A DNA stretch of 48,009 nt from a bacterium. GTDB taxonomy: Bacteria; Armatimonadota; UBA5829. The notes under the pieces were generated by a model that saw nothing but the letters and a program-made list of their open reading frames with translations, was not told where the DNA came from and searched no databases. Position 1 is the first letter of the stretch. The number at the start of each line of letters is the position of its first letter. Position numbers and translations under genes: made by a program. Location of the stretch: assembly GCA_021373255.1 (NCBI GenBank), contig JAJFTD010000004.1, positions 1 to 48,009 of the forward strand, written 5' to 3'. Shown here piece by piece: positions 1 through 48,009 of this stretch.

Positions 1-606
1 GCGTGGGATGAGGCAGTCAACATAAGGCTTCATAGTCATCAGTTCCCTCGCTGCCGCGCGATCAGTGGTTTCGATGATCTGCACTGCACCCGCAGGGACT
101 CCGGCGGCTGTAATGGCCTTGTCGATCAGCCCGGCAATAGCGAGGTTGGAATGAATGGCCTCAGAACCACCACGCAAAACCACCGCATTACCCGACTTCA
201 GGCACAGGGCGGCGGCGTCGGCGGTGACATTCGGCCTGGACTCATATATGATGCCGATAACCCCTATCGGAACCCGCACTTTGCGCACTTCCATGCCGTT
301 GGGCCGGACGTAGCCCTCGAGAGTCTCACCAATCGGGTCTCTCAGAGCAGCGATCTGGCGCACGCCATCAGCCATCTGCGCGACTTTCTTATCCGTAAGC
401 TCCAGACGCTTGAGCATTGGGCCGCTGATACCGGCTGCAGAGGCGGCTTCTAGGTCGATCCTATTGGCTGCGAATATGGCGTCTTTATTGGCCTCAAACG
501 CGTCAGCCATCGCATAAAGGGCTTTATCTTTAATTGCAGTGCCAAGAGTAGCCAACTTTGCGGCGGCTTCTTTGGCTTTTCTGCATTTTAGTTCAACTTC
601 ACTCAT
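1..606 (-). CDS. proA: glutamate-5-semialdehyde dehydrogenase (gamma-glutamyl phosphate reductase), N-terminal part
   Basis: This is the second enzyme of proline synthesis, reducing gamma-glutamyl phosphate to glutamate semialdehyde with NADPH in the cytoplasm. I translated the minus strand from the ATG at 606-604. It begins MSEVELKCRKAKEAAAKLAT and carries the ProA hallmark YESRPNVTAD at residues 121-130, then LRGGSEA near 144-150. The window edge cuts the gene after 202 residues, about half the usual length (roughly 415), so the catalytic cysteine is outside. The start codon lies 2 nt after the proB stop, so the two are translationally coupled. Identity is very likely, resting on motif and context. 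Confidence 0.95.
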   Translation of the reverse strand, partial: MSEVELKCRKAKEAAAKLATLGTAIKDKALYAMADAFEANKDAIFAANRIDLEAASAAGISGPMLKRLELTDKKVAQMADGVRQIAALRDPIGETLEGYVRPNGMEVRKVRVPIGVIGIIYESRPNVTADAAALCLKSGNAVVLRGGSEAIHSNLAIAGLIDKAITAAGVPAGAVQIIETTDRAAARELMTMKPYVDCLIPR

Positions 607-608
607 TA

Positions 609-1730
609 TCAGACTCCCAACACCATGTTGTCCCGGTGGATTACTTCATCAAAATCCTTGTGCCCTAGAATTCTTTCTATTTCGCTGCTGCGCTTCCCTC
701 TAATAAGTGCCAGTTCGGTAGACGAATAATTAGTAAGCCCCCTTGCAATCTGCATCGACTGCTCATCGACAACCGCAACAAGGTCACCCACATCAAATTC
801 GCCATCACAACTGATCACTCCGGCGGAGAGAAGGCTCTTGCCGCGCTCCGCGAGCATCTTCCGTGCGCCTTCATTGATGATCACGCTGCCCCTGATGCGG
901 CTTCCAAATGCAATCCAGCGTTTGCGATGGTTAAGCTCGACCGGTTTGCAGAGAAACACAGTCCCCACCCGCTTCCCGGCGACCGCATCCAAAAGCACAT
1001 TTGGAAGAGATGCATTTGCAATAATCATGCGCACCCCGGAGCTGGTGGCGATCTTTGCGGCTTCAATTTTGGTCCGCATACCGCCGCTGCCGCACAAGCC
1101 GTGTGTGCCACCGGCAAGCTGCTCTATCTCCGGCGTGATCTTTTCTACTTCTTCGATCAGTTTGCAGTCCGCATCTGATCTGGGGTCACCATCGAACAGA
1201 CCGTCTACATCAGAAAGGTTCAAGAGCAGGTCTGCGTCCACACTGGCGGCTACCAGCGCGGAGAGAGTGTCGTTCTCACCGAATTTGATCTCCTCGGTGG
1301 CAACGGTATCGTTCTCGTTCACAATCGGCAGGCATCCGAACTTGAGCAGAGTCCGCAGGGTGTTACCCGCATTGAGATAACGGGTGCGATGGTTGAAGTC
1401 ATCACGGGTGAGCAAGACCTGAGCGGGAATCACGCCGAACTCTGAGAGCAGGTCCGTATATGACTGCATCAGCACACTCTGGCCAATAGCGGCTGTCGCC
1501 TGCTGGCCCGGGATGCTCTTCGGGCGCTCGCTCATACCCAGGCGCTCCATACCGGCCCTGATAGCGCCGGAACTAACCAATACTACTTCTTTACCTCGCC
1601 GCTTGATCTCGGCGATCTGACGTGCCATTGCGGCCATTTTAGCCAGATCGAGCGAACCACCATTACTGACAAGGCTGCTAGTGCCAACCTTGACTACAAT
1701 GCGCTTAAGCGGCCTATTCGTATGCTTCAT
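609..1730 (-). CDS. proB: glutamate 5-kinase
   Basis: ProB phosphorylates glutamate at the gamma carboxylate, the committed and usually proline-inhibited step of proline synthesis. The 373-residue product opens with the amino-acid-kinase phosphate loop VVKVGTSSL (residues 12-20). It has LVSSGAI, and NENDTV followed by FGENDTLSA, which form the substrate pocket. The last ~100 residues form a PUA domain, the full-length architecture. An in-frame TTG at 1742 would add four residues, but a GGAG lies only 1 nt before it and 13 nt before the ATG at 1730. I prefer the ATG. The 5' end overlaps obgE by 17 nt, and the TGA stop lies 2 nt before proA, so obgE-proB-proA form one unit. Confidence 0.95.
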   Translation of the reverse strand: MKHTNRPLKRIVVKVGTSSLVSNGGSLDLAKMAAMARQIAEIKRRGKEVVLVSSGAIRAGMERLGMSERPKSIPGQQATAAIGQSVLMQSYTDLLSEFGVIPAQVLLTRDDFNHRTRYLNAGNTLRTLLKFGCLPIVNENDTVATEEIKFGENDTLSALVAASVDADLLLNLSDVDGLFDGDPRSDADCKLIEEVEKITPEIEQLAGGTHGLCGSGGMRTKIEAAKIATSSGVRMIIANASLPNVLLDAVAGKRVGTVFLCKPVELNHRKRWIAFGSRIRGSVIINEGARKMLAERGKSLLSAGVISCDGEFDVGDLVAVVDEQSMQIARGLTNYSSTELALIRGKRSSEIERILGHKDFDEVIHRDNMVLGV

Positions 1731-3003
1731 CGTGGAACTCAAGCTCCAAATCCCTGATTCTCACGGTATCACCGTGTTTTGCACCTAACTCACGCAGGCG
1801 GCTGATAACTCCCATCTTGTCGAGCTGTTTATGCATCCTGCGGAGCGCGTATTCATTGCTGATATCAGTGCGCCGCACCAGCATTTCGACTGACCGGCCC
1901 TCAATCACAAACTCACCTTCACCAACTTTTCTGACATCCCACTGCTCGTGATCCGGCGACACTGTGAACCGAACGACTTCCTGTTCCGGTTCCAACTCTT
2001 CGTGAGGCAGTTCGTCCAACTTGGCAGCTACGCGATAGAGAAGCGGTTGCACCCCCTGGCCAGTGAGTGCGGATATCTCGAACACCTCATAACCACGCCC
2101 CTCAAGATCGGGCTTGAGCTGTTCGATAATAGCAGGAGCCTCGGGGTAATCAACCTTGTTAAGAGCAATTATCTGCGGTAAACCAGCCAGCTTCTCGCTG
2201 TGCGCGCGCAGCTCATCATTAATCGAGTCGAAATCGTGTATCGGATCGCGGCCGCTGAAACCTGACACATCAATGATATGCACCAGCAGTCGCGTGCGCT
2301 CGATATGCCGCAGGAACTGATGCCCCAGCCCTGCGCCGGTATGCGCGCCTTCGATCAGCCCCGGCATATCCGCCACCACAAACGATTTATCTCCAATCGC
2401 CACCACACCCAGGTTCGGGACCAAAGTCGTGAACGGGTAATCAGCAATTTTGGGCTTCGCCGCCGATATCTTGGAGATCAACGTGGATTTGCCCACACTC
2501 GGGTAGCCGACCAGCCCAACATCCGCGAGTAATTTTAGCTCAAGCGTAATGGGAATCTCGTCAGTAGGCTCGCCCTTTTCGGCGAACTTAGGGGTCTGCA
2601 GGGTCGATGTGGCGAAGGCAGCATTACCGAGCCCGCCTTTTCCACCATTCTGTACGACCACACGCTGGCCGTCGTGCGTAAGATCCGCCAGCATCCTGCC
2701 TGTATCTGTGCGATAAACTATCGTGCCTACCGGCACTTTCAAAACAAGGTCTTCGCCCTGCTTGCCTGACCTGTCGTTGGCGCCGCCGTCAGCGCCGCGT
2801 TCGGCCTTGTAGTGTTTCTTATAGCGCAGGTCTACAAGAGTGCTGAGCTTGGCGTCAGCAACGAGCACCACATCGCCACCCTTGCCGCCATTACCACCTG
2901 ATGGTCCACCGCGGGGGATAAACTTCTCTTTGCGGAACGCGACTATGCCGTTTCCGCCATCACCTGATTTTATAGCGATCTCTACTTGATCAACAAATTG
3001 CAT
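1714..3003 (-). CDS. obgE: Obg family GTPase
   Basis: Obg is an essential GTPase that binds the 50S subunit and takes part in ribosome assembly and stress control. The 429-residue protein has the glycine-rich Obg fold (1-158, for example GGPSGGNGGKGGD at 32-44). A G domain follows with P-loop GYPSVGKST (166-174), DMPGLIEGA as G3, NKVD as G4 and SALTGQG as G5. A C-terminal OCT domain starts at about residue 340. The ribosome site before the ATG is weak. Upstream lie a perfect 17-bp hairpin and a terminator that ends the rpmA transcript, so obgE probably has its own promoter. Confidence 0.97.
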   Translation of the reverse strand: MQFVDQVEIAIKSGDGGNGIVAFRKEKFIPRGGPSGGNGGKGGDVVLVADAKLSTLVDLRYKKHYKAERGADGGANDRSGKQGEDLVLKVPVGTIVYRTDTGRMLADLTHDGQRVVVQNGGKGGLGNAAFATSTLQTPKFAEKGEPTDEIPITLELKLLADVGLVGYPSVGKSTLISKISAAKPKIADYPFTTLVPNLGVVAIGDKSFVVADMPGLIEGAHTGAGLGHQFLRHIERTRLLVHIIDVSGFSGRDPIHDFDSINDELRAHSEKLAGLPQIIALNKVDYPEAPAIIEQLKPDLEGRGYEVFEISALTGQGVQPLLYRVAAKLDELPHEELEPEQEVVRFTVSPDHEQWDVRKVGEGEFVIEGRSVEMLVRRTDISNEYALRRMHKQLDKMGVISRLRELGAKHGDTVRIRDLELEFHDEAYE

Positions 3004-3021
3004 AATATAAGCTCTCAGCTT

Positions 3022-3064
3022 TCAGCTATCAAAAACCAACTGCATACTGGTTTTTGATAGCTGA
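3022..3064. repeat. perfect 17-bp inverted repeat in the obgE leader
   Basis: The arms 3022-3038 (TCAGCTATCAAAAACCA) and 3048-3064 are exact reverse complements with a 9-nt loop. There is no T-run on either side, so it is not a standard terminator. It lies 19 nt upstream of the obgE start and would form a strong hairpin in the obgE leader RNA. Function unknown; it could be a dispersed palindrome. Confidence 0.75.
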
Positions 3065-3078
3065 CTGCTCCTGAAAAT

Positions 3079-3107
3079 AGTATATTTTCATCCCTTCGCG
3101 ATGACTC
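3079..3107 (-). promoter_or_regulatory. possible obgE-proBA promoter
   Basis: On the minus strand a -10 box TATACT (3084-3079) lies 17 nt downstream of GAGTCA (3107-3102), a poor -35. It falls between the rpmA terminator and obgE, where a restart of transcription is needed. The -10 is good and the -35 weak, so this is tentative. Confidence 0.35.
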
Positions 3108-3112
3108 TTATT

Positions 3113-3156
3113 AAACAAAAAGGGAAGATGAATCCATTTACGCGATTCATCTTCCC
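3113..3156 (-). terminator. rho-independent terminator after rpmA
   Basis: On the minus strand GGGAAGATGAATC (3156-3144) and its exact complement (3134-3122) form a 13-bp stem with a 9-nt loop. A TTTTTGTTT tract follows (3121-3113). This is a textbook terminator and separates the ribosomal-protein transcript from obgE. Confidence 0.9.
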
Positions 3157-3271
3157 CTGAATTCAGAGTGCGTTTCGCTGTGTGAGGTGAGTTCGTTTCG
3201 GGAATAAATTCTCGAAACACTGTTCCAAACGACGTTCCAACACCACGCCACACCATCAAATGCACTACAAG

Positions 3272-3532
3272 CTAGCTAGCAGATGCCGGGTAAACGCTGA
3301 CCCTTCTCCTGCCGCCTGTGGTCTCAAACTTGACCAGCCCGTCGATGAGCGCGTAAAGAGTATCGTCCTTGCCCTTGCCGACGTTCTGTCCGGGGTGGAG
3401 CGGCGTGCCGCGCTGCCGAACAAGAATGCTTCCGGCGGTAACTGACTCGCCACCATACTCCTTAACACCCAACCGTTTCGGGTTGCTGTCTCTACCGTTT
3501 CTAGTACTTCCTAAACCTTTTTTATGTGCCAT
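3272..3532 (-). CDS. rpmA: 50S ribosomal protein bL27
   Basis: bL27 sits near the peptidyl-transferase centre, with its N-terminus reaching toward the P site. The 86-residue protein begins [20 protein letters not shown] and has the conserved [19 protein letters not shown] stretch, full length for the family. It starts directly with the mature AHKKG sequence and has no cleavable Firmicute-type extension. Consistent with this, no Prp protease gene lies between rplU and rpmA. It lies 14 nt downstream of rplU and is followed by a strong terminator. Confidence 0.98.
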
Positions 3533-3546
3533 TGTGTTCTACCTGC

Positions 3547-3858
3547 CTAAGCCTGGATATCTGATATGGCTACAGAAGTGAGATACTGCCTATGGCCATA
3601 GCGTCTGCTCTCGGACTTCTTGGGCTTGTAAGTCCAGCCACGAACCTTGCGGCCCTTGTAATGTCTCACGACTTTACCGATTACTTTGGCTCCCGCTACA
3701 TATGGGGCGCCGATGTTGACTCCCTTATCATTGGAAACAAGCAGCACTTCATTGATAACGACTTCATCGCCTTCCGACGCGGCAAGCCTGTTGACGGCGA
3801 TAACGTCATTCTGTGCAACTTTGTATTGCTTGCCACCAGCTTTGATTATGGCGTACAC
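3547..3858 (-). CDS. rplU: 50S ribosomal protein bL21
   Basis: bL21 is a 23S rRNA-binding protein of the large subunit. The 103-residue product begins [14 protein letters not shown] and has the family signature [20 protein letters not shown] near residues 61-80, followed by GHRQYLT. The start is a GTG at 3858-3856 with GGGGG 6 nt upstream. It is followed 14 nt later by rpmA. An 11-bp hairpin lies in the 97-nt gap from rng and may act as a leader or attenuator. Confidence 0.98.
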
Positions 3859-3905
3859 TTCGAACCCCCATAACGATTTATCTAATATTCACGAGGTACA
3901 TCAAG

Positions 3906-3938
3906 CAATGGGGCATCGAGACCCTCAATGCCCCATTG
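3906..3938 (-). promoter_or_regulatory. hairpin in rplU leader (rng-rplU gap)
   Basis: CAATGGGGCAT (3906-3916) pairs exactly with 3928-3938 around an 11-nt loop. No T-run follows on the minus strand, so simple termination is unlikely. The position just upstream of rplU would suit an autoregulatory leader or an RNA-processing site. The structure is seen; the role is inferred. Confidence 0.55.
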
Positions 3939-3955
3939 ACGAACCATTTATCTTA

Positions 3956-5674
3956 TCACGAGCGTACGGCCTTGTCAAGTGACTTCTCAGCCGACGTAAC
4001 TTCTCCGAACGCATATGATCTGTGGATGTCTCCCAGCTTCGCTTTCACGCGGCGACCGACATACTTGCCACCGTTTTCAAGCTCTATCACATAGCCATCC
4101 AGCCATGCACTGGCCCTGGGAAGCATCGAGAACGGGTTGCGCACAACGTTGCACTCCACCGTCTCGCCCTTCTTCCAAGGCATCATGTGCCGTTCCATCT
4201 CCTGCAAATCTCCAGGTATGATCTCATACTTCTCGACATGCTGGTTCTCATTGGCACGGACATATACCGCGCGGCGCAGCCGCCGCTCAATCTCATCTAT
4301 CACCTCGCCGCCGGTGCCCACCAAGTGGTGCACAACGTCGGGGTGCGCCGTTACCAGGAATGCTTCATCGTCCATTTCTGCCACAAGCCGCCTCAGATCG
4401 CGCTCGATCTTCAGGCTCACGGTACCCGCGCTTTCAACACGGCCTTTACCCTGGCAATACGGGCACGGCTCCGTCACGATCTCCGTGAGGGCTTCGCCAG
4501 TACGCTTCCTGGTCATCTCGATCAGCCCAAGTGGACTAATATGGCAAATCTTAGTACGGGTGCGATCTTTGCGCAGTTCCCGTTCCAGCGCTGCCACGAC
4601 CTTCTGGCGGTCCTTTGCGCTTGCCATATCGATAAAGTCGAGCACGATGATACCACCGAGGTCACGCAACCTCAATTGCCTGGCGATCTCCGTAACGGCG
4701 TCCAGATTAGTCTTCAGAATAGTATCCGATAGACTTGTGGACCCGATAAATTTGCCCGTATTGATGTCAATGGTGATCAGGGCTTCCGTAGTATCTATGG
4801 TAAGATGCCCACCTGACTTCAACCAAACCTTGCGCCGGAGTAGATTTTCTATCTCTGACTCGATCGCGAAGTGCTCGAAGATCGGCTCAGGCTCATCGTA
4901 GAGGAAGAGTTTTGGCTTCATTTTGGGCGAGCTCAACTCGACCAGTTCAATAGCCTTTTCGTAATCCACCGGAGAATCGATGATCATTTTATTGACATCG
5001 GAACCGAAGACGTCGCGAATCATCTTGTAGATCAGGCTCAAGTCCTGATGCACCAGGCCAGGTGCAGAAATTTTGGTTGCTTTCTCCTGTATCTGGCTCC
5101 ACATTCTCATGAGGAATTCCAGATCGCCACGGAGTTCCACTTCGCCCCGTCCCTCGGCCTCAGTCCGGACAATCATACCGAACCCCAGCGGCTTAATGCT
5201 CTCTGCGATCTTCTTAAGCCGGTCTCGTTCGACATCGCTCTCGATCTTGCGTGAGATGCCGGTGCTGTCGGATTCAGGCATCAATACAAGATACCTGCCC
5301 GGCAGCGAAATTCGTGTGGAAACGCGCGCTCCCTTGGTGCCTCTGGGCCCCTTTACTACCTGGACCATCAATTCCTGGCCCGGCTTCAGGAGTTCTCTAA
5401 TTTTGAACGTCCTGTGGCTGTCCTTGCGAGCCGCAGGAAACTCGTCGTCCATCTCCGGGAGAACGTCTGCGACATACAGGAACGCATTGCGCTCCAGGCC
5501 TATGTCGACAAATGCAGCGTCCATACCGGCGAGAACGTTGGAAACCTTGCACTTATAAATGCTGCCGACTACGCGCTCTTCGCGCTCGACATGCAGTTCT
5601 ACAAGTTTGCCGGATTCAACCAATGCCACGCGGGTCTCGCGTGTATCCACGTTTACAATAATCTCTTTTGACAT
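3956..5674 (-). CDS. rng: ribonuclease G/E family endoribonuclease
   Basis: RNase E/G enzymes cut single-stranded RNA in rRNA maturation and mRNA decay. The 572-residue protein is RNase G-sized and lacks the long RNase E scaffold tail. An S1 RNA-binding region covers about 36-125 (VGSIYKCKVSNVLAGMDAAF). The two catalytic Mg-binding aspartates are D303 in TIDINTGK and D346 in IVLDFIDM. The Zn-link CPYCQGKG lies at 404-411. The start is fixed by a perfect AAAGGAGGTGATAATGC ribosome site directly before the ATG. It lies between the radical-SAM fusion gene (66-nt gap) and rplU, a gene order common in Gram-positive-related phyla. Confidence 0.95.
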   Translation of the reverse strand: MSKEIIVNVDTRETRVALVESGKLVELHVEREERVVGSIYKCKVSNVLAGMDAAFVDIGLERNAFLYVADVLPEMDDEFPAARKDSHRTFKIRELLKPGQELMVQVVKGPRGTKGARVSTRISLPGRYLVLMPESDSTGISRKIESDVERDRLKKIAESIKPLGFGMIVRTEAEGRGEVELRGDLEFLMRMWSQIQEKATKISAPGLVHQDLSLIYKMIRDVFGSDVNKMIIDSPVDYEKAIELVELSSPKMKPKLFLYDEPEPIFEHFAIESEIENLLRRKVWLKSGGHLTIDTTEALITIDINTGKFIGSTSLSDTILKTNLDAVTEIARQLRLRDLGGIIVLDFIDMASAKDRQKVVAALERELRKDRTRTKICHISPLGLIEMTRKRTGEALTEIVTEPCPYCQGKGRVESAGTVSLKIERDLRRLVAEMDDEAFLVTAHPDVVHHLVGTGGEVIDEIERRLRRAVYVRANENQHVEKYEIIPGDLQEMERHMMPWKKGETVECNVVRNPFSMLPRASAWLDGYVIELENGGKYVGRRVKAKLGDIHRSYAFGEVTSAEKSLDKAVRS

Positions 5675-5740
5675 GCATTATCACCTCCTTTCTTTGGAAG
5701 TCCGGGCTCCTTGATTCGGAGTCCGGTAGTCAAAATATGC

Positions 5741-8308
5741 TTAAACCGGGACAACACTGTCGCCGGTAATAAGGGCTACTCTATGAATGGAAACCATTCG
5801 TATCCCAGGAACAAACTTACCCAACGCCTGCACGATTTCAGCAGGTTTCACTGTAAACTCCAAGTGCGGCAGCGTAACAGCGATGCGCGCGCCAGTGTCT
5901 ACGGGCGGCTCTACCAGATTGAGTGAAGATATTCCGGGCCGCAGGTCGATAGTTCTTCGTTTCTTCCCGGATTCTCGCTCAATAATAATCTCGGATTGAC
6001 TCAGCAGTGCATCAACGGCGGGGCCAAGCATTGAGGCTGACTCGTCATCAGGAAAAGCAACACTAACTATAAGTTCGCTCCCGATGATCGTTGGTCCTCT
6101 CTTATTATCAGATAGTATCTCCGCACTGACAAGCGACACATCCTCTGGAAGCGCGCGCTGAAGCCTGGCGACCATGTCCTTGACGTCTACCGGACGATGA
6201 ACATTTATCGTTATCAGTTCCCTATCCGCAGTCGCCCCAAGAGGAAGGGCCGAAGCAATGGACATCTTCGGATGCGGGTTGAATCCCTCCGAATATGCAA
6301 TATCGATGCCCGAGACCCTCACCGCTCTCTCAAATACCCTCATCAGATCCAAGTGACCCAGCCAGCGGGCGCCCTCGCCTTTGCGGAATGTTATCAGCAC
6401 TCGGGCGGGAGCCCCCTCACCCCTGCCCTCTCCCGCTAGGGGAGAGGTAGTCATATCTACAGCGCAAGTTTTGGTTTCGGGGACGGCGAATCTGACTGGT
6501 GGGCGGCATTCAATCGTCTGGCCGAATGCACCGGCGAGAGCTTCTTTAACTCCACACGCACTGCACTTGCCTGATCGGCAGTCCGGCGTGTTCTCGGCTG
6601 AGTCGGCTTTCTCGTTTTCTCTGGCTAAAAACTTCTTGGACACGCCCACGCTGATATGGTCCCATGGCAATGGGGCATCTGTCGGTAAATCAGCGTTTGC
6701 AAAATCAGCAATGTCTAGTCCTGCTTTATCGAACGCGGCTTGCCATCGGTCATAGTTGAAGCAATCCTGCTCCAGATTACCACCGTTTCTCCATGACTCG
6801 TGTATCACATTCCCCAGCCGCTTATCACCACGTGCAAGCGCGGCCTCGATGCGGCTGCACCTGGGGTCGTGCCAGCTCAGGGAGATATTCTTACCTCGGA
6901 GCAGCGGGCGTACCAAGGCAATCCTGCGCTCCAGTTCTTCCATCGGCACCATCCCTCGCCACTGAAACGGCGTGTGTGGTTTGGGCACGAATGGAGAGAT
7001 CGTGACGTTCAGCATCAGCGGAGCCCGATGCCTGCGGCCTATGTCGATGACTTTAGTCACCAACTCGCCGATGCCACGGAGGTCATCATCAGTCTCGATT
7101 GGAAGCCCGACCATGAAATAAAGTTTAATACGACGCCAGCCGCAGTCCACGGCCGCCTCAACAGCCCCGAGCAGATCATCTTCGGTGACGTTTTTATTGA
7201 TAACGTCGCGCAGCCTCTGGCTTCCCGCCTCGGGGGCAAAGGTGAGTCCACTCTTCCTAACGCGTTGAATATCAGCCGCAAGGTGCACGCACTCGGCGTC
7301 GGCGCGCAGGCTGGGGAGCGAAATCCCCACCTTGTCCTTCTCGTGTTGGTCTATAAGAGTGTGGACGATGTCGCGTATTTGTGAGTGATCAGCGCTGGAA
7401 AGCGATGTGAGTGCGATCTCCTCGTAGCCTGTCTTGCTCAAAAGCTCAGTGGCCTGCTCGCACAATGTCGGCAGCGAGCGTTCACGCACGGGCCGGGTGA
7501 TCATCCCCGCCTGGCAGAACCTGCATCCCCTGCTGCATCCTCTCATTATTTCAAGGGCAACACGATCATGTACGGCTTCAGTGAACGGCACAATGAGCTT
7601 ATCGGGGAACTGCGCGCGCTCCAGGTCCAGAACTACTCTGCTCTGGATGACCGGCTTCTCCAGCTGCGTCCCGTGAACCGACGGCACATATACGCCATCG
7701 ATACCCGCCAGGGCTTGCAGGACATGTGCGCGGTTGCCTTTGTTCGCCTCGTAGACCCGAGCGATGTCCAGAATCACTTCCTCACCGTCGCCTATAGCGA
7801 AAGCGTCGATGAAATCAGCCATCGGTTCGGGGTTTGAGGTGCAGTGTCCACCAGCAATGATGATGGGATGGTCGTCGGTGCGGTCGGAAGCAAGCTGAGG
7901 TATATGCGCCAGGTCAAGCATGTTGAGCACGCTGGTGTAGCACATCTCATAAGCCAGCGAAAACCCAACGAGGTCGAAACTCCCCACAGGCAGCGATGAT
8001 TCCAGCGAGAAGAGAGGAATGTCCGCGTTCCGCATCTCCTCTTCCATATCGAAAGCAGGCGCAAAAACACGTTCGGCGGCAAAACGCGGTTGCGAATTGA
8101 GGACGTGGTACAATATCCTCAACCCGAGGTTGGACATGCCGACTTCGTAAACATCCGGGAACGCGAGAGCGATCCTTACACTTGTCTCATCAAGCGGCTT
8201 GCGAATAGAGTTCAGCTCACCGCCCGTATATCTCGCGGGTTTCGCTACTCGGGGAAGGATATCATTAATCCGTCCCTTCAAGCTCGACTCCGTAAACAAA
8301 TCATTCAT
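5741..8308 (-). CDS. TIGR03960-type B12-binding radical SAM protein fused to a TIGR03936 (DUF2344) domain
   Basis: The 855-residue protein joins two modules often found as neighbours or fusions next to rng/rplU. An N-terminal B12-binding-like region (for example FDLVGFSLAYEM) is followed by a radical SAM core with CSRGCRFC (C258, C262, C265) that would hold a 4Fe-4S cluster. A cysteine-rich stretch (CRSGKCSACG) ends this module. From about residue 645 the DUF2344 domain starts (LGHLDLMRVFERA, then GFNPHPKMS). Its substrate is unknown; links to tRNA or ribosome modification are only suggested by context. The linker carries a peptide encoded by a dispersed repeat (6412-6447). The start is uncertain: ATG 8308, or GTG 8338, which adds ten residues. 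Neither has a good ribosome site. It heads the rng-rplU-rpmA transcript. Confidence 0.88.
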   Translation of the reverse strand: MNDLFTESSLKGRINDILPRVAKPARYTGGELNSIRKPLDETSVRIALAFPDVYEVGMSNLGLRILYHVLNSQPRFAAERVFAPAFDMEEEMRNADIPLFSLESSLPVGSFDLVGFSLAYEMCYTSVLNMLDLAHIPQLASDRTDDHPIIIAGGHCTSNPEPMADFIDAFAIGDGEEVILDIARVYEANKGNRAHVLQALAGIDGVYVPSVHGTQLEKPVIQSRVVLDLERAQFPDKLIVPFTEAVHDRVALEIMRGCSRGCRFCQAGMITRPVRERSLPTLCEQATELLSKTGYEEIALTSLSSADHSQIRDIVHTLIDQHEKDKVGISLPSLRADAECVHLAADIQRVRKSGLTFAPEAGSQRLRDVINKNVTEDDLLGAVEAAVDCGWRRIKLYFMVGLPIETDDDLRGIGELVTKVIDIGRRHRAPLMLNVTISPFVPKPHTPFQWRGMVPMEELERRIALVRPLLRGKNISLSWHDPRCSRIEAALARGDKRLGNVIHESWRNGGNLEQDCFNYDRWQAAFDKAGLDIADFANADLPTDAPLPWDHISVGVSKKFLARENEKADSAENTPDCRSGKCSACGVKEALAGAFGQTIECRPPVRFAVPETKTCAVDMTTSPLAGEGRGEGAPARVLITFRKGEGARWLGHLDLMRVFERAVRVSGIDIAYSEGFNPHPKMSIASALPLGATADRELITINVHRPVDVKDMVARLQRALPEDVSLVSAEILSDNKRGPTIIGSELIVSVAFPDDESASMLGPAVDALLSQSEIIIERESGKKRRTIDLRPGISSLNLVEPPVDTGARIAVTLPHLEFTVKPAEIVQALGKFVPGIRMVSIHRVALITGDSVVPV
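6412..6447. repeat. dispersed CCCTCACCCC/GGGGAGAGG repeat inside a coding linker
   Basis: The plus strand reads CCCTCACCCCTGCCCTCTCC, then CGCTAGGGGAGAGG. It nearly matches the hairpin tail of the intergenic repeats at 40331-40376 and 41887-41920. Here it is translated in frame as SPLAGEGRGEG at the junction of the two domains of the radical-SAM fusion. Confidence 0.8.
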
Positions 8309-8362
8309 ATTTATGAACAAAAAGCCGGCGATTAGCACGCTTTCGCCAGCTCATTCCAGTTA

Positions 8363-8391
8363 ATTATATCACTGGGGGGACTGATCGTCAA
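8363..8391 (-). promoter_or_regulatory. sigma70-type promoter of the radical SAM-rng-rplU-rpmA transcript
   Basis: On the minus strand TTGACG (8391-8386), a 17-nt spacer and a perfect TATAAT (8368-8363) are present. The predicted RNA start is near 8356, which leaves 18 nt to the GTG or 48 nt to the ATG of the first gene. Confidence 0.85.
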
Positions 8392-8400
8392 TGTAATGGG

Positions 8401-8444
8401 AAGTCACAAGGTCGGAAGGTCGGAAGGTCACAAAGTTGGGGAGG
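8401..8444. repeat. GGTC-tract repeat, copy A
   Basis: A run of AAGGTCGGAAGGTCGGAAGG ends in AAGTTGGGGAGG. The same degenerate heptamer pattern (roughly AAGGTCN) with a TTGGGGAAGG-like end recurs at 9880, at 10243 (inverted) and at 27597. The rest of the 8392-8504 gap shows no gene. Confidence 0.7.
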
Positions 8445-8504
8445 ACGCATTAAGATAGCAGGACATAAACTGTTCGCGTAAAAATGACCGCAATACAAGT
8501 ATAA

Positions 8505-8536
8505 CAACCCCTCCTCGGTATATAAAGGAGGGGTTG
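8505..8536 (-). terminator. terminator after the AIPR-like gene
   Basis: CAACCCCTCCT (8505-8515) pairs with 8526-8536, an 11-bp stem with a 10-nt loop. On the minus strand it is followed by TTATACTTG, a weak U-tract. It lies 20 nt past the AIPR stop. Confidence 0.65.
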
Positions 8537-8556
8537 CAGATGGCACATATATATTG

Positions 8557-9753
8557 TTACTTGGATACTGATCTCGACAATTTACGGTAGATTGACGTGA
8601 TCTGATACAAAGCGGTATAACACGACTTGCTCTTGCCCATGTTCCAGGGGTTACTGTTGGCTATATCCATATAGACACCTTTTGCCGCACGGATTAATTC
8701 TTCGTCCGCAAAAAGAGGCGGCGGATCTATAACCCAGGTACCATTATGTTTCTTCGCAAACGCAGACAAAGCCGACAGTATAGGAAACACGATCCCGTCT
8801 GGAACCTCTTGGATATTGCCTGCCTCATCACGAACGATAGACCGAAGCAAAGTGCCTCTAAATCCTGGATGGCATTTCCACTTTGTATACAGCTCAAGGG
8901 CTTGAGCAGCGACATCTAGATAGAATTCATAAAGTTGTTTCGCGTGTGCATGCTCTGGGCAATCTGTGTCCTTTGCTGCCTTATACAACTCTTGAAATTC
9001 TTTTAGACACTTCGCTTTCATACTGTAGGCATAGACTTTGTTGAAGTCCTTTGAATTCGGCCAAAGGCTCTCCGGTATAAGCGCGGTTATTACCTGAAGA
9101 AGACGCTCAGTCTTGATGTAGTCATCAGAGAGTTTTGTCTCAGACTTCTGCAACATAAGGTTGGGATTCGATTTTTGCAGTCTTTTTTCCAATTCGTCCA
9201 ATTGACCAAGACGTCCAGCAATAGATATTGTCATGACATCATTCTGGAAGTTGCGGGCAATGGAGACTTCGGCTATGAGATCCTCGTTATCAGTAACGAT
9301 AACCTCAAATTTCACATGAGCTCCCATCTGTTGAGCTTCATCCTTCGCAGTAAGCTTAGCATGATAGTCACGAATAACTCCCTGGGTCTGAGAGCCATTA
9401 ATGATACTAGGTCTTTTCAGGACAAGAACTTTGTTCTTCTCATCAATCTCACATTCTCGCGCCACGATGACGACACCACTGTTCAGAACTGAAAAGTTAT
9501 AGGGGTTATTTTCGAGAGTGTCTTGAATTGCCTTGTGGACCTGCGTTGGCCGCCGACGTCGACGCCCCTCCGCATCCTGTAAATAGTCCCGGACATTCTC
9601 ATCTGTTGGTAAACCCACAATGGCAGCTACCGGTGTATAACCAACATATACTTTCCGGTTGTTCTCGACATCTTCGGGACAACTAATGTTGCGCACAGTG
9701 TAGAACGGGAGTGTTGCAGACTTGCATTTGGGTGTAGCGGATTGAGTGGACAT
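8557..9753 (-). CDS. AIPR-like (abortive infection phage resistance) family protein
   Basis: The 398-residue protein has the pairing typical of the AIPR family (PF10592): NSGVVIVA at residues 91-98, then IINGSQTQG at 117-125, matching the usual NNGITI...IvNGcQT pattern. This matters because AIPR proteins are associated with abortive phage defence, although their biochemistry is poorly known. The start at 9753 (MSTQSATPK) is fixed by AAAGGAGGACTTTT before the ATG; a TTG at 9801 is not supported. The gene is more AT-rich than the flanking housekeeping genes. It has its own promoter and terminator and lies between direct copies of the GGTC-tract repeat, which suggests acquisition. No restriction or toxin partner is adjacent. 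The family call is from motif recognition only. Confidence 0.7.
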   Translation of the reverse strand: MSTQSATPKCKSATLPFYTVRNISCPEDVENNRKVYVGYTPVAAIVGLPTDENVRDYLQDAEGRRRRRPTQVHKAIQDTLENNPYNFSVLNSGVVIVARECEIDEKNKVLVLKRPSIINGSQTQGVIRDYHAKLTAKDEAQQMGAHVKFEVIVTDNEDLIAEVSIARNFQNDVMTISIAGRLGQLDELEKRLQKSNPNLMLQKSETKLSDDYIKTERLLQVITALIPESLWPNSKDFNKVYAYSMKAKCLKEFQELYKAAKDTDCPEHAHAKQLYEFYLDVAAQALELYTKWKCHPGFRGTLLRSIVRDEAGNIQEVPDGIVFPILSALSAFAKKHNGTWVIDPPPLFADEELIRAAKGVYMDIANSNPWNMGKSKSCYTALYQITSIYRKLSRSVSK

Positions 9754-9837
9754 AAAAGTCCTCCTTTTATCGGTTTCTGCCACCCGGTCTAAGGCCACCA
9801 ATACATCTGTCTGGGGCAGGATGAGCAGACTGGCATC

Positions 9838-9866
9838 ATGTTATCATATTGTTCAGCCATAGTCAA
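9838..9866 (-). promoter_or_regulatory. promoter of the AIPR-like gene
   Basis: On the minus strand TTGACT (9866-9861), a 17-nt spacer and TAACAT (9843-9838) are seen. The leader to the ATG at 9753 would be about 78 nt. Confidence 0.75.
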
Positions 9867-9879
9867 TACTAATATCATA

Positions 9880-9918
9880 GGTCAAGGTCGAAAGATCATA
9901 AAGTTGGGGAAGGTAAGG
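9880..9918. repeat. GGTC-tract repeat, copy B
   Basis: GGTCAAGGTCGAAAGATCAT is followed by AAAGTTGGGGAAGG. It runs in the same orientation as copy A, so the two bracket the AIPR-like gene as direct repeats. Confidence 0.65.
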
Positions 9919-9983
9919 AACCTATCACATAGGTGCCCAGTCAAGAAGTTAAGAGAGTATTATCTACACAGGATGGACTTGTC

Positions 9984-10235
9984 ATGGGTGACTTGAAATC
10001 AAAACCGTTAATCGTGCTCAAGGGCTTTCTCTTCCTGGTGATCGTGCTCACCACTTCGATCTCGCTGTACATACTCAATCCCGGCTGGCTCACCGCACTG
10101 CTGATTGTGCTGCTCATCTGGGCCTCTGCTCGGTTTTACTACTTCCTGTTCTATGTGCTGGAGAAATACGTCGACCCATCTCTGAAGTACACAGGTATCG
10201 GCGATATGCTAAGGCAGTTGCTACATCGAAAGTGA
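9984..10235 (+). CDS. small two-helix membrane protein, function unknown
   Basis: This is an 83-residue protein that I do not recognise. It has a short basic N-terminus (MGDLKSKP), then two hydrophobic segments at about residues 9-29 (FLFLVIVLTTSISLYIL) and 33-55 (WLTALLIVLLIWASARFYYF). A charged tail ends LRQLLHRK. Both ends are probably cytoplasmic. I chose the ATG at 9984, with AGGATGG about 8 nt upstream; a GTG at 9933 would add 17 residues. It lies between inverted copies B and C of the GGTC tract, downstream of and divergent from the AIPR-like gene. A link to defence cannot be shown. Confidence 0.55.
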   Translation: MGDLKSKPLIVLKGFLFLVIVLTTSISLYILNPGWLTALLIVLLIWASARFYYFLFYVLEKYVDPSLKYTGIGDMLRQLLHRK

Positions 10236-10242
10236 TTTTACA

Positions 10243-10286
10243 CCCTCCCGACCTTGTGACCTTACGACCTTTAGACCTTTGACCTA
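10243..10286. repeat. GGTC-tract repeat, copy C (inverted)
   Basis: CCCTCCCGACCTTGTGACC and the following CTTACGACCTTTAGACC are the reverse complement of the copy A/B pattern. Copies B and C face each other around the small membrane gene. Confidence 0.65.
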
Positions 10287-10299
10287 CTACGTCTGAGGA

Positions 10300-10375
10300 G
10301 GGATTACGGGTTCGACAGGAGAAGTGGTGAGAGAATTACGAGTGCAGGAGGATGCGGCCGCTTGAGCCGCTTGTG
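10300..10375 (+). other. structured leader with resemblance to a tmRNA 5' end
   Basis: GGGATTAC followed by GGGTTCGACAGG (10308-10319) looks like the acceptor and D-like start of tmRNA. A GC-rich hairpin follows (GCGGC...GCCGC, 10354-10370). There is no room for a whole tmRNA, because the SIS gene starts at 10385 without a ribosome site. It may be a fragment or an unrelated structured leader. Confidence 0.25.
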
Positions 10376-10384
10376 TTGTAATCA

Positions 10385-11023
10385 ATGAAGGAAGCAACTA
10401 ACCGACATTTGGAAAATTTGATCAACCGCCATCCCGAACTCAGATCCGTGAGTAATGCAATCAAGCAGGCGGTGGAGGCTATATGTGAGTGCCACAGTCG
10501 CAGAGGAAAGATCCTGGTGTGCGGAAATGGTGGCAGCGCTGCGGATAGTGGGCATATCGCGGGTGAGCTTATGAAAAACTTTTGTCTGCACAGGCAGGTT
10601 CCCGACGATGATAAGGCGCGATTGTTGAAAATCGACGGGGGTGATGAGCTTGCGAAGAGTCTTCAACCCGGCATGCCCGTGATTGCATTGTGCGACCAGA
10701 GCGTTCTCTCCACAGCGATCATAAACGATACCGACCCCGCTATGATCTATGCCCAACAGGTATATGTCTACGGCAGGCCCGGAGATATAATGCTTGGCAT
10801 CAGCACATCAGGGAATGCGGTTAATGTATCAAACGCGCTGAAAGTGGCTAAGGCATTCGGGCTTGTCACCATAGGAATGACCGGCACAAAGCCGAGCAAG
10901 ATGAACGCCCTCTGCGATGTGCTGATCAACGCCCCGGCTTCAGAAACCTACTTGATACAGGAATACCACCTCCCGATCTACCACACGATATGCCTGATGG
11001 TGGAGCATGAGGCGTTTGGATAG
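10385..11023 (+). CDS. GmhA-like SIS-domain sugar isomerase
   Basis: The 212-residue protein has the SIS motif CGNGGSAADSGH at 46-57. Residues H57, E61, Q192 and H200 line up with the metal and catalytic residues of E. coli GmhA (H61, E65, Q172, H180). The second phosphate-binding segment ISTSGNA lies at 139-145. GmhA converts sedoheptulose 7-phosphate to D-glycero-D-manno-heptose 7-phosphate for heptose synthesis. Related SIS proteins include DiaA and sugar-phosphate isomerases of unknown substrate, so the family is firm and the substrate is not. No other heptose genes are nearby. No Shine-Dalgarno is visible before the ATG; the 5' side is a GC-rich structured segment. A strong terminator follows. 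Confidence 0.8.
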   Translation: MKEATNRHLENLINRHPELRSVSNAIKQAVEAICECHSRRGKILVCGNGGSAADSGHIAGELMKNFCLHRQVPDDDKARLLKIDGGDELAKSLQPGMPVIALCDQSVLSTAIINDTDPAMIYAQQVYVYGRPGDIMLGISTSGNAVNVSNALKVAKAFGLVTIGMTGTKPSKMNALCDVLINAPASETYLIQEYHLPIYHTICLMVEHEAFG

Positions 11024-11047
11024 GGAAATGCAATCGCGAAAGCGCGA

Positions 11048-11100
11048 AAAACGCTGAATGACTAAGCACATACCCAGCGTTAGTCATTCAGCGTTTTCAT
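11048..11100. terminator. strong bidirectional terminator between convergent genes
   Basis: AACGCTGAATGACTAA (11050-11065, extendable to 11048) is exactly complementary to 11080-11097. The stem is 18 bp with a 14-nt loop. TTTTCATTTTATT follows on the plus strand, and TTTTTCGCG on the minus strand. Confidence 0.88.
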
Positions 11101-11122
11101 TTTATTCATCCCCTCAGCGATT

Positions 11123-13975
11123 CTAAGGACACGCTAAGGTAATTGCATCGCTGGTAGTTTCGATCATCTGACCGTTTACCTGCACACTGCCCTCTCGTGG
11201 CAATTTGATGTCGAGTTTGGACCCTGCGGGCGCTTGAACTCTGAGCGTGAATGGTTGATCCGGCGTGTTTTCCCACTGGACTGAAATATCGCCAGCCGGA
11301 GTGGGCACCGTGCCGCGGCACCAAGTCAGGTCGCCGGGGTGCGGCTCGATTATTACCGGAGAGAAACCTATTCCACCTGGTTTTACACCGACTACATAGC
11401 TGCTCAGGAAGAACGTGGGAGCAGCGGACCAGCCGTGGCAGTGGCTTCTGGTCAGGCGGCCATCAGGACTGCTGCAGGACCACATCTCCCAGAAAGTTGT
11501 TGAGCCCTTTTCCACCATGAACCCCCAGTCCCTGCGGATGGTATCAAGGAACTCAACCACACGATTCTCTTCCTGCAGAGCTTCGAGGAGGAAGAACTCG
11601 AAGAACGGGCTTCCTGCTTTCACGAAACCATCCGGTGGGTTGTGGAGGATGTCGCGGCACCTTTCGGCCCGAGCGCCCTGTGCCACACCGGACATCATCG
11701 CGACCGTCTGGGTCTGCTGGCTGAATACAGGGCTATGTTCATCGCCGCGCAGGCAGTCTGTGTATGCCTGTGCTTCTTCGTTCCAGAGATGTGCATTTAT
11801 GGCATCACTCAAATCAGATGTTATCGCTCGCCATTTGCGTGCCAGGTCAGGTCGTTCGAGTGTATCAGCCATATCGGCGGCGGTGTTGAGCGCCAGCACC
11901 GCAAAGCAGTTATTGTGAGTTACCACACCCCTATTGGGAGTATCCATCGCGGCCCAGTCAAACATATTCCAGGCATGAATGCTGAACAACCCTCTGGAAT
12001 CCAAGTGCTGCTCCACACCCTCGATGTTACGTTCTATATAGGCAAGCAGTTTCCGGCTGTTGGGGATGTCGCCTGTGTATATGAGATACTCGCAACACGA
12101 CCTCATCCACAAGAAGCTCCACGCGGGGAGAATATTCACCCAAGCACTTGGAACGTGACTCTCGGTAATGGCGGAACGCTCCATGCTGTTGCCGGTCTGT
12201 TCGAGGCAGCGGAACCACAGGCGCGGGTCGCCGTTAATGACCCAGTCTATCAGTGCTTCGTTGCGAGCATCGCCCACCCAGTTGGTCTGCTCGTAGGTGG
12301 GGCAGTCCGTATATGTGTCTTCGGAGCAACAGCGCAGGGTATGCGCGCCAACTTTCCAGATGCGATTAAGCAAAGCATCCGACGATGCGAACGATCCCCT
12401 GTTGGACTGCGGATATGTGCAGAACAAGGTCTTGACGCCCTTCAGCTTCACAGGCTCGCGCAGATTTCGCAGGATCATGTAACTATAGCGGAAGCCCCTG
12501 CGTAGGTAGGTTTTATATGATTGGCGTCCATCACGGCAGATGTAACGGAAGCTGTTGTTCATTCCCTCAGCGAAGTTGTAACGTCCGTCGGGCTGGATGA
12601 ACTCGAAATTGTGGAAGTCGACTATAGTGCCCGCGGATGCCGTTATCTCGAATGCATGGTATCCTACAACTTCAGCGCCGAAATCAAGGAGCAAACGAAC
12701 GTCACAGCCATCCGGAGCCGGGTGGACAGTGGTCCATTCGCTGCCGGAGAGCAGCCCTTCGGGGTTGTCTACCTGTGGCACCGGCGCGGTTACGAAGTCT
12801 GTATAGGCCTGAGCGAACACGTTCACATCAGGTGCGTATTCCGGTACAATCTGTTGAAAGAAAGGCTCGTTCACTACAGCGGAAACATCGGCACTGTCCC
12901 AGAATGCCTCACCAGTGGCATGACCGGGAGATGCAGGGTTAACGACGATAAGCGAATCATCCATGCTCGAATCAGCCTTGGCAATCTGCTTGTCATTCAA
13001 CTCAAATGGGCCAACCACAGCCCAAGATGATCCCGGCTGGTCGCCCGTGCTGCAGAACCGCAGGCCCTCGGGACCGTCGAAGCAGACTACCTGGTCAAGT
13101 GAATGACCATCAAAGACCGGCACAACCAGACTGTTCCATCCTGGTTTCAGAAGCAACAGGTCGCCATTTACGAGTTCACCATTGAGCTTGAGTTCGCTGC
13201 TCAAGTTGCCGCGCCATGCGATTGTTAACTCGGCCTCACTCGGCGACCAAATCTGAGTCACTATATAGAAATGGCATACGGACATATTTGACGATACATC
13301 GCCCGGCACGATATACGGCTTTGGACGCAGTGTGAATATGTAGGGCAAAGACCCGACTGATTCGGCGCTCACAAACCTGGCGGGAAGAACCGGCTCCATC
13401 GTCAGGAACGGAATTGCTCGATCGGACAGATCGCTGTGCTCTCCATCCTCCGATGGGCGAAGCTCGACGGCGCAGGGCCATGTTGAGTCATCATACTCAG
13501 GTGACCGCCACCCGTCATCCTGCCTGGCATCAAACTGCTCTTCAAATGCCTCTTGCACACTGACTCTGGGCACTGAAGACTTATATGCATTGTCGCACAC
13601 AGCTCGCCATTGGCTGTCGGATACCAGGGTCTGCCCGTTCATCTCAATCTTGGCAAGCAGACCGGGAGCGGCTGGAATATACTGGAAGTTGCCTTCACCC
13701 CAGTGATTGACCAGCACAGCGACAACATTTTTACCTGGAGACAGGTGGGGCGCAATGTCGTATTCATCATATCGCCAGTGAGACGGCCAATCGCGCACCG
13801 GCCCCTGACCGATCCACTCGCCATTTATATAAAGCACATATCTGGAATCAGCAGTTATGTGAATGCTTGCAGGCCCACCGGTATAGTCAAATACACGACG
13901 GAACTTAACAAAAGCGTTTACGTTCGAAGTCTTATCTGTGGTCCAAATCCAATGACCACTCCATTGATAATTCAA
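11123..13975 (-). CDS. glycoside hydrolase family 78 (alpha-L-rhamnosidase-like)
   Basis: GH78 inverting enzymes release terminal alpha-L-rhamnose from plant or microbial glycans. The ~950-residue protein has an N-terminal beta-sandwich with the usual opening WSGHWIWTTDK. The (alpha/alpha)6 catalytic region has TDCPTYEQTNWVGDARNE at about 553-570 (acid and substrate residues) and TTFWEMW near 829, holding the general base glutamate. A C-terminal beta domain follows. No signal peptide is seen, so it probably acts in the cytoplasm. The start is a TTG at 13975 with GGAGG 5 nt upstream; the more distal TTG at 13987 overlaps that ribosome site. Rhamnose specificity is by family only. No rhamnose catabolic genes adjoin it. 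Confidence 0.88.
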   Translation of the reverse strand: MNYQWSGHWIWTTDKTSNVNAFVKFRRVFDYTGGPASIHITADSRYVLYINGEWIGQGPVRDWPSHWRYDEYDIAPHLSPGKNVVAVLVNHWGEGNFQYIPAAPGLLAKIEMNGQTLVSDSQWRAVCDNAYKSSVPRVSVQEAFEEQFDARQDDGWRSPEYDDSTWPCAVELRPSEDGEHSDLSDRAIPFLTMEPVLPARFVSAESVGSLPYIFTLRPKPYIVPGDVSSNMSVCHFYIVTQIWSPSEAELTIAWRGNLSSELKLNGELVNGDLLLLKPGWNSLVVPVFDGHSLDQVVCFDGPEGLRFCSTGDQPGSSWAVVGPFELNDKQIAKADSSMDDSLIVVNPASPGHATGEAFWDSADVSAVVNEPFFQQIVPEYAPDVNVFAQAYTDFVTAPVPQVDNPEGLLSGSEWTTVHPAPDGCDVRLLLDFGAEVVGYHAFEITASAGTIVDFHNFEFIQPDGRYNFAEGMNNSFRYICRDGRQSYKTYLRRGFRYSYMILRNLREPVKLKGVKTLFCTYPQSNRGSFASSDALLNRIWKVGAHTLRCCSEDTYTDCPTYEQTNWVGDARNEALIDWVINGDPRLWFRCLEQTGNSMERSAITESHVPSAWVNILPAWSFLWMRSCCEYLIYTGDIPNSRKLLAYIERNIEGVEQHLDSRGLFSIHAWNMFDWAAMDTPNRGVVTHNNCFAVLALNTAADMADTLERPDLARKWRAITSDLSDAINAHLWNEEAQAYTDCLRGDEHSPVFSQQTQTVAMMSGVAQGARAERCRDILHNPPDGFVKAGSPFFEFFLLEALQEENRVVEFLDTIRRDWGFMVEKGSTTFWEMWSCSSPDGRLTRSHCHGWSAAPTFFLSSYVVGVKPGGIGFSPVIIEPHPGDLTWCRGTVPTPAGDISVQWENTPDQPFTLRVQAPAGSKLDIKLPREGSVQVNGQMIETTSDAITLACP

Positions 13976-14055
13976 TCTGTCCTCCAAATACTACTAGCCC
14001 AGCAAACAAGGGCAACTACCACTTCAACGTCATCGAGCCAAATCCTTTATACAAT

Positions 14056-14079
14056 CATGCATATTTATAGACATGCATG
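14056..14079. promoter_or_regulatory. inverted repeat around a TATAAA box upstream of the GH78 gene
   Basis: CATGCAT (14056-14062) and ATGCATG (14073-14079) flank TTTATAG, which reads TATAAA on the minus strand. This could be an operator over a -10 box, about 85 nt before the GH78 start. No clear -35 is seen. Confidence 0.3.
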
Positions 14080-14096
14080 CTTGTACGCACCCAATG

Positions 14097-14122
14097 GCTC
14101 GGATCATAAAGCGAATCCGAGC
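14097..14122 (-). terminator. hairpin after the GlcD-like gene
   Basis: GCTCGGAT (14097-14104) and ATCCGAGC (14115-14122) form an 8-bp stem with a 10-nt loop, 31 nt past the oxidase stop. No T-run follows, so termination is possible but not certain. Confidence 0.35.
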
Positions 14123-14152
14123 GCCAACGTAACTGCAACAAGAGCTTTATTA

Positions 14153-15661
14153 TCAGAAAAGATTACCTGGGCTGAAAAGTGCTGTGGGATCGAACAGGGA
14201 TTTTAGCACGCGCATTTGAGAAACGCCATCTTCACCGAACATTATCTTGAGCATAGGAGCTTTCAACTTGCCTATACCGTGTTCGGCAGACACCGAACCT
14301 CCCATTGCAACTATCTCATTAGCCCACGACATATATAGCGACTTGCCGCGCTGGTATTGGTCCATATCCGTGGGGAGGATGTTCACGTGGACGTGATTGT
14401 CTCCGATATGGCCAAAAACCACCGACTGCAGCAAACTCTCTTGTAAATCAGCTCGATACATCGACATAGTCCGCTCAAGCTGCAAGGCCGGCACAGACAT
14501 ATCAGTGCCCAGCTTCGTCAACTCAGGGCAGGCTCGCTTGCGCTCGTCTATGAGCAGGTTTACAGCTTCAGGCACGGCGTGGCGGAATGCCTTGAGAGGT
14601 TCGCGTTCACGCTCGGTAGTGGCATACCAGGTGTCATCATCACTTGCCCCGAGAGCCATAACCAACTCAACAGCCGCCAGCGCAGACTCCTCACACTCAT
14701 CATCGCTTTCACCATGATACTCGATAGCGACTGCCGTATGGAAGTGCGGTTTCAAAGGCGGTATGTTAGAAAACGCTCCGTATTTGGATTTCGCGTCACG
14801 TAACAAATTCAGCGAGTCTGAATTGAAAAACTCTATTGCGATGGGACGCATCCCCTGGTAGTCAAGTCCACCCACATCCTCTCCGCGCACTGCCCGAACG
14901 AATCTCAGTGCAGCTTCTTCGGATGGAAGAAATGCAGTAAGCGAGGCAATCGCTTTAGGAACCGGGATCAGCTTCAGCTCGATCTGCGTCACCACTCCCA
15001 GTGTGCCTTCCATGCCAATGAACAGGTCGATCAGGTCCATATCATCGGCTACATAATAACCGGCTGCGGTTTTGACGGGTGGCAGTGTGTAAATCGGGAG
15101 GGTTCCAACGATCTCTCGGCCGTTTTCATTATAAATATTAAATTCTCTGCCTCTGGTAAAGCTCTCCCCGCGCCGGATGCTGATCACGCTGCCGTCACTT
15201 AGGACAACACGCAGTGCCGTGACCCAACTTCGAGTTGGACCATAGAAGAAAGATGATGCCCCGGAGGCGTTGCACGCGACCATACCGCCTATAGATGCTG
15301 ATGTCTCAGTAGGATCGGGCGGCAGGAACAGCCCATTCTTAGCGGCAACTTCGCGGATCTCAGTTAGCAGAGCTCCAGGTGAAACCGTCAGCCGGAACTC
15401 ACCATCGGAATCGGTTCGCACTTCTCCGATACCGTTCATCCGGCTCAAGTTGAGAACATGCCCACCCTGCGGCACAGCTCCGGCGGTAATCCCCGTGCGA
15501 GCGCCCTGGATTGTGATAGCTTGATTTAGATCACGAGCCTGGAGGACGGCGTCAATGACATCTGCTTCGGTGGTGGGAAACGAAATGGAATCTGCCTTGC
15601 CAATGCGGCGAGACTCATCGCGCAGAAACTCATCAAACTCCGAACTCCAAGATTTCAGCAT
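14153..15661 (-). CDS. GlcD-like FAD-linked oxidase (glycolate/D-lactate dehydrogenase family)
   Basis: The 502-residue flavoprotein has an FAD_binding_4 (VAO-type) domain with IQGARTGITAGA at about 52-63 and PDPTETSASIGGMVACNASG at about 117-136. A FAD-oxidase C-terminal domain ends with the conserved VSAEHGIGK and the close SPGNLF. Members oxidise 2-hydroxy acids such as glycolate, D-lactate or D-2-hydroxyglutarate and pass electrons to quinone or an FeS partner. No GlcE or GlcF partner is adjacent, so it resembles single-subunit D-lactate dehydrogenase types. It has its own promoter and ends about 180 nt before GH78. One idea is that it oxidises lactate derived from sugar deoxy carbons, but nothing here tests this. 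Confidence 0.85.
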   Translation of the reverse strand: MLKSWSSEFDEFLRDESRRIGKADSISFPTTEADVIDAVLQARDLNQAITIQGARTGITAGAVPQGGHVLNLSRMNGIGEVRTDSDGEFRLTVSPGALLTEIREVAAKNGLFLPPDPTETSASIGGMVACNASGASSFFYGPTRSWVTALRVVLSDGSVISIRRGESFTRGREFNIYNENGREIVGTLPIYTLPPVKTAAGYYVADDMDLIDLFIGMEGTLGVVTQIELKLIPVPKAIASLTAFLPSEEAALRFVRAVRGEDVGGLDYQGMRPIAIEFFNSDSLNLLRDAKSKYGAFSNIPPLKPHFHTAVAIEYHGESDDECEESALAAVELVMALGASDDDTWYATTEREREPLKAFRHAVPEAVNLLIDERKRACPELTKLGTDMSVPALQLERTMSMYRADLQESLLQSVVFGHIGDNHVHVNILPTDMDQYQRGKSLYMSWANEIVAMGGSVSAEHGIGKLKAPMLKIMFGEDGVSQMRVLKSLFDPTALFSPGNLF

Positions 15662-15726
15662 TGTTCTGCGTCACACCACTAAGCAGCATTGCGGGATCCG
15701 ACGGGCAACCGGTATCCCTTATTGAC

Positions 15727-15755
15727 AGTATATCTTCTGTTACCACAGCAGTCAA
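15727..15755 (-). promoter_or_regulatory. promoter of the GlcD-like gene
   Basis: On the minus strand TTGACT (15755-15750), a 17-nt spacer and TATACT (15732-15727) are present. The leader to the ATG at 15661 is about 59 nt. Confidence 0.8.
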
Positions 15756-15795
15756 TGTCATGTCGTGAATCTATCTATTCGAAATAGCATATAAG

Positions 15796-15831
15796 CTCGA
15801 CCCAATGTCGTGTTTCATACATTGGGTCGAG
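15796..15831. repeat. 13-bp perfect hairpin
   Basis: CTCGACCCAATGT (15796-15808) pairs exactly with 15819-15831 around a 10-nt loop. It lies upstream of the GlcD promoter in the gene-free gap 15756-16254. No T-run is present. Confidence 0.6.
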
Positions 15832-15925
15832 ATCAACCTCGCCGCACTTACTTAAAACTAGCACACAGTCGAGAAGGGAATGGGATAAGTTTAAGTTCGG
15901 GCACATCTCTGACGTGGCCCGCATT

Positions 15926-15956
15926 GGCAAAATGGCATCGGAGATCCCATTTTGCC
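15926..15956. repeat. 10-bp perfect hairpin
   Basis: GGCAAAATGG (15926-15935) pairs exactly with CCATTTTGCC (15947-15956) around an 11-nt loop. It is just left of the MITE-like element. Confidence 0.55.
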
Positions 15957-15968
15957 CCTTTCGGCGCA

Positions 15969-16189
15969 GATCAGAGATCATTACTGTCGAAAGTTGTTCT
16001 TTCCGAGTCCCCGTAGGGGGACTTTGTGCTGTTGTTGCCGTGACTTTAGTCGCCCGGCGAATGAATTCGCAGCAACAAAGGCACGAAGTCGACTCGCAGC
16101 GACAGCAGGCTCACAGAGACTGCGATAGCCTTCATCGACTGGAAAAACAGATAGCATAAATGAACTTTCGACAGTAATGATCAGAGATC
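15969..16189. mobile_element. 221-bp MITE-like element with terminal inverted repeats
   Basis: The 27-nt ends 15969-15995 and 16163-16189 are inverted repeats. Their inner 19 nt (ATCATTACTGTCGAAAGTT) are exact, and their outer part is GATCAGAGATC against its own complement. Inside, GACTTTGTGCTGTTGTTGCC (16020-16039) faces GCAGCAACAAAGGCACGAAG (16069-16088), so the element is a nested palindrome. The inner part is shared with 22911-22945. It has no coding capacity, so any movement would need an outside transposase. Confidence 0.6.
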
Positions 16190-16254
16190 TGCCCGAACCC
16201 TTAACACGATTCCTTGTATGCTACCTGCCCCTCAGCGGTATGGCGCTTTACATG

Positions 16255-17472
16255 TTACTCATAGCGAAGTGCTTCTATCGGGTCCAGGCTGGCAGCTTGG
16301 CGGGCCGGGTAGAGACCGAAAAATATGCCTACAAGCGCGGCGAATGAGAATGATAGAAGTATCGATTGTAATGAAACACTGGTCTGCCAGCCTGTCAGGC
16401 TGGCTACTCCCATTGAACTCAGGACACCGGCGATAATCCCCACTGCACCACCAAGAAGTGAAAGGACCAGGCTCTCTACTAGAAACTGAAGGAGTATGTC
16501 ACGCCTGCGAGCTCCCAGCGCTTTTCTGATGCCTATCTCGCGAGTACGTTCAGTGACCGATACCAGCATAATATTCATAATTCCTATACCGCCTACCATC
16601 AGCGAAACGCTGGCGATTCCTGCGAGAAGAAGGGTAAATGTCCGGCTTGTCTCATCGGCCATTTCCATAAACTCGGCCTGGTTGCGAATCATAAAGTCAG
16701 CATCCTGGCCCTCTGGGATTCTGTGGCGTTTTCGTAGAAGCGCATCTATCTCCGTGCTCGCTTGTTGGAGCATATCCATCGACTTAGCCTGCACACTAAT
16801 GTTGCGCACATATTGTATCCCAAATATGCGGCGCATTGCCGTGCTTACGGGGATAAATATCTGATCATCCGGGTCTGAAAACCCGCCGGTAGCGCCCTTG
16901 GATGTCATAATGCCTACTACGTCGAACTTGGACCCGTTGATGCGTATGGATCTACCCACTGGCGAAGCCTGGCCGAACAGGTTGGCTGCGGTGGTTGGAC
17001 CTATCGCAGCGACTTTCTTGGAACCTTTGACATCCTGATCCGAGAAGAACTTGCCCTCCTGCACAGAATAATTGCGCACTGGGAGATAATCAGGAGTTGT
17101 GCCGAAGATGGTCGTGTTGGTATTTTGGTTCATGTATTTTACCTGCAGATTCCCACGAACCTCAGGCACAGCTCTCGTGACCGATGGGCATTTAGTAGCT
17201 ATTGCTTCAACATCTTCCAAAGTCAGGGTTTGACTGCTCCCGAATCCGCCCATAACAGCGCCACTTCTCGATTGCCCGGGCATGATTATCAGCACGTTTG
17301 TGCCCATCTGCTGGATGCGCTGCAGCGTCTGCTGGCGTGCTCCCTGGGCTATTGCGAGCATTGCAATGACTGCTCCAACGCCGATGATGACGCCGAGCAT
17401 AGTGAGCACAGCTCGCATTTTGTTTGCGACCAGGCCCTCGATTCCAACTTCAATACTCTCCCGCAGGTTCAT
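16255..17472 (-). CDS. macB: MacB-type ABC transporter permease
   Basis: The 405-residue inner-membrane subunit has an N-terminal helix at about 18-43 ([21 protein letters not shown]). A periplasmic MacB_PCD domain covers about 45-270. A C-terminal FtsX domain with three helices holds [16 protein letters not shown], the coupling region that contacts the ATPase. In E. coli MacB the ATPase and permease are one chain; here they are split, as in many phyla. MacB systems work as mechanotransmitters with MacA and TolC to expel periplasmic substrates such as macrolides, peptides or siderophores. It overlaps the ATPase gene by 4 nt (ATGA) and has AGGAGG 6 nt before the ATG. Substrate unknown. Confidence 0.88.
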
Positions 17473-18197
17473 TCTTGTTCCTCCTGCGGTAAGTTTTTCA
17501 ACAGCACCCGGGCGTCCAGGGGGTTCTTTACCCGTTGATCAGAAACCACATGTCCATCTCGAAAACGTATCACGCGCTGTGCGTGTTCTGCGACATCCTC
17601 TTCGTGTGTGACCATTACCACGGTCTTCCCTTCAGCGTGCAGTTCCTGGAACAGGACAAGTATCTCCTCACTCGTCCTGGTATCGAGGTTACCTGTCGGT
17701 TCATCACCCAGGATCAACAGCGGATCATTCACCAACGCTCGCGCAATCGCGACCCGCTGCTGCTGGCCGCCGGAGAGTTCATTGGGCTTGTGATTTATCC
17801 TTTCGCTCAACCCCACCCTCTTAAGCGCGGTAATTGCCTTTTCTTCAGCATCCACAGCGTTGGGATTGTACATCAGTGGAAGCATGACCTGGCGATAAGC
17901 GGGCCGCCTTGGGATGAGGTTATAGGTCTGGAAGACGAACCCTATCCTGCGGTTCCGCACATCGGCGAGTTCATCTTCGTCCATAGTCGAAACATCCTCG
18001 TCAGCGAGCATATATCGCCCTTCACTCGGCTGGTCCAGGCACCCGATGATGTTCATAAACGTCGACTTCCCCGAGCCCGATGGGCCCATTATTGCTACAA
18101 ACTCGCCGGTTTCGATAGTAAGCGACACCCCTCGCAAAGCGTGGACGGAGATGCCGCCCATGTTGTAGCGTTTATGTAAATTATCGACGGTGATCAT
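17469..18197 (-). CDS. MacB-type ABC transporter ATP-binding subunit
   Basis: The 242-residue ATPase of the LolD/MacB group has Walker [10 protein letters not shown] at 38-46, the signature LSGGQQQ at 141-147, Walker B LILGDE with catalytic E166, and the H-loop histidine in VTHEED. It would power the adjacent permease, which begins inside its stop codon. The gap to the upstream MacA-like gene is 21 nt, so the two are co-transcribed. Confidence 0.93.
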
Positions 18198-18218
18198 TGA
18201 TGATTTGTCCTTATCACA

Positions 18219-19928
18219 CTACATTCCGCGGCGCATACCGCCGCCCATACCGCCCATGCCGCCACCCGGCGCGCCTGAACGGCCCTGGGTTCCACCATTC
18301 GCTTGACCTGTGCCCATCGGCTCGATCACGGCTGTGACTACTTTCTGGCCTCTCTTTATGCCGCTGATGATCTCCGTGTAGTCCTTACCGACCAACCCGG
18401 CTTCTACTCTGCGCTCGATCTGCTTATCACCCTGAAGTATGGTCACGGTGCTGCCGTTGTCGGATTCTTTCACGGCCTCGTTAGGCACCATCAGCACATC
18501 GTCTCTACGACCGGTGACGAAATCGCATGTGACATTCATCCCAGGCTTGAGCCGCTGGTCGGGAAGTTCGACTTCCACGGTGACAGGTATGGTCGTGACA
18601 TTCTGGTCGACAATCGATTGGGGAGCTATCTTGGTTACTTTCCCGGTAAAGAGTTCGTCGGGGTAGGCTTCGACTGTAATATCAACTTCTTGACCGGTTT
18701 CGATCTGGCCGATATCGGTCTCATCGACATTCACCAGAGCATTCATGCGGCTCACATCGGCAATATCGACTATTGCGACACCGGAACCCGTCCCAGAGAA
18801 CGAGGAGCGGCCTGCGGTAACAATGGAGCCCTCTTCCACATACTTCTTAGTAACAATGCCCGCCCTCGGGGCGACGACAGTGGTGTAACCGAGCTGGGTC
18901 TGTGCGTTGCGGAATGCTGCCTGCGAACGCTTAACCTGCGCATTTGCCTGCACGATGTCGCCGGCTTTGATGCGATCCTGGCGATTAGATGCTATGGCGG
19001 AGCGAAGTGCTGCCTCAGCTTGTCTTACAGCGGCCTTAGCCGATACGACTTCTTGCTGTTTGATCTTGTCCTGCACCTGGTTTGCCAAAGCGTTATCGAG
19101 TTCGGCTTTCGCCTGCTCCGCACGTGCCTGCGCGGAGGCTGTGTCCTGGTCAGTCTCGTCTTTGATGGTATCTAGCTTTTTTCGGGCTGAATCGAGCTGC
19201 GCTTTGGCTGTGCTATACTTCTCTTCAGCCGCATCCACCTGGCTCTGGGCTACAAATTCCTTCGCAAGTAAGCCCTTATAACGCTTGAGGTCTTTCTCGG
19301 CTGTATTAAAACTTCCTTTAGCCTGATCATATGCAGCCTGCGCGGAGGCGTGCTTTTGAGGGACAAGCGCAGACTTATTCTGTGCAATGGCGGCCTGCGC
19401 GGCGCGGTAATTATTTCGAGCCTGCTTCACTGCCGCCTGAGTGAGCGCGGGCTGCACCCTGGCCTGCTCCTGCGCCTGGGCAAGTTTTGTCCTGGCCGCA
19501 GTTAAGGCCTGCTGAGCGGAATCTATCTGAGCCCCATTCTGCACGTGCTGCATTGAAAGCTGCTGCTGGGCCTGGTCAACTTTGGATACCGCTGCCGCAA
19601 GGTCAGCCTGCGACTGATCGAATGTGGTTTGCGAGTCGGTTGGATCTATGCGGGCGATGAGTTGTCCGGCTTTAACTTTGTCGCCTTCATCTACTGCAAG
19701 TTTTACAACTTGGCCGCCGACATTGGACTTAACCTCAACCGTGGTTAATGGCTGCAATATACCATTGGCTGATACGGTGGCGGTAACAGTGCCCCGGTCG
19801 GCTTTTTCTGTCCTTATGATCGGCTTCTGCGTACCGGACTGCTGATGCCTGATCACAATCACGATCAACACCAGGATCAACGCTGCCGCTATATAATGAT
19901 ACCTAGGTCGTCTCTTTTTTGCTCGCAT
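18219..19928 (-). CDS. macA: MacA/HlyD-family periplasmic adaptor with long coiled coil and Met/Gly-rich tail
   Basis: The 569-residue adaptor links the MacB pump to the TolC channel. It starts with a basic stretch and one membrane anchor (about 11-27, IAAALILVLIVIVI). A biotinyl-lipoyl half follows (VGGQVVKLAVDEGDKVKAGQ), then a very long Ala/Gln-rich coiled coil (about 100-340), the second lipoyl half (VVAPRAGIVTKKYVEEGS) and beta-barrel domains. The C-terminus is a low-complexity tail, GGGMGGMGGGMRRGM. The coiled coil is longer than in E. coli MacA (371 residues in total). The start at 19928 is set by AGGGAGGA 5 nt upstream. It overlaps tolC by 26 nt. Confidence 0.88.
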   Translation of the reverse strand: MRAKKRRPRYHYIAAALILVLIVIVIRHQQSGTQKPIIRTEKADRGTVTATVSANGILQPLTTVEVKSNVGGQVVKLAVDEGDKVKAGQLIARIDPTDSQTTFDQSQADLAAAVSKVDQAQQQLSMQHVQNGAQIDSAQQALTAARTKLAQAQEQARVQPALTQAAVKQARNNYRAAQAAIAQNKSALVPQKHASAQAAYDQAKGSFNTAEKDLKRYKGLLAKEFVAQSQVDAAEEKYSTAKAQLDSARKKLDTIKDETDQDTASAQARAEQAKAELDNALANQVQDKIKQQEVVSAKAAVRQAEAALRSAIASNRQDRIKAGDIVQANAQVKRSQAAFRNAQTQLGYTTVVAPRAGIVTKKYVEEGSIVTAGRSSFSGTGSGVAIVDIADVSRMNALVNVDETDIGQIETGQEVDITVEAYPDELFTGKVTKIAPQSIVDQNVTTIPVTVEVELPDQRLKPGMNVTCDFVTGRRDDVLMVPNEAVKESDNGSTVTILQGDKQIERRVEAGLVGKDYTEIISGIKRGQKVVTAVIEPMGTGQANGGTQGRSGAPGGGMGGMGGGMRRGM

Positions 19929-21210
19929 CTGGTCCTCCCTGCTTACCGACTGCATATTCCAACTGCGCCGCAGCCACGTAATAATCGTATCGGGCTTCTA
20001 CCTCGTTGGTCTGCGCAGTTATCAATTGCAGTTCCGCGTTCAACAAGTCCAGGGTAATACCGAGGCCCTGGTTGTATCTGTCTATTTGGGCTTCGTTATT
20101 CTTCTGAGCAGCCGCCAAACCGATCTCACTGGCAGCGAGCCGCTCCTTGGCACTGGTGAGGTTTAAGTAGGCCTCTTCCACCTGGACTTCGATGTCCTTA
20201 TAGACTTGTTTCTGCTGCTGCTCTGCGCTGACTTGGAGTGCGCGAGCTTCTTTGTAGGCAGCCTTATTGGCGCCGCCATTGAAAATGTCGAATACAATTC
20301 CGCCCACGACCTGTGTGCCACTGGTGGTGAACCCGCCGGCTATCTCCCGCTGATATTGCCCGGAAATTACAGGCCTTGGGTAAAGGTTGATCCGAGCGCT
20401 TCTCACTGATGCCTTGGCGGCTCCCAACCCAGCCGTGGTTTCTTTAATATCAGGACGATCTTTTGACGCTGACGCCTGATATATTTCCAGCGGCTGTATG
20501 TCCATCTCAGGCGCACTGCCAATGTCCTGCACATCAAATTTTTGACTTGGAGATACACCCATTGCGTTCTGCAACTGAAGCGCTGCATTGCGCACGGCAT
20601 TTTTAGCTGACAACAGATTGACCTGAGCGTTAGCCAACTGCGACTCTACAGGCAGTACATCTACCGCAGCCGCGTCTCCGAGTTCAGCCCGAGCCTTAAT
20701 CTGGTCTCGCAAGCCTCCGGTGTATTTCACATTGGCATCCGCAACATCCGCCAGATGCTTGGCACGAAGGACCTCATAGTAGGCTTTGGTCACATCGTAG
20801 GTCACACTCTGGGTGGTACGCGACAGTTTTGCGTTATTCTCTACCACACCATAACGGGCACTGCTGGCGGTGGCTTCACGCAGTCCACCGTCGAACAGAT
20901 TTTGCGTCACATTGAATGCCGTGCCGTTCGTAACTTTATTGAGCACTCCTTGAGAGCCGATATGAAACGCATTGTTTTGAATGGATAGCTGTGGAAAATA
21001 TGTGCTCTTTGCCTGGATTGACCGGCTTTTAGCCGCGATAACATTATTTTTACCAACGAGAATATCAAGCTGGTTTTGCATCGCGATTCCAATGCACTGC
21101 TCCAGCGAAAGGGGCGCAGTTTGCTGAGTTTCATCAGCCTGAGCCCATGACGTCGCGCCGCACATCACGAGGCTCGCGATGAGGAATATTTGAAGATACC
21201 TTTGTAGCAT
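19903..21210 (-). CDS. tolC: TolC-family outer-membrane efflux channel
   Basis: The ~435-residue protein has a signal peptide (MLQRYLQIFLIASLVMCG, cleavage near ATSWAQA), then two OEP repeats rich in Ala, Gln and Asn. Typical segments are YDVTKAYYEVLRAKHLADVA in the first half and VEEAYLNLTSAKERLAASE in the second. It would form the trimeric outer-membrane duct for the MacA/MacB proteins encoded next, and is direct evidence for an outer membrane. I chose the ATG at 21210, with GGAG 6 nt upstream and immediately before the signal peptide, over an upstream start at 21252. Confidence 0.9.
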   Translation of the reverse strand: MLQRYLQIFLIASLVMCGATSWAQADETQQTAPLSLEQCIGIAMQNQLDILVGKNNVIAAKSRSIQAKSTYFPQLSIQNNAFHIGSQGVLNKVTNGTAFNVTQNLFDGGLREATASSARYGVVENNAKLSRTTQSVTYDVTKAYYEVLRAKHLADVADANVKYTGGLRDQIKARAELGDAAAVDVLPVESQLANAQVNLLSAKNAVRNAALQLQNAMGVSPSQKFDVQDIGSAPEMDIQPLEIYQASASKDRPDIKETTAGLGAAKASVRSARINLYPRPVISGQYQREIAGGFTTSGTQVVGGIVFDIFNGGANKAAYKEARALQVSAEQQQKQVYKDIEVQVEEAYLNLTSAKERLAASEIGLAAAQKNNEAQIDRYNQGLGITLDLLNAELQLITAQTNEVEARYDYYVAAAQLEYAVGKQGGPDASKKETT

Positions 21211-21303
21211 TTCCGCTCCACTGCAATTTATGAGTATAGGGGGTGTGAACACCGCAGGTCGCGTGCGGGATAACCTCCGCGGCCTGCGCGTAAAATTCTT
21301 ACA

Positions 21304-21927
21304 TTATTTGGCGGACTTGACCGTCTTAGTGGCTTTATTGGCTTGCTTAGCGGGCTTAGATTTATTTTCAAGACCTGAGAAAAACTCGTTCCAACGCTTT
21401 GAACGCCTGGTTGACCACTCATCTTTCGACTTCGGGTTATTGTAGAAAGGATTAAAGTTGTTCATGGCGCTTGGGTCCATCTTCATCATCGGACGGCGCT
21501 GCCCCTGTTGTGCATCTCCCGACGGTCTGAATCCGCCGCCAGGCATCTGACCACCACCCATTCGCTGACCACCACCGGGCCGAGGTTTGATGCGAGACAT
21601 TGCATTAAGCTGATCGACTGTAAAGATCGGCTTCAAATTCTTTAGGGCCTGCTTCGCTTCTTCCTGAGTTAGTTTTGGCTTTTTGCGGAGAGGTTTCAGC
21701 ACTTTAAGAACACGCTTGGCCTGATCCGGTTTCAGCGAATACTTGGCATCCTTATCGATCATGCCGATGTGATTAACGGTTTGCATTAGTTGAAATGTAT
21801 ATTTGTGCTTCTCTCTGAACGCACTAAACGCTCCTCTGTTGCCCGGCCCCTGTGCAAGACACATACCCGCTGTGAGTAAAACAAGAAGTGCCGGTAGTAT
21901 TGTCTTTCCGATCAATCGCATTGTCAT
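21304..21927 (-). CDS. exported Lys/Met/Gly-rich small protein (CpxP/Spy-like in outline)
   Basis: The 207-residue protein has a signal peptide (residues 1-25, ending AGMCLAQG). A helical basic region contains a motif like the LTxxQ repeats of CpxP/Spy proteins (LKPDQAKRVLKVL, then LTQEEAKQALKNL and FTVDQLNAM). The middle is Gly/Met-rich (RMGGGQMPGGGF, RRPMMKMDPSAM), and the tail is Lys-rich. CpxP/Spy proteins are periplasmic chaperones or metal-stress sensors; that assignment is inference from the helical pattern. GGAGGAT sits 5 nt before the ATG. It is co-directional with the efflux genes, between tolC and the STN-domain gene. Confidence 0.6.
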   Translation of the reverse strand: MTMRLIGKTILPALLVLLTAGMCLAQGPGNRGAFSAFREKHKYTFQLMQTVNHIGMIDKDAKYSLKPDQAKRVLKVLKPLRKKPKLTQEEAKQALKNLKPIFTVDQLNAMSRIKPRPGGGQRMGGGQMPGGGFRPSGDAQQGQRRPMMKMDPSAMNNFNPFYNNPKSKDEWSTRRSKRWNEFFSGLENKSKPAKQANKATKTVKSAK

Positions 21928-21952
21928 TTATCCTCCATAATTCCAGAAGTCT

Positions 21953-22765
21953 CTACTGCTGCTGGCGCTGGTGCTGGCCACGTCCGCCGCCGCCACCCGG
22001 CCAGCCCCGTCCCTCAGGCATAAGGCCTTGCTCGCGCATGGACTGGAAGGTGTCTCTCATCATTTGCTGATATTGCGCACGCGTCTGCTGATCCATGCTG
22101 CGCCGAGCGTTCATCTGGGCGAGCATCATATCCTGCCTCGCCTCAGGGGTCATGCTCATCATAGACAGCATTTCCTGCTGCATAGCCGCAGTGCGCTCTT
22201 CCGGCGTCATCTTGGCAAGAAGCTCCATGCGCTCCTGTTGAATGGCTTGAATGCGCTTGTTAAGGTCCTTATCATCAGTCTTGGCGGTCTCGTCCTTGGG
22301 CTTGGAAATCAGATATACAACAGACATTCCGAGCTTATCAGGATCGACTGATGGGGAAGCAGAATTTTGTTCGATGAACACTTTCTGCTTGCCGGTGGCG
22401 GAATCGCAGACAATAATCGGGCTGCCACTAACAGCGGTAACTGCTTCTGCACGGGCTTTGATCTGCTCGATCGTAGGCTTCTGCTCAGCCTTAGTTGGAA
22501 TATATAGCTTCTGCCATACCAAAGTGTTCGACTTTGTAATGGTATCCAACAGCTTTTCCATCTCAATGGATGCGAAGTGGCCTGTCACAGTGCCCTTTAT
22601 ATCTTTATCGCATATGATCTGCACACCGCTCTGTTTTGCAAGATCAGCCACGACCTGTTCTATAGGTGTGTCACTCGCTTCAAGCGCAACCTTGGGGCTC
22701 TCAGCCGCCATGCACGTCAGCGACGTCGCAATCAGCAACACAAGCACAACAGTAATGATACGCAT
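21953..22765 (-). CDS. exported STN-domain protein with Met/Gln-rich C-terminus
   Basis: The 270-residue protein has a signal peptide (MRIITVVLVLLIATSLTCMA). An STN/secretin-type short domain at about 20-90 follows (VALEASDTPIEQVVADLAKQ, then VTGHFASIEMEKLLD), of the kind found in secretins and TonB-dependent transducers. The second half has a helical Met/Gln/Arg-rich segment (MTPEERTAAMQQEMLSMMSM) and a GWPGGGGGRGQ tail. STN domains normally sit at the N-terminus of larger outer-membrane proteins; here it stands in a small periplasmic protein. The start at 22765 has GGTGGAGAG just upstream. As first gene of the efflux operon it may sense or recruit the pump substrate. Confidence 0.6.
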   Translation of the reverse strand: MRIITVVLVLLIATSLTCMAAESPKVALEASDTPIEQVVADLAKQSGVQIICDKDIKGTVTGHFASIEMEKLLDTITKSNTLVWQKLYIPTKAEQKPTIEQIKARAEAVTAVSGSPIIVCDSATGKQKVFIEQNSASPSVDPDKLGMSVVYLISKPKDETAKTDDKDLNKRIQAIQQERMELLAKMTPEERTAAMQQEMLSMMSMTPEARQDMMLAQMNARRSMDQQTRAQYQQMMRDTFQSMREQGLMPEGRGWPGGGGGRGQHQRQQQ

Positions 22766-22910
22766 ATCTCTCCACCTCTTCTTCCTTGATAACATTCGAG
22801 CCAAGCTCCATCTGGCTCCATTTTCCCCATTTTACCGATGCATTCTGAAGAAGTTATGAAGATGAAAAAGAATTAATGCATTTCTGTGGTGGGTATTGTG
22901 TGTATCCCTT

Positions 22911-22945
22911 GCGAATGAATTCGCGGCAACAACAGCACAAAGTCG
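22911..22945. repeat. dispersed GCGAATGAATTCGC repeat, second copy
   Basis: The segment matches 16057-16091 at 31 of 35 positions. Its GGCAACAACAGCACAAAGTC stretch is the exact complement of 16020-16039 in the MITE-like element. A small hairpin (GTCGGCCTTCGCCGAC, 22942-22957) follows. The gap 22766-23069 otherwise holds the two-component promoter. A row of TTCATC/TTCATAAC/TTCTTCAG repeats on the minus strand (about 22846-22872) may be a response-regulator site for the efflux operon. Confidence 0.6.
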
Positions 22946-22986
22946 GCCTTCGCCGACTGCATTCTCAGTCCACGAAGGTGGTCGAA

Positions 22987-23015
22987 TTGACATACGGGAG
23001 GGCTGGAGTTATAGT
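22987..23015 (+). promoter_or_regulatory. near-consensus promoter of the two-component operon
   Basis: A perfect TTGACA (22987-22992), a 17-nt spacer and TATAGT (23010-23015) are seen. The leader to the GTG at 23070 is about 48 nt. Confidence 0.88.
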
Positions 23016-23069
23016 GGACTTAATCGACCTGAGCCAATACCGCCACTATTTATTTAGCAAGGGACAAGC

Positions 23070-23756
23070 GTGAGACTGCTGATTATCGAGGACGAAGAAC
23101 CTATTATAACCGTGGTTAAGAAGGGGATGCAGGAGGAAGGGTTCTGCATCGACACCGCGCGTGATGGCATCAGTGGGCTGCAGGCAGCCATTGAATCCGA
23201 ATACGATGTTATCATCCTGGACATTATGCTCCCTGGGATGGATGGGTGGAGGGTGTGTGAGGAACTGCGCTCGCAGCGTATCAACACACCCATTCTCATG
23301 CTTACCGCTCTGGATACTGTGAGCGACCGTGTGCGCGGGCTTGAGATCGGAGCCGATGACTACCTACCTAAACCGTTCGACTTTTCGGAACTCCTTGCAC
23401 GGGTGCGAGCACTTCACCGGCGCGACAAAGTCCACAAAGAGCGAATCCAGCGCATAGCCCACTTGCAGATCGATACCACGGCACGAACTGTCACCTGCGC
23501 CGGGCAAGATGTTGCTTTAACACCACGCGAGTATTCACTCCTTGAGGCAATGGTACTTAACGAGGGCCGGATACTGAGCCGGGATACCATCCAATATCGG
23601 ATATGGAATGACGATGACAGCTACTCCAACACTGTGGATGTGCACATTGCAACGCTTCGAAAGAAGATCGAGGCAGGCCAGGACGCGAAGTTGATTCATA
23701 CCGTGCATGGGTTGGGTTATGTTTTGAGACGACCGGAGACGGAGGTCCAGCGTTGA
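23070..23756 (+). CDS. OmpR/PhoB-family response regulator
   Basis: The 228-residue regulator has a receiver domain with acidic residues E7-D8, phospho-acceptor D51 (VIILDIMLPGMDGW), T79 and K101 (YLPKPF). A winged-helix DNA-binding domain covers about 128-222 (TPREYSLLEAMVLNEGRILS, then VDVHIATLRKKIE). The start is GTG at 23070, with AAGGGA about 6 nt upstream. It shares 4 nt with the kinase gene and is divergent from the efflux operon. The likely task is to activate that operon, as in CusRS- or CpxRA-type arrangements, but this is inference. Confidence 0.93.
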   Translation: MRLLIIEDEEPIITVVKKGMQEEGFCIDTARDGISGLQAAIESEYDVIILDIMLPGMDGWRVCEELRSQRINTPILMLTALDTVSDRVRGLEIGADDYLPKPFDFSELLARVRALHRRDKVHKERIQRIAHLQIDTTARTVTCAGQDVALTPREYSLLEAMVLNEGRILSRDTIQYRIWNDDDSYSNTVDVHIATLRKKIEAGQDAKLIHTVHGLGYVLRRPETEVQR

Positions 23757-25207
23757 AGATCACATCAATACGCACGCGGCTGACCCTGTGGAATATCTGC
23801 GTGATGGCGTTAATTCTGTTGTTGCTGTCGGTCGCTCTGAGATATTCGATCCAGTCGTACCTAATGTCAGCCGCCGATCATGAACTGGTTCATAGAGCGC
23901 ACCGCACAGCAGGCTTCGCAGCGCGCAACTCGAAAGAGTTCGTTGAAGACTTCCGCAAGATGGCACAAATCCAGCGCGATATGGGGCACAGTGCACATTT
24001 TAAGCGACAGCCATTGCGATTTTCACGAGCGTTTAACCGAGCAGGTCAGCAAACTGACCCATTCGGTGCGATATTGAAGACCAACGAGAAGCCTTGGGAC
24101 CGGAAGTTATTTATACAATCGCTGGTAGGCAAAACCGGGTTCTCAACAATAAAAGTCGATGACGAACTGACCAGGGTTTACTCACAACCACTGTTACGCA
24201 ACGGCGAAATATCCGGTGTGGTTCAGGCAGCCTACCCTCTCACTGAGCTGATGAGGTTTTTGGGTGGGTTCACGGTGGTGTTGGCTGTGTTTTTCCCATT
24301 CGCGCTGCTTACCGCTGGGCTGGGTGGAATGTTCTTGACCACGCGGTGGCTGCGACCGGTGCGTGAGATCACCCACACGGCTGAGGAAATAAGCGCGCGC
24401 GATCTATCTCGACGGCTTGGAATATCAGGAGACGATGAGTTCGCACAGCTCGCCTTGACCTTTAACCGGATGCTCGAGCGGCTGCAAAAAGCGTTCCAGC
24501 AGTTGGAACAGTCGGTGGAACAACAGAAGCGCTTCACAGCGGACGCTTCCCACGAGCTTCGTACACCATTAACCACCATCAAAGCTAACACGAGTCTCGC
24601 ATTGCGGCAGGCGAGGAGCGCCGAGGATTACAAAGAGGCGCTGGCGGCTGCGGACGGCGCAGCGGACGTGATGGACCACCTGATCCGTGACCTGCTATTG
24701 CTGGCAAGATCTGATGACGGTCAGCTTGTAACAGAGTTGGAGGCTGTGCCGGTGTCTGATGTGCTCCGGGAAGCTGTGACTCTGGTTGGTTGGAAAGACG
24801 GTCGGGCGGAAATCAGGGTGGAGATGGAAAATGAGTCGTTATCTGTAACAGGTAATGCTCATCACCTGACCCGGCTGGTTATGAACCTGTTGGACAACGC
24901 ACTGCGGCATACGCCGTCTGATGGGTTGATCACGCTGTCTGCTGCGGCAAACAATGGAGCAATAGTCCTGTGTGTAGCGGACAACGGCGAAGGCATCGCC
25001 CTGGAACACCTAGTGCATCTGGGAGAGCGGTTTTACCGCGTGGATAAATGCCGCGATCGCAAACACGGCGGCACGGGACTGGGCCTGGCAATCTGCCGGA
25101 GCATAGCCGAAGCTCACCATGGCTCGATATCGATAGAGAGCACAATTGGGCAAGGAACAGTTGTGACAGTCACGCTTCCGGAACCGCTGAAAGAATGTGT
25201 TATGTAA
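23753..25207 (+). CDS. membrane sensor histidine kinase
   Basis: The 484-residue kinase has membrane helices at about 11-29 and 170-196, which frame a ~140-residue periplasmic sensor domain. Then come HAMP (197-250), HisKA with FTADASHELRTPL and phospho-acceptor H267, and a HATPase domain with the N box MNLLDNALRHTP, G1 VADNGEG and G2 KHGGTGLGLAI. The layout is the CusS/HeavyN type. The start is a TTG whose last bases make the TGA of the regulator; GGAGGT lies 6 nt upstream, which makes the TTG credible. The sensor domain has no Cys or His cluster that names a ligand. Confidence 0.92.
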   Translation: MKITSIRTRLTLWNICVMALILLLLSVALRYSIQSYLMSAADHELVHRAHRTAGFAARNSKEFVEDFRKMAQIQRDMGHSAHFKRQPLRFSRAFNRAGQQTDPFGAILKTNEKPWDRKLFIQSLVGKTGFSTIKVDDELTRVYSQPLLRNGEISGVVQAAYPLTELMRFLGGFTVVLAVFFPFALLTAGLGGMFLTTRWLRPVREITHTAEEISARDLSRRLGISGDDEFAQLALTFNRMLERLQKAFQQLEQSVEQQKRFTADASHELRTPLTTIKANTSLALRQARSAEDYKEALAAADGAADVMDHLIRDLLLLARSDDGQLVTELEAVPVSDVLREAVTLVGWKDGRAEIRVEMENESLSVTGNAHHLTRLVMNLLDNALRHTPSDGLITLSAAANNGAIVLCVADNGEGIALEHLVHLGERFYRVDKCRDRKHGGTGLGLAICRSIAEAHHGSISIESTIGQGTVVTVTLPEPLKECVM

Positions 25208-25224
25208 ACGGGTTCATGTCGAAA

Positions 25225-26022
25225 TCACATTGAATTGGTTTTGCTAACAGCCGTCATGACATCGACGCCACGCTCTTCGAGGTGGGCTTTATCTGTCGGA
25301 AGTAACAGCGAATCTGTAACCACTGTATGCACCTGGTCGACAGTCGCATAACGCGCGAATGCTCGACTGCCGAACTTGCTGCTTTCGGTTACGACCACTA
25401 CCCGGTTTGCTATCCTTATCATTGCTTGTTCTAAACTGGAAATGTGCAGGTCATTGGAATAGAACCCCGTCTCACTATCGGCTCCGTCACATCCTATGAA
25501 GAGCACATCCACATGGATATCGTTTAGCAGTTTCTCCGTCAAAGGTCCATATACACTCGGGAAATCGTTCCGCAGAAAGCCCCCCAGAATCAAGATTTTG
25601 ATTGATGAGTTATACAGATCCTGCGCAGCACACAGTGATGTGGTCGCGACTGTGATATCGGCGTTCTGTGGCAGATGGCGGGCTACTTCCAACGCGGTTG
25701 TGCCCGTATCAACCATCACTGTCTGTCCCGGAGTTACAAGCCCCGCCGCGAGTTCACCTATCGCGGCTTTGGTTTGTGTGGCCTGATAGTTTGGCAGACC
25801 CATCTGAAGGAATCTAAGCTTGCCGGTGGAAACTGCTCCACCATGCGTACGTACAGCCAGCCCCTGCCTCTCAAGCTCGTCAAGATCCCGGCGGATGGTC
25901 ATCTCCGACACGTTGAATCGCAGGGCCAGTTCTCGTATGTTAACCTGCTGCGCTTGCTCTAGAAGCTCTAATATCGTTGTTTTGCGAGTATCCATAGCAT
26001 CCTTTATGTTAATATCTAACAT
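25225..26022 (-). CDS. DeoR-family transcriptional regulator (first copy)
   Basis: The ~265-residue regulator has an N-terminal winged helix-turn-helix (VNIRELALRFNVSEMTIRRD, then LDELERQG). A DeoRC effector domain of the sugar-phosphate isomerase fold follows (MVDTGTTALEVARHL, later FIGCDGADSETGFYSNDL). Such regulators bind phosphorylated sugar intermediates. I prefer the ATG at 26022 (GAGG 8 nt upstream) over the TTG at 26091, which falls in the promoter of the divergent aminotransferase gene. An inverted repeat covers its start codon, so autorepression is likely. It probably controls the divergent aminotransferase gene. Confidence 0.88.
   Translation of the reverse strand: MLDINIKDAMDTRKTTILELLEQAQQVNIRELALRFNVSEMTIRRDLDELERQGLAVRTHGGAVSTGKLRFLQMGLPNYQATQTKAAIGELAAGLVTPGQTVMVDTGTTALEVARHLPQNADITVATTSLCAAQDLYNSSIKILILGGFLRNDFPSVYGPLTEKLLNDIHVDVLFIGCDGADSETGFYSNDLHISSLEQAMIRIANRVVVVTESSKFGSRAFARYATVDQVHTVVTDSLLLPTDKAHLEERGVDVMTAVSKTNSM
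26006..26022. promoter_or_regulatory. palindromic operator candidate over the DeoR start codon
   Basis: ATGTTA-ATATC-TAACAT (26006-26022) is a 6-5-6 inverted repeat that includes the regulator's ATG. The 10-mer ATATTAACAT in it recurs in the opposite orientation at 26144-26153, between the divergent promoter and the aminotransferase start. Two matching sites in one divergent gap suggest binding by this regulator. Confidence 0.5.
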
Positions 26023-26084
26023 GAATGATACCTCATTGTTGTCCTGTATGTCAAGTAAATCAATAGTAATAACAGATATAGGTA

Positions 26085-26113
26085 TTGACAAGCGCTCTTA
26101 TGTGGGCTACCAT
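26085..26113 (+). promoter_or_regulatory. promoter of the aminotransferase gene
   Basis: TTGACA (26085-26090), a 17-nt spacer and TACCAT (26108-26113). The ATATTAACAT half-site at 26144-26153 lies just downstream of the expected RNA start, a good position for repression. Confidence 0.65.
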
Positions 26114-26186
26114 AGGTTACAGAGACTGTTATTTATCTCACATATATTAACATTAGGCTATAGTTTGAGCTTTGAGGAGGAGTATC

Positions 26187-27584
26187 ATGGCGCTTGAAAT
26201 CGACAAGCCTCTCAAGATGGGGCAGTATGACCCGACACCGTATCAGCTCGATCTGAATAAATGGCCGAATCTCGTGACCAGCGAGATCCCCGGACCGCTG
26301 AGCAAGGAGATGCACGCAAAGGCTTGCGAGTATATCCGTGGGCTTTCGGGGCAAGTGAGGCTGTTCCCGGTGGTTTTCGAGAAGGGCAAAGGCTGCACTC
26401 TTGAAGACATCGACGGCAACCAATACATCGATTTCTCCTCAGGCATCTATGTGACCACCCTTGGCCACTGCCACCCCAAGGTTTCGGAAGCTGTGGCAAA
26501 AGCCGCGAACACATTAATGAACGCGCATGATTTCACCACTCCGATCAAGGTCAAGCTCCTTGAAATGATGGGCAAAGTGCTGCCGGGCGATCTCAAGGGT
26601 GTTCAGCTTTATGATTCGGGCACGACCGCCGTTGAAGCCGGGCTTCGCACATGCCGCGCCGCCACCGGCAAGTATGAGTTCTTATCCTGCTTCAAAGATT
26701 TCCACGGTAAATCCGGCCACTCCATGAGCCTTGCCAATATGACAAAGCTCAATGGCTCCGGCAGGGCACAGGGTTTTTATATGGTTCCCAGGCCTGACAC
26801 TTACAGGCCATGGTGGACTCGTGAGGATGGTTCACTCGACACCGAGAAGTACCTCGAGTTCTACGATTCATTCATCACAAACGGCACCACAAACCAGATC
26901 GCAGCGTTCGTACTCGAACCTATCCAGGGCTGGGGCGGTTCTATCATACCGCCGGACGATTTCTTCCCGAAGCTCTCCAAATTCTGCAAAGAGCGAGGAA
27001 TCTTGTTGATGGCTGATGAGGTATTAACAAGCATGGGCCGAACCGGCAAGTATCTGTGCATGGAGCACTGGGGGGTAGTGCCAGACGTTGTAACACTTGG
27101 CAAAGGGTTCGGAAACGGCTTCCCTGTGACCGCGATGGTTGTGAGAGAAGAGTATGCAGATGCCGTAGATAAGATAAGCGCATCTACAAGTTATGGCGGA
27201 AACCCGATGGCTTGTGCTGCTGCTCTGGCATCCATTGAAGTGATTGAAGAAGAGGGTTTGTTGGAGCATGCGAGAGAATTGGAAGACCTCTTCAGGGCTA
27301 AGATGGCTGACTGGACAACGAAATACTCTATTGTTGGTGACTGCCGCGTTAAGGGCTGCCTGATGGGTGTGGAGCTTGTCAAGGATAAGAAAACCAAGGA
27401 GCCGTTCGATGAGGCCGGGAAACTAGTCTACCAAACCGCATTCAAAAAGGGCCTTGCATGGATTCCCGCAGGACATATCCTGCGAATGAGCCCACCGATC
27501 ATCATGCCCAACGAAGTAGCCGCGAAGGCGATGGACATCATCGAAGAGTCGATTGCTGAAGTTCAGGCAAAACTGGGTTATTAG
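26187..27584 (+). CDS. class III PLP-dependent aminotransferase
   Basis: The 465-residue protein has the class III layout: GTTAVEAGLRTCRAATG at 145-161 for cofactor phosphate, ADEV with D277 contacting the pyridine nitrogen, and GKGFGNGFP with Schiff-base K306. It resembles omega-amino acid, 4-aminobutyrate and dialkylglycine enzymes; the amino donor cannot be named from sequence. The ATG at 26187 is preceded by GAGGAGG 7 nt upstream, so the TTG at 26172 is not used. It is divergent from a DeoR-type regulator. An amino sugar or amino polyol could be the substrate given that regulator type, but this is a guess. Confidence 0.85.
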   Translation: MALEIDKPLKMGQYDPTPYQLDLNKWPNLVTSEIPGPLSKEMHAKACEYIRGLSGQVRLFPVVFEKGKGCTLEDIDGNQYIDFSSGIYVTTLGHCHPKVSEAVAKAANTLMNAHDFTTPIKVKLLEMMGKVLPGDLKGVQLYDSGTTAVEAGLRTCRAATGKYEFLSCFKDFHGKSGHSMSLANMTKLNGSGRAQGFYMVPRPDTYRPWWTREDGSLDTEKYLEFYDSFITNGTTNQIAAFVLEPIQGWGGSIIPPDDFFPKLSKFCKERGILLMADEVLTSMGRTGKYLCMEHWGVVPDVVTLGKGFGNGFPVTAMVVREEYADAVDKISASTSYGGNPMACAAALASIEVIEEEGLLEHARELEDLFRAKMADWTTKYSIVGDCRVKGCLMGVELVKDKKTKEPFDEAGKLVYQTAFKKGLAWIPAGHILRMSPPIIMPNEVAAKAMDIIEESIAEVQAKLGY

Positions 27585-27596
27585 GCTGCTTAGGGT

Positions 27597-27637
27597 TTGA
27601 AAGTCATAAGGTCGTAAGGTCAAAAGGTTGGGAAGGG
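27597..27637. repeat. GGTC-tract repeat, copy D
   Basis: Heptamers AAGTCAT, AAGGTCGT and AAGGTCAAAAGG end in TTGGGAAGGG. It is the same pattern as the copies at 8401, 9880 and 10243, here just past the aminotransferase stop. Confidence 0.65.
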
Positions 27638-27649
27638 ATGGTTGGTATA

Positions 27650-27924
27650 CTGCGGGAACGAGGCTGATAGGTAACCTCAGGTATGCAGCATCGTGAGTTC
27701 CCGCAGCTTTCGCTAACGTAAAGTAACACCGCCCGGCGGTTTCGGGAAAAGGGTTCGCTCAAACTTATCTTAGGTACTATCTCAGAGCACGATACTTCGG
27801 GACAAATTTTTCGTCCCGAAGTCCTGGCTCTTCGAAGTGCTTCGGGACAAAAAGCAGTCCCGAAGCATAATCTTGTATGTCGTCAGTACATTATCTGAGT
27901 TTGAGCGAAAGGGTTTCCCGAAAC
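27650..27924. repeat. nested palindromic intergenic element
   Basis: Four layers are seen. CTGCGGGAAC (27650-27659) faces GTTCCCGCAG (27697-27706). An outer pair at 27739-27767 and 27896-27924 shares GTTTCGGGAAA and TCGCTCAAACT around a short mismatch. Two successive CTTCGGGAC...GTCCCGAAG hairpins lie inside (27795-27821 and 27840-27865). The rest of the gap up to 28080 is GC-skewed filler with the TTCGCG repeats; I see no gene in it. It may be a miniature element or a strong RNA structure. Confidence 0.65.
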
Positions 27925-28080
27925 AACCTGTGTTAACATGGTACGCCCGGCGGCTTCGGCAGCTTCGCAGTCCGAAGCAACGTACGTTAACTCTTCGTCC
28001 CTTTTCGCGCTTTCGCTCCTTCGCGTTTTTCGCGATTAAAAGACCTCGCATACACTAAGTGATCAGAAAGGGATATGTAG

Positions 28081-29232
28081 ATGCAAGTTGTGCGTTTTGG
28101 CATAATCGGTTGTGGGCTGATGGGCAGGGAGTTCGCCAGCGCTGTGGCGCGCTGGTGCCACTTGCCTGATATGGATGTCAGACCTGAGATAGTGGCAATC
28201 TGCAATAGAAGTGAGAAGGCATTCCCATGGTTCGTGGACAATTTCGCATCTATTAGGCAGTCTACAACAGATTACAAAGAGCTTTTGGCCAATCCTGAGG
28301 TTGATGCAGTCTACTGCGCTGTGCCGCACAACCTCCACCAGCAGTTTTATTGCGACATCATCATAGCGGGCAAGCACATGATGGGCGAAAAACCGTTCGG
28401 CATAGATAAGGCTGCCAATGACGCCATTCTCGATTGCATCAAGGCTCACCCAGGTATCTTTGTCAGGTGTTCAAGCGAATTCCCATTTATCCCCGCTATG
28501 CAGCGGCTCTGCAATATGATCGAGCAGGGGGAGTTCGGAGAAATTATCGAGGTTAACACCGGTTTTGTGCACTCATCCGACATGGACACATCCAAACCCA
28601 TTAACTGGAAGCGGATGATTAAGTTCAATGGTGAATATGGTTGCATGGGTGATTTGGGAATGCATGCGTGCCATGTTCCATTCAGAGCAGGTTGGATGCC
28701 GAAGAATGTTCGAGCGATACTCTCTAATCTCGTCCCTGAACGTCCCGACGGCAAGGGTGAAATGGTTCCTTGTGAGACTTGGGACAACGCCACACTCCTG
28801 TGTGAGTGTATCAATCCCCTCGATGGCAAACCGTTTCCATGGACAATGAAAACCCAGAGGATAGCTCCCGGCGAGAAGGACAGTTGGTATATGGACTTCA
28901 TTGGGATGAAGAAGTGCGCCAGATTCAACTCAAAGAACACCAACTCCATTGAAATACTCGACTACACCAATGGCGAGGAGCAGGCATGGCAGGTTATCGA
29001 TATGGGCCATGAGACGGCATTTAAGAGCATAACCGGGGGTATTTTCGAATTCGGTTTCTCTGACTCGATCCTCCAGATGTGGGCTGCATATCTTTATGAA
29101 TTGACTCATGGCAAACCGATAAAGAAGTTCGCGGCGTGCGTTACTCCCGAAGAAACAGCCCTTAGCCACAAGCTGTTTACAGCGGCTCTGGAATCACAGA
29201 AAACAAAGACCACGGTGAAAACAGATGAATGA
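28081..29232 (+). CDS. Gfo/Idh/MocA-family NAD(P)-dependent oxidoreductase
   Basis: The 383-residue cytoplasmic dehydrogenase has a Rossmann motif FGIIGCGLMG at 6-15 and the catalytic lysine in GEKPFG (K104). The conserved histidine stretch is MGDLGMHACHVPF. Members oxidise sugars, inositols or sugar acids, often at C1 or C3. It is first in a four-gene unit with an AraA-like isomerase (8-nt overlap), a sugar kinase and an aldolase. This suggests that it prepares the substrate or handles a side product. AAAGGGAT lies upstream of the ATG; no clear promoter is seen. Confidence 0.87.
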   Translation: MQVVRFGIIGCGLMGREFASAVARWCHLPDMDVRPEIVAICNRSEKAFPWFVDNFASIRQSTTDYKELLANPEVDAVYCAVPHNLHQQFYCDIIIAGKHMMGEKPFGIDKAANDAILDCIKAHPGIFVRCSSEFPFIPAMQRLCNMIEQGEFGEIIEVNTGFVHSSDMDTSKPINWKRMIKFNGEYGCMGDLGMHACHVPFRAGWMPKNVRAILSNLVPERPDGKGEMVPCETWDNATLLCECINPLDGKPFPWTMKTQRIAPGEKDSWYMDFIGMKKCARFNSKNTNSIEILDYTNGEEQAWQVIDMGHETAFKSITGGIFEFGFSDSILQMWAAYLYELTHGKPIKKFAACVTPEETALSHKLFTAALESQKTKTTVKTDE

Positions 29233-30631
29233 GACGAAAGTGACAACGAGACCAAAAGTTGGCCTACTCCCATTCTATTTAGCCCTGTACGACCGGGTGG
29301 CTCCCGAAGAGAGGCCAAGGATCGATCAGTTCGCCGGCACCATTGCAAAAGAGCTTGAGAAACGCGGTTTGGAAGTCGAGCTTGCTCCCGTATGCAGGTT
29401 GAAAGATGAGTTCGCATCTGCAGTGTCTTTGTTTGAGAAAACCAGTGCCGACGCAATCGTGACATTACACATGGCATATTCACCGTCGCTTGAGTCAGCC
29501 AAGGTGCTCGCTGGTACGAATCTTCCAATCCTCGTGCTGGATACTTCCCCCACTTTTGAATTCGGCCCAGAGCAAGACCCCGCTGAGATCATGCATAACC
29601 ATGGCATACACGGCGTCCAGGATATGTGCAATCTTCTGATTCGCAATGGGAAGTCGTTCCAGATCGAAGCCGGGCACTGGGAACATTCTGACGTGATTGA
29701 TCGCATAGCCGTCTGGGCACGTGCGGCTCAGCTTGCTTCACGAATGCGCAGCGCTCGCGTCGGACGTATCGCAGAGCCTTTCCAAGGAATGGGTGACTTC
29801 GCTGTCCCGCCGGATGTGCTTCACGAAACAATGGGTGTCGAAACAGTGCCTGCGGACTTCGCGATGCTGCGGTCATTGTTGCCCGCGGAAGATGACCCAG
29901 ATGTGATTGCGGAGATGGAGTCTGACCTGGCTCGATTCTCTACCAACAACCTCGATATGGATGTGCATCGTAAGTCGGTGCGATCGTCTCTCGCTGTTCG
30001 ACGGTGGATGGAGCGTGAGCACTTAACAGCTTTCACAATGAACTTCGATAGCATCGACCGCTCGTCCGGCTTGGCGGCGCTTCCATTCCTTGAAGCGAGC
30101 AAAGCAATGGCGCGTGGGCAAGGTTATGCAGGTGAAGGCGATGTATTGACGGCAGCACTTGTGGGCACGCTGGCATCTGCCTATCCTGAGACGACTTTTA
30201 CAGAAATGTTTTGTGCTGACTGGGCGGGGGACAGGATTTTCTTGAGTCACATGGGTGAGCTCAATCCGGATCTTGTCGCAGGAAAAGCGGAACTTGTCGA
30301 AAAGCCTATGCCATTCCTCAATACTGATGCGCCCGCATTGGTGGTGGGCAGGTTAAAGGGCGGTGACGCTGTTTTCGTGAATCTCGCGCCAGGTTCGGAG
30401 AACACATTTACTCTCATACTCGTCCCTATAAAGATGCTGGGCGAAGGCAGGGAGAACATGCCCGCCACCGTGCGCGGCTGGTTCAAACCCCCAATGCCCG
30501 TCTCTGATTTCCTTGCAGCCTACAGCAGCGTCGGTGGAACCCATCACGCGGCAATTGTTTATAAAAACGTGATCGATGACCTAATACGTTTCGGTGAGCT
30601 TATGGGTTGGGACGTAGTGGTCCTGGAGTAG
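29225..30631 (+). CDS. L-arabinose isomerase-like sugar isomerase
   Basis: The 468-residue protein matches the AraA/FucI fold. Four residues line up with the Mn ligands of E. coli AraA: E304 in YAGEGD, E327 in TFTEMF, H342 in LSHMGEL and H440 or H441 in GGTHHA (E306, E333, H350, H450 there). It should therefore be an active aldose-ketose isomerase. Sequence outside these motifs is far from classical AraA, so the sugar is open. It overlaps the oxidoreductase by 8 nt and precedes a sugar kinase by 3 nt. The product order fits isomerisation, then phosphorylation, then aldol cleavage. Confidence 0.8.
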   Translation: MNETKVTTRPKVGLLPFYLALYDRVAPEERPRIDQFAGTIAKELEKRGLEVELAPVCRLKDEFASAVSLFEKTSADAIVTLHMAYSPSLESAKVLAGTNLPILVLDTSPTFEFGPEQDPAEIMHNHGIHGVQDMCNLLIRNGKSFQIEAGHWEHSDVIDRIAVWARAAQLASRMRSARVGRIAEPFQGMGDFAVPPDVLHETMGVETVPADFAMLRSLLPAEDDPDVIAEMESDLARFSTNNLDMDVHRKSVRSSLAVRRWMEREHLTAFTMNFDSIDRSSGLAALPFLEASKAMARGQGYAGEGDVLTAALVGTLASAYPETTFTEMFCADWAGDRIFLSHMGELNPDLVAGKAELVEKPMPFLNTDAPALVVGRLKGGDAVFVNLAPGSENTFTLILVPIKMLGEGRENMPATVRGWFKPPMPVSDFLAAYSSVGGTHHAAIVYKNVIDDLIRFGELMGWDVVVLE

Positions 30632-30634
30632 AAT

Positions 30635-32074
30635 ATGGCAATTTACCTGGGAGTGGATATCGGCACTACATCAGCGAAGTGCCTTGCGGTGGATGAGAAT
30701 GGCGCTGTGCTGGCACAGTCTCAACAGCCATACCCAATAATGCACCCGGCGCAAGGCTGGGCGGAACAGGACCCCGAAGATTATTGGCGTGCTCTGTCAG
30801 CCACGGTAAGGGGATGTGTATCCAAGTGCAAGGAGCTTGGGCGCGATGCAAGTGAGATCGCATCCATCGCCATGAGCACACAGGGAGACACACTGATTGT
30901 GACGGACGAGTCGGGCAAACCGCTGACATCGGCCATAAGCTGGATGGACACCCGGGGTGAGGTTGAGTGCGCCGAACTTTTATCTGAGGCAGACCAATCG
31001 TTCTGGTATAGAGAATCCGGCGCACTTTTATCGGTTATCGGTTCGGTTTGCAGCATTCGGTGGCTTGAGAAGAATAAGCCGGACATCATAAGTAATAAAC
31101 CGCACTATTGTTTTGTGCCGGATTTCCTTGCAAAGAGGCTTGTCGGAGAGTTTGTAATAGACATTTCCAGCGCTTCCTGGACACCCCTTTGCTCCCCATG
31201 CAGCAGAGCATGGTCGAACGCGGTATTGGAGCTACTTGGCATATCCCGGAGCGATGTTTCCGAGACAATGGAGTCCGGAGAGGTTATAGGTGAGATTAAG
31301 CCTGACATCGCATCGGAGTTGGGTCTTGCATCTGGAGTCAAGCTGATTGCTGGAGCGTTCGACCAGGCCGCTGCCGCATATGGCGTGGGAGCGAGCGTGG
31401 GCGGACGTGGTGTGCTCTCTTGCGGAACCGCATGGGTGCTGTATTCCGTGTCTTCGATGCCGCCTTTCGATGCATCTGAGTGCTTATCAATCTGCTGTCA
31501 TGTTAAGCCATCCGAATGGGGGTTGGTGCTGCCGTTTTCCGGTGGGTCGACATATGATTGGCTAAACCGAATGTTTACTCAGACAAATACTGCCCCGAGC
31601 GGGTCAAAGCTCCCGATATTCATCCCACACCTCTACGGTGGGCTCTCGCCGGATTGGCGGTCCGAATCCAGGGGAAGTCTTGTCGGCCTGACCATGTCGC
31701 ATACGCAAGAAGATATAAGGCTGGCACTGATGCGTGGAATCGCTTGTGAGGCAAGACGTAACATGGAAGCGGCTGAGCTCCTCTGTGGACGCGTGGAAAG
31801 TGTGAGAATGGTCGGTGGCGCTGGAAAGAGTGACATCTGGCCTCAGATGGTGAGTAACATCTTGAATAGACCGGTGGAATTGCCGGACTGCGTGGAGTCA
31901 GCTTGTTACGGCGCTGCCAAACTTGCCGCAGGAGAGGTCTCATCAGGATGGAGTGGCTTTGACAACGTCCGCCTATTCTCTCCTGTTGAAGGTAACGTCA
32001 GCGATGAACAACAGAATTATGACAGGTATATGCGGTTTTATCGAACTCTATTGTGGATTTATGCAAGCGAATAA
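30635..32074 (+). CDS. FGGY-family carbohydrate kinase
   Basis: The 479-residue kinase has the phosphate-binding GVDIGTTSAK at 6-15 and the catalytic aspartate D243 in IAGAFDQAAAAYG. The C-terminal ATP-binding glycine loop is MVGGAGKSDIWPQ. It resembles xylulokinase and AI-2 kinase (LsrK) rather than glycerol kinase. GGAG lies 7 nt before the ATG. Between an isomerase gene and a class I aldolase gene, it most likely phosphorylates the ketose (or an open-chain sugar) that the aldolase then cleaves. Cysteine content is high (for example LCSPCS), a minor oddity. Confidence 0.88.
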   Translation: MAIYLGVDIGTTSAKCLAVDENGAVLAQSQQPYPIMHPAQGWAEQDPEDYWRALSATVRGCVSKCKELGRDASEIASIAMSTQGDTLIVTDESGKPLTSAISWMDTRGEVECAELLSEADQSFWYRESGALLSVIGSVCSIRWLEKNKPDIISNKPHYCFVPDFLAKRLVGEFVIDISSASWTPLCSPCSRAWSNAVLELLGISRSDVSETMESGEVIGEIKPDIASELGLASGVKLIAGAFDQAAAAYGVGASVGGRGVLSCGTAWVLYSVSSMPPFDASECLSICCHVKPSEWGLVLPFSGGSTYDWLNRMFTQTNTAPSGSKLPIFIPHLYGGLSPDWRSESRGSLVGLTMSHTQEDIRLALMRGIACEARRNMEAAELLCGRVESVRMVGGAGKSDIWPQMVSNILNRPVELPDCVESACYGAAKLAAGEVSSGWSGFDNVRLFSPVEGNVSDEQQNYDRYMRFYRTLLWIYASE

Positions 32075-32096
32075 TTCAAAATAAGGGGTTAAGCAG

Positions 32097-32912
32097 TTGA
32101 CTGGAAAAGATATCAGATTTAACAGGCTATTTACTAACGAAGAGAATGCTGTGGTCGTCGCAGTGGACCACGGAATGTTTGACGGCCCTCTGCCGGGGAT
32201 GATCAATCTCCCTGAGGTGGTGAAGAAGATAGACTCTGGAGTAGATGCGGTTCTTCTCGCACCGGGTATGCTTGCCCACTGCGGCCACGCGTTCAACTAC
32301 AAGGGCGCGCCTATGGCAATGGTTCGCGTTAACTGGAGCAGCCACTTCTGCTTCCACTGGGACTATGATGAGGGTATATCCGTACCAGCGATCAACCCCG
32401 CCGATGCAGTTGCCGCCGGGGCCGACATCATACTCGTCTGCCTGACGCTCAAGACCGGCAGCGAGGCGGGTGATGCATCCAACATCGAAGTCTTCTGTGA
32501 TCTCGTGAACCAGGCGAAGAAGCTGGGCGTGCCGGTGCTGGGTGAATACTTCCCCGCAAGGCCCGACCGGCTTTCCCCTGATGAACTCCACGAACAGATC
32601 TACCGTGGCTGCCGGGTAATCGCAGAACTTGGCGCTGATTTAATAAAGACATTCTACACGCACAAATTCAACGAAGTAACCGAGGGTTGCCCTATTCCAA
32701 TCTTGGGCCTCGGGGCAGAAAAGACTCCGAAGCAGATTCAAGCCCTGGAGCTCGCCGAGCGGATTGTGCAGGGTGGTGGCAGAGGCGTCGTCTTCGGACG
32801 CAACGCTATCCAGGTTGCAAACCCTGTAGCTTTCCAAAAGGCGCTCTGTGACGTAGTGAAACGCGGAGTACCGGCTGCTGAGGTGGTAAAAACATACGGG
32901 CTTGAAGGTTAA
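32097..32912 (+). CDS. class I aldolase, DeoC/LsrF/FbaB-like
   Basis: The 271-residue TIM-barrel aldolase has the family mark AVDHG (22-26) and the Schiff-base lysine K184 in GADLIKTFYT. The phosphate-binding end includes GLGAEKTP and GGGRGVVFGRNA. This group covers archaeal-type fructose-bisphosphate aldolase, the AI-2 thiolase LsrF and aminoheptulosonate synthase. Since a FGGY kinase precedes it, the LsrK-LsrF pairing is a precedent, but the AraA-like isomerase points to a sugar. The start is a TTG with AAGGGG 8 nt upstream and no ATG nearby. A hairpin terminator follows. Confidence 0.85.
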   Translation: MTGKDIRFNRLFTNEENAVVVAVDHGMFDGPLPGMINLPEVVKKIDSGVDAVLLAPGMLAHCGHAFNYKGAPMAMVRVNWSSHFCFHWDYDEGISVPAINPADAVAAGADIILVCLTLKTGSEAGDASNIEVFCDLVNQAKKLGVPVLGEYFPARPDRLSPDELHEQIYRGCRVIAELGADLIKTFYTHKFNEVTEGCPIPILGLGAEKTPKQIQALELAERIVQGGGRGVVFGRNAIQVANPVAFQKALCDVVKRGVPAAEVVKTYGLEG

Positions 32913-32926
32913 TTCTCGATATACAT

Positions 32927-32952
32927 GCGGGTTAGGGGATGGCCTAACCCGC
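32927..32952. terminator. hairpin between convergent aldolase and UroD-like genes
   Basis: GCGGGTTAGG (32927-32936) pairs exactly with 32943-32952 around a 6-nt loop. A weak T-rich run (TGTATTTGCTT) follows on the plus strand. It lies 14 nt past the aldolase stop. Confidence 0.7.
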
Positions 32953-32982
32953 AACTGTATTTGCTTATATGTGCGTAAAAAA

Positions 32983-34116
32983 TCAACCGCGTCCGTGTGT
33001 TTGGTAGTACTTCAAACCCTCGATATATGTGCAGACATTTTCCCATGGGACGCCCGGCGCCATAGAGCTTGACAGAGCTAGGAATAACCCTGTCTTGGGA
33101 CCTTTCTCGACTAACCAGGCCATCTCTTGTTTTACATCTGAAGGCGTGCCCATCGGAAGCGTGCGGGTGACGCTTACCCCGGCTAAGATTATTAAGCTCT
33201 CACCGTCACGCGTCTTCATTGCGCAGATTTTCTCGTAGTCCATGCCATCTTCGTATTGGAAACCTTGAAAGCCCCTGATGCCACAATCGAGCAGGCGCGG
33301 AACCATCTCCATCAGGTTGCCGTCACAATGCCAGATCATCTTGACATCTGTCTTCAACATCGGCTCCAGGCACCGTGCAAAGTGTGGAAACCAGATCTTG
33401 TCCAGGCTCTTGATGTCAACAAGTGTTCCCCGGGAATCAGCCATGTCATGATCGAGCCGGTAGAGTGGAGGCAAGCCACCCTCGACATACGCCCTTGCGG
33501 CGGCACGGTTATTAGCCAGCCAGTAGTCAGCCTGCAGTGAAAAGTGCTTTTCTATGACATCGGGGTATAAGGCGTATGCACAAAAGTAGGGCACATACCC
33601 GTAATCACCATAAGCCAGGCCTGGAAAACCTATGAAGGCATAACCGGTTTTTAATATGGACGATCCGAGCTTGGATTGAATGCCTGATTCCATCTCAAGG
33701 ATCTGAGCGACCCGCGCGTCTTCGTCGAAGCTCTCCGCTTCAGACTTCAAACGAGGGAAAGCGACCCGCTCAAGATGCTCCACAACTGACTCAGGGGAAT
33801 CGATCACAATGCCATCAAGGACAACCTGTTCCGCCCCTGTTGTGGCACCGTGATCAGCGCCATCGTAGCCGTTGGCGCCCATTGTCAATGGGTTGTCCCA
33901 TAGATATTGGTCGACCAGGCAAGCATCCATAGCGTGCATCATAGCGAGATAGGTCTTTTCAGGATTCTTTAGGTAGCTGCCAGGTTCAGCACCCGCGATA
34001 CATTCGATATGCGCATGCTCCATAATGTTGCAGAAGTAGTGTGGAATGCCTTTTATGTTCTTCTGCAGAAGCGTATCAAGAGCCAATTGTGCTGTTTCTG
34101 TCTGAACTTGTATCAT
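32983..34116 (-). CDS. uroporphyrinogen decarboxylase (UroD) superfamily protein, first copy
   Basis: The 377-residue protein has the UroD/MtaA-type barrel with IWHCDGNLMEMVPRLLDCG at 261-279. H263 and C264 sit where corrinoid methyltransferases such as MtaA hold zinc. The true UroD N-terminal motif is absent, so it is not the haem enzyme. Such proteins are common in sugar loci of Armatimonadota-like and PVC bacteria, with unknown chemistry. The start at 34116 has GAGGAG 7 nt upstream. It lies downstream of the DeoR gene, probably co-transcribed, with an 11-bp inverted repeat in the 130-nt gap. No corrinoid protein is encoded nearby. Confidence 0.75.
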   Translation of the reverse strand: MIQVQTETAQLALDTLLQKNIKGIPHYFCNIMEHAHIECIAGAEPGSYLKNPEKTYLAMMHAMDACLVDQYLWDNPLTMGANGYDGADHGATTGAEQVVLDGIVIDSPESVVEHLERVAFPRLKSEAESFDEDARVAQILEMESGIQSKLGSSILKTGYAFIGFPGLAYGDYGYVPYFCAYALYPDVIEKHFSLQADYWLANNRAAARAYVEGGLPPLYRLDHDMADSRGTLVDIKSLDKIWFPHFARCLEPMLKTDVKMIWHCDGNLMEMVPRLLDCGIRGFQGFQYEDGMDYEKICAMKTRDGESLIILAGVSVTRTLPMGTPSDVKQEMAWLVEKGPKTGLFLALSSSMAPGVPWENVCTYIEGLKYYQTHGRG

Positions 34117-34129
34117 CCTACTTCTCCTC

Positions 34130-34188
34130 AACTACACAGATAGCTGTCTTCTATGGCGTCATGGGCATAATAGTGTTTCTGTGTAGTT
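34130..34188. promoter_or_regulatory. 11-bp inverted repeat in the DeoR-UroD gap
   Basis: AACTACACAGA (34130-34140) and TCTGTGTAGTT (34178-34188) are exact inverted repeats 37 nt apart. They end just before the ribosome site of the UroD-like gene. This could be an RNA hairpin that sets UroD-like expression, or a paired operator. Confidence 0.5.
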
Positions 34189-34246
34189 ACTGCACAGGTG
34201 TTAGCAACTCCCGAGCGCCTGTTCAGTTATTGAAGTATATTTCTAC

Positions 34247-35065
34247 CTAACCCTCGGAGCTATCGACATCCGGCTCAGCAAGCACAACCTGGACACCGCG
34301 CACGTTAAGCTCATCAACAAATCCGGGATTTGCATTGTTGTCAGTTATCAATACATCTATCAGACTCACAGGCCCAACCTTGGCATAGGAAAGCCTGCCG
34401 AGCTTCGATGAGTCGCAAAGCACAACAACCTTGCTGCTGTGTTCGATGATCTTTCTCTCAAGCAATGCAGCTTTTCGATCTATACTGGTTATGCCGTTAC
34501 GGATGTCGATAGCAGAAACCCCAATAAATGCTACATCCCACAACAGCATCTCCAAGGCTTCCTCAGATAGACTGCCATCTGTAGTATATGCATCTGATCG
34601 AAGCTGCCCACCAAGCAATCCAACTTGGACATGCTTATTGACTGTCAGGTCAAATGCTATCTCGGGTGATGTAGTAGTAGCACTGACTGGATGGACTTCG
34701 GGTATACGCATCGCAAACTGGGCTATTGTTGTACCGCCACCAATGAAGATCGAGCCAGTGGGAGGAAGGTAGTCGATTGCCACTCTTCCTATCCAGGACT
34801 TTTCACAACTGCGTTCGTTGCGAGTTTGAGAATAAGATGGGCGAACAGCACCTGTCTCTTTGACAATAGCGCCTCCATGTGAACGAACAACCTTGCCTTC
34901 CCGATCGAGTTCGTCCAAGTCCCGGCGGATAGTATCAGGTCCCACGCCCAGCATTTCAGCCAGCGCAGTTACGTTCACCGAGCCATTTTCCAGCGCCCAG
35001 TTATATATCTTTAGCCGCCGCTCCGCAGCGATCATACCATTGCCTGAAGATCGTTTATTACTCAT
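34247..35065 (-). CDS. DeoR-family transcriptional regulator (second copy)
   Basis: The 272-residue protein has an N-terminal helix-turn-helix (VNVTALAEMLGVGPDTIRRD, then LDELDREGKVVRSHGGA). The DeoRC domain follows, with GSIFIGGGTTIAQFAMRI and later VVLCDSSKLGRLSYA. It is a distant paralog of the regulator at 25225. Its promoter carries the 38-bp element that also precedes the amidohydrolase and Tat-Gfo/Idh genes. It is therefore the prime candidate for the factor that binds there and controls itself. The ATG at 35065 has GAAGGTGA upstream. Confidence 0.9.
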   Translation of the reverse strand: MSNKRSSGNGMIAAERRLKIYNWALENGSVNVTALAEMLGVGPDTIRRDLDELDREGKVVRSHGGAIVKETGAVRPSYSQTRNERSCEKSWIGRVAIDYLPPTGSIFIGGGTTIAQFAMRIPEVHPVSATTTSPEIAFDLTVNKHVQVGLLGGQLRSDAYTTDGSLSEEALEMLLWDVAFIGVSAIDIRNGITSIDRKAALLERKIIEHSSKVVVLCDSSKLGRLSYAKVGPVSLIDVLITDNNANPGFVDELNVRGVQVVLAEPDVDSSEG

Positions 35066-35118
35066 ACTAAGATTTCACCTTCGCTAAATAAGGTAAACCC
35101 ATCAGGATTACTGCAATA

Positions 35119-35162
35119 TTGATACCACACAATCCCGCAAGTGTCAATCGTGATTATGCGTT
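35119..35162 (-). promoter_or_regulatory. shared promoter-operator element, DeoR/UroD copy
   Basis: On the minus strand AACGCATAAT (35162-35153), 5 nt, TTGACA (35147-35142), a 17-nt spacer CTTGCGGGATTGTGTGG and TATCAA (35124-35119). The spacer and the upstream ACGCA block recur at fixed distance at 36778-36822 and 41752-41795. Confidence 0.75.
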
Positions 35163-35281
35163 ATGTTGCCGTTTTGTTGCATGGAGTTATTCCATGAATA
35201 CCACTTTCAGGCGGCCGGAAGCCGGTTTTAGCTTGATTGTGAATGGCGCTGGCATAAATTGCATACTAAGGTATAGCATTT

Positions 35282-35317
35282 TATATCCAGCGGCTCAGGC
35301 TCCGCTAGTCGGATATA
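35282..35317. repeat. bulged hairpin in the gene-free gap 35163-35474
   Basis: TATATCC-AGCGG (35282-35293) pairs with CCGCT (35302-35306) and GGATATA (35311-35317), with a 4-nt bulge. No coding region is seen in the rest of the gap. Confidence 0.45.
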
Positions 35318-35474
35318 GAGCGCAATCGGTTTAGCGGTTACCTTGACTCGTTGGACAGTCAGTAAAGCCTGGTCGTCTGCCTTTATCGTATACCAGTTAA
35401 CAAGTTTATCTATTCACCCAATAATATTTTTACATCAACACCTGTTAATTATATAGTCACCAGGTTCTTTTTAC

Positions 35475-36485
35475 CTACTTGCCCAAGAGCTTTATGGCAT
35501 TATGATAGACAATATTTTCGAATGCATCTTTGCCCAATCCCAAACGCTCCACAGCTTTTATTAATGCACGCAGTTCCTCATAAAGATAGCAAGTATACTG
35601 AGCTTCCTCATCCGGCGATTTTCGGTTGGTGTTCCAAGAATACGGCCCATCGGTATAGTTGATGTATTTTTCGCCAACATGTTCACGGCAGCCATGCATA
35701 AGTGTAATTGGAAGATCGCTTCCAAACAATATTCTTTCCGGGCCAACCAGATCAAGGGTGTATTGGAACACATCAGCATTCAAATTTGCAGCGATATCAA
35801 AATAGATGCTTTCCTTGTCCGCAAGTGCAGGTAGGCCTTTCTTTGCTGTCGGTAAGCAATAAGCTCGTCCGATATGGGCAACGATTAATTTGACTGATGG
35901 ATACTTATCTGCAATCTCGATAATCTCTCGCACGTTGTTTGGATCACCCAACCGACCAGCACGCGGAATATGAAGCATAAGAATACCCCCGAGCCTGTCC
36001 AGAACCTCGAGGTGTTTTCGCGGGAGAAAATCGAATATGCTGATCTCCTGAGTGTCCTGTGGAGCCAAATCAGGGTATGGCTTTATGCCAAGAAACCCTC
36101 TGTGCATAGCCTCTTCTATAACATATGGCTCATACTCCGGTCGGGTTACGAACAAAGCGTCCGCATTGTTACGGCTGTCACACATTCCAGAGAACACATA
36201 GTTGTTAACGCTTACTGTGTCAACTTCCTTATATACACTGCCAAACGCTAGAACAGACACATCCTGCTTCGGCAGCAGCAAACGGTACGCTTCACGCAAA
36301 TCCTGCCATGATTGATGGATTCCCACCTCAACCGGCCACAACACGCTCATGCGCTCCGGACTAATCGGTGCACTATGCTGAGGTAAACTTAAGTGGACAT
36401 GGATGTCGATCATCGACGGGGGCAGCCATTGGCTTAATTCACTTTCATATACATTTCTGTCTACCAGTCTATAATCAACGTCCAT
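35475..36485 (-). CDS. amidohydrolase-family (PF04909-type) metal-dependent hydrolase
   Basis: The 336-residue TIM-barrel enzyme has the metal motif DIHVH at 27-31, LHIP and VAHIGR for later histidine ligands, and the catalytic aspartate in FGSDLP. This fits amidohydrolase_2 proteins, which include sugar lactonases and decarboxylases. With a sugar-type regulon around it, a lactonase on an aldonolactone made by a Gfo/Idh dehydrogenase is a fair guess, no more. GAGAGG lies 6 nt before the ATG. The promoter candidate (36778-36822) implies a leader of ~285 nt. Confidence 0.8.
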   Translation of the reverse strand: MDVDYRLVDRNVYESELSQWLPPSMIDIHVHLSLPQHSAPISPERMSVLWPVEVGIHQSWQDLREAYRLLLPKQDVSVLAFGSVYKEVDTVSVNNYVFSGMCDSRNNADALFVTRPEYEPYVIEEAMHRGFLGIKPYPDLAPQDTQEISIFDFLPRKHLEVLDRLGGILMLHIPRAGRLGDPNNVREIIEIADKYPSVKLIVAHIGRAYCLPTAKKGLPALADKESIYFDIAANLNADVFQYTLDLVGPERILFGSDLPITLMHGCREHVGEKYINYTDGPYSWNTNRKSPDEEAQYTCYLYEELRALIKAVERLGLGKDAFENIVYHNAIKLLGK

Positions 36486-36777
36486 TTCGTATTCCTCTCA
36501 ATTACTGGTGTTGGACGTTCATAACTTGATATTTGCCTGATATAAGCTTACGCCCAGCACTCGTCTTCGTAATAGGACAAGGTTATCAAGTCATACAATG
36601 CCAACACCCAATTACTTGATCTGGCGCCCTCTGGTAATTCATCAAACGCACGAATCGTCGCTAGTCTCAGCGACACAGGTGTCTTTGAATACAATCTCTA
36701 GAACGGCGAGTATGATACAGTTGGTATCACTACGTTACGCCCCATATAAATACGGCATTAGACAGCCTGCCAACAAC

Positions 36778-36822
36778 ATAATAACCACACTATCCCGCAT
36801 ATGTCAACCGGTTTTTTTCGTT
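36778..36822 (-). promoter_or_regulatory. shared promoter-operator element, amidohydrolase copy
   Basis: On the minus strand AACGAAAAAA (36822-36813), then CCGG, TTGACA (36807-36802) and the spacer TATGCGGGATAGTGTGG. A -10 TATTAT (36783-36778) follows at 18 nt. The octamer AACCGGTT (36806-36813) overlaps the -35 edge and equals the LacI-site candidate at 45659-45666. Confidence 0.65.
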
Positions 36823-36928
36823 TTACAATATATAACGTCTCCCCACCCCGGCAAAAAACAAACAACTCCCCGAACTCAAGGTGAATCACAAGAGGGCTGT
36901 CTATCTGCTGATTACTGCAATATCCAAA

Positions 36929-36957
36929 TTGACAGAAGCAGTTATTTGTGGCATAAA
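36929..36957 (+). promoter_or_regulatory. promoter of the GxGYxYP gene
   Basis: TTGACA (36929-36934), a 17-nt spacer and CATAAA (36952-36957). The leader to the ATG at 37015 is about 50 nt. Apart from the two opposed promoters, the gap 36486-37014 holds nothing that I can name. Confidence 0.6.
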
Positions 36958-37014
36958 TGCATTTATTAGGCAGCCCGGTTATCAAATCGACTGCGCCGGT
37001 TGGAGAGTGATGTA

Positions 37015-40000
37015 ATGCAAACGAAGAACCGTAATGCAATTATTTTCTTGATAGTGGTTATCGCTGTAGGAACACTGAGTTGCACATGCGCTTTAGCTGA
37101 TAAACCTGTTATCTATCACGTGGATCTACGTTATACCTTGACCATGGCATCAGCAGCAGAGTGCTATGATATTCGTCATACTGCCGTGTGCGTACAGGGG
37201 CTGGTCAATAGGGAATCACCACGGGTATTTTTATCTTTCTCTAATGATGATATTGCCTGGCTGGATAGAATCAGGGAAGCAGGTGGGCTTTGTGAGGGAT
37301 GGGAAGTTAAAGCCATAACTTATGAGCAATTATTCACGATATTCCGCCATTACATCAATGGCGTGGTATTCTATGACCCAGATCCTGCTACTGGTGCAAT
37401 ATCAACAAGCCTGGTCGCAACAACGGTTGCCGGTGTGGAGGGTGGAATAGCACTTCGTAAAGACACCGCATCAAGCACTTGTAACTACCTTATAAATACA
37501 CTGGGCTTGCCGGTGCTTGTGGATCTTGCAGGCAAATTCACTGGAACCGGAACAATATGGGGCACAACAACCCCATCCACAGGCAGCGCGAAATGCGATG
37601 CTTATGTCTGGGCTAAACAGAAATATATCGATACTGGAAGATGTAACCCAGCTTTGCTATCAAATACACTTGATCTTGTCGGGGTCAAAATAGAGCCTTA
37701 TGACAAGCGATTTTATGCTCAACTCTTTAACCTCGATTATATAGTAAGCAAAAAGGGATTTTGCCTTGAGCTCTCCCCCTGGGCAGATGAAGCGCCAAGT
37801 GACGACCTCAATCAACCGCTGGGAACCGACCTCAATACCCTCAAGTCTATTCTAAATGCATGTAACCAGCAGACCGGACAGAGCAAGATAATAAAGATGT
37901 GCGGTTACCCCAACTGGCATATGAAGTATACAAATTGGGAGGACGTTGGTGGCAAACATGATCCGGTCGCGTTGGAGTGGGAGTTCATAAGGATTCTTAC
38001 CGCCTATAACACTTACCTGGATACCGACGCTGGTTTTCCCATGATGAATGCATCATTCTATACAGGTTTGCTGCCGGAGATGCACAGCCGCCATTATGTT
38101 CAAAACCCACCACCCACCTACAACGACATGGTTTCTCGCGGCCTTATCACCAGCACAGGCAGTGTACCAAAAGGCAATTATGTGATGATAGGCATGGGCG
38201 ATTATGATGGTTCATCGTGGGTAATGGATCTCCTTGCTAATCCGGGTGGCGCATATGATGATCCGAACAAACAGTATGTATACTGCAACTGGGGAGTTGA
38301 CCCGAATGCTGTAGATCGCACAAGTGTTGCGTTTGATTATATGTATCGCCATAAAACTGACAAAGATTACTTCATTGCATGGGACTCAGGTGCGGGTTAT
38401 ATTAATCCTGCGCAGTTGTATGGAACCAGAGATCCGTCGAATTATCCCAGTGGAGTCGGTATCTGGCAAAAGCACTGTACAGAATACTATCGCTTCCTTG
38501 ACTACTCTATAACTGCCTGGCTACTGAATGGAAATTTCGCCACCACACCAGAATGCTGCTCATATTACACCCAGTTCAGCGGCGATGGCATAGGTGTTTG
38601 GCAATCATCTAATGTAAGCACTCCTTCTTTGATTGATAACATACCGATCAGCTCAGGAACTGATACTGCAAATTCAATAATCAACTATTCCACTGGAGTC
38701 AATTTTAGATGGTATCGAATGACACCACTGACAAAACCGTCCGATCTGAAAACCCTCCAAGATGGTTATCCATATAATAATCATCGGTTTTTGGACGCTT
38801 ACACATACAACTACCTGATGCGCTATTGTCTCGGCGGGTCTAATAACTATCGCGAAGCCTGGGTTAATGAGACCACTCCTCGTATTATGAAAACAGGCCA
38901 GACTTACAGTGTGGCTGTGACTGTCAGGAACGACGGTTGGGACACATGGAGTGAAGCCGGTAGCTACAGGCTCGCGTATGCGATAGTCAATAAAGATGCG
39001 ACACCTGTTTGTGCCGATTATGACTCACGCGGCAGGTTCCAGATCCCCTCGGGAAGTATAGCTCCTGGGCAGAGTGTTACATTCACGGTAGGCGTGGTCG
39101 CGCCATCGACGCCAGGCACGTATGATCTCTATTATGACATTGTTCGTGACGGCACCACATGGTTCAGGGAGCAGAACAATCTGGAGTGCAAGAAGACAAT
39201 CATTGTTGTAGCTGACCCGCTGTCGATCGATACCGACGGTGACGGCACACCCGATGTGACCGAGGAGGCTGAAGGCACTCTATACTGGCATGCTGGAGAT
39301 AAATATACTCTTGGGCCAGTGATGACGTCTGTTCCATCTGATGCTGGTGATTATACTAACACATCTATGAGATTTACCTGGGGTGCGGCAACAGATACAG
39401 AGTTCAATGTGGCGGGGTATTACTGCATGGTCGGCACTACACCCGGTGGAAGTGATCTATATAGTGGCTACGTCGGTAATGTTCGCGCTGTATCAATCCC
39501 CGGTGGCGAAAGTGGAAAAACGTATTATGGCACTATTCAAGCAGTAAATGATGCCGGATATTTCGGTAATGGATCTACAAGCAATGGGATCACAATCGAT
39601 TCCACCGCTCCGAGTGTACCTGCTATGCCAACTGATGGAGGACTTGTAACTGCCTCACCGTCAATCACTTTTAACTGGACACATTCCACTGACGCGCTGT
39701 CAGGCATTGATAGTTATAACTGTAGAATAGGAACAACGTATAATGGCAGTGATGTGTTCCTTGGGAACATTGGGAATATGCTCAGCAAGACGATCACAGG
39801 CATCTATGGCAAGAGATATTACTGCAGTGTTCAGGCAAAGGACAAAGCAAAGAACCTCAGTTCCTGGTCTGTCTGCAGTGATGGTATTCTCTTGCAAGAG
39901 AACGCTGATAAGAGTATCGATTATGTGAAAAGCCTGCAGAATCAATCGGCAGTAGGGCTTATTTCTAAAGAAGTGACGGCGATATTCGGCAATTGCATAT

Positions 40001-40164
40001 ATATCGAGGAATCTAACAGGACATCCGGTATACGAATAACAGTATCTACATTGCCGGATAACATTAAAATAGGAAGTCTTGTGGACATTCTGGGTACCTT
40101 ACTGACTGATACCGCTGGGGAGCGATATATATCTGCGAGTACAATCGAAGCACACATAGAATAA
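37015..40164 (+). CDS. secreted multidomain GxGYxYP protein
   Basis: The 1049-residue protein has a signal peptide (1-29, ending TCALA). A GxGYxYP domain (about 30-600) carries the variant motif GAGYINP at 459-465. Next comes an Ig-like NBR1/CARDB-type module (about 620-735, TYSVAVTVRNDGWDTW) and a calcium-loop stretch DTDGDGTPDVTEE. Two fibronectin type III-like modules follow (about 760-965), then a C-terminal OB-fold-like domain (from about 975). GxGYxYP proteins are putative glycoside hydrolases of unproven activity; the extra modules suggest glycan or surface binding outside the cell. I chose the ATG at 37015 (GGAG 9 nt upstream) over the TTG at 37000. It is monocistronic by spacing and flanked by the shared-element regulon. 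Confidence 0.82.
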   Translation: MQTKNRNAIIFLIVVIAVGTLSCTCALADKPVIYHVDLRYTLTMASAAECYDIRHTAVCVQGLVNRESPRVFLSFSNDDIAWLDRIREAGGLCEGWEVKAITYEQLFTIFRHYINGVVFYDPDPATGAISTSLVATTVAGVEGGIALRKDTASSTCNYLINTLGLPVLVDLAGKFTGTGTIWGTTTPSTGSAKCDAYVWAKQKYIDTGRCNPALLSNTLDLVGVKIEPYDKRFYAQLFNLDYIVSKKGFCLELSPWADEAPSDDLNQPLGTDLNTLKSILNACNQQTGQSKIIKMCGYPNWHMKYTNWEDVGGKHDPVALEWEFIRILTAYNTYLDTDAGFPMMNASFYTGLLPEMHSRHYVQNPPPTYNDMVSRGLITSTGSVPKGNYVMIGMGDYDGSSWVMDLLANPGGAYDDPNKQYVYCNWGVDPNAVDRTSVAFDYMYRHKTDKDYFIAWDSGAGYINPAQLYGTRDPSNYPSGVGIWQKHCTEYYRFLDYSITAWLLNGNFATTPECCSYYTQFSGDGIGVWQSSNVSTPSLIDNIPISSGTDTANSIINYSTGVNFRWYRMTPLTKPSDLKTLQDGYPYNNHRFLDAYTYNYLMRYCLGGSNNYREAWVNETTPRIMKTGQTYSVAVTVRNDGWDTWSEAGSYRLAYAIVNKDATPVCADYDSRGRFQIPSGSIAPGQSVTFTVGVVAPSTPGTYDLYYDIVRDGTTWFREQNNLECKKTIIVVADPLSIDTDGDGTPDVTEEAEGTLYWHAGDKYTLGPVMTSVPSDAGDYTNTSMRFTWGAATDTEFNVAGYYCMVGTTPGGSDLYSGYVGNVRAVSIPGGESGKTYYGTIQAVNDAGYFGNGSTSNGITIDSTAPSVPAMPTDGGLVTASPSITFNWTHSTDALSGIDSYNCRIGTTYNGSDVFLGNIGNMLSKTITGIYGKRYYCSVQAKDKAKNLSSWSVCSDGILLQENADKSIDYVKSLQNQSAVGLISKEVTAIFGNCIYIEESNRTSGIRITVSTLPDNIKIGSLVDILGTLLTDTAGERYISASTIEAHIE

Positions 40165-40234
40165 CTGATAACACCAGCTAATAGTATTTAGGCTGGTTGT
40201 ATCTCGTCCGCTTTGGCTATTGCGCAACGTATTT

Positions 40235-40376
40235 CCTCTCCTGGGGGCTTTCGCATTTCCTTCGGAAACGCTGTCACCTGAGAGGAGAGGATTAAGGTGA
40301 GGGCGCTCTGTATCTTCGGAGTAACATTGCGCCCTCACCCCAGCCCTCTCCCCCTGGGCGAGGGAGCAGGCTGTGC
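40235..40376. repeat. composite repeat X-Y, left of the Tat-Gfo/Idh gene
   Basis: Block X (40235-40290) starts CCTCTCCTGGGGGCTTTCGC. Block Y (40298-40353) matches 41853-41908 at 54 of 56 positions in direct orientation. X appears inverted at 41946-41970 (25 of 25 nt). A GC hairpin tail continues to about 40376. The gap 40165-40415 holds no gene. Confidence 0.8.
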
Positions 40377-40415
40377 GTATGCCGAACAAAGTATTACGAG
40401 TTGCTGTCTGTTGTG

Positions 40416-41678
40416 CTATTTGTCGAAGCTGGGAACTTTCAACATCACTCCGCCCTTTAGGGAAGACTGATGTGCGATGATCCCAGGCACGGTGTAGGCT
40501 AGTGCTTCGTGAATATCGACTGTGGGTTTACGGTTGTTGATAAGTGCTTCGATAAACTCGTGAGTCAGGAACGGCTCTGCTCCTTCGTGACCACCGCCCA
40601 TGTGCATTGGTTCAGGAAGCTCCATCTCCGCCCAATTCGGCACTTTATACTCCTCGAACTCCGATTCTTCGCGAGCGAATCCGGCGCTGTCTTGCCCCAT
40701 CTTATGTCCCGCATGACGAATTACGGCAGGCGTTCCGTTAGCGCTCGGCTCAAAGAGACTCATCTTACTGCCATACCATTGGCCACGCTCGCAGCCGCCG
40801 AACGCGCCGCGCCAGTTGATAGATACCCTGAATGGATGCCCTTTGTCTGTTTTGAACATCGCTGTCTCATTCCAGAATGGGTTTTTATATAGATTGCCAT
40901 CCATAATAGGGTCACCATCACCCCAGCCCATACAGGTGACTTCGGTCAGTCGCTCGCCCGTAACGCCCACGAGGAACGCTGTTGTGTGTGTGGGATACAG
41001 CATTGGCGGGAGTCCCCAACGCCATGTGTGATTGCCATTCTCATCTTTCCAGAGAACGTATTCCATTCCGGCGTGATGATACTCGGCTTCTGTATAGTAG
41101 ATATCTCCAAACTTGCCTTCTTTGAAGAACTTACGGGCGGATATAGTTACTGGATGATAATAGCTGGTTTCGGCCATCATATAAGTTAGGCCGGTTTTCT
41201 TTTGCGCAGCCAGCAATTGCTCGGCCTGCTCGATCGATATACATGCTGGAACTGCGGAGATCACATGTTTACCCGCATTCATACACGCGACTGCATGCTT
41301 CACATGATCCGGAGCCCCCGTGAACACAGCCACTGCATCGACATCTTTGTCTTTGATCAATTCTTCCAGCGAATTGTATGATTTGTTGCACTTGTAGACA
41401 TTCATCAGGTGCTTGCGACGGTCTTCATTAAGATCACTTACCGCCTCTACTATGCAATTCGGGTCCAAATGCCAATGGAATGCTGCGCCGAACCCACCGC
41501 CCACGATCCCCATTCTGATCTTTTTTGATGACTTTTCCATGTTTACTCCCCCTGCCCTGCTCTCCTTTGGAAAAACAAAGTTAGATGCCAGTGCAGCTAC
41601 AGCAAGAACCAGTCCACTGTGATGCAAAAACTCCCTTCGTGAGTATTTGCACTCTCCACTTTCCGGTTTTATTCTCAT
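40416..41678 (-). CDS. Tat-exported Gfo/Idh/MocA-family oxidoreductase
   Basis: The 420-residue protein begins MRIKPESGECKYSRREFLHH. The twin-arginine motif SRREFL at 13-18 is followed by a hydrophobic stretch LVLAVAALASNFVF, so it should be exported folded with its bound cofactor. The mature part has the Rossmann loop GIVGGGFG and the HVISAVPACISIEQA stretch, where the usual EKP lysine motif is replaced by VPA, an oddity for a dehydrogenase. Such Tat-type members often act as glycosidases or epimerases with tightly held NAD. The ATG at 41678 is chosen just before the Tat peptide, over 41741. Its promoter carries the shared element. It is bracketed by X-Y repeats. Confidence 0.82.
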   Translation of the reverse strand: MRIKPESGECKYSRREFLHHSGLVLAVAALASNFVFPKESRAGGVNMEKSSKKIRMGIVGGGFGAAFHWHLDPNCIVEAVSDLNEDRRKHLMNVYKCNKSYNSLEELIKDKDVDAVAVFTGAPDHVKHAVACMNAGKHVISAVPACISIEQAEQLLAAQKKTGLTYMMAETSYYHPVTISARKFFKEGKFGDIYYTEAEYHHAGMEYVLWKDENGNHTWRWGLPPMLYPTHTTAFLVGVTGERLTEVTCMGWGDGDPIMDGNLYKNPFWNETAMFKTDKGHPFRVSINWRGAFGGCERGQWYGSKMSLFEPSANGTPAVIRHAGHKMGQDSAGFAREESEFEEYKVPNWAEMELPEPMHMGGGHEGAEPFLTHEFIEALINNRKPTVDIHEALAYTVPGIIAHQSSLKGGVMLKVPSFDK

Positions 41679-41751
41679 CTTCCATCCTCGACAGGTCTTC
41701 TGTAAAGAAGACTGCATTGCGATACGTGCCACAACATGCATCTACGGCATG

Positions 41752-41795
41752 AATGTAGCACACAATCCAGCAAGCGTCAAGATGTATTTTGCGTG
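41752..41795 (-). promoter_or_regulatory. shared promoter-operator element, Tat-Gfo/Idh copy
   Basis: On the minus strand CACGCAAAAT (41795-41786), 5 nt, TTGACG (41780-41775), the spacer CTTGCTGGATTGTGTGC and TACATT (41757-41752). The spacer equals the DeoR copy at 15 of 17 positions. Confidence 0.75.
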
Positions 41796-41851
41796 TTTGT
41801 AGCGTTATTTTGCGGGTATCTGTCAAAGTGGCCAGCAAATAGAAAAGCAAT

Positions 41852-41970
41852 GTGAGGGCGCAATGTATCTTCGGAGTAACATTGCGCCCTCACCCCAGCC
41901 CTCTCCCCCAGGAGAGGGAGTTACATAATCTCTCTCCTCTCAGGCGAAATGCGAAAGCCCCCAGGAGAGG
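41852..41970. repeat. composite repeat Y-X', right of the Tat-Gfo/Idh gene
   Basis: Y starts with a perfect 15-bp hairpin, GTGAGGGCGCAATGT (41852-41866) against 41879-41893. CCCTCTCC...GGAGAGGG follows. X' (41946-41970) is the exact complement of 40235-40259. The order X-Y-gene-Y-X' gives outer inverted and inner direct repeats. Confidence 0.8.
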
Positions 41971-41996
41971 AGACATGTTGTGCATATGCCTTACTT

Positions 41997-44150
41997 TCAG
42001 ACTGCTGAGAAGAGTAGTAGTTCTGAGGTTAGTGCGGTATCTTGGCTTATTGTGATGCCTGATGTGACTAGCTCCCTGGCTGATGCGCGGAACTTCTGGC
42101 CGTTGTTGTCCAGTGTTACCTCGTAGTCGCGGCTCAAATCGAGACCACGTGGGCGGAAGATGTAGTCACCCGGCTGCGCACCGGTCAGCTTGAACACTCC
42201 TGCGTATCCGCTGAGGCGGTTTCTGGAAGTGTACTCGATAACGCACCAGTCGGCATCGCTCAACAGGCCTATATCCGGTGTGTGGTGATAGACCATCGGC
42301 CGGTTTGCCATTATCGGTCGGCAGAAACTCTTAGCCAGCTCAATATATCTCCTGGTTTCACGGAACGTGATGGTGTCGCGGTTTGCATCTTGAGCGCCGA
42401 ACCCGACGAAGATCGGAGTAGCGAACAGAGTCACGCGAAGGTGTGTATTGAGGTCTGCGGTGAGATGCGCGTGGGCGAAGTGATTGTGGTAATAGCAGAT
42501 GGCTTCGGGGGGCAGGAACAGAGTTAATGAATTGATTGCACGTATGCTCATCGGGTAGTTGCTGAAATCCGACTCACATGCATAATGAAGCCGGCTGAGC
42601 ATGCCCAAATCGTTTCGACCACCACCACTGGCACAATTCTCTAGAGCAACGTTCGGCATTTCTTTTCGGACTCTGTCAAAGGTCTTGTAGAGTACTTCAA
42701 AGTGACGCCATGCTTCACCCTCAAGGAACCCATCACGCAAGTTCTGGCCAGCCTCGCCTGTGCTGATGTTATAGTCGATCTTGTAGAAGTCCAAGTCGTG
42801 ATCACGGATCACCGATACGATGGAATCCTCGACAAACTTGGCTACCTCCGGGTTACCCAGGTTCAAGGCTTCGGATACTCTGCGATCTTTGTCTGTACGC
42901 TGTTCCCAATCCGGATGCTCCCGCCGGAGCCTGCTCCCAGTTGCAAGGACTTCCGGCTCCATCCAAAGGCCGAAAAGCATTCCCTTGTTTCTGACATACT
43001 CGCGGACTCCAGCAATTCCACCCGGCATCCAGTCGCCCACGTTCCAGTCACCGCGTTGAGCGGTCCAATTGCTGAACTCGTCGCCATACCATCCGGCATC
43101 CACCATGAACGCCTCGACTCCAACTTCAGCCGCGATATCGACTTCCCGCAATATCCAATCACCAGGTTCCTCTACCACTCGCCCGGCCACAGTGAACATC
43201 TCCTTGCCCTTTGGCCTCGGAGGTAATACTGATGCGCGAATGTGATCATACCATGCGTGAACCGCATCATCGAAACTGCAGTGCATCATCCCGAGGTGCA
43301 CTTCCGGGGTTGTGACAGTTTCGCCGGGCTCGATCACCCGCATGGGCGCTGATCCGATAGGTCCAAGTTTGAACGAAAGTGAGCTCTTAAAGCGGTTTGA
43401 GAATTCGGCGGCATAGTTGTGAGACCACGCCAGCGCCATGAAGCACAGCTCACCCGTGTACTCATTTCTCAAGACGAAGTAGGGGGAGCCATGCGTTCGG
43501 CCTGCTGTTCGCTCTATTCGATACGCTTCACTTGGCAGCGTCTTCCAGGTGAAGTTGCCCTCCATCCCGATAGACTCCGACGAAAGATAACCCAGCGAAA
43601 ACGGCGAGTCTGCACGCGAGGCAGGATTCCACTCGGGCCAGCCCTGATACTGGTTCTGGTTGTTCGCCCAGAGCATTCCGCACCAGGGCGTGACGCCTGA
43701 CAGCGCGGCGGGTTGGCTACCGGTGTTTGTTATCTCGATCCATCGTGCCAGCACTGGGGTGCCGTCGAGCCTTGTCACAACTTTAATTGTTACCGGACGC
43801 ACCTGGTGACGAAGCTCTACAACCGCTTCAACAGTGCCGGGACGAGCACCATCCCTCTCATACGCCCCTACCCAATCCCATCGGTTGTGCAAAGATTGAC
43901 CGTCAATCTCCAGCTCAAAAGTATGTAGAGGACGGAAAAGCGAGTCCTGGCTCGGTAGATTGCTAGCCACATTTTCCCGCTGGACCTGCCCACTTGCTGA
44001 CCAGTAGAGGCCGGTCAGCCGGGTATGGTCAAGCGCCTCTTCAAGCACAATTGTACTCGATACGTAGCGCGCTGTCGGTCTCCCGGCGCTCTGTCCGAAA
44101 GTCAATTCTATATTGTCCGGCCTGGTTGTTTGTATATCGCTATTTGCCAA
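41997..44150 (-). CDS. glycoside hydrolase family 36 (alpha-galactosidase-like)
   Basis: The 717-residue enzyme has the GH36 beta-supersandwich (1-310) and a TIM barrel with VDAGWYG (350-356), WMEPE (396-400) and nucleophile D459 in FYKIDYN. CASGGGRNDLG (506-516) and acid/base D528 in ESDFS follow. A C-terminal beta domain closes it. The usual KWDMNR is changed to KIDYN, so specificity may differ from plain alpha-galactose. No signal peptide is seen. The start is a TTG at 44150 with AAAGGAGA 6 nt upstream; there is no nearby ATG. It lies 24 nt downstream of the isomerase-like gene, in the same LacI-controlled unit, so the released sugar may feed that enzyme. Confidence 0.87.
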   Translation of the reverse strand: MANSDIQTTRPDNIELTFGQSAGRPTARYVSSTIVLEEALDHTRLTGLYWSASGQVQRENVASNLPSQDSLFRPLHTFELEIDGQSLHNRWDWVGAYERDGARPGTVEAVVELRHQVRPVTIKVVTRLDGTPVLARWIEITNTGSQPAALSGVTPWCGMLWANNQNQYQGWPEWNPASRADSPFSLGYLSSESIGMEGNFTWKTLPSEAYRIERTAGRTHGSPYFVLRNEYTGELCFMALAWSHNYAAEFSNRFKSSLSFKLGPIGSAPMRVIEPGETVTTPEVHLGMMHCSFDDAVHAWYDHIRASVLPPRPKGKEMFTVAGRVVEEPGDWILREVDIAAEVGVEAFMVDAGWYGDEFSNWTAQRGDWNVGDWMPGGIAGVREYVRNKGMLFGLWMEPEVLATGSRLRREHPDWEQRTDKDRRVSEALNLGNPEVAKFVEDSIVSVIRDHDLDFYKIDYNISTGEAGQNLRDGFLEGEAWRHFEVLYKTFDRVRKEMPNVALENCASGGGRNDLGMLSRLHYACESDFSNYPMSIRAINSLTLFLPPEAICYYHNHFAHAHLTADLNTHLRVTLFATPIFVGFGAQDANRDTITFRETRRYIELAKSFCRPIMANRPMVYHHTPDIGLLSDADWCVIEYTSRNRLSGYAGVFKLTGAQPGDYIFRPRGLDLSRDYEVTLDNNGQKFRASARELVTSGITISQDTALTSELLLFSAV

Positions 44151-44174
44151 TTTTTTCTCCTTTGATCGCCTTAC

Positions 44175-45629
44175 CTACGCTCCTCTAAATGCCTCTATAC
44201 CAAGGAACTTGCAGAACAGCTCTAACGCATCCGCCACTTTTGGGTCTTGGATCAGTGTAGCGTGATGGCACATTCCACTGGAAACGAGCTTGTCTTCCCA
44301 ATCGAATACATCGTTGACTTTCACCCAGCCATAGGACCCGCGCACGAATGGCGGCGTATCGATTACCTCACCATTGCCGAAGAACATATTGAACTCGCCA
44401 TCATATTCCATAATGCGAGCGCATGTAACCGGGCCGGGCTGAAGATTGAACTCGACTGCGCCGTGGCATTGCGGGTTCCACTGGATCATTCGCTCGTTGC
44501 GATACATCTTGGGCTGGCAGCTCGATGCACAGGTGCTGACCGGGGCGTTGCCGCAGTGCCAAGCCAACCAGACGTTGGGAAGACTGGGGTGAAGGTCGGT
44601 CCAGTCGATAAAGTGGGGCAAGCACTGGCCCAGCGACGCATGATACATCGCATACATCGACACAGCACCCATCAGGTCGGCCTCGCAAGCGGTTATGATG
44701 CCGCGGTCGTTAAGCCGTCCTAGAGTTGAGCACGCGGAAATGTGGAACCGCTCCTGGATACCGGTCCAGCAGTTCACAGCCAGGGACTGAACATCGAGTT
44801 CTTCGGCAATACGGGCGAGCGCAACTTCATAACGGGCCATGTTCACCAGGCTCTCGTCAGTGATCTCGCACATCTTTACCGTGCTGTTGATCTCGTTCAT
44901 GACTTCTCGCACTTCGGGATCATCAGGCGAGACAGCTTCAACGCGCTGGAATACCGCGTCCAGATCCATTGGAACTACCATCTGGCCGAACTTCTTCTGC
45001 AGAGCCGACTCCGAGAAACATTCCGACTCAAAAAGCTGTGGACGGACACCGAGCTGACCAAATTTGGCTCCACGGAACTTGGCTATGGCATACGCTGCCC
45101 TCACAAACGTGGAGATGGATTCTATGAAATACTCGTCCTCAGGGTTGCAGGTGCGAACGTGCGTAAAGACACAGCCGCGCCTCTTGAGGGCGGATGTAGC
45201 CATAAACTGGCCGCACCAGGTGTCCGTTGACCTGTGCCCCTCCTCATCAATGGGGCCGCTGCGAGTGCAGAAGTGCAGGATCGGCAGTTCGGACGACAAG
45301 CCATTGATCAGGGTCCCAACAGCCGATACTTCATGCCCGAAGGTCATGTTACCCAGCATCACAGCCTTGATGTCCTGCTGCTTGAAATACTCCAGCACCA
45401 ATCTGGCTTGTTCGACTGTGCTCACGCAGCCATCACCGGTCATCTCCTTGCTTGGGACAACCAACTCCAGCCCCGGAATCCGGCTCATGACGGCGACGCA
45501 CCGGTCGCGCATCTTGCCGCCCCAGCCGCCACCATCCCATGATTCCCAGTTAGATGGTATGAACCCAATCTTTACCGAACACTCTTTTTTTGAAGAACAT
45601 TTATTCTGTTTGATCAGTGTCATTCCCAT
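44175..45629 (-). CDS. L-fucose/D-arabinose isomerase-like protein
   Basis: The 484-residue protein has the FucI-type N-domain (MLGNMTFGHEVSAVGTLING) and a core with NCWTGIQERF (286-295) and ITACEADLMGAVSM (312-325). There E293 and D318 probably take the place of the metal ligands E337 and D361 of E. coli FucI. HH in SGMCHHATL may supply the histidine. It lacks the N-terminal ~100 residues of FucI. Homologs in this group are often called fucose isomerase-like with no tested substrate. It is first in the LacI-controlled pair with GH36. The ATG at 45629 has GAGG 7 nt upstream. Confidence 0.75.
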   Translation of the reverse strand: MGMTLIKQNKCSSKKECSVKIGFIPSNWESWDGGGWGGKMRDRCVAVMSRIPGLELVVPSKEMTGDGCVSTVEQARLVLEYFKQQDIKAVMLGNMTFGHEVSAVGTLINGLSSELPILHFCTRSGPIDEEGHRSTDTWCGQFMATSALKRRGCVFTHVRTCNPEDEYFIESISTFVRAAYAIAKFRGAKFGQLGVRPQLFESECFSESALQKKFGQMVVPMDLDAVFQRVEAVSPDDPEVREVMNEINSTVKMCEITDESLVNMARYEVALARIAEELDVQSLAVNCWTGIQERFHISACSTLGRLNDRGIITACEADLMGAVSMYAMYHASLGQCLPHFIDWTDLHPSLPNVWLAWHCGNAPVSTCASSCQPKMYRNERMIQWNPQCHGAVEFNLQPGPVTCARIMEYDGEFNMFFGNGEVIDTPPFVRGSYGWVKVNDVFDWEDKLVSSGMCHHATLIQDPKVADALELFCKFLGIEAFRGA

Positions 45630-45658
45630 TGGTCAACCTCACTGTCCCGGCATATACT

Positions 45659-45701
45659 AACCGGTTTAATGCAGTATAGTGCAGCAATGCCCCCTTGTCA
45701 A
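45659..45701 (-). promoter_or_regulatory. LacI-type promoter-operator of the isomerase-GH36 unit
   Basis: On the minus strand a perfect TTGACA (45701-45696), a 17-nt spacer and TATACT (45678-45673). The palindrome AACCGGTT (45666-45659) sits on the expected RNA start. It fits the LacI-family form AANCGNTT with a central CG. Confidence 0.8.
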
Positions 45702-45725
45702 CAGGAGCTTAGTTAAAAATATAGA

Positions 45726-46778
45726 TCAGTGTTTACAGCCGCAGGATTGCCTGACAACCAGGGACACCGGGAGCAGCTCCGCCCCGAGTGGTTTGTTGTC
45801 AATCAAGTTCAGAAGCATTCCAGCCGCCATTTTCCCGGCATCGTAGAAGGGGTTCTCAATTGTGGTGAGAGGAGGATCGGTGAATCGAGCGATGTGTGCA
45901 TTGTTATCGAACCCAATGATAGCGCAATCCTCAGGGACTCGCTTTCCTGCAGCTTTCAGAGCAGCCATGGCTGCTATCGCCATATTATCGGTCACAGCGA
46001 ATATCGCATCGAATTCGTGCGAACGCGTCAGTTCAAGTGTGACATCATAGGCCCAGGTCTGGCTTCGGTCACCGAGTATAATCAGTTCGGGATCAACGGG
46101 AATGCCCGCTTCAGCCAACGCATTTCTATAGCCCTGTTCTCGGTTATGCGCCCAGGGTTGATCCGCCACCCCCAGCAACGCAATCTTTCGCCGCCCGTGT
46201 TGAATCAGATGATCAACCGCCTCCTGGGAGCCGCGTGTGTCATCTATGTCGGCAGTTGCTTCTACATATTCCGACGGGAACGCGTTCGCCAGACCCACCA
46301 CGGGAAGCCCCATCGTGGTAGCTTCATCTCGCACAGTTTTGAGTATGGGGAGAGTCTGAGGACTGGCAAGGCCGGTCAGCAATATACCATCAGCCTGCCC
46401 AGACCGAATAAGCTCAGCGCAGAAGCTGACACCGTGTTCGGCGTCTACAGTGCACACGCGGATAGAGTAGCCCTTGGGCACCAGATGAGCCTCGACACCA
46501 CGAAGGCGCGCGATAAGGTTCTCGTCCCAGAGGTCGAACGCAACCATCAGTATGGTGAGAGATCGGCCGGTGGCTAGGGCCTTTGCTGCGGCATTAGGCC
46601 TGTAGCCCAGCTTTTGCGCCGCCTCCATAACCCGTTTGCGCGTGGCTTCACTGATCGGGAAAGGGTTCGGCCGGTCGTTTAGCACCATTGAAACGGTTGC
46701 CTTGGATACCTGCGCCACATCCGCAATCTGCAGGAGTGTGACGTGCCTCTTCGGCTTCTGCGGGTTTCCCGATGTCAT
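45726..46778 (-). CDS. LacI-family transcriptional regulator
   Basis: The 350-residue repressor has an N-terminal helix-turn-helix (VTLLQIADVAQVSKATVSMV, then LNDRPNP) with the hinge GYRPNAAAKALATGRS. A periplasmic-binding-protein-like sugar-sensing domain follows (VDHLIQHGRRKIALLG, IIGFDNN) and ends VVRQSCGC. It lies directly upstream of the isomerase-GH36 unit. A central-CG palindrome on that promoter is its likely site. GGAGG lies 9 nt before the ATG. The gap from the second UroD-like gene is 24 nt, so both can share a transcript. Confidence 0.93.
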   Translation of the reverse strand: MTSGNPQKPKRHVTLLQIADVAQVSKATVSMVLNDRPNPFPISEATRKRVMEAAQKLGYRPNAAAKALATGRSLTILMVAFDLWDENLIARLRGVEAHLVPKGYSIRVCTVDAEHGVSFCAELIRSGQADGILLTGLASPQTLPILKTVRDEATTMGLPVVGLANAFPSEYVEATADIDDTRGSQEAVDHLIQHGRRKIALLGVADQPWAHNREQGYRNALAEAGIPVDPELIILGDRSQTWAYDVTLELTRSHEFDAIFAVTDNMAIAAMAALKAAGKRVPEDCAIIGFDNNAHIARFTDPPLTTIENPFYDAGKMAAGMLLNLIDNKPLGAELLPVSLVVRQSCGCKH

Positions 46779-46802
46779 ACATTAGCCTCCACGTGAATCT
46801 GG

Positions 46803-47912
46803 TCAGATTATACGACGGAACTGAAGAGGAAGACAAGAGTCCTCAAATATGCGCTTAGCTGTGTCGTAGTTCCTCTGCCTTATCTCAGGATCATCTTCCC
46901 AAGCCATTTCCCACATCAACTTCAGATCAGGAGCGTATATGTTTTTGAGAATATCGAGTCTGTCTCCAGGCCAGCGCACTTTCACAAGGAAATCACTTCC
47001 ACGCAAACCGTCGCGCACTACAACAGGATCATTGGGGCTTGGGTCCATTTGTTGATGAACGGCAAGATCGACCTCTACCAATCCTTCAAGCCGCTTGATA
47101 ATCTCGTAGTTCTGGCACCATACGCCGCATGAATGTATGGCCACCCCACCCAACGCTCGTGCAATGCGTTCGTTGTATGGCCGGGCAAACTCATCGAAAA
47201 ACTCCGGGCCAACCATCGACATGCAATCTTCGGACAACCCAAGGCCGGGCAGTTTGGGATGACAGAATGAGTTGTGACCGGGCGTTATCGGACGAGCCAT
47301 GATTTGCCTTTGCAGCAGCGTGAACTCGATTATCACATCTGTAATGTCACTTATGAGCCGATGCAAGTCCTCAGGATAATCCATTGCGGCATAGAAGAAA
47401 AAGTTAGTATCCAGAATCAAGGTTGCTGTATCCAGCGGGCTCTGCGTGTCGGTGGTCGACATATATATGCAGCCGCCGGTTTCTTTATCAAAATACCGAA
47501 TGGTATCGAGTATATACTGCAGCATCTGAGACTTCTGTATATCAGGCTTCTTCACTGCACGCAGTTCATCTATGTTGTGCACGATGGGGTGCGTCCAGGG
47601 CGAGTCATCATCACGCCACTCGAACGGGCAGCCGAACGCCTCCGCATAAACTCCAACACCATGCCAGGGCTCGATAAACGGAATCCAATCTGTGCTTGCC
47701 TGAAGGGTTTTCGTGATGCCCTCCAGTTGTAAAGGCAGCATGATCTCTCTGTATCGGCTATCCTTGCCGAACGCATCACCCAAGGTCCATTGAAACACGG
47801 GCAGGAAATCCCGTGTCTTGCCCAGCACAAATAGTTCTGTTCTAGCTTCTATTTCTTCTACCTTGCGGAGGTAGTTGTCATAGTCGAATTCTCGCGGGTT
47901 GATACCAGCCAT
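46803..47912 (-). CDS. uroporphyrinogen decarboxylase (UroD) superfamily protein, second copy
   Basis: The 369-residue protein has the UroD-type segment SEDCMSMVGPEFFDEFARPY at 227-246, followed by AIHSCGVWCQNYE with H260 and C262 as likely zinc ligands. It is only distantly like the copy at 32983. The haem-enzyme N-terminal motif is absent. The start at 47912 has AGGAGA 6 nt upstream; ATG 47957 lies upstream of a plausible -10 TATACT (47942-47937) and is unlikely. It stands before a LacI-type gene and the isomerase-GH36 pair, so its job is probably in the same sugar pathway. No corrinoid protein is visible here. Confidence 0.75.
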   Translation of the reverse strand: MAGINPREFDYDNYLRKVEEIEARTELFVLGKTRDFLPVFQWTLGDAFGKDSRYREIMLPLQLEGITKTLQASTDWIPFIEPWHGVGVYAEAFGCPFEWRDDDSPWTHPIVHNIDELRAVKKPDIQKSQMLQYILDTIRYFDKETGGCIYMSTTDTQSPLDTATLILDTNFFFYAAMDYPEDLHRLISDITDVIIEFTLLQRQIMARPITPGHNSFCHPKLPGLGLSEDCMSMVGPEFFDEFARPYNERIARALGGVAIHSCGVWCQNYEIIKRLEGLVEVDLAVHQQMDPSPNDPVVVRDGLRGSDFLVKVRWPGDRLDILKNIYAPDLKLMWEMAWEDDPEIRQRNYDTAKRIFEDSCLPLQFRRII

Positions 47913-48009
47913 CTGGTTTCTCCTGTGATTAAATCTAGTATACTCCAGCTTGAGCAAGGGACGGATAGAGTTTCTTATAACGAGACAATTGAGCTGCGTA
48001 TTCCGAACT

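Follow-up and report, generated by a model that had tools for sequence, protein, structure and literature searches.

A DeoR-flanked isomerase-kinase-aldolase gene cluster of Armatimonadota and its possible role in the breakdown of a nitrogen-bearing carbohydrate

Introduction

In L-arabinose isomerase AraA of E. coli, the residues E306, E333, H350 and H450 are established as metal ligands. The class III fold of PLP enzymes also covers racemases, decarboxylases and phospho-lyases. Among described pathways with an isomerase-kinase-aldolase logic, sulfo-EMP2 employs SqvD (PF02952), SqiK (PF00365) and SqiA (PF01116), and YihT of the sulfo-EMP pathway is a class I aldolase (PMC9594981). Here we describe a gene cluster that shares this logic but draws its enzymes from other families. 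It is located in a stretch of 48,009 nucleotides (contig JAJFTD010000004.1 of assembly GCA_021373255.1, Armatimonadota), referred to as the window. An earlier note stated that this gene combination has no known substrate, and we found no match to a known pathway; the literature searched, mostly without subscription papers, yielded no description of the combination or its chemistry.

Results

Positions 28081–32912 comprise four co-directional open reading frames on the forward strand. The first two overlap by 8 bp and the following gaps are 3 and 22 bp.

28081..29232, forward strand: Gfo/Idh/MocA dehydrogenase GFO1 (PF01408/PF22725)
29225..30631, forward strand: AraA-fold aldose-ketose isomerase (PF11762/PF24856/PF02610)
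30635..32074, forward strand: FGGY sugar kinase (PF00370/PF02782; closest model xylulokinase)
32097..32912, forward strand: DhnA/LsrF-type class I aldolase (PF01791)

Pfam matches and residue alignments confirmed the earlier assignment of these genes to a Gfo/Idh protein, an AraA-fold isomerase with four metal ligands, an FGGY kinase and an LsrF-type aldolase with its lysine. GFO1 matches GFO_IDH_MocA (7e-15) and is 57–72% identical to the Gfo/Idh proteins adjoining the isomerase in loci L005, L039 and L042. The isomerase belongs to the AraA superfamily by its AraA domains (C domain 5e-11, central 1e-9, N 4e-5) and its metal ligands: in a profile alignment E304, E327, H342 and H441 fall on E306, E333, H350 and H450 of E. 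coli AraA (2ajt), and all four columns are conserved to at least 95% among 76 relatives. FGGY_N (4e-56) and FGGY_C (2e-21) together with the catalytic aspartate D243, kept in at least 95% of 52 kinases, place the third protein among the FGGY kinases. The fourth is a DhnA-type class I aldolase by its DeoC/LacD match (2e-14) and its Schiff-base lysine, K184, which is invariant within its own family and aligns with the LsrF lysine replaced by alanine in 4p2v. Its TTG start lines up with the ATG starts of relatives.

The isomerase shares the fold and the four metal ligands of AraA, but the segment LHxAYSPSLES replaces that around HTFSPAKMW and its partners differ; against the L-arabinose isomerase equivalog NF002795 it scored 98.5 bits (cut-off 622). 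The kinase resembles FGGY kinases, XylB most closely, in its domains and catalytic aspartate, yet it falls below all specificity cut-offs tested: xylulokinase XylB (TIGR01312, 281.6 vs 380.25 bits), fuculokinase (137/471), rhamnulokinase (67/528), ribulokinase (98/428) and AI-2 kinase LsrK (136 vs 528 bits). Kinases of other clusters are mostly 24–34% identical to it (52% in L016). A standard L-arabinose, L-fucose, L-rhamnose or D-tagatose route with unusual neighbours would agree with xylulokinase as the closest kinase model and with the search of the genome, which found no AraA-domain protein besides the isomerase. Against such a route stand the missed AraA, XylB, fuculokinase, rhamnulokinase and ribulokinase cut-offs and a cluster that holds neither class II aldolase nor epimerase; class II aldolase and FGGY genes are paired outside it, on contigs C7 and C120. 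The comparison with characterised standard enzymes covered curated models and the PDB. Since the cut-offs are missed widely and other parts of the genome hold genes resembling araBD and rhamnulokinase/class II aldolase, we consider a standard route quite unlikely, as the earlier note had held for the classical arabinose, fucose and rhamnose routes.

Fold, Schiff-base lysine and GRN motif connect the aldolase to LsrF and MJ0400, but it forms a subfamily of its own with an invariant E150 and with GLGA in place of the AGG of the known enzymes. It scored 117 bits as LsrF (cut-off 297), 113/430 as class I FBP aldolase and 121/299 as ADH synthase. The pairing of an FGGY kinase with an LsrF-like aldolase had suggested a resemblance to AI-2 processing. 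This resemblance fails at both equivalog cut-offs, LsrK and LsrF. Lsr also has no place for an isomerase or an aminotransferase, and the cluster showed no recognisable LsrG-like or LsrACDB-like gene, which makes Lsr-type signal processing extremely unlikely. A sulfoglycolysis variant of the sulfo-EMP type would have the identical reaction order and, with YihT, likewise a class I aldolase (PMC9594981). We regard it as very unlikely: the cluster enzymes differ in family from SqvD, SqiK and SqiA, and no sulfoquinovosidase, SqvB or sulfolactaldehyde enzyme was recognised nearby.

The four genes are part of a larger unit of about ten genes at 25225–36485, plus an associated Gfo/Idh gene at 40416–41741.

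25225..26091, reverse strand: DeoR-family regulator 1 (PF00455/PF08220), divergent from the aminotransferase gene
26172..27584, forward strand: class III PLP aminotransferase, type 1 (PF00202, 1e-94; probable ATG start 26187)
27739..28000, no strand: repeat insertion in the aminotransferase/GFO1 gap, MITE-like palindrome and second short repeat
32926..32953, no strand: hairpin, possible terminator
32983..34131, reverse strand: UROD-fold protein of the URO-D/MtaA family (PF01208, 8e-7)
34247..35065, reverse strand: DeoR-family regulator 2 (PF00455/PF08220)
35475..36485, reverse strand: amidohydrolase-2 family protein (PF04909)
40416..41741, reverse strand: TAT-signal Gfo/Idh protein GFO2 (PF01408)

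The description of the four genes as a complete operon with no dedicated regulator adjoining has to be revised: aminotransferase, amidohydrolase, UROD-fold protein and two DeoR genes are recurrent partners that it missed, and the DeoR genes flank the set. A transporter is indeed absent from the cluster.

The aminotransferase is assigned to class III by PF00202 and its PLP lysine (K311, conserved among 34 relatives), and its closest known counterparts are of the GABA aminotransferase/archaeal 7vno type. It scores below the curated cut-offs considered and carries a tryptophan at the second glutamate of the EPxQGE motif of GABA aminotransferases. A weak promoter-like site lies upstream of its gene (26085–26113, forward strand). 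The gap between this gene and GFO1 is 496 bp in the window vs about 20 bp in L005. It is occupied by an imperfect MITE-like palindrome (about 27739–27927) and a second short repeat (about 27931–28000), with 51 matches in the window's own genome; repeats have been inserted here into an otherwise tight operon. The hairpin (11-bp stem) lies between two convergent gene groups and is only suggestive of a terminator because terminator-like sites are no commoner than in shuffled sequence. No Rfam RNA was detected across the window, and the words common to the intergenic regions included no convincing DeoR operator.

The amidohydrolase was identified by the Pfam cut-off for PF04909 and the HxH/H/H/D pattern, and its predicted structure (pLDDT 94.7) has the PF04909 fold. 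It shares the TIM barrel and the HxH...H...H...D arrangement with LigW, IDCase, LigI and COG3618, but is at most 19% identical to them and has its own invariant Lys135, Arg178 and Arg207. The conserved set (HxH, Lys135, His172, His204, Asp257 and two arginines) would be consistent with metal binding and a negatively charged substrate. Fold comparison places the protein at the same distance from decarboxylases and lactonases. GFO2 is 56–66% identical to Gfo/Idh proteins encoded next to the amidohydrolase in L089 and L092–L095. The model of the UROD-fold protein (pLDDT 84) ranked UROD first (Z 21.4) and an MtaA-like fold second (Z 17.9), yet at 10–16% identity, so that no function can be assigned to it from these matches. 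As an MtaA/CmuA methyltransferase it scored 25 against a cut-off of 235 (TIGR01463); partner copies at other loci are 53–66% identical to it.

Partners were counted at 82 isomerase loci from many phyla by profile searches on stop-to-stop frames. The PF04909 amidohydrolase is the most frequent (55 loci), followed by FGGY kinase (53), Gfo/Idh (51) and class III aminotransferase (37); DeoR (25), DhnA aldolase (22), less common than the amidohydrolase, and the UROD-fold protein (14) are less frequent. Every recurrent partner family is present in the window at 25225–41741. Across 221 genomes of the window's phylum (Fisher test), isomerase and amidohydrolase occur together in 52 and alone in 5 and 6, respectively (p about 1e-37); for isomerase-aminotransferase and isomerase-aldolase p is 2e-20 and 4e-20. 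In single-contig relatives the gene order is aminotransferase-isomerase-kinase-aldolase (L091) or amidohydrolase-Gfo/Idh-aminotransferase-isomerase-kinase-aldolase (L092); an orthologous operon in the first order on one contig argues that the grouping is not due to chance. Isomerase, kinase and aldolase recur as a set in relatives' loci. The neighbourhood test does not refute conservation of the four genes together, although the set is not always intact: the sister genomes G002 and G003 have aminotransferase-Gfo/Idh-isomerase-aldolase with no kinase at that place, and G003 carries the UROD-fold, GFO2 and amidohydrolase genes at another. A species-level genome collection contains at least 220 loci with the isomerase, from bacteria of soil, sediment, digesters, rumen and gut. 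Named strains that carry the cluster are Paenibacillus agaridevorans, Cohnella phaseoli and Oligosphaera ethanolica.

Class III aminotransferases are rare in the window's genome (4 in 4.19 Mb). Orthologs of the type 1 enzyme (82–90% identical) were confined to genomes with the isomerase, and in 8 of 9 such genomes, the window's included, the gene is adjacent to the isomerase or one gene away. The distance between aminotransferase and isomerase genes is often about 6 kb. In other clades the role is filled by an unrelated type 2 aminotransferase, about 20% identical, also PF00202 and with the PLP lysine kept. The DhnA aldolase is missing from most type 2 loci, and the genes may therefore act on more than one substrate. 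In Paenibacillus (L021, L027, L053) an alanine dehydrogenase gene adjoins that of the aminotransferase, and in L010 the aldolase gene is followed by one for glutamate dehydrogenase. The two unrelated aminotransferase types, with these dehydrogenases beside some of them, suggest a nitrogenous substrate, and the dehydrogenases fit deamination with recycling. We counted against it that 45 of the 82 loci, many on short contigs, have no aminotransferase nearby, that the dehydrogenases occur in four loci only, and that class III folds are catalytically broad.

These points bear on a doubtful but serious alternative, a rare or branched sugar or sugar acid that contains no nitrogen. In that case the aminotransferase would act only on the product of aldol cleavage, an aldehyde or a keto acid, and would serve as a redox sink or in amino acid synthesis; otherwise it would be a lyase or racemase. 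Isomerase, kinase, amidohydrolase and aldolase do occur without it in several loci, among them L015, L020 and L036, the class III fold accommodates other reactions, and alanine or glutamate dehydrogenase would suit amination as well. The direct adjacency of aminotransferase and isomerase genes in single-contig genomes, however, speaks against this alternative, as does the occupation of the same place by two unrelated aminotransferases.

The genes for transporters and glycosidases around relatives' loci (ABC, SSF, MFS, GH2, GH5/39, GH78) vary too much to point to one substrate; in L063, L065, L066 and L068 genes for binding proteins adjoin the isomerase gene. A biosynthetic cluster, in which aldolase and aminotransferase would work in the forward direction to make an amino sugar or aminocyclitol, is disfavoured by the DeoR regulators, glycosidases and sugar transporters (ABC or SSF) of many relatives, and no glycosyl- or nucleotidyltransferase was recognised among the recurrent partners. 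Biosynthesis is unlikely, even though GNAT acetyltransferases occur in six loci and the aldolase is nearest in sequence to the MJ0400 and ADH-synthase models, in which an aldolase builds an amino compound.

Discussion

The cluster is very probably one functional unit for carbohydrate breakdown. Whether its substrate carries nitrogen we judge to be evenly balanced. Our preferred overall reading, put forward with slightly less than even confidence, is a DeoR-controlled catabolic set for a probably nitrogen-bearing carbohydrate (amino sugar, aminocyclitol or similar). It is based on the enzyme families, the conserved catalytic residues and the genomic linkage across phyla, from which we infer the pathway steps.

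We propose the following sequence for this catabolic set. The class III aminotransferase would transfer the amino group, with pyruvate or 2-oxoglutarate as acceptor, and the Gfo/Idh enzymes would oxidise or reduce the matching hydroxyl or keto position. The amidohydrolase could open a lactone or remove a carboxylate on an anionic intermediate. The isomerase would then convert the aldose to the ketose, which would be phosphorylated by the kinase. In the last step the class I aldolase would cleave the ketose phosphate via a Schiff base, plausibly yielding dihydroxyacetone phosphate and an aldehyde. The last three steps are much better supported than the first three. More tentatively still, this may be a widespread amino sugar or aminocyclitol route, in which independently recruited aminotransferases of two types, together with Gfo/Idh enzymes, would remove the nitrogen ahead of chain cleavage by isomerase, kinase and aldolase, with the PF04909 hydrolase as a near-constant partner. 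Such a route would be common property of Armatimonadota, PVC groups, Spirochaetes, Clostridia and Paenibacillus.

Annotation at the level of the fold would tend to label the isomerase an arabinose isomerase. Its conserved partners provide a concrete, testable set of enzymes. If the substrate does carry nitrogen, the cluster would represent an unrecorded bacterial route for recovering both carbon and nitrogen from an amino-bearing carbohydrate.

The core genes

The isomerase-kinase-aldolase operon proposed in the earlier note consists of four closely spaced open reading frames, all of which are present in the window as claimed (28081-32912). The family named for each of them was borne out by Pfam: a Gfo/Idh protein, an AraA-fold isomerase, an FGGY kinase and a DhnA/LsrF-type class I aldolase. 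The isomerase retains the AraA metal ligands E304, E327, H342 and H441, the kinase its catalytic residue D243 and the aldolase its Schiff-base lysine K184. The core genes scored below the cut-off of every NCBIfam specificity model employed (AraA, XylB, fuculokinase, rhamnulokinase, ribulokinase, AI-2 kinase, LsrF, ADH synthase and FBP aldolase), so that none of these nine enzyme names can be assigned. The genome of the window also contains araBD-like and rhamnulose-like genes, as judged by family hits only. A characterised function was found for no member of the cluster in the sources searched.

Conservation of the neighbourhood

We used the isomerase to scan about 85,000 species genomes, which yielded at least 220 relatives. 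The best 80 of these were fetched and, judged by their record titles, include Armatimonadota, Lentisphaerae, Kiritimatiellae, Omnitrophota, Spirochaetes, Clostridia, Paenibacillus and others. Profiles made for the neighbouring gene families served to count partners in 82 isomerase loci including the window. The amidohydrolase (PF04909) was the most frequent partner (55 of the 82 loci), followed by the FGGY kinase (53), Gfo/Idh (51), a class III aminotransferase (37), DeoR (25), the DhnA aldolase (22) and a UROD-fold protein (14); these counts are lower bounds, because many contigs are short. All of the recurrent partner families are present in the window, and the extent of four genes given in the earlier note was thus too small. 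The additional members are:

25225-26091, minus strand, DeoR
26172-27584, plus strand, aminotransferase
32983-34131, minus strand, UROD-fold protein
34247-35065, minus strand, second DeoR
35475-36485, minus strand, amidohydrolase
40416-41741, minus strand, TAT-signal Gfo/Idh protein (GFO2), an associated gene

In five regions of relatives, Gfo/Idh genes adjoining the amidohydrolase share 56-66% identity with GFO2. Two single-contig genomes show the orders aminotransferase-isomerase-kinase-aldolase (L091) and amidohydrolase-Gfo/Idh-aminotransferase-isomerase-kinase-aldolase (L092). The sister genome G003 carries the cluster in two pieces, aminotransferase-Gfo/Idh-isomerase-aldolase (L006) and, elsewhere, UROD-GFO2-amidohydrolase (L089). 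Sister genome G002 is split in the same way, with GFO2-amidohydrolase at a contig end (L093).

For an independent test of linkage we employed 221 genomes from the same phylum as the window. Of these, 57 carry the isomerase, 58 the amidohydrolase and 52 both (p ~1e-37). Co-occurrence of the isomerase with the aminotransferase (p ~2e-20) and with the aldolase (p ~4e-20) was evaluated in the same set; all three p-values are inflated by kinship among the genomes. The physical adjacency across phyla is independent of these values. According to the match coordinates, isomerase and amidohydrolase are located on one contig at a distance of at most ~10 kb in 29 genomes.

The aminotransferase and Gfo/Idh genes of the window are separated by 496 bp, a spacing that could make the aminotransferase look unrelated. 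This gap contains a MITE-like imperfect palindrome (~27739-27927, ends TTCGCTCAAACT/AGTTTGAGCGAA), of which the genome carries about ten long copies, together with a second short repeat (~27931-28000) present in many copies; the gap repeats gave 51 genome matches. In one relative (L005) the same two genes are only ~20 bp apart. Taken together, the repeats and the close spacing in the relative point to a putative operon split by repeat insertion.

Other genes in the window

A 1054-aa GxGYxYP-type putative glycoside hydrolase is encoded at 37000-40164 on the opposite strand, with the amidohydrolase and GFO2 genes on either side. A second sugar gene group (42000-47957) comprises a GH36-like protein, a LacI regulator, another UROD-fold gene and a 484-aa protein whose sole domain match is a weak one to the FucI C-terminal domain. 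An efflux-type group with a MacB-like permease, an ABC ATPase, an HlyD-type fusion protein and an OEP outer membrane protein is located at 16255-22804 and is followed by a CopR/CopS-like two-component pair (23070-25207).

Proposed pathway

Most likely, the cluster as a whole acts as follows. The first steps would fall to the aminotransferase and the Gfo/Idh enzymes, which would convert an amino-bearing sugar to an ordinary or rare aldose. The core trio corresponds to a familiar reaction sequence, in which the isomerase would form the ketose, the kinase would yield the ketose phosphate and the aldolase would cleave the latter into two fragments. Triosephosphate isomerase family genes lie alongside the isomerase in three clostridial relatives, which fits a triose phosphate product, but the DhnA aldolase is missing from these loci. 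YjbQ (UPF0047)-like proteins are encoded in four clostridial relatives (L063, L065, L079 and L049), in three cases adjoining a triosephosphate isomerase family gene.

The predicted model of the amidohydrolase (pLDDT 94.7) is a PF04909 barrel to which decarboxylases and lactonases are equally near; its substrate may be anionic, given the invariant residues Lys135, Arg178 and Arg207. The UROD-fold protein superimposes on UROD with Z 21.4 and an rmsd of 3.8 (313 aligned) and on the MtaA-like 4ay7 with Z 17.9 and an rmsd of 4.5 (308 aligned), with identities in the 10-16% range.

Possible nitrogen in the substrate, and substrate range

Three Paenibacillus relatives encode an alanine dehydrogenase near the aminotransferase, and that of L021 scores above the TIGR00518 cut-off. 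A gene of the glutamate dehydrogenase family follows the aldolase in L010, and an OCD/mu-crystallin gene is present at a split amidohydrolase locus (L095). Such neighbours would fit a transamination that recycles its acceptor, whichever way it runs; for a breakdown route, deamination would be the natural direction.

Which of two aminotransferase types adjoins the isomerase varies between clades; both are of class III with the PLP lysine. They are only ~20% identical and differ in their active-site motifs. Together with the dehydrogenase neighbours, the presence of two such types suggests that the substrate may carry nitrogen. One Spirochaetales locus (L054) contains both types and two isomerase-family matches. 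Type 2 loci mostly lack the DhnA aldolase, and the isomerase family may therefore serve more than one substrate.
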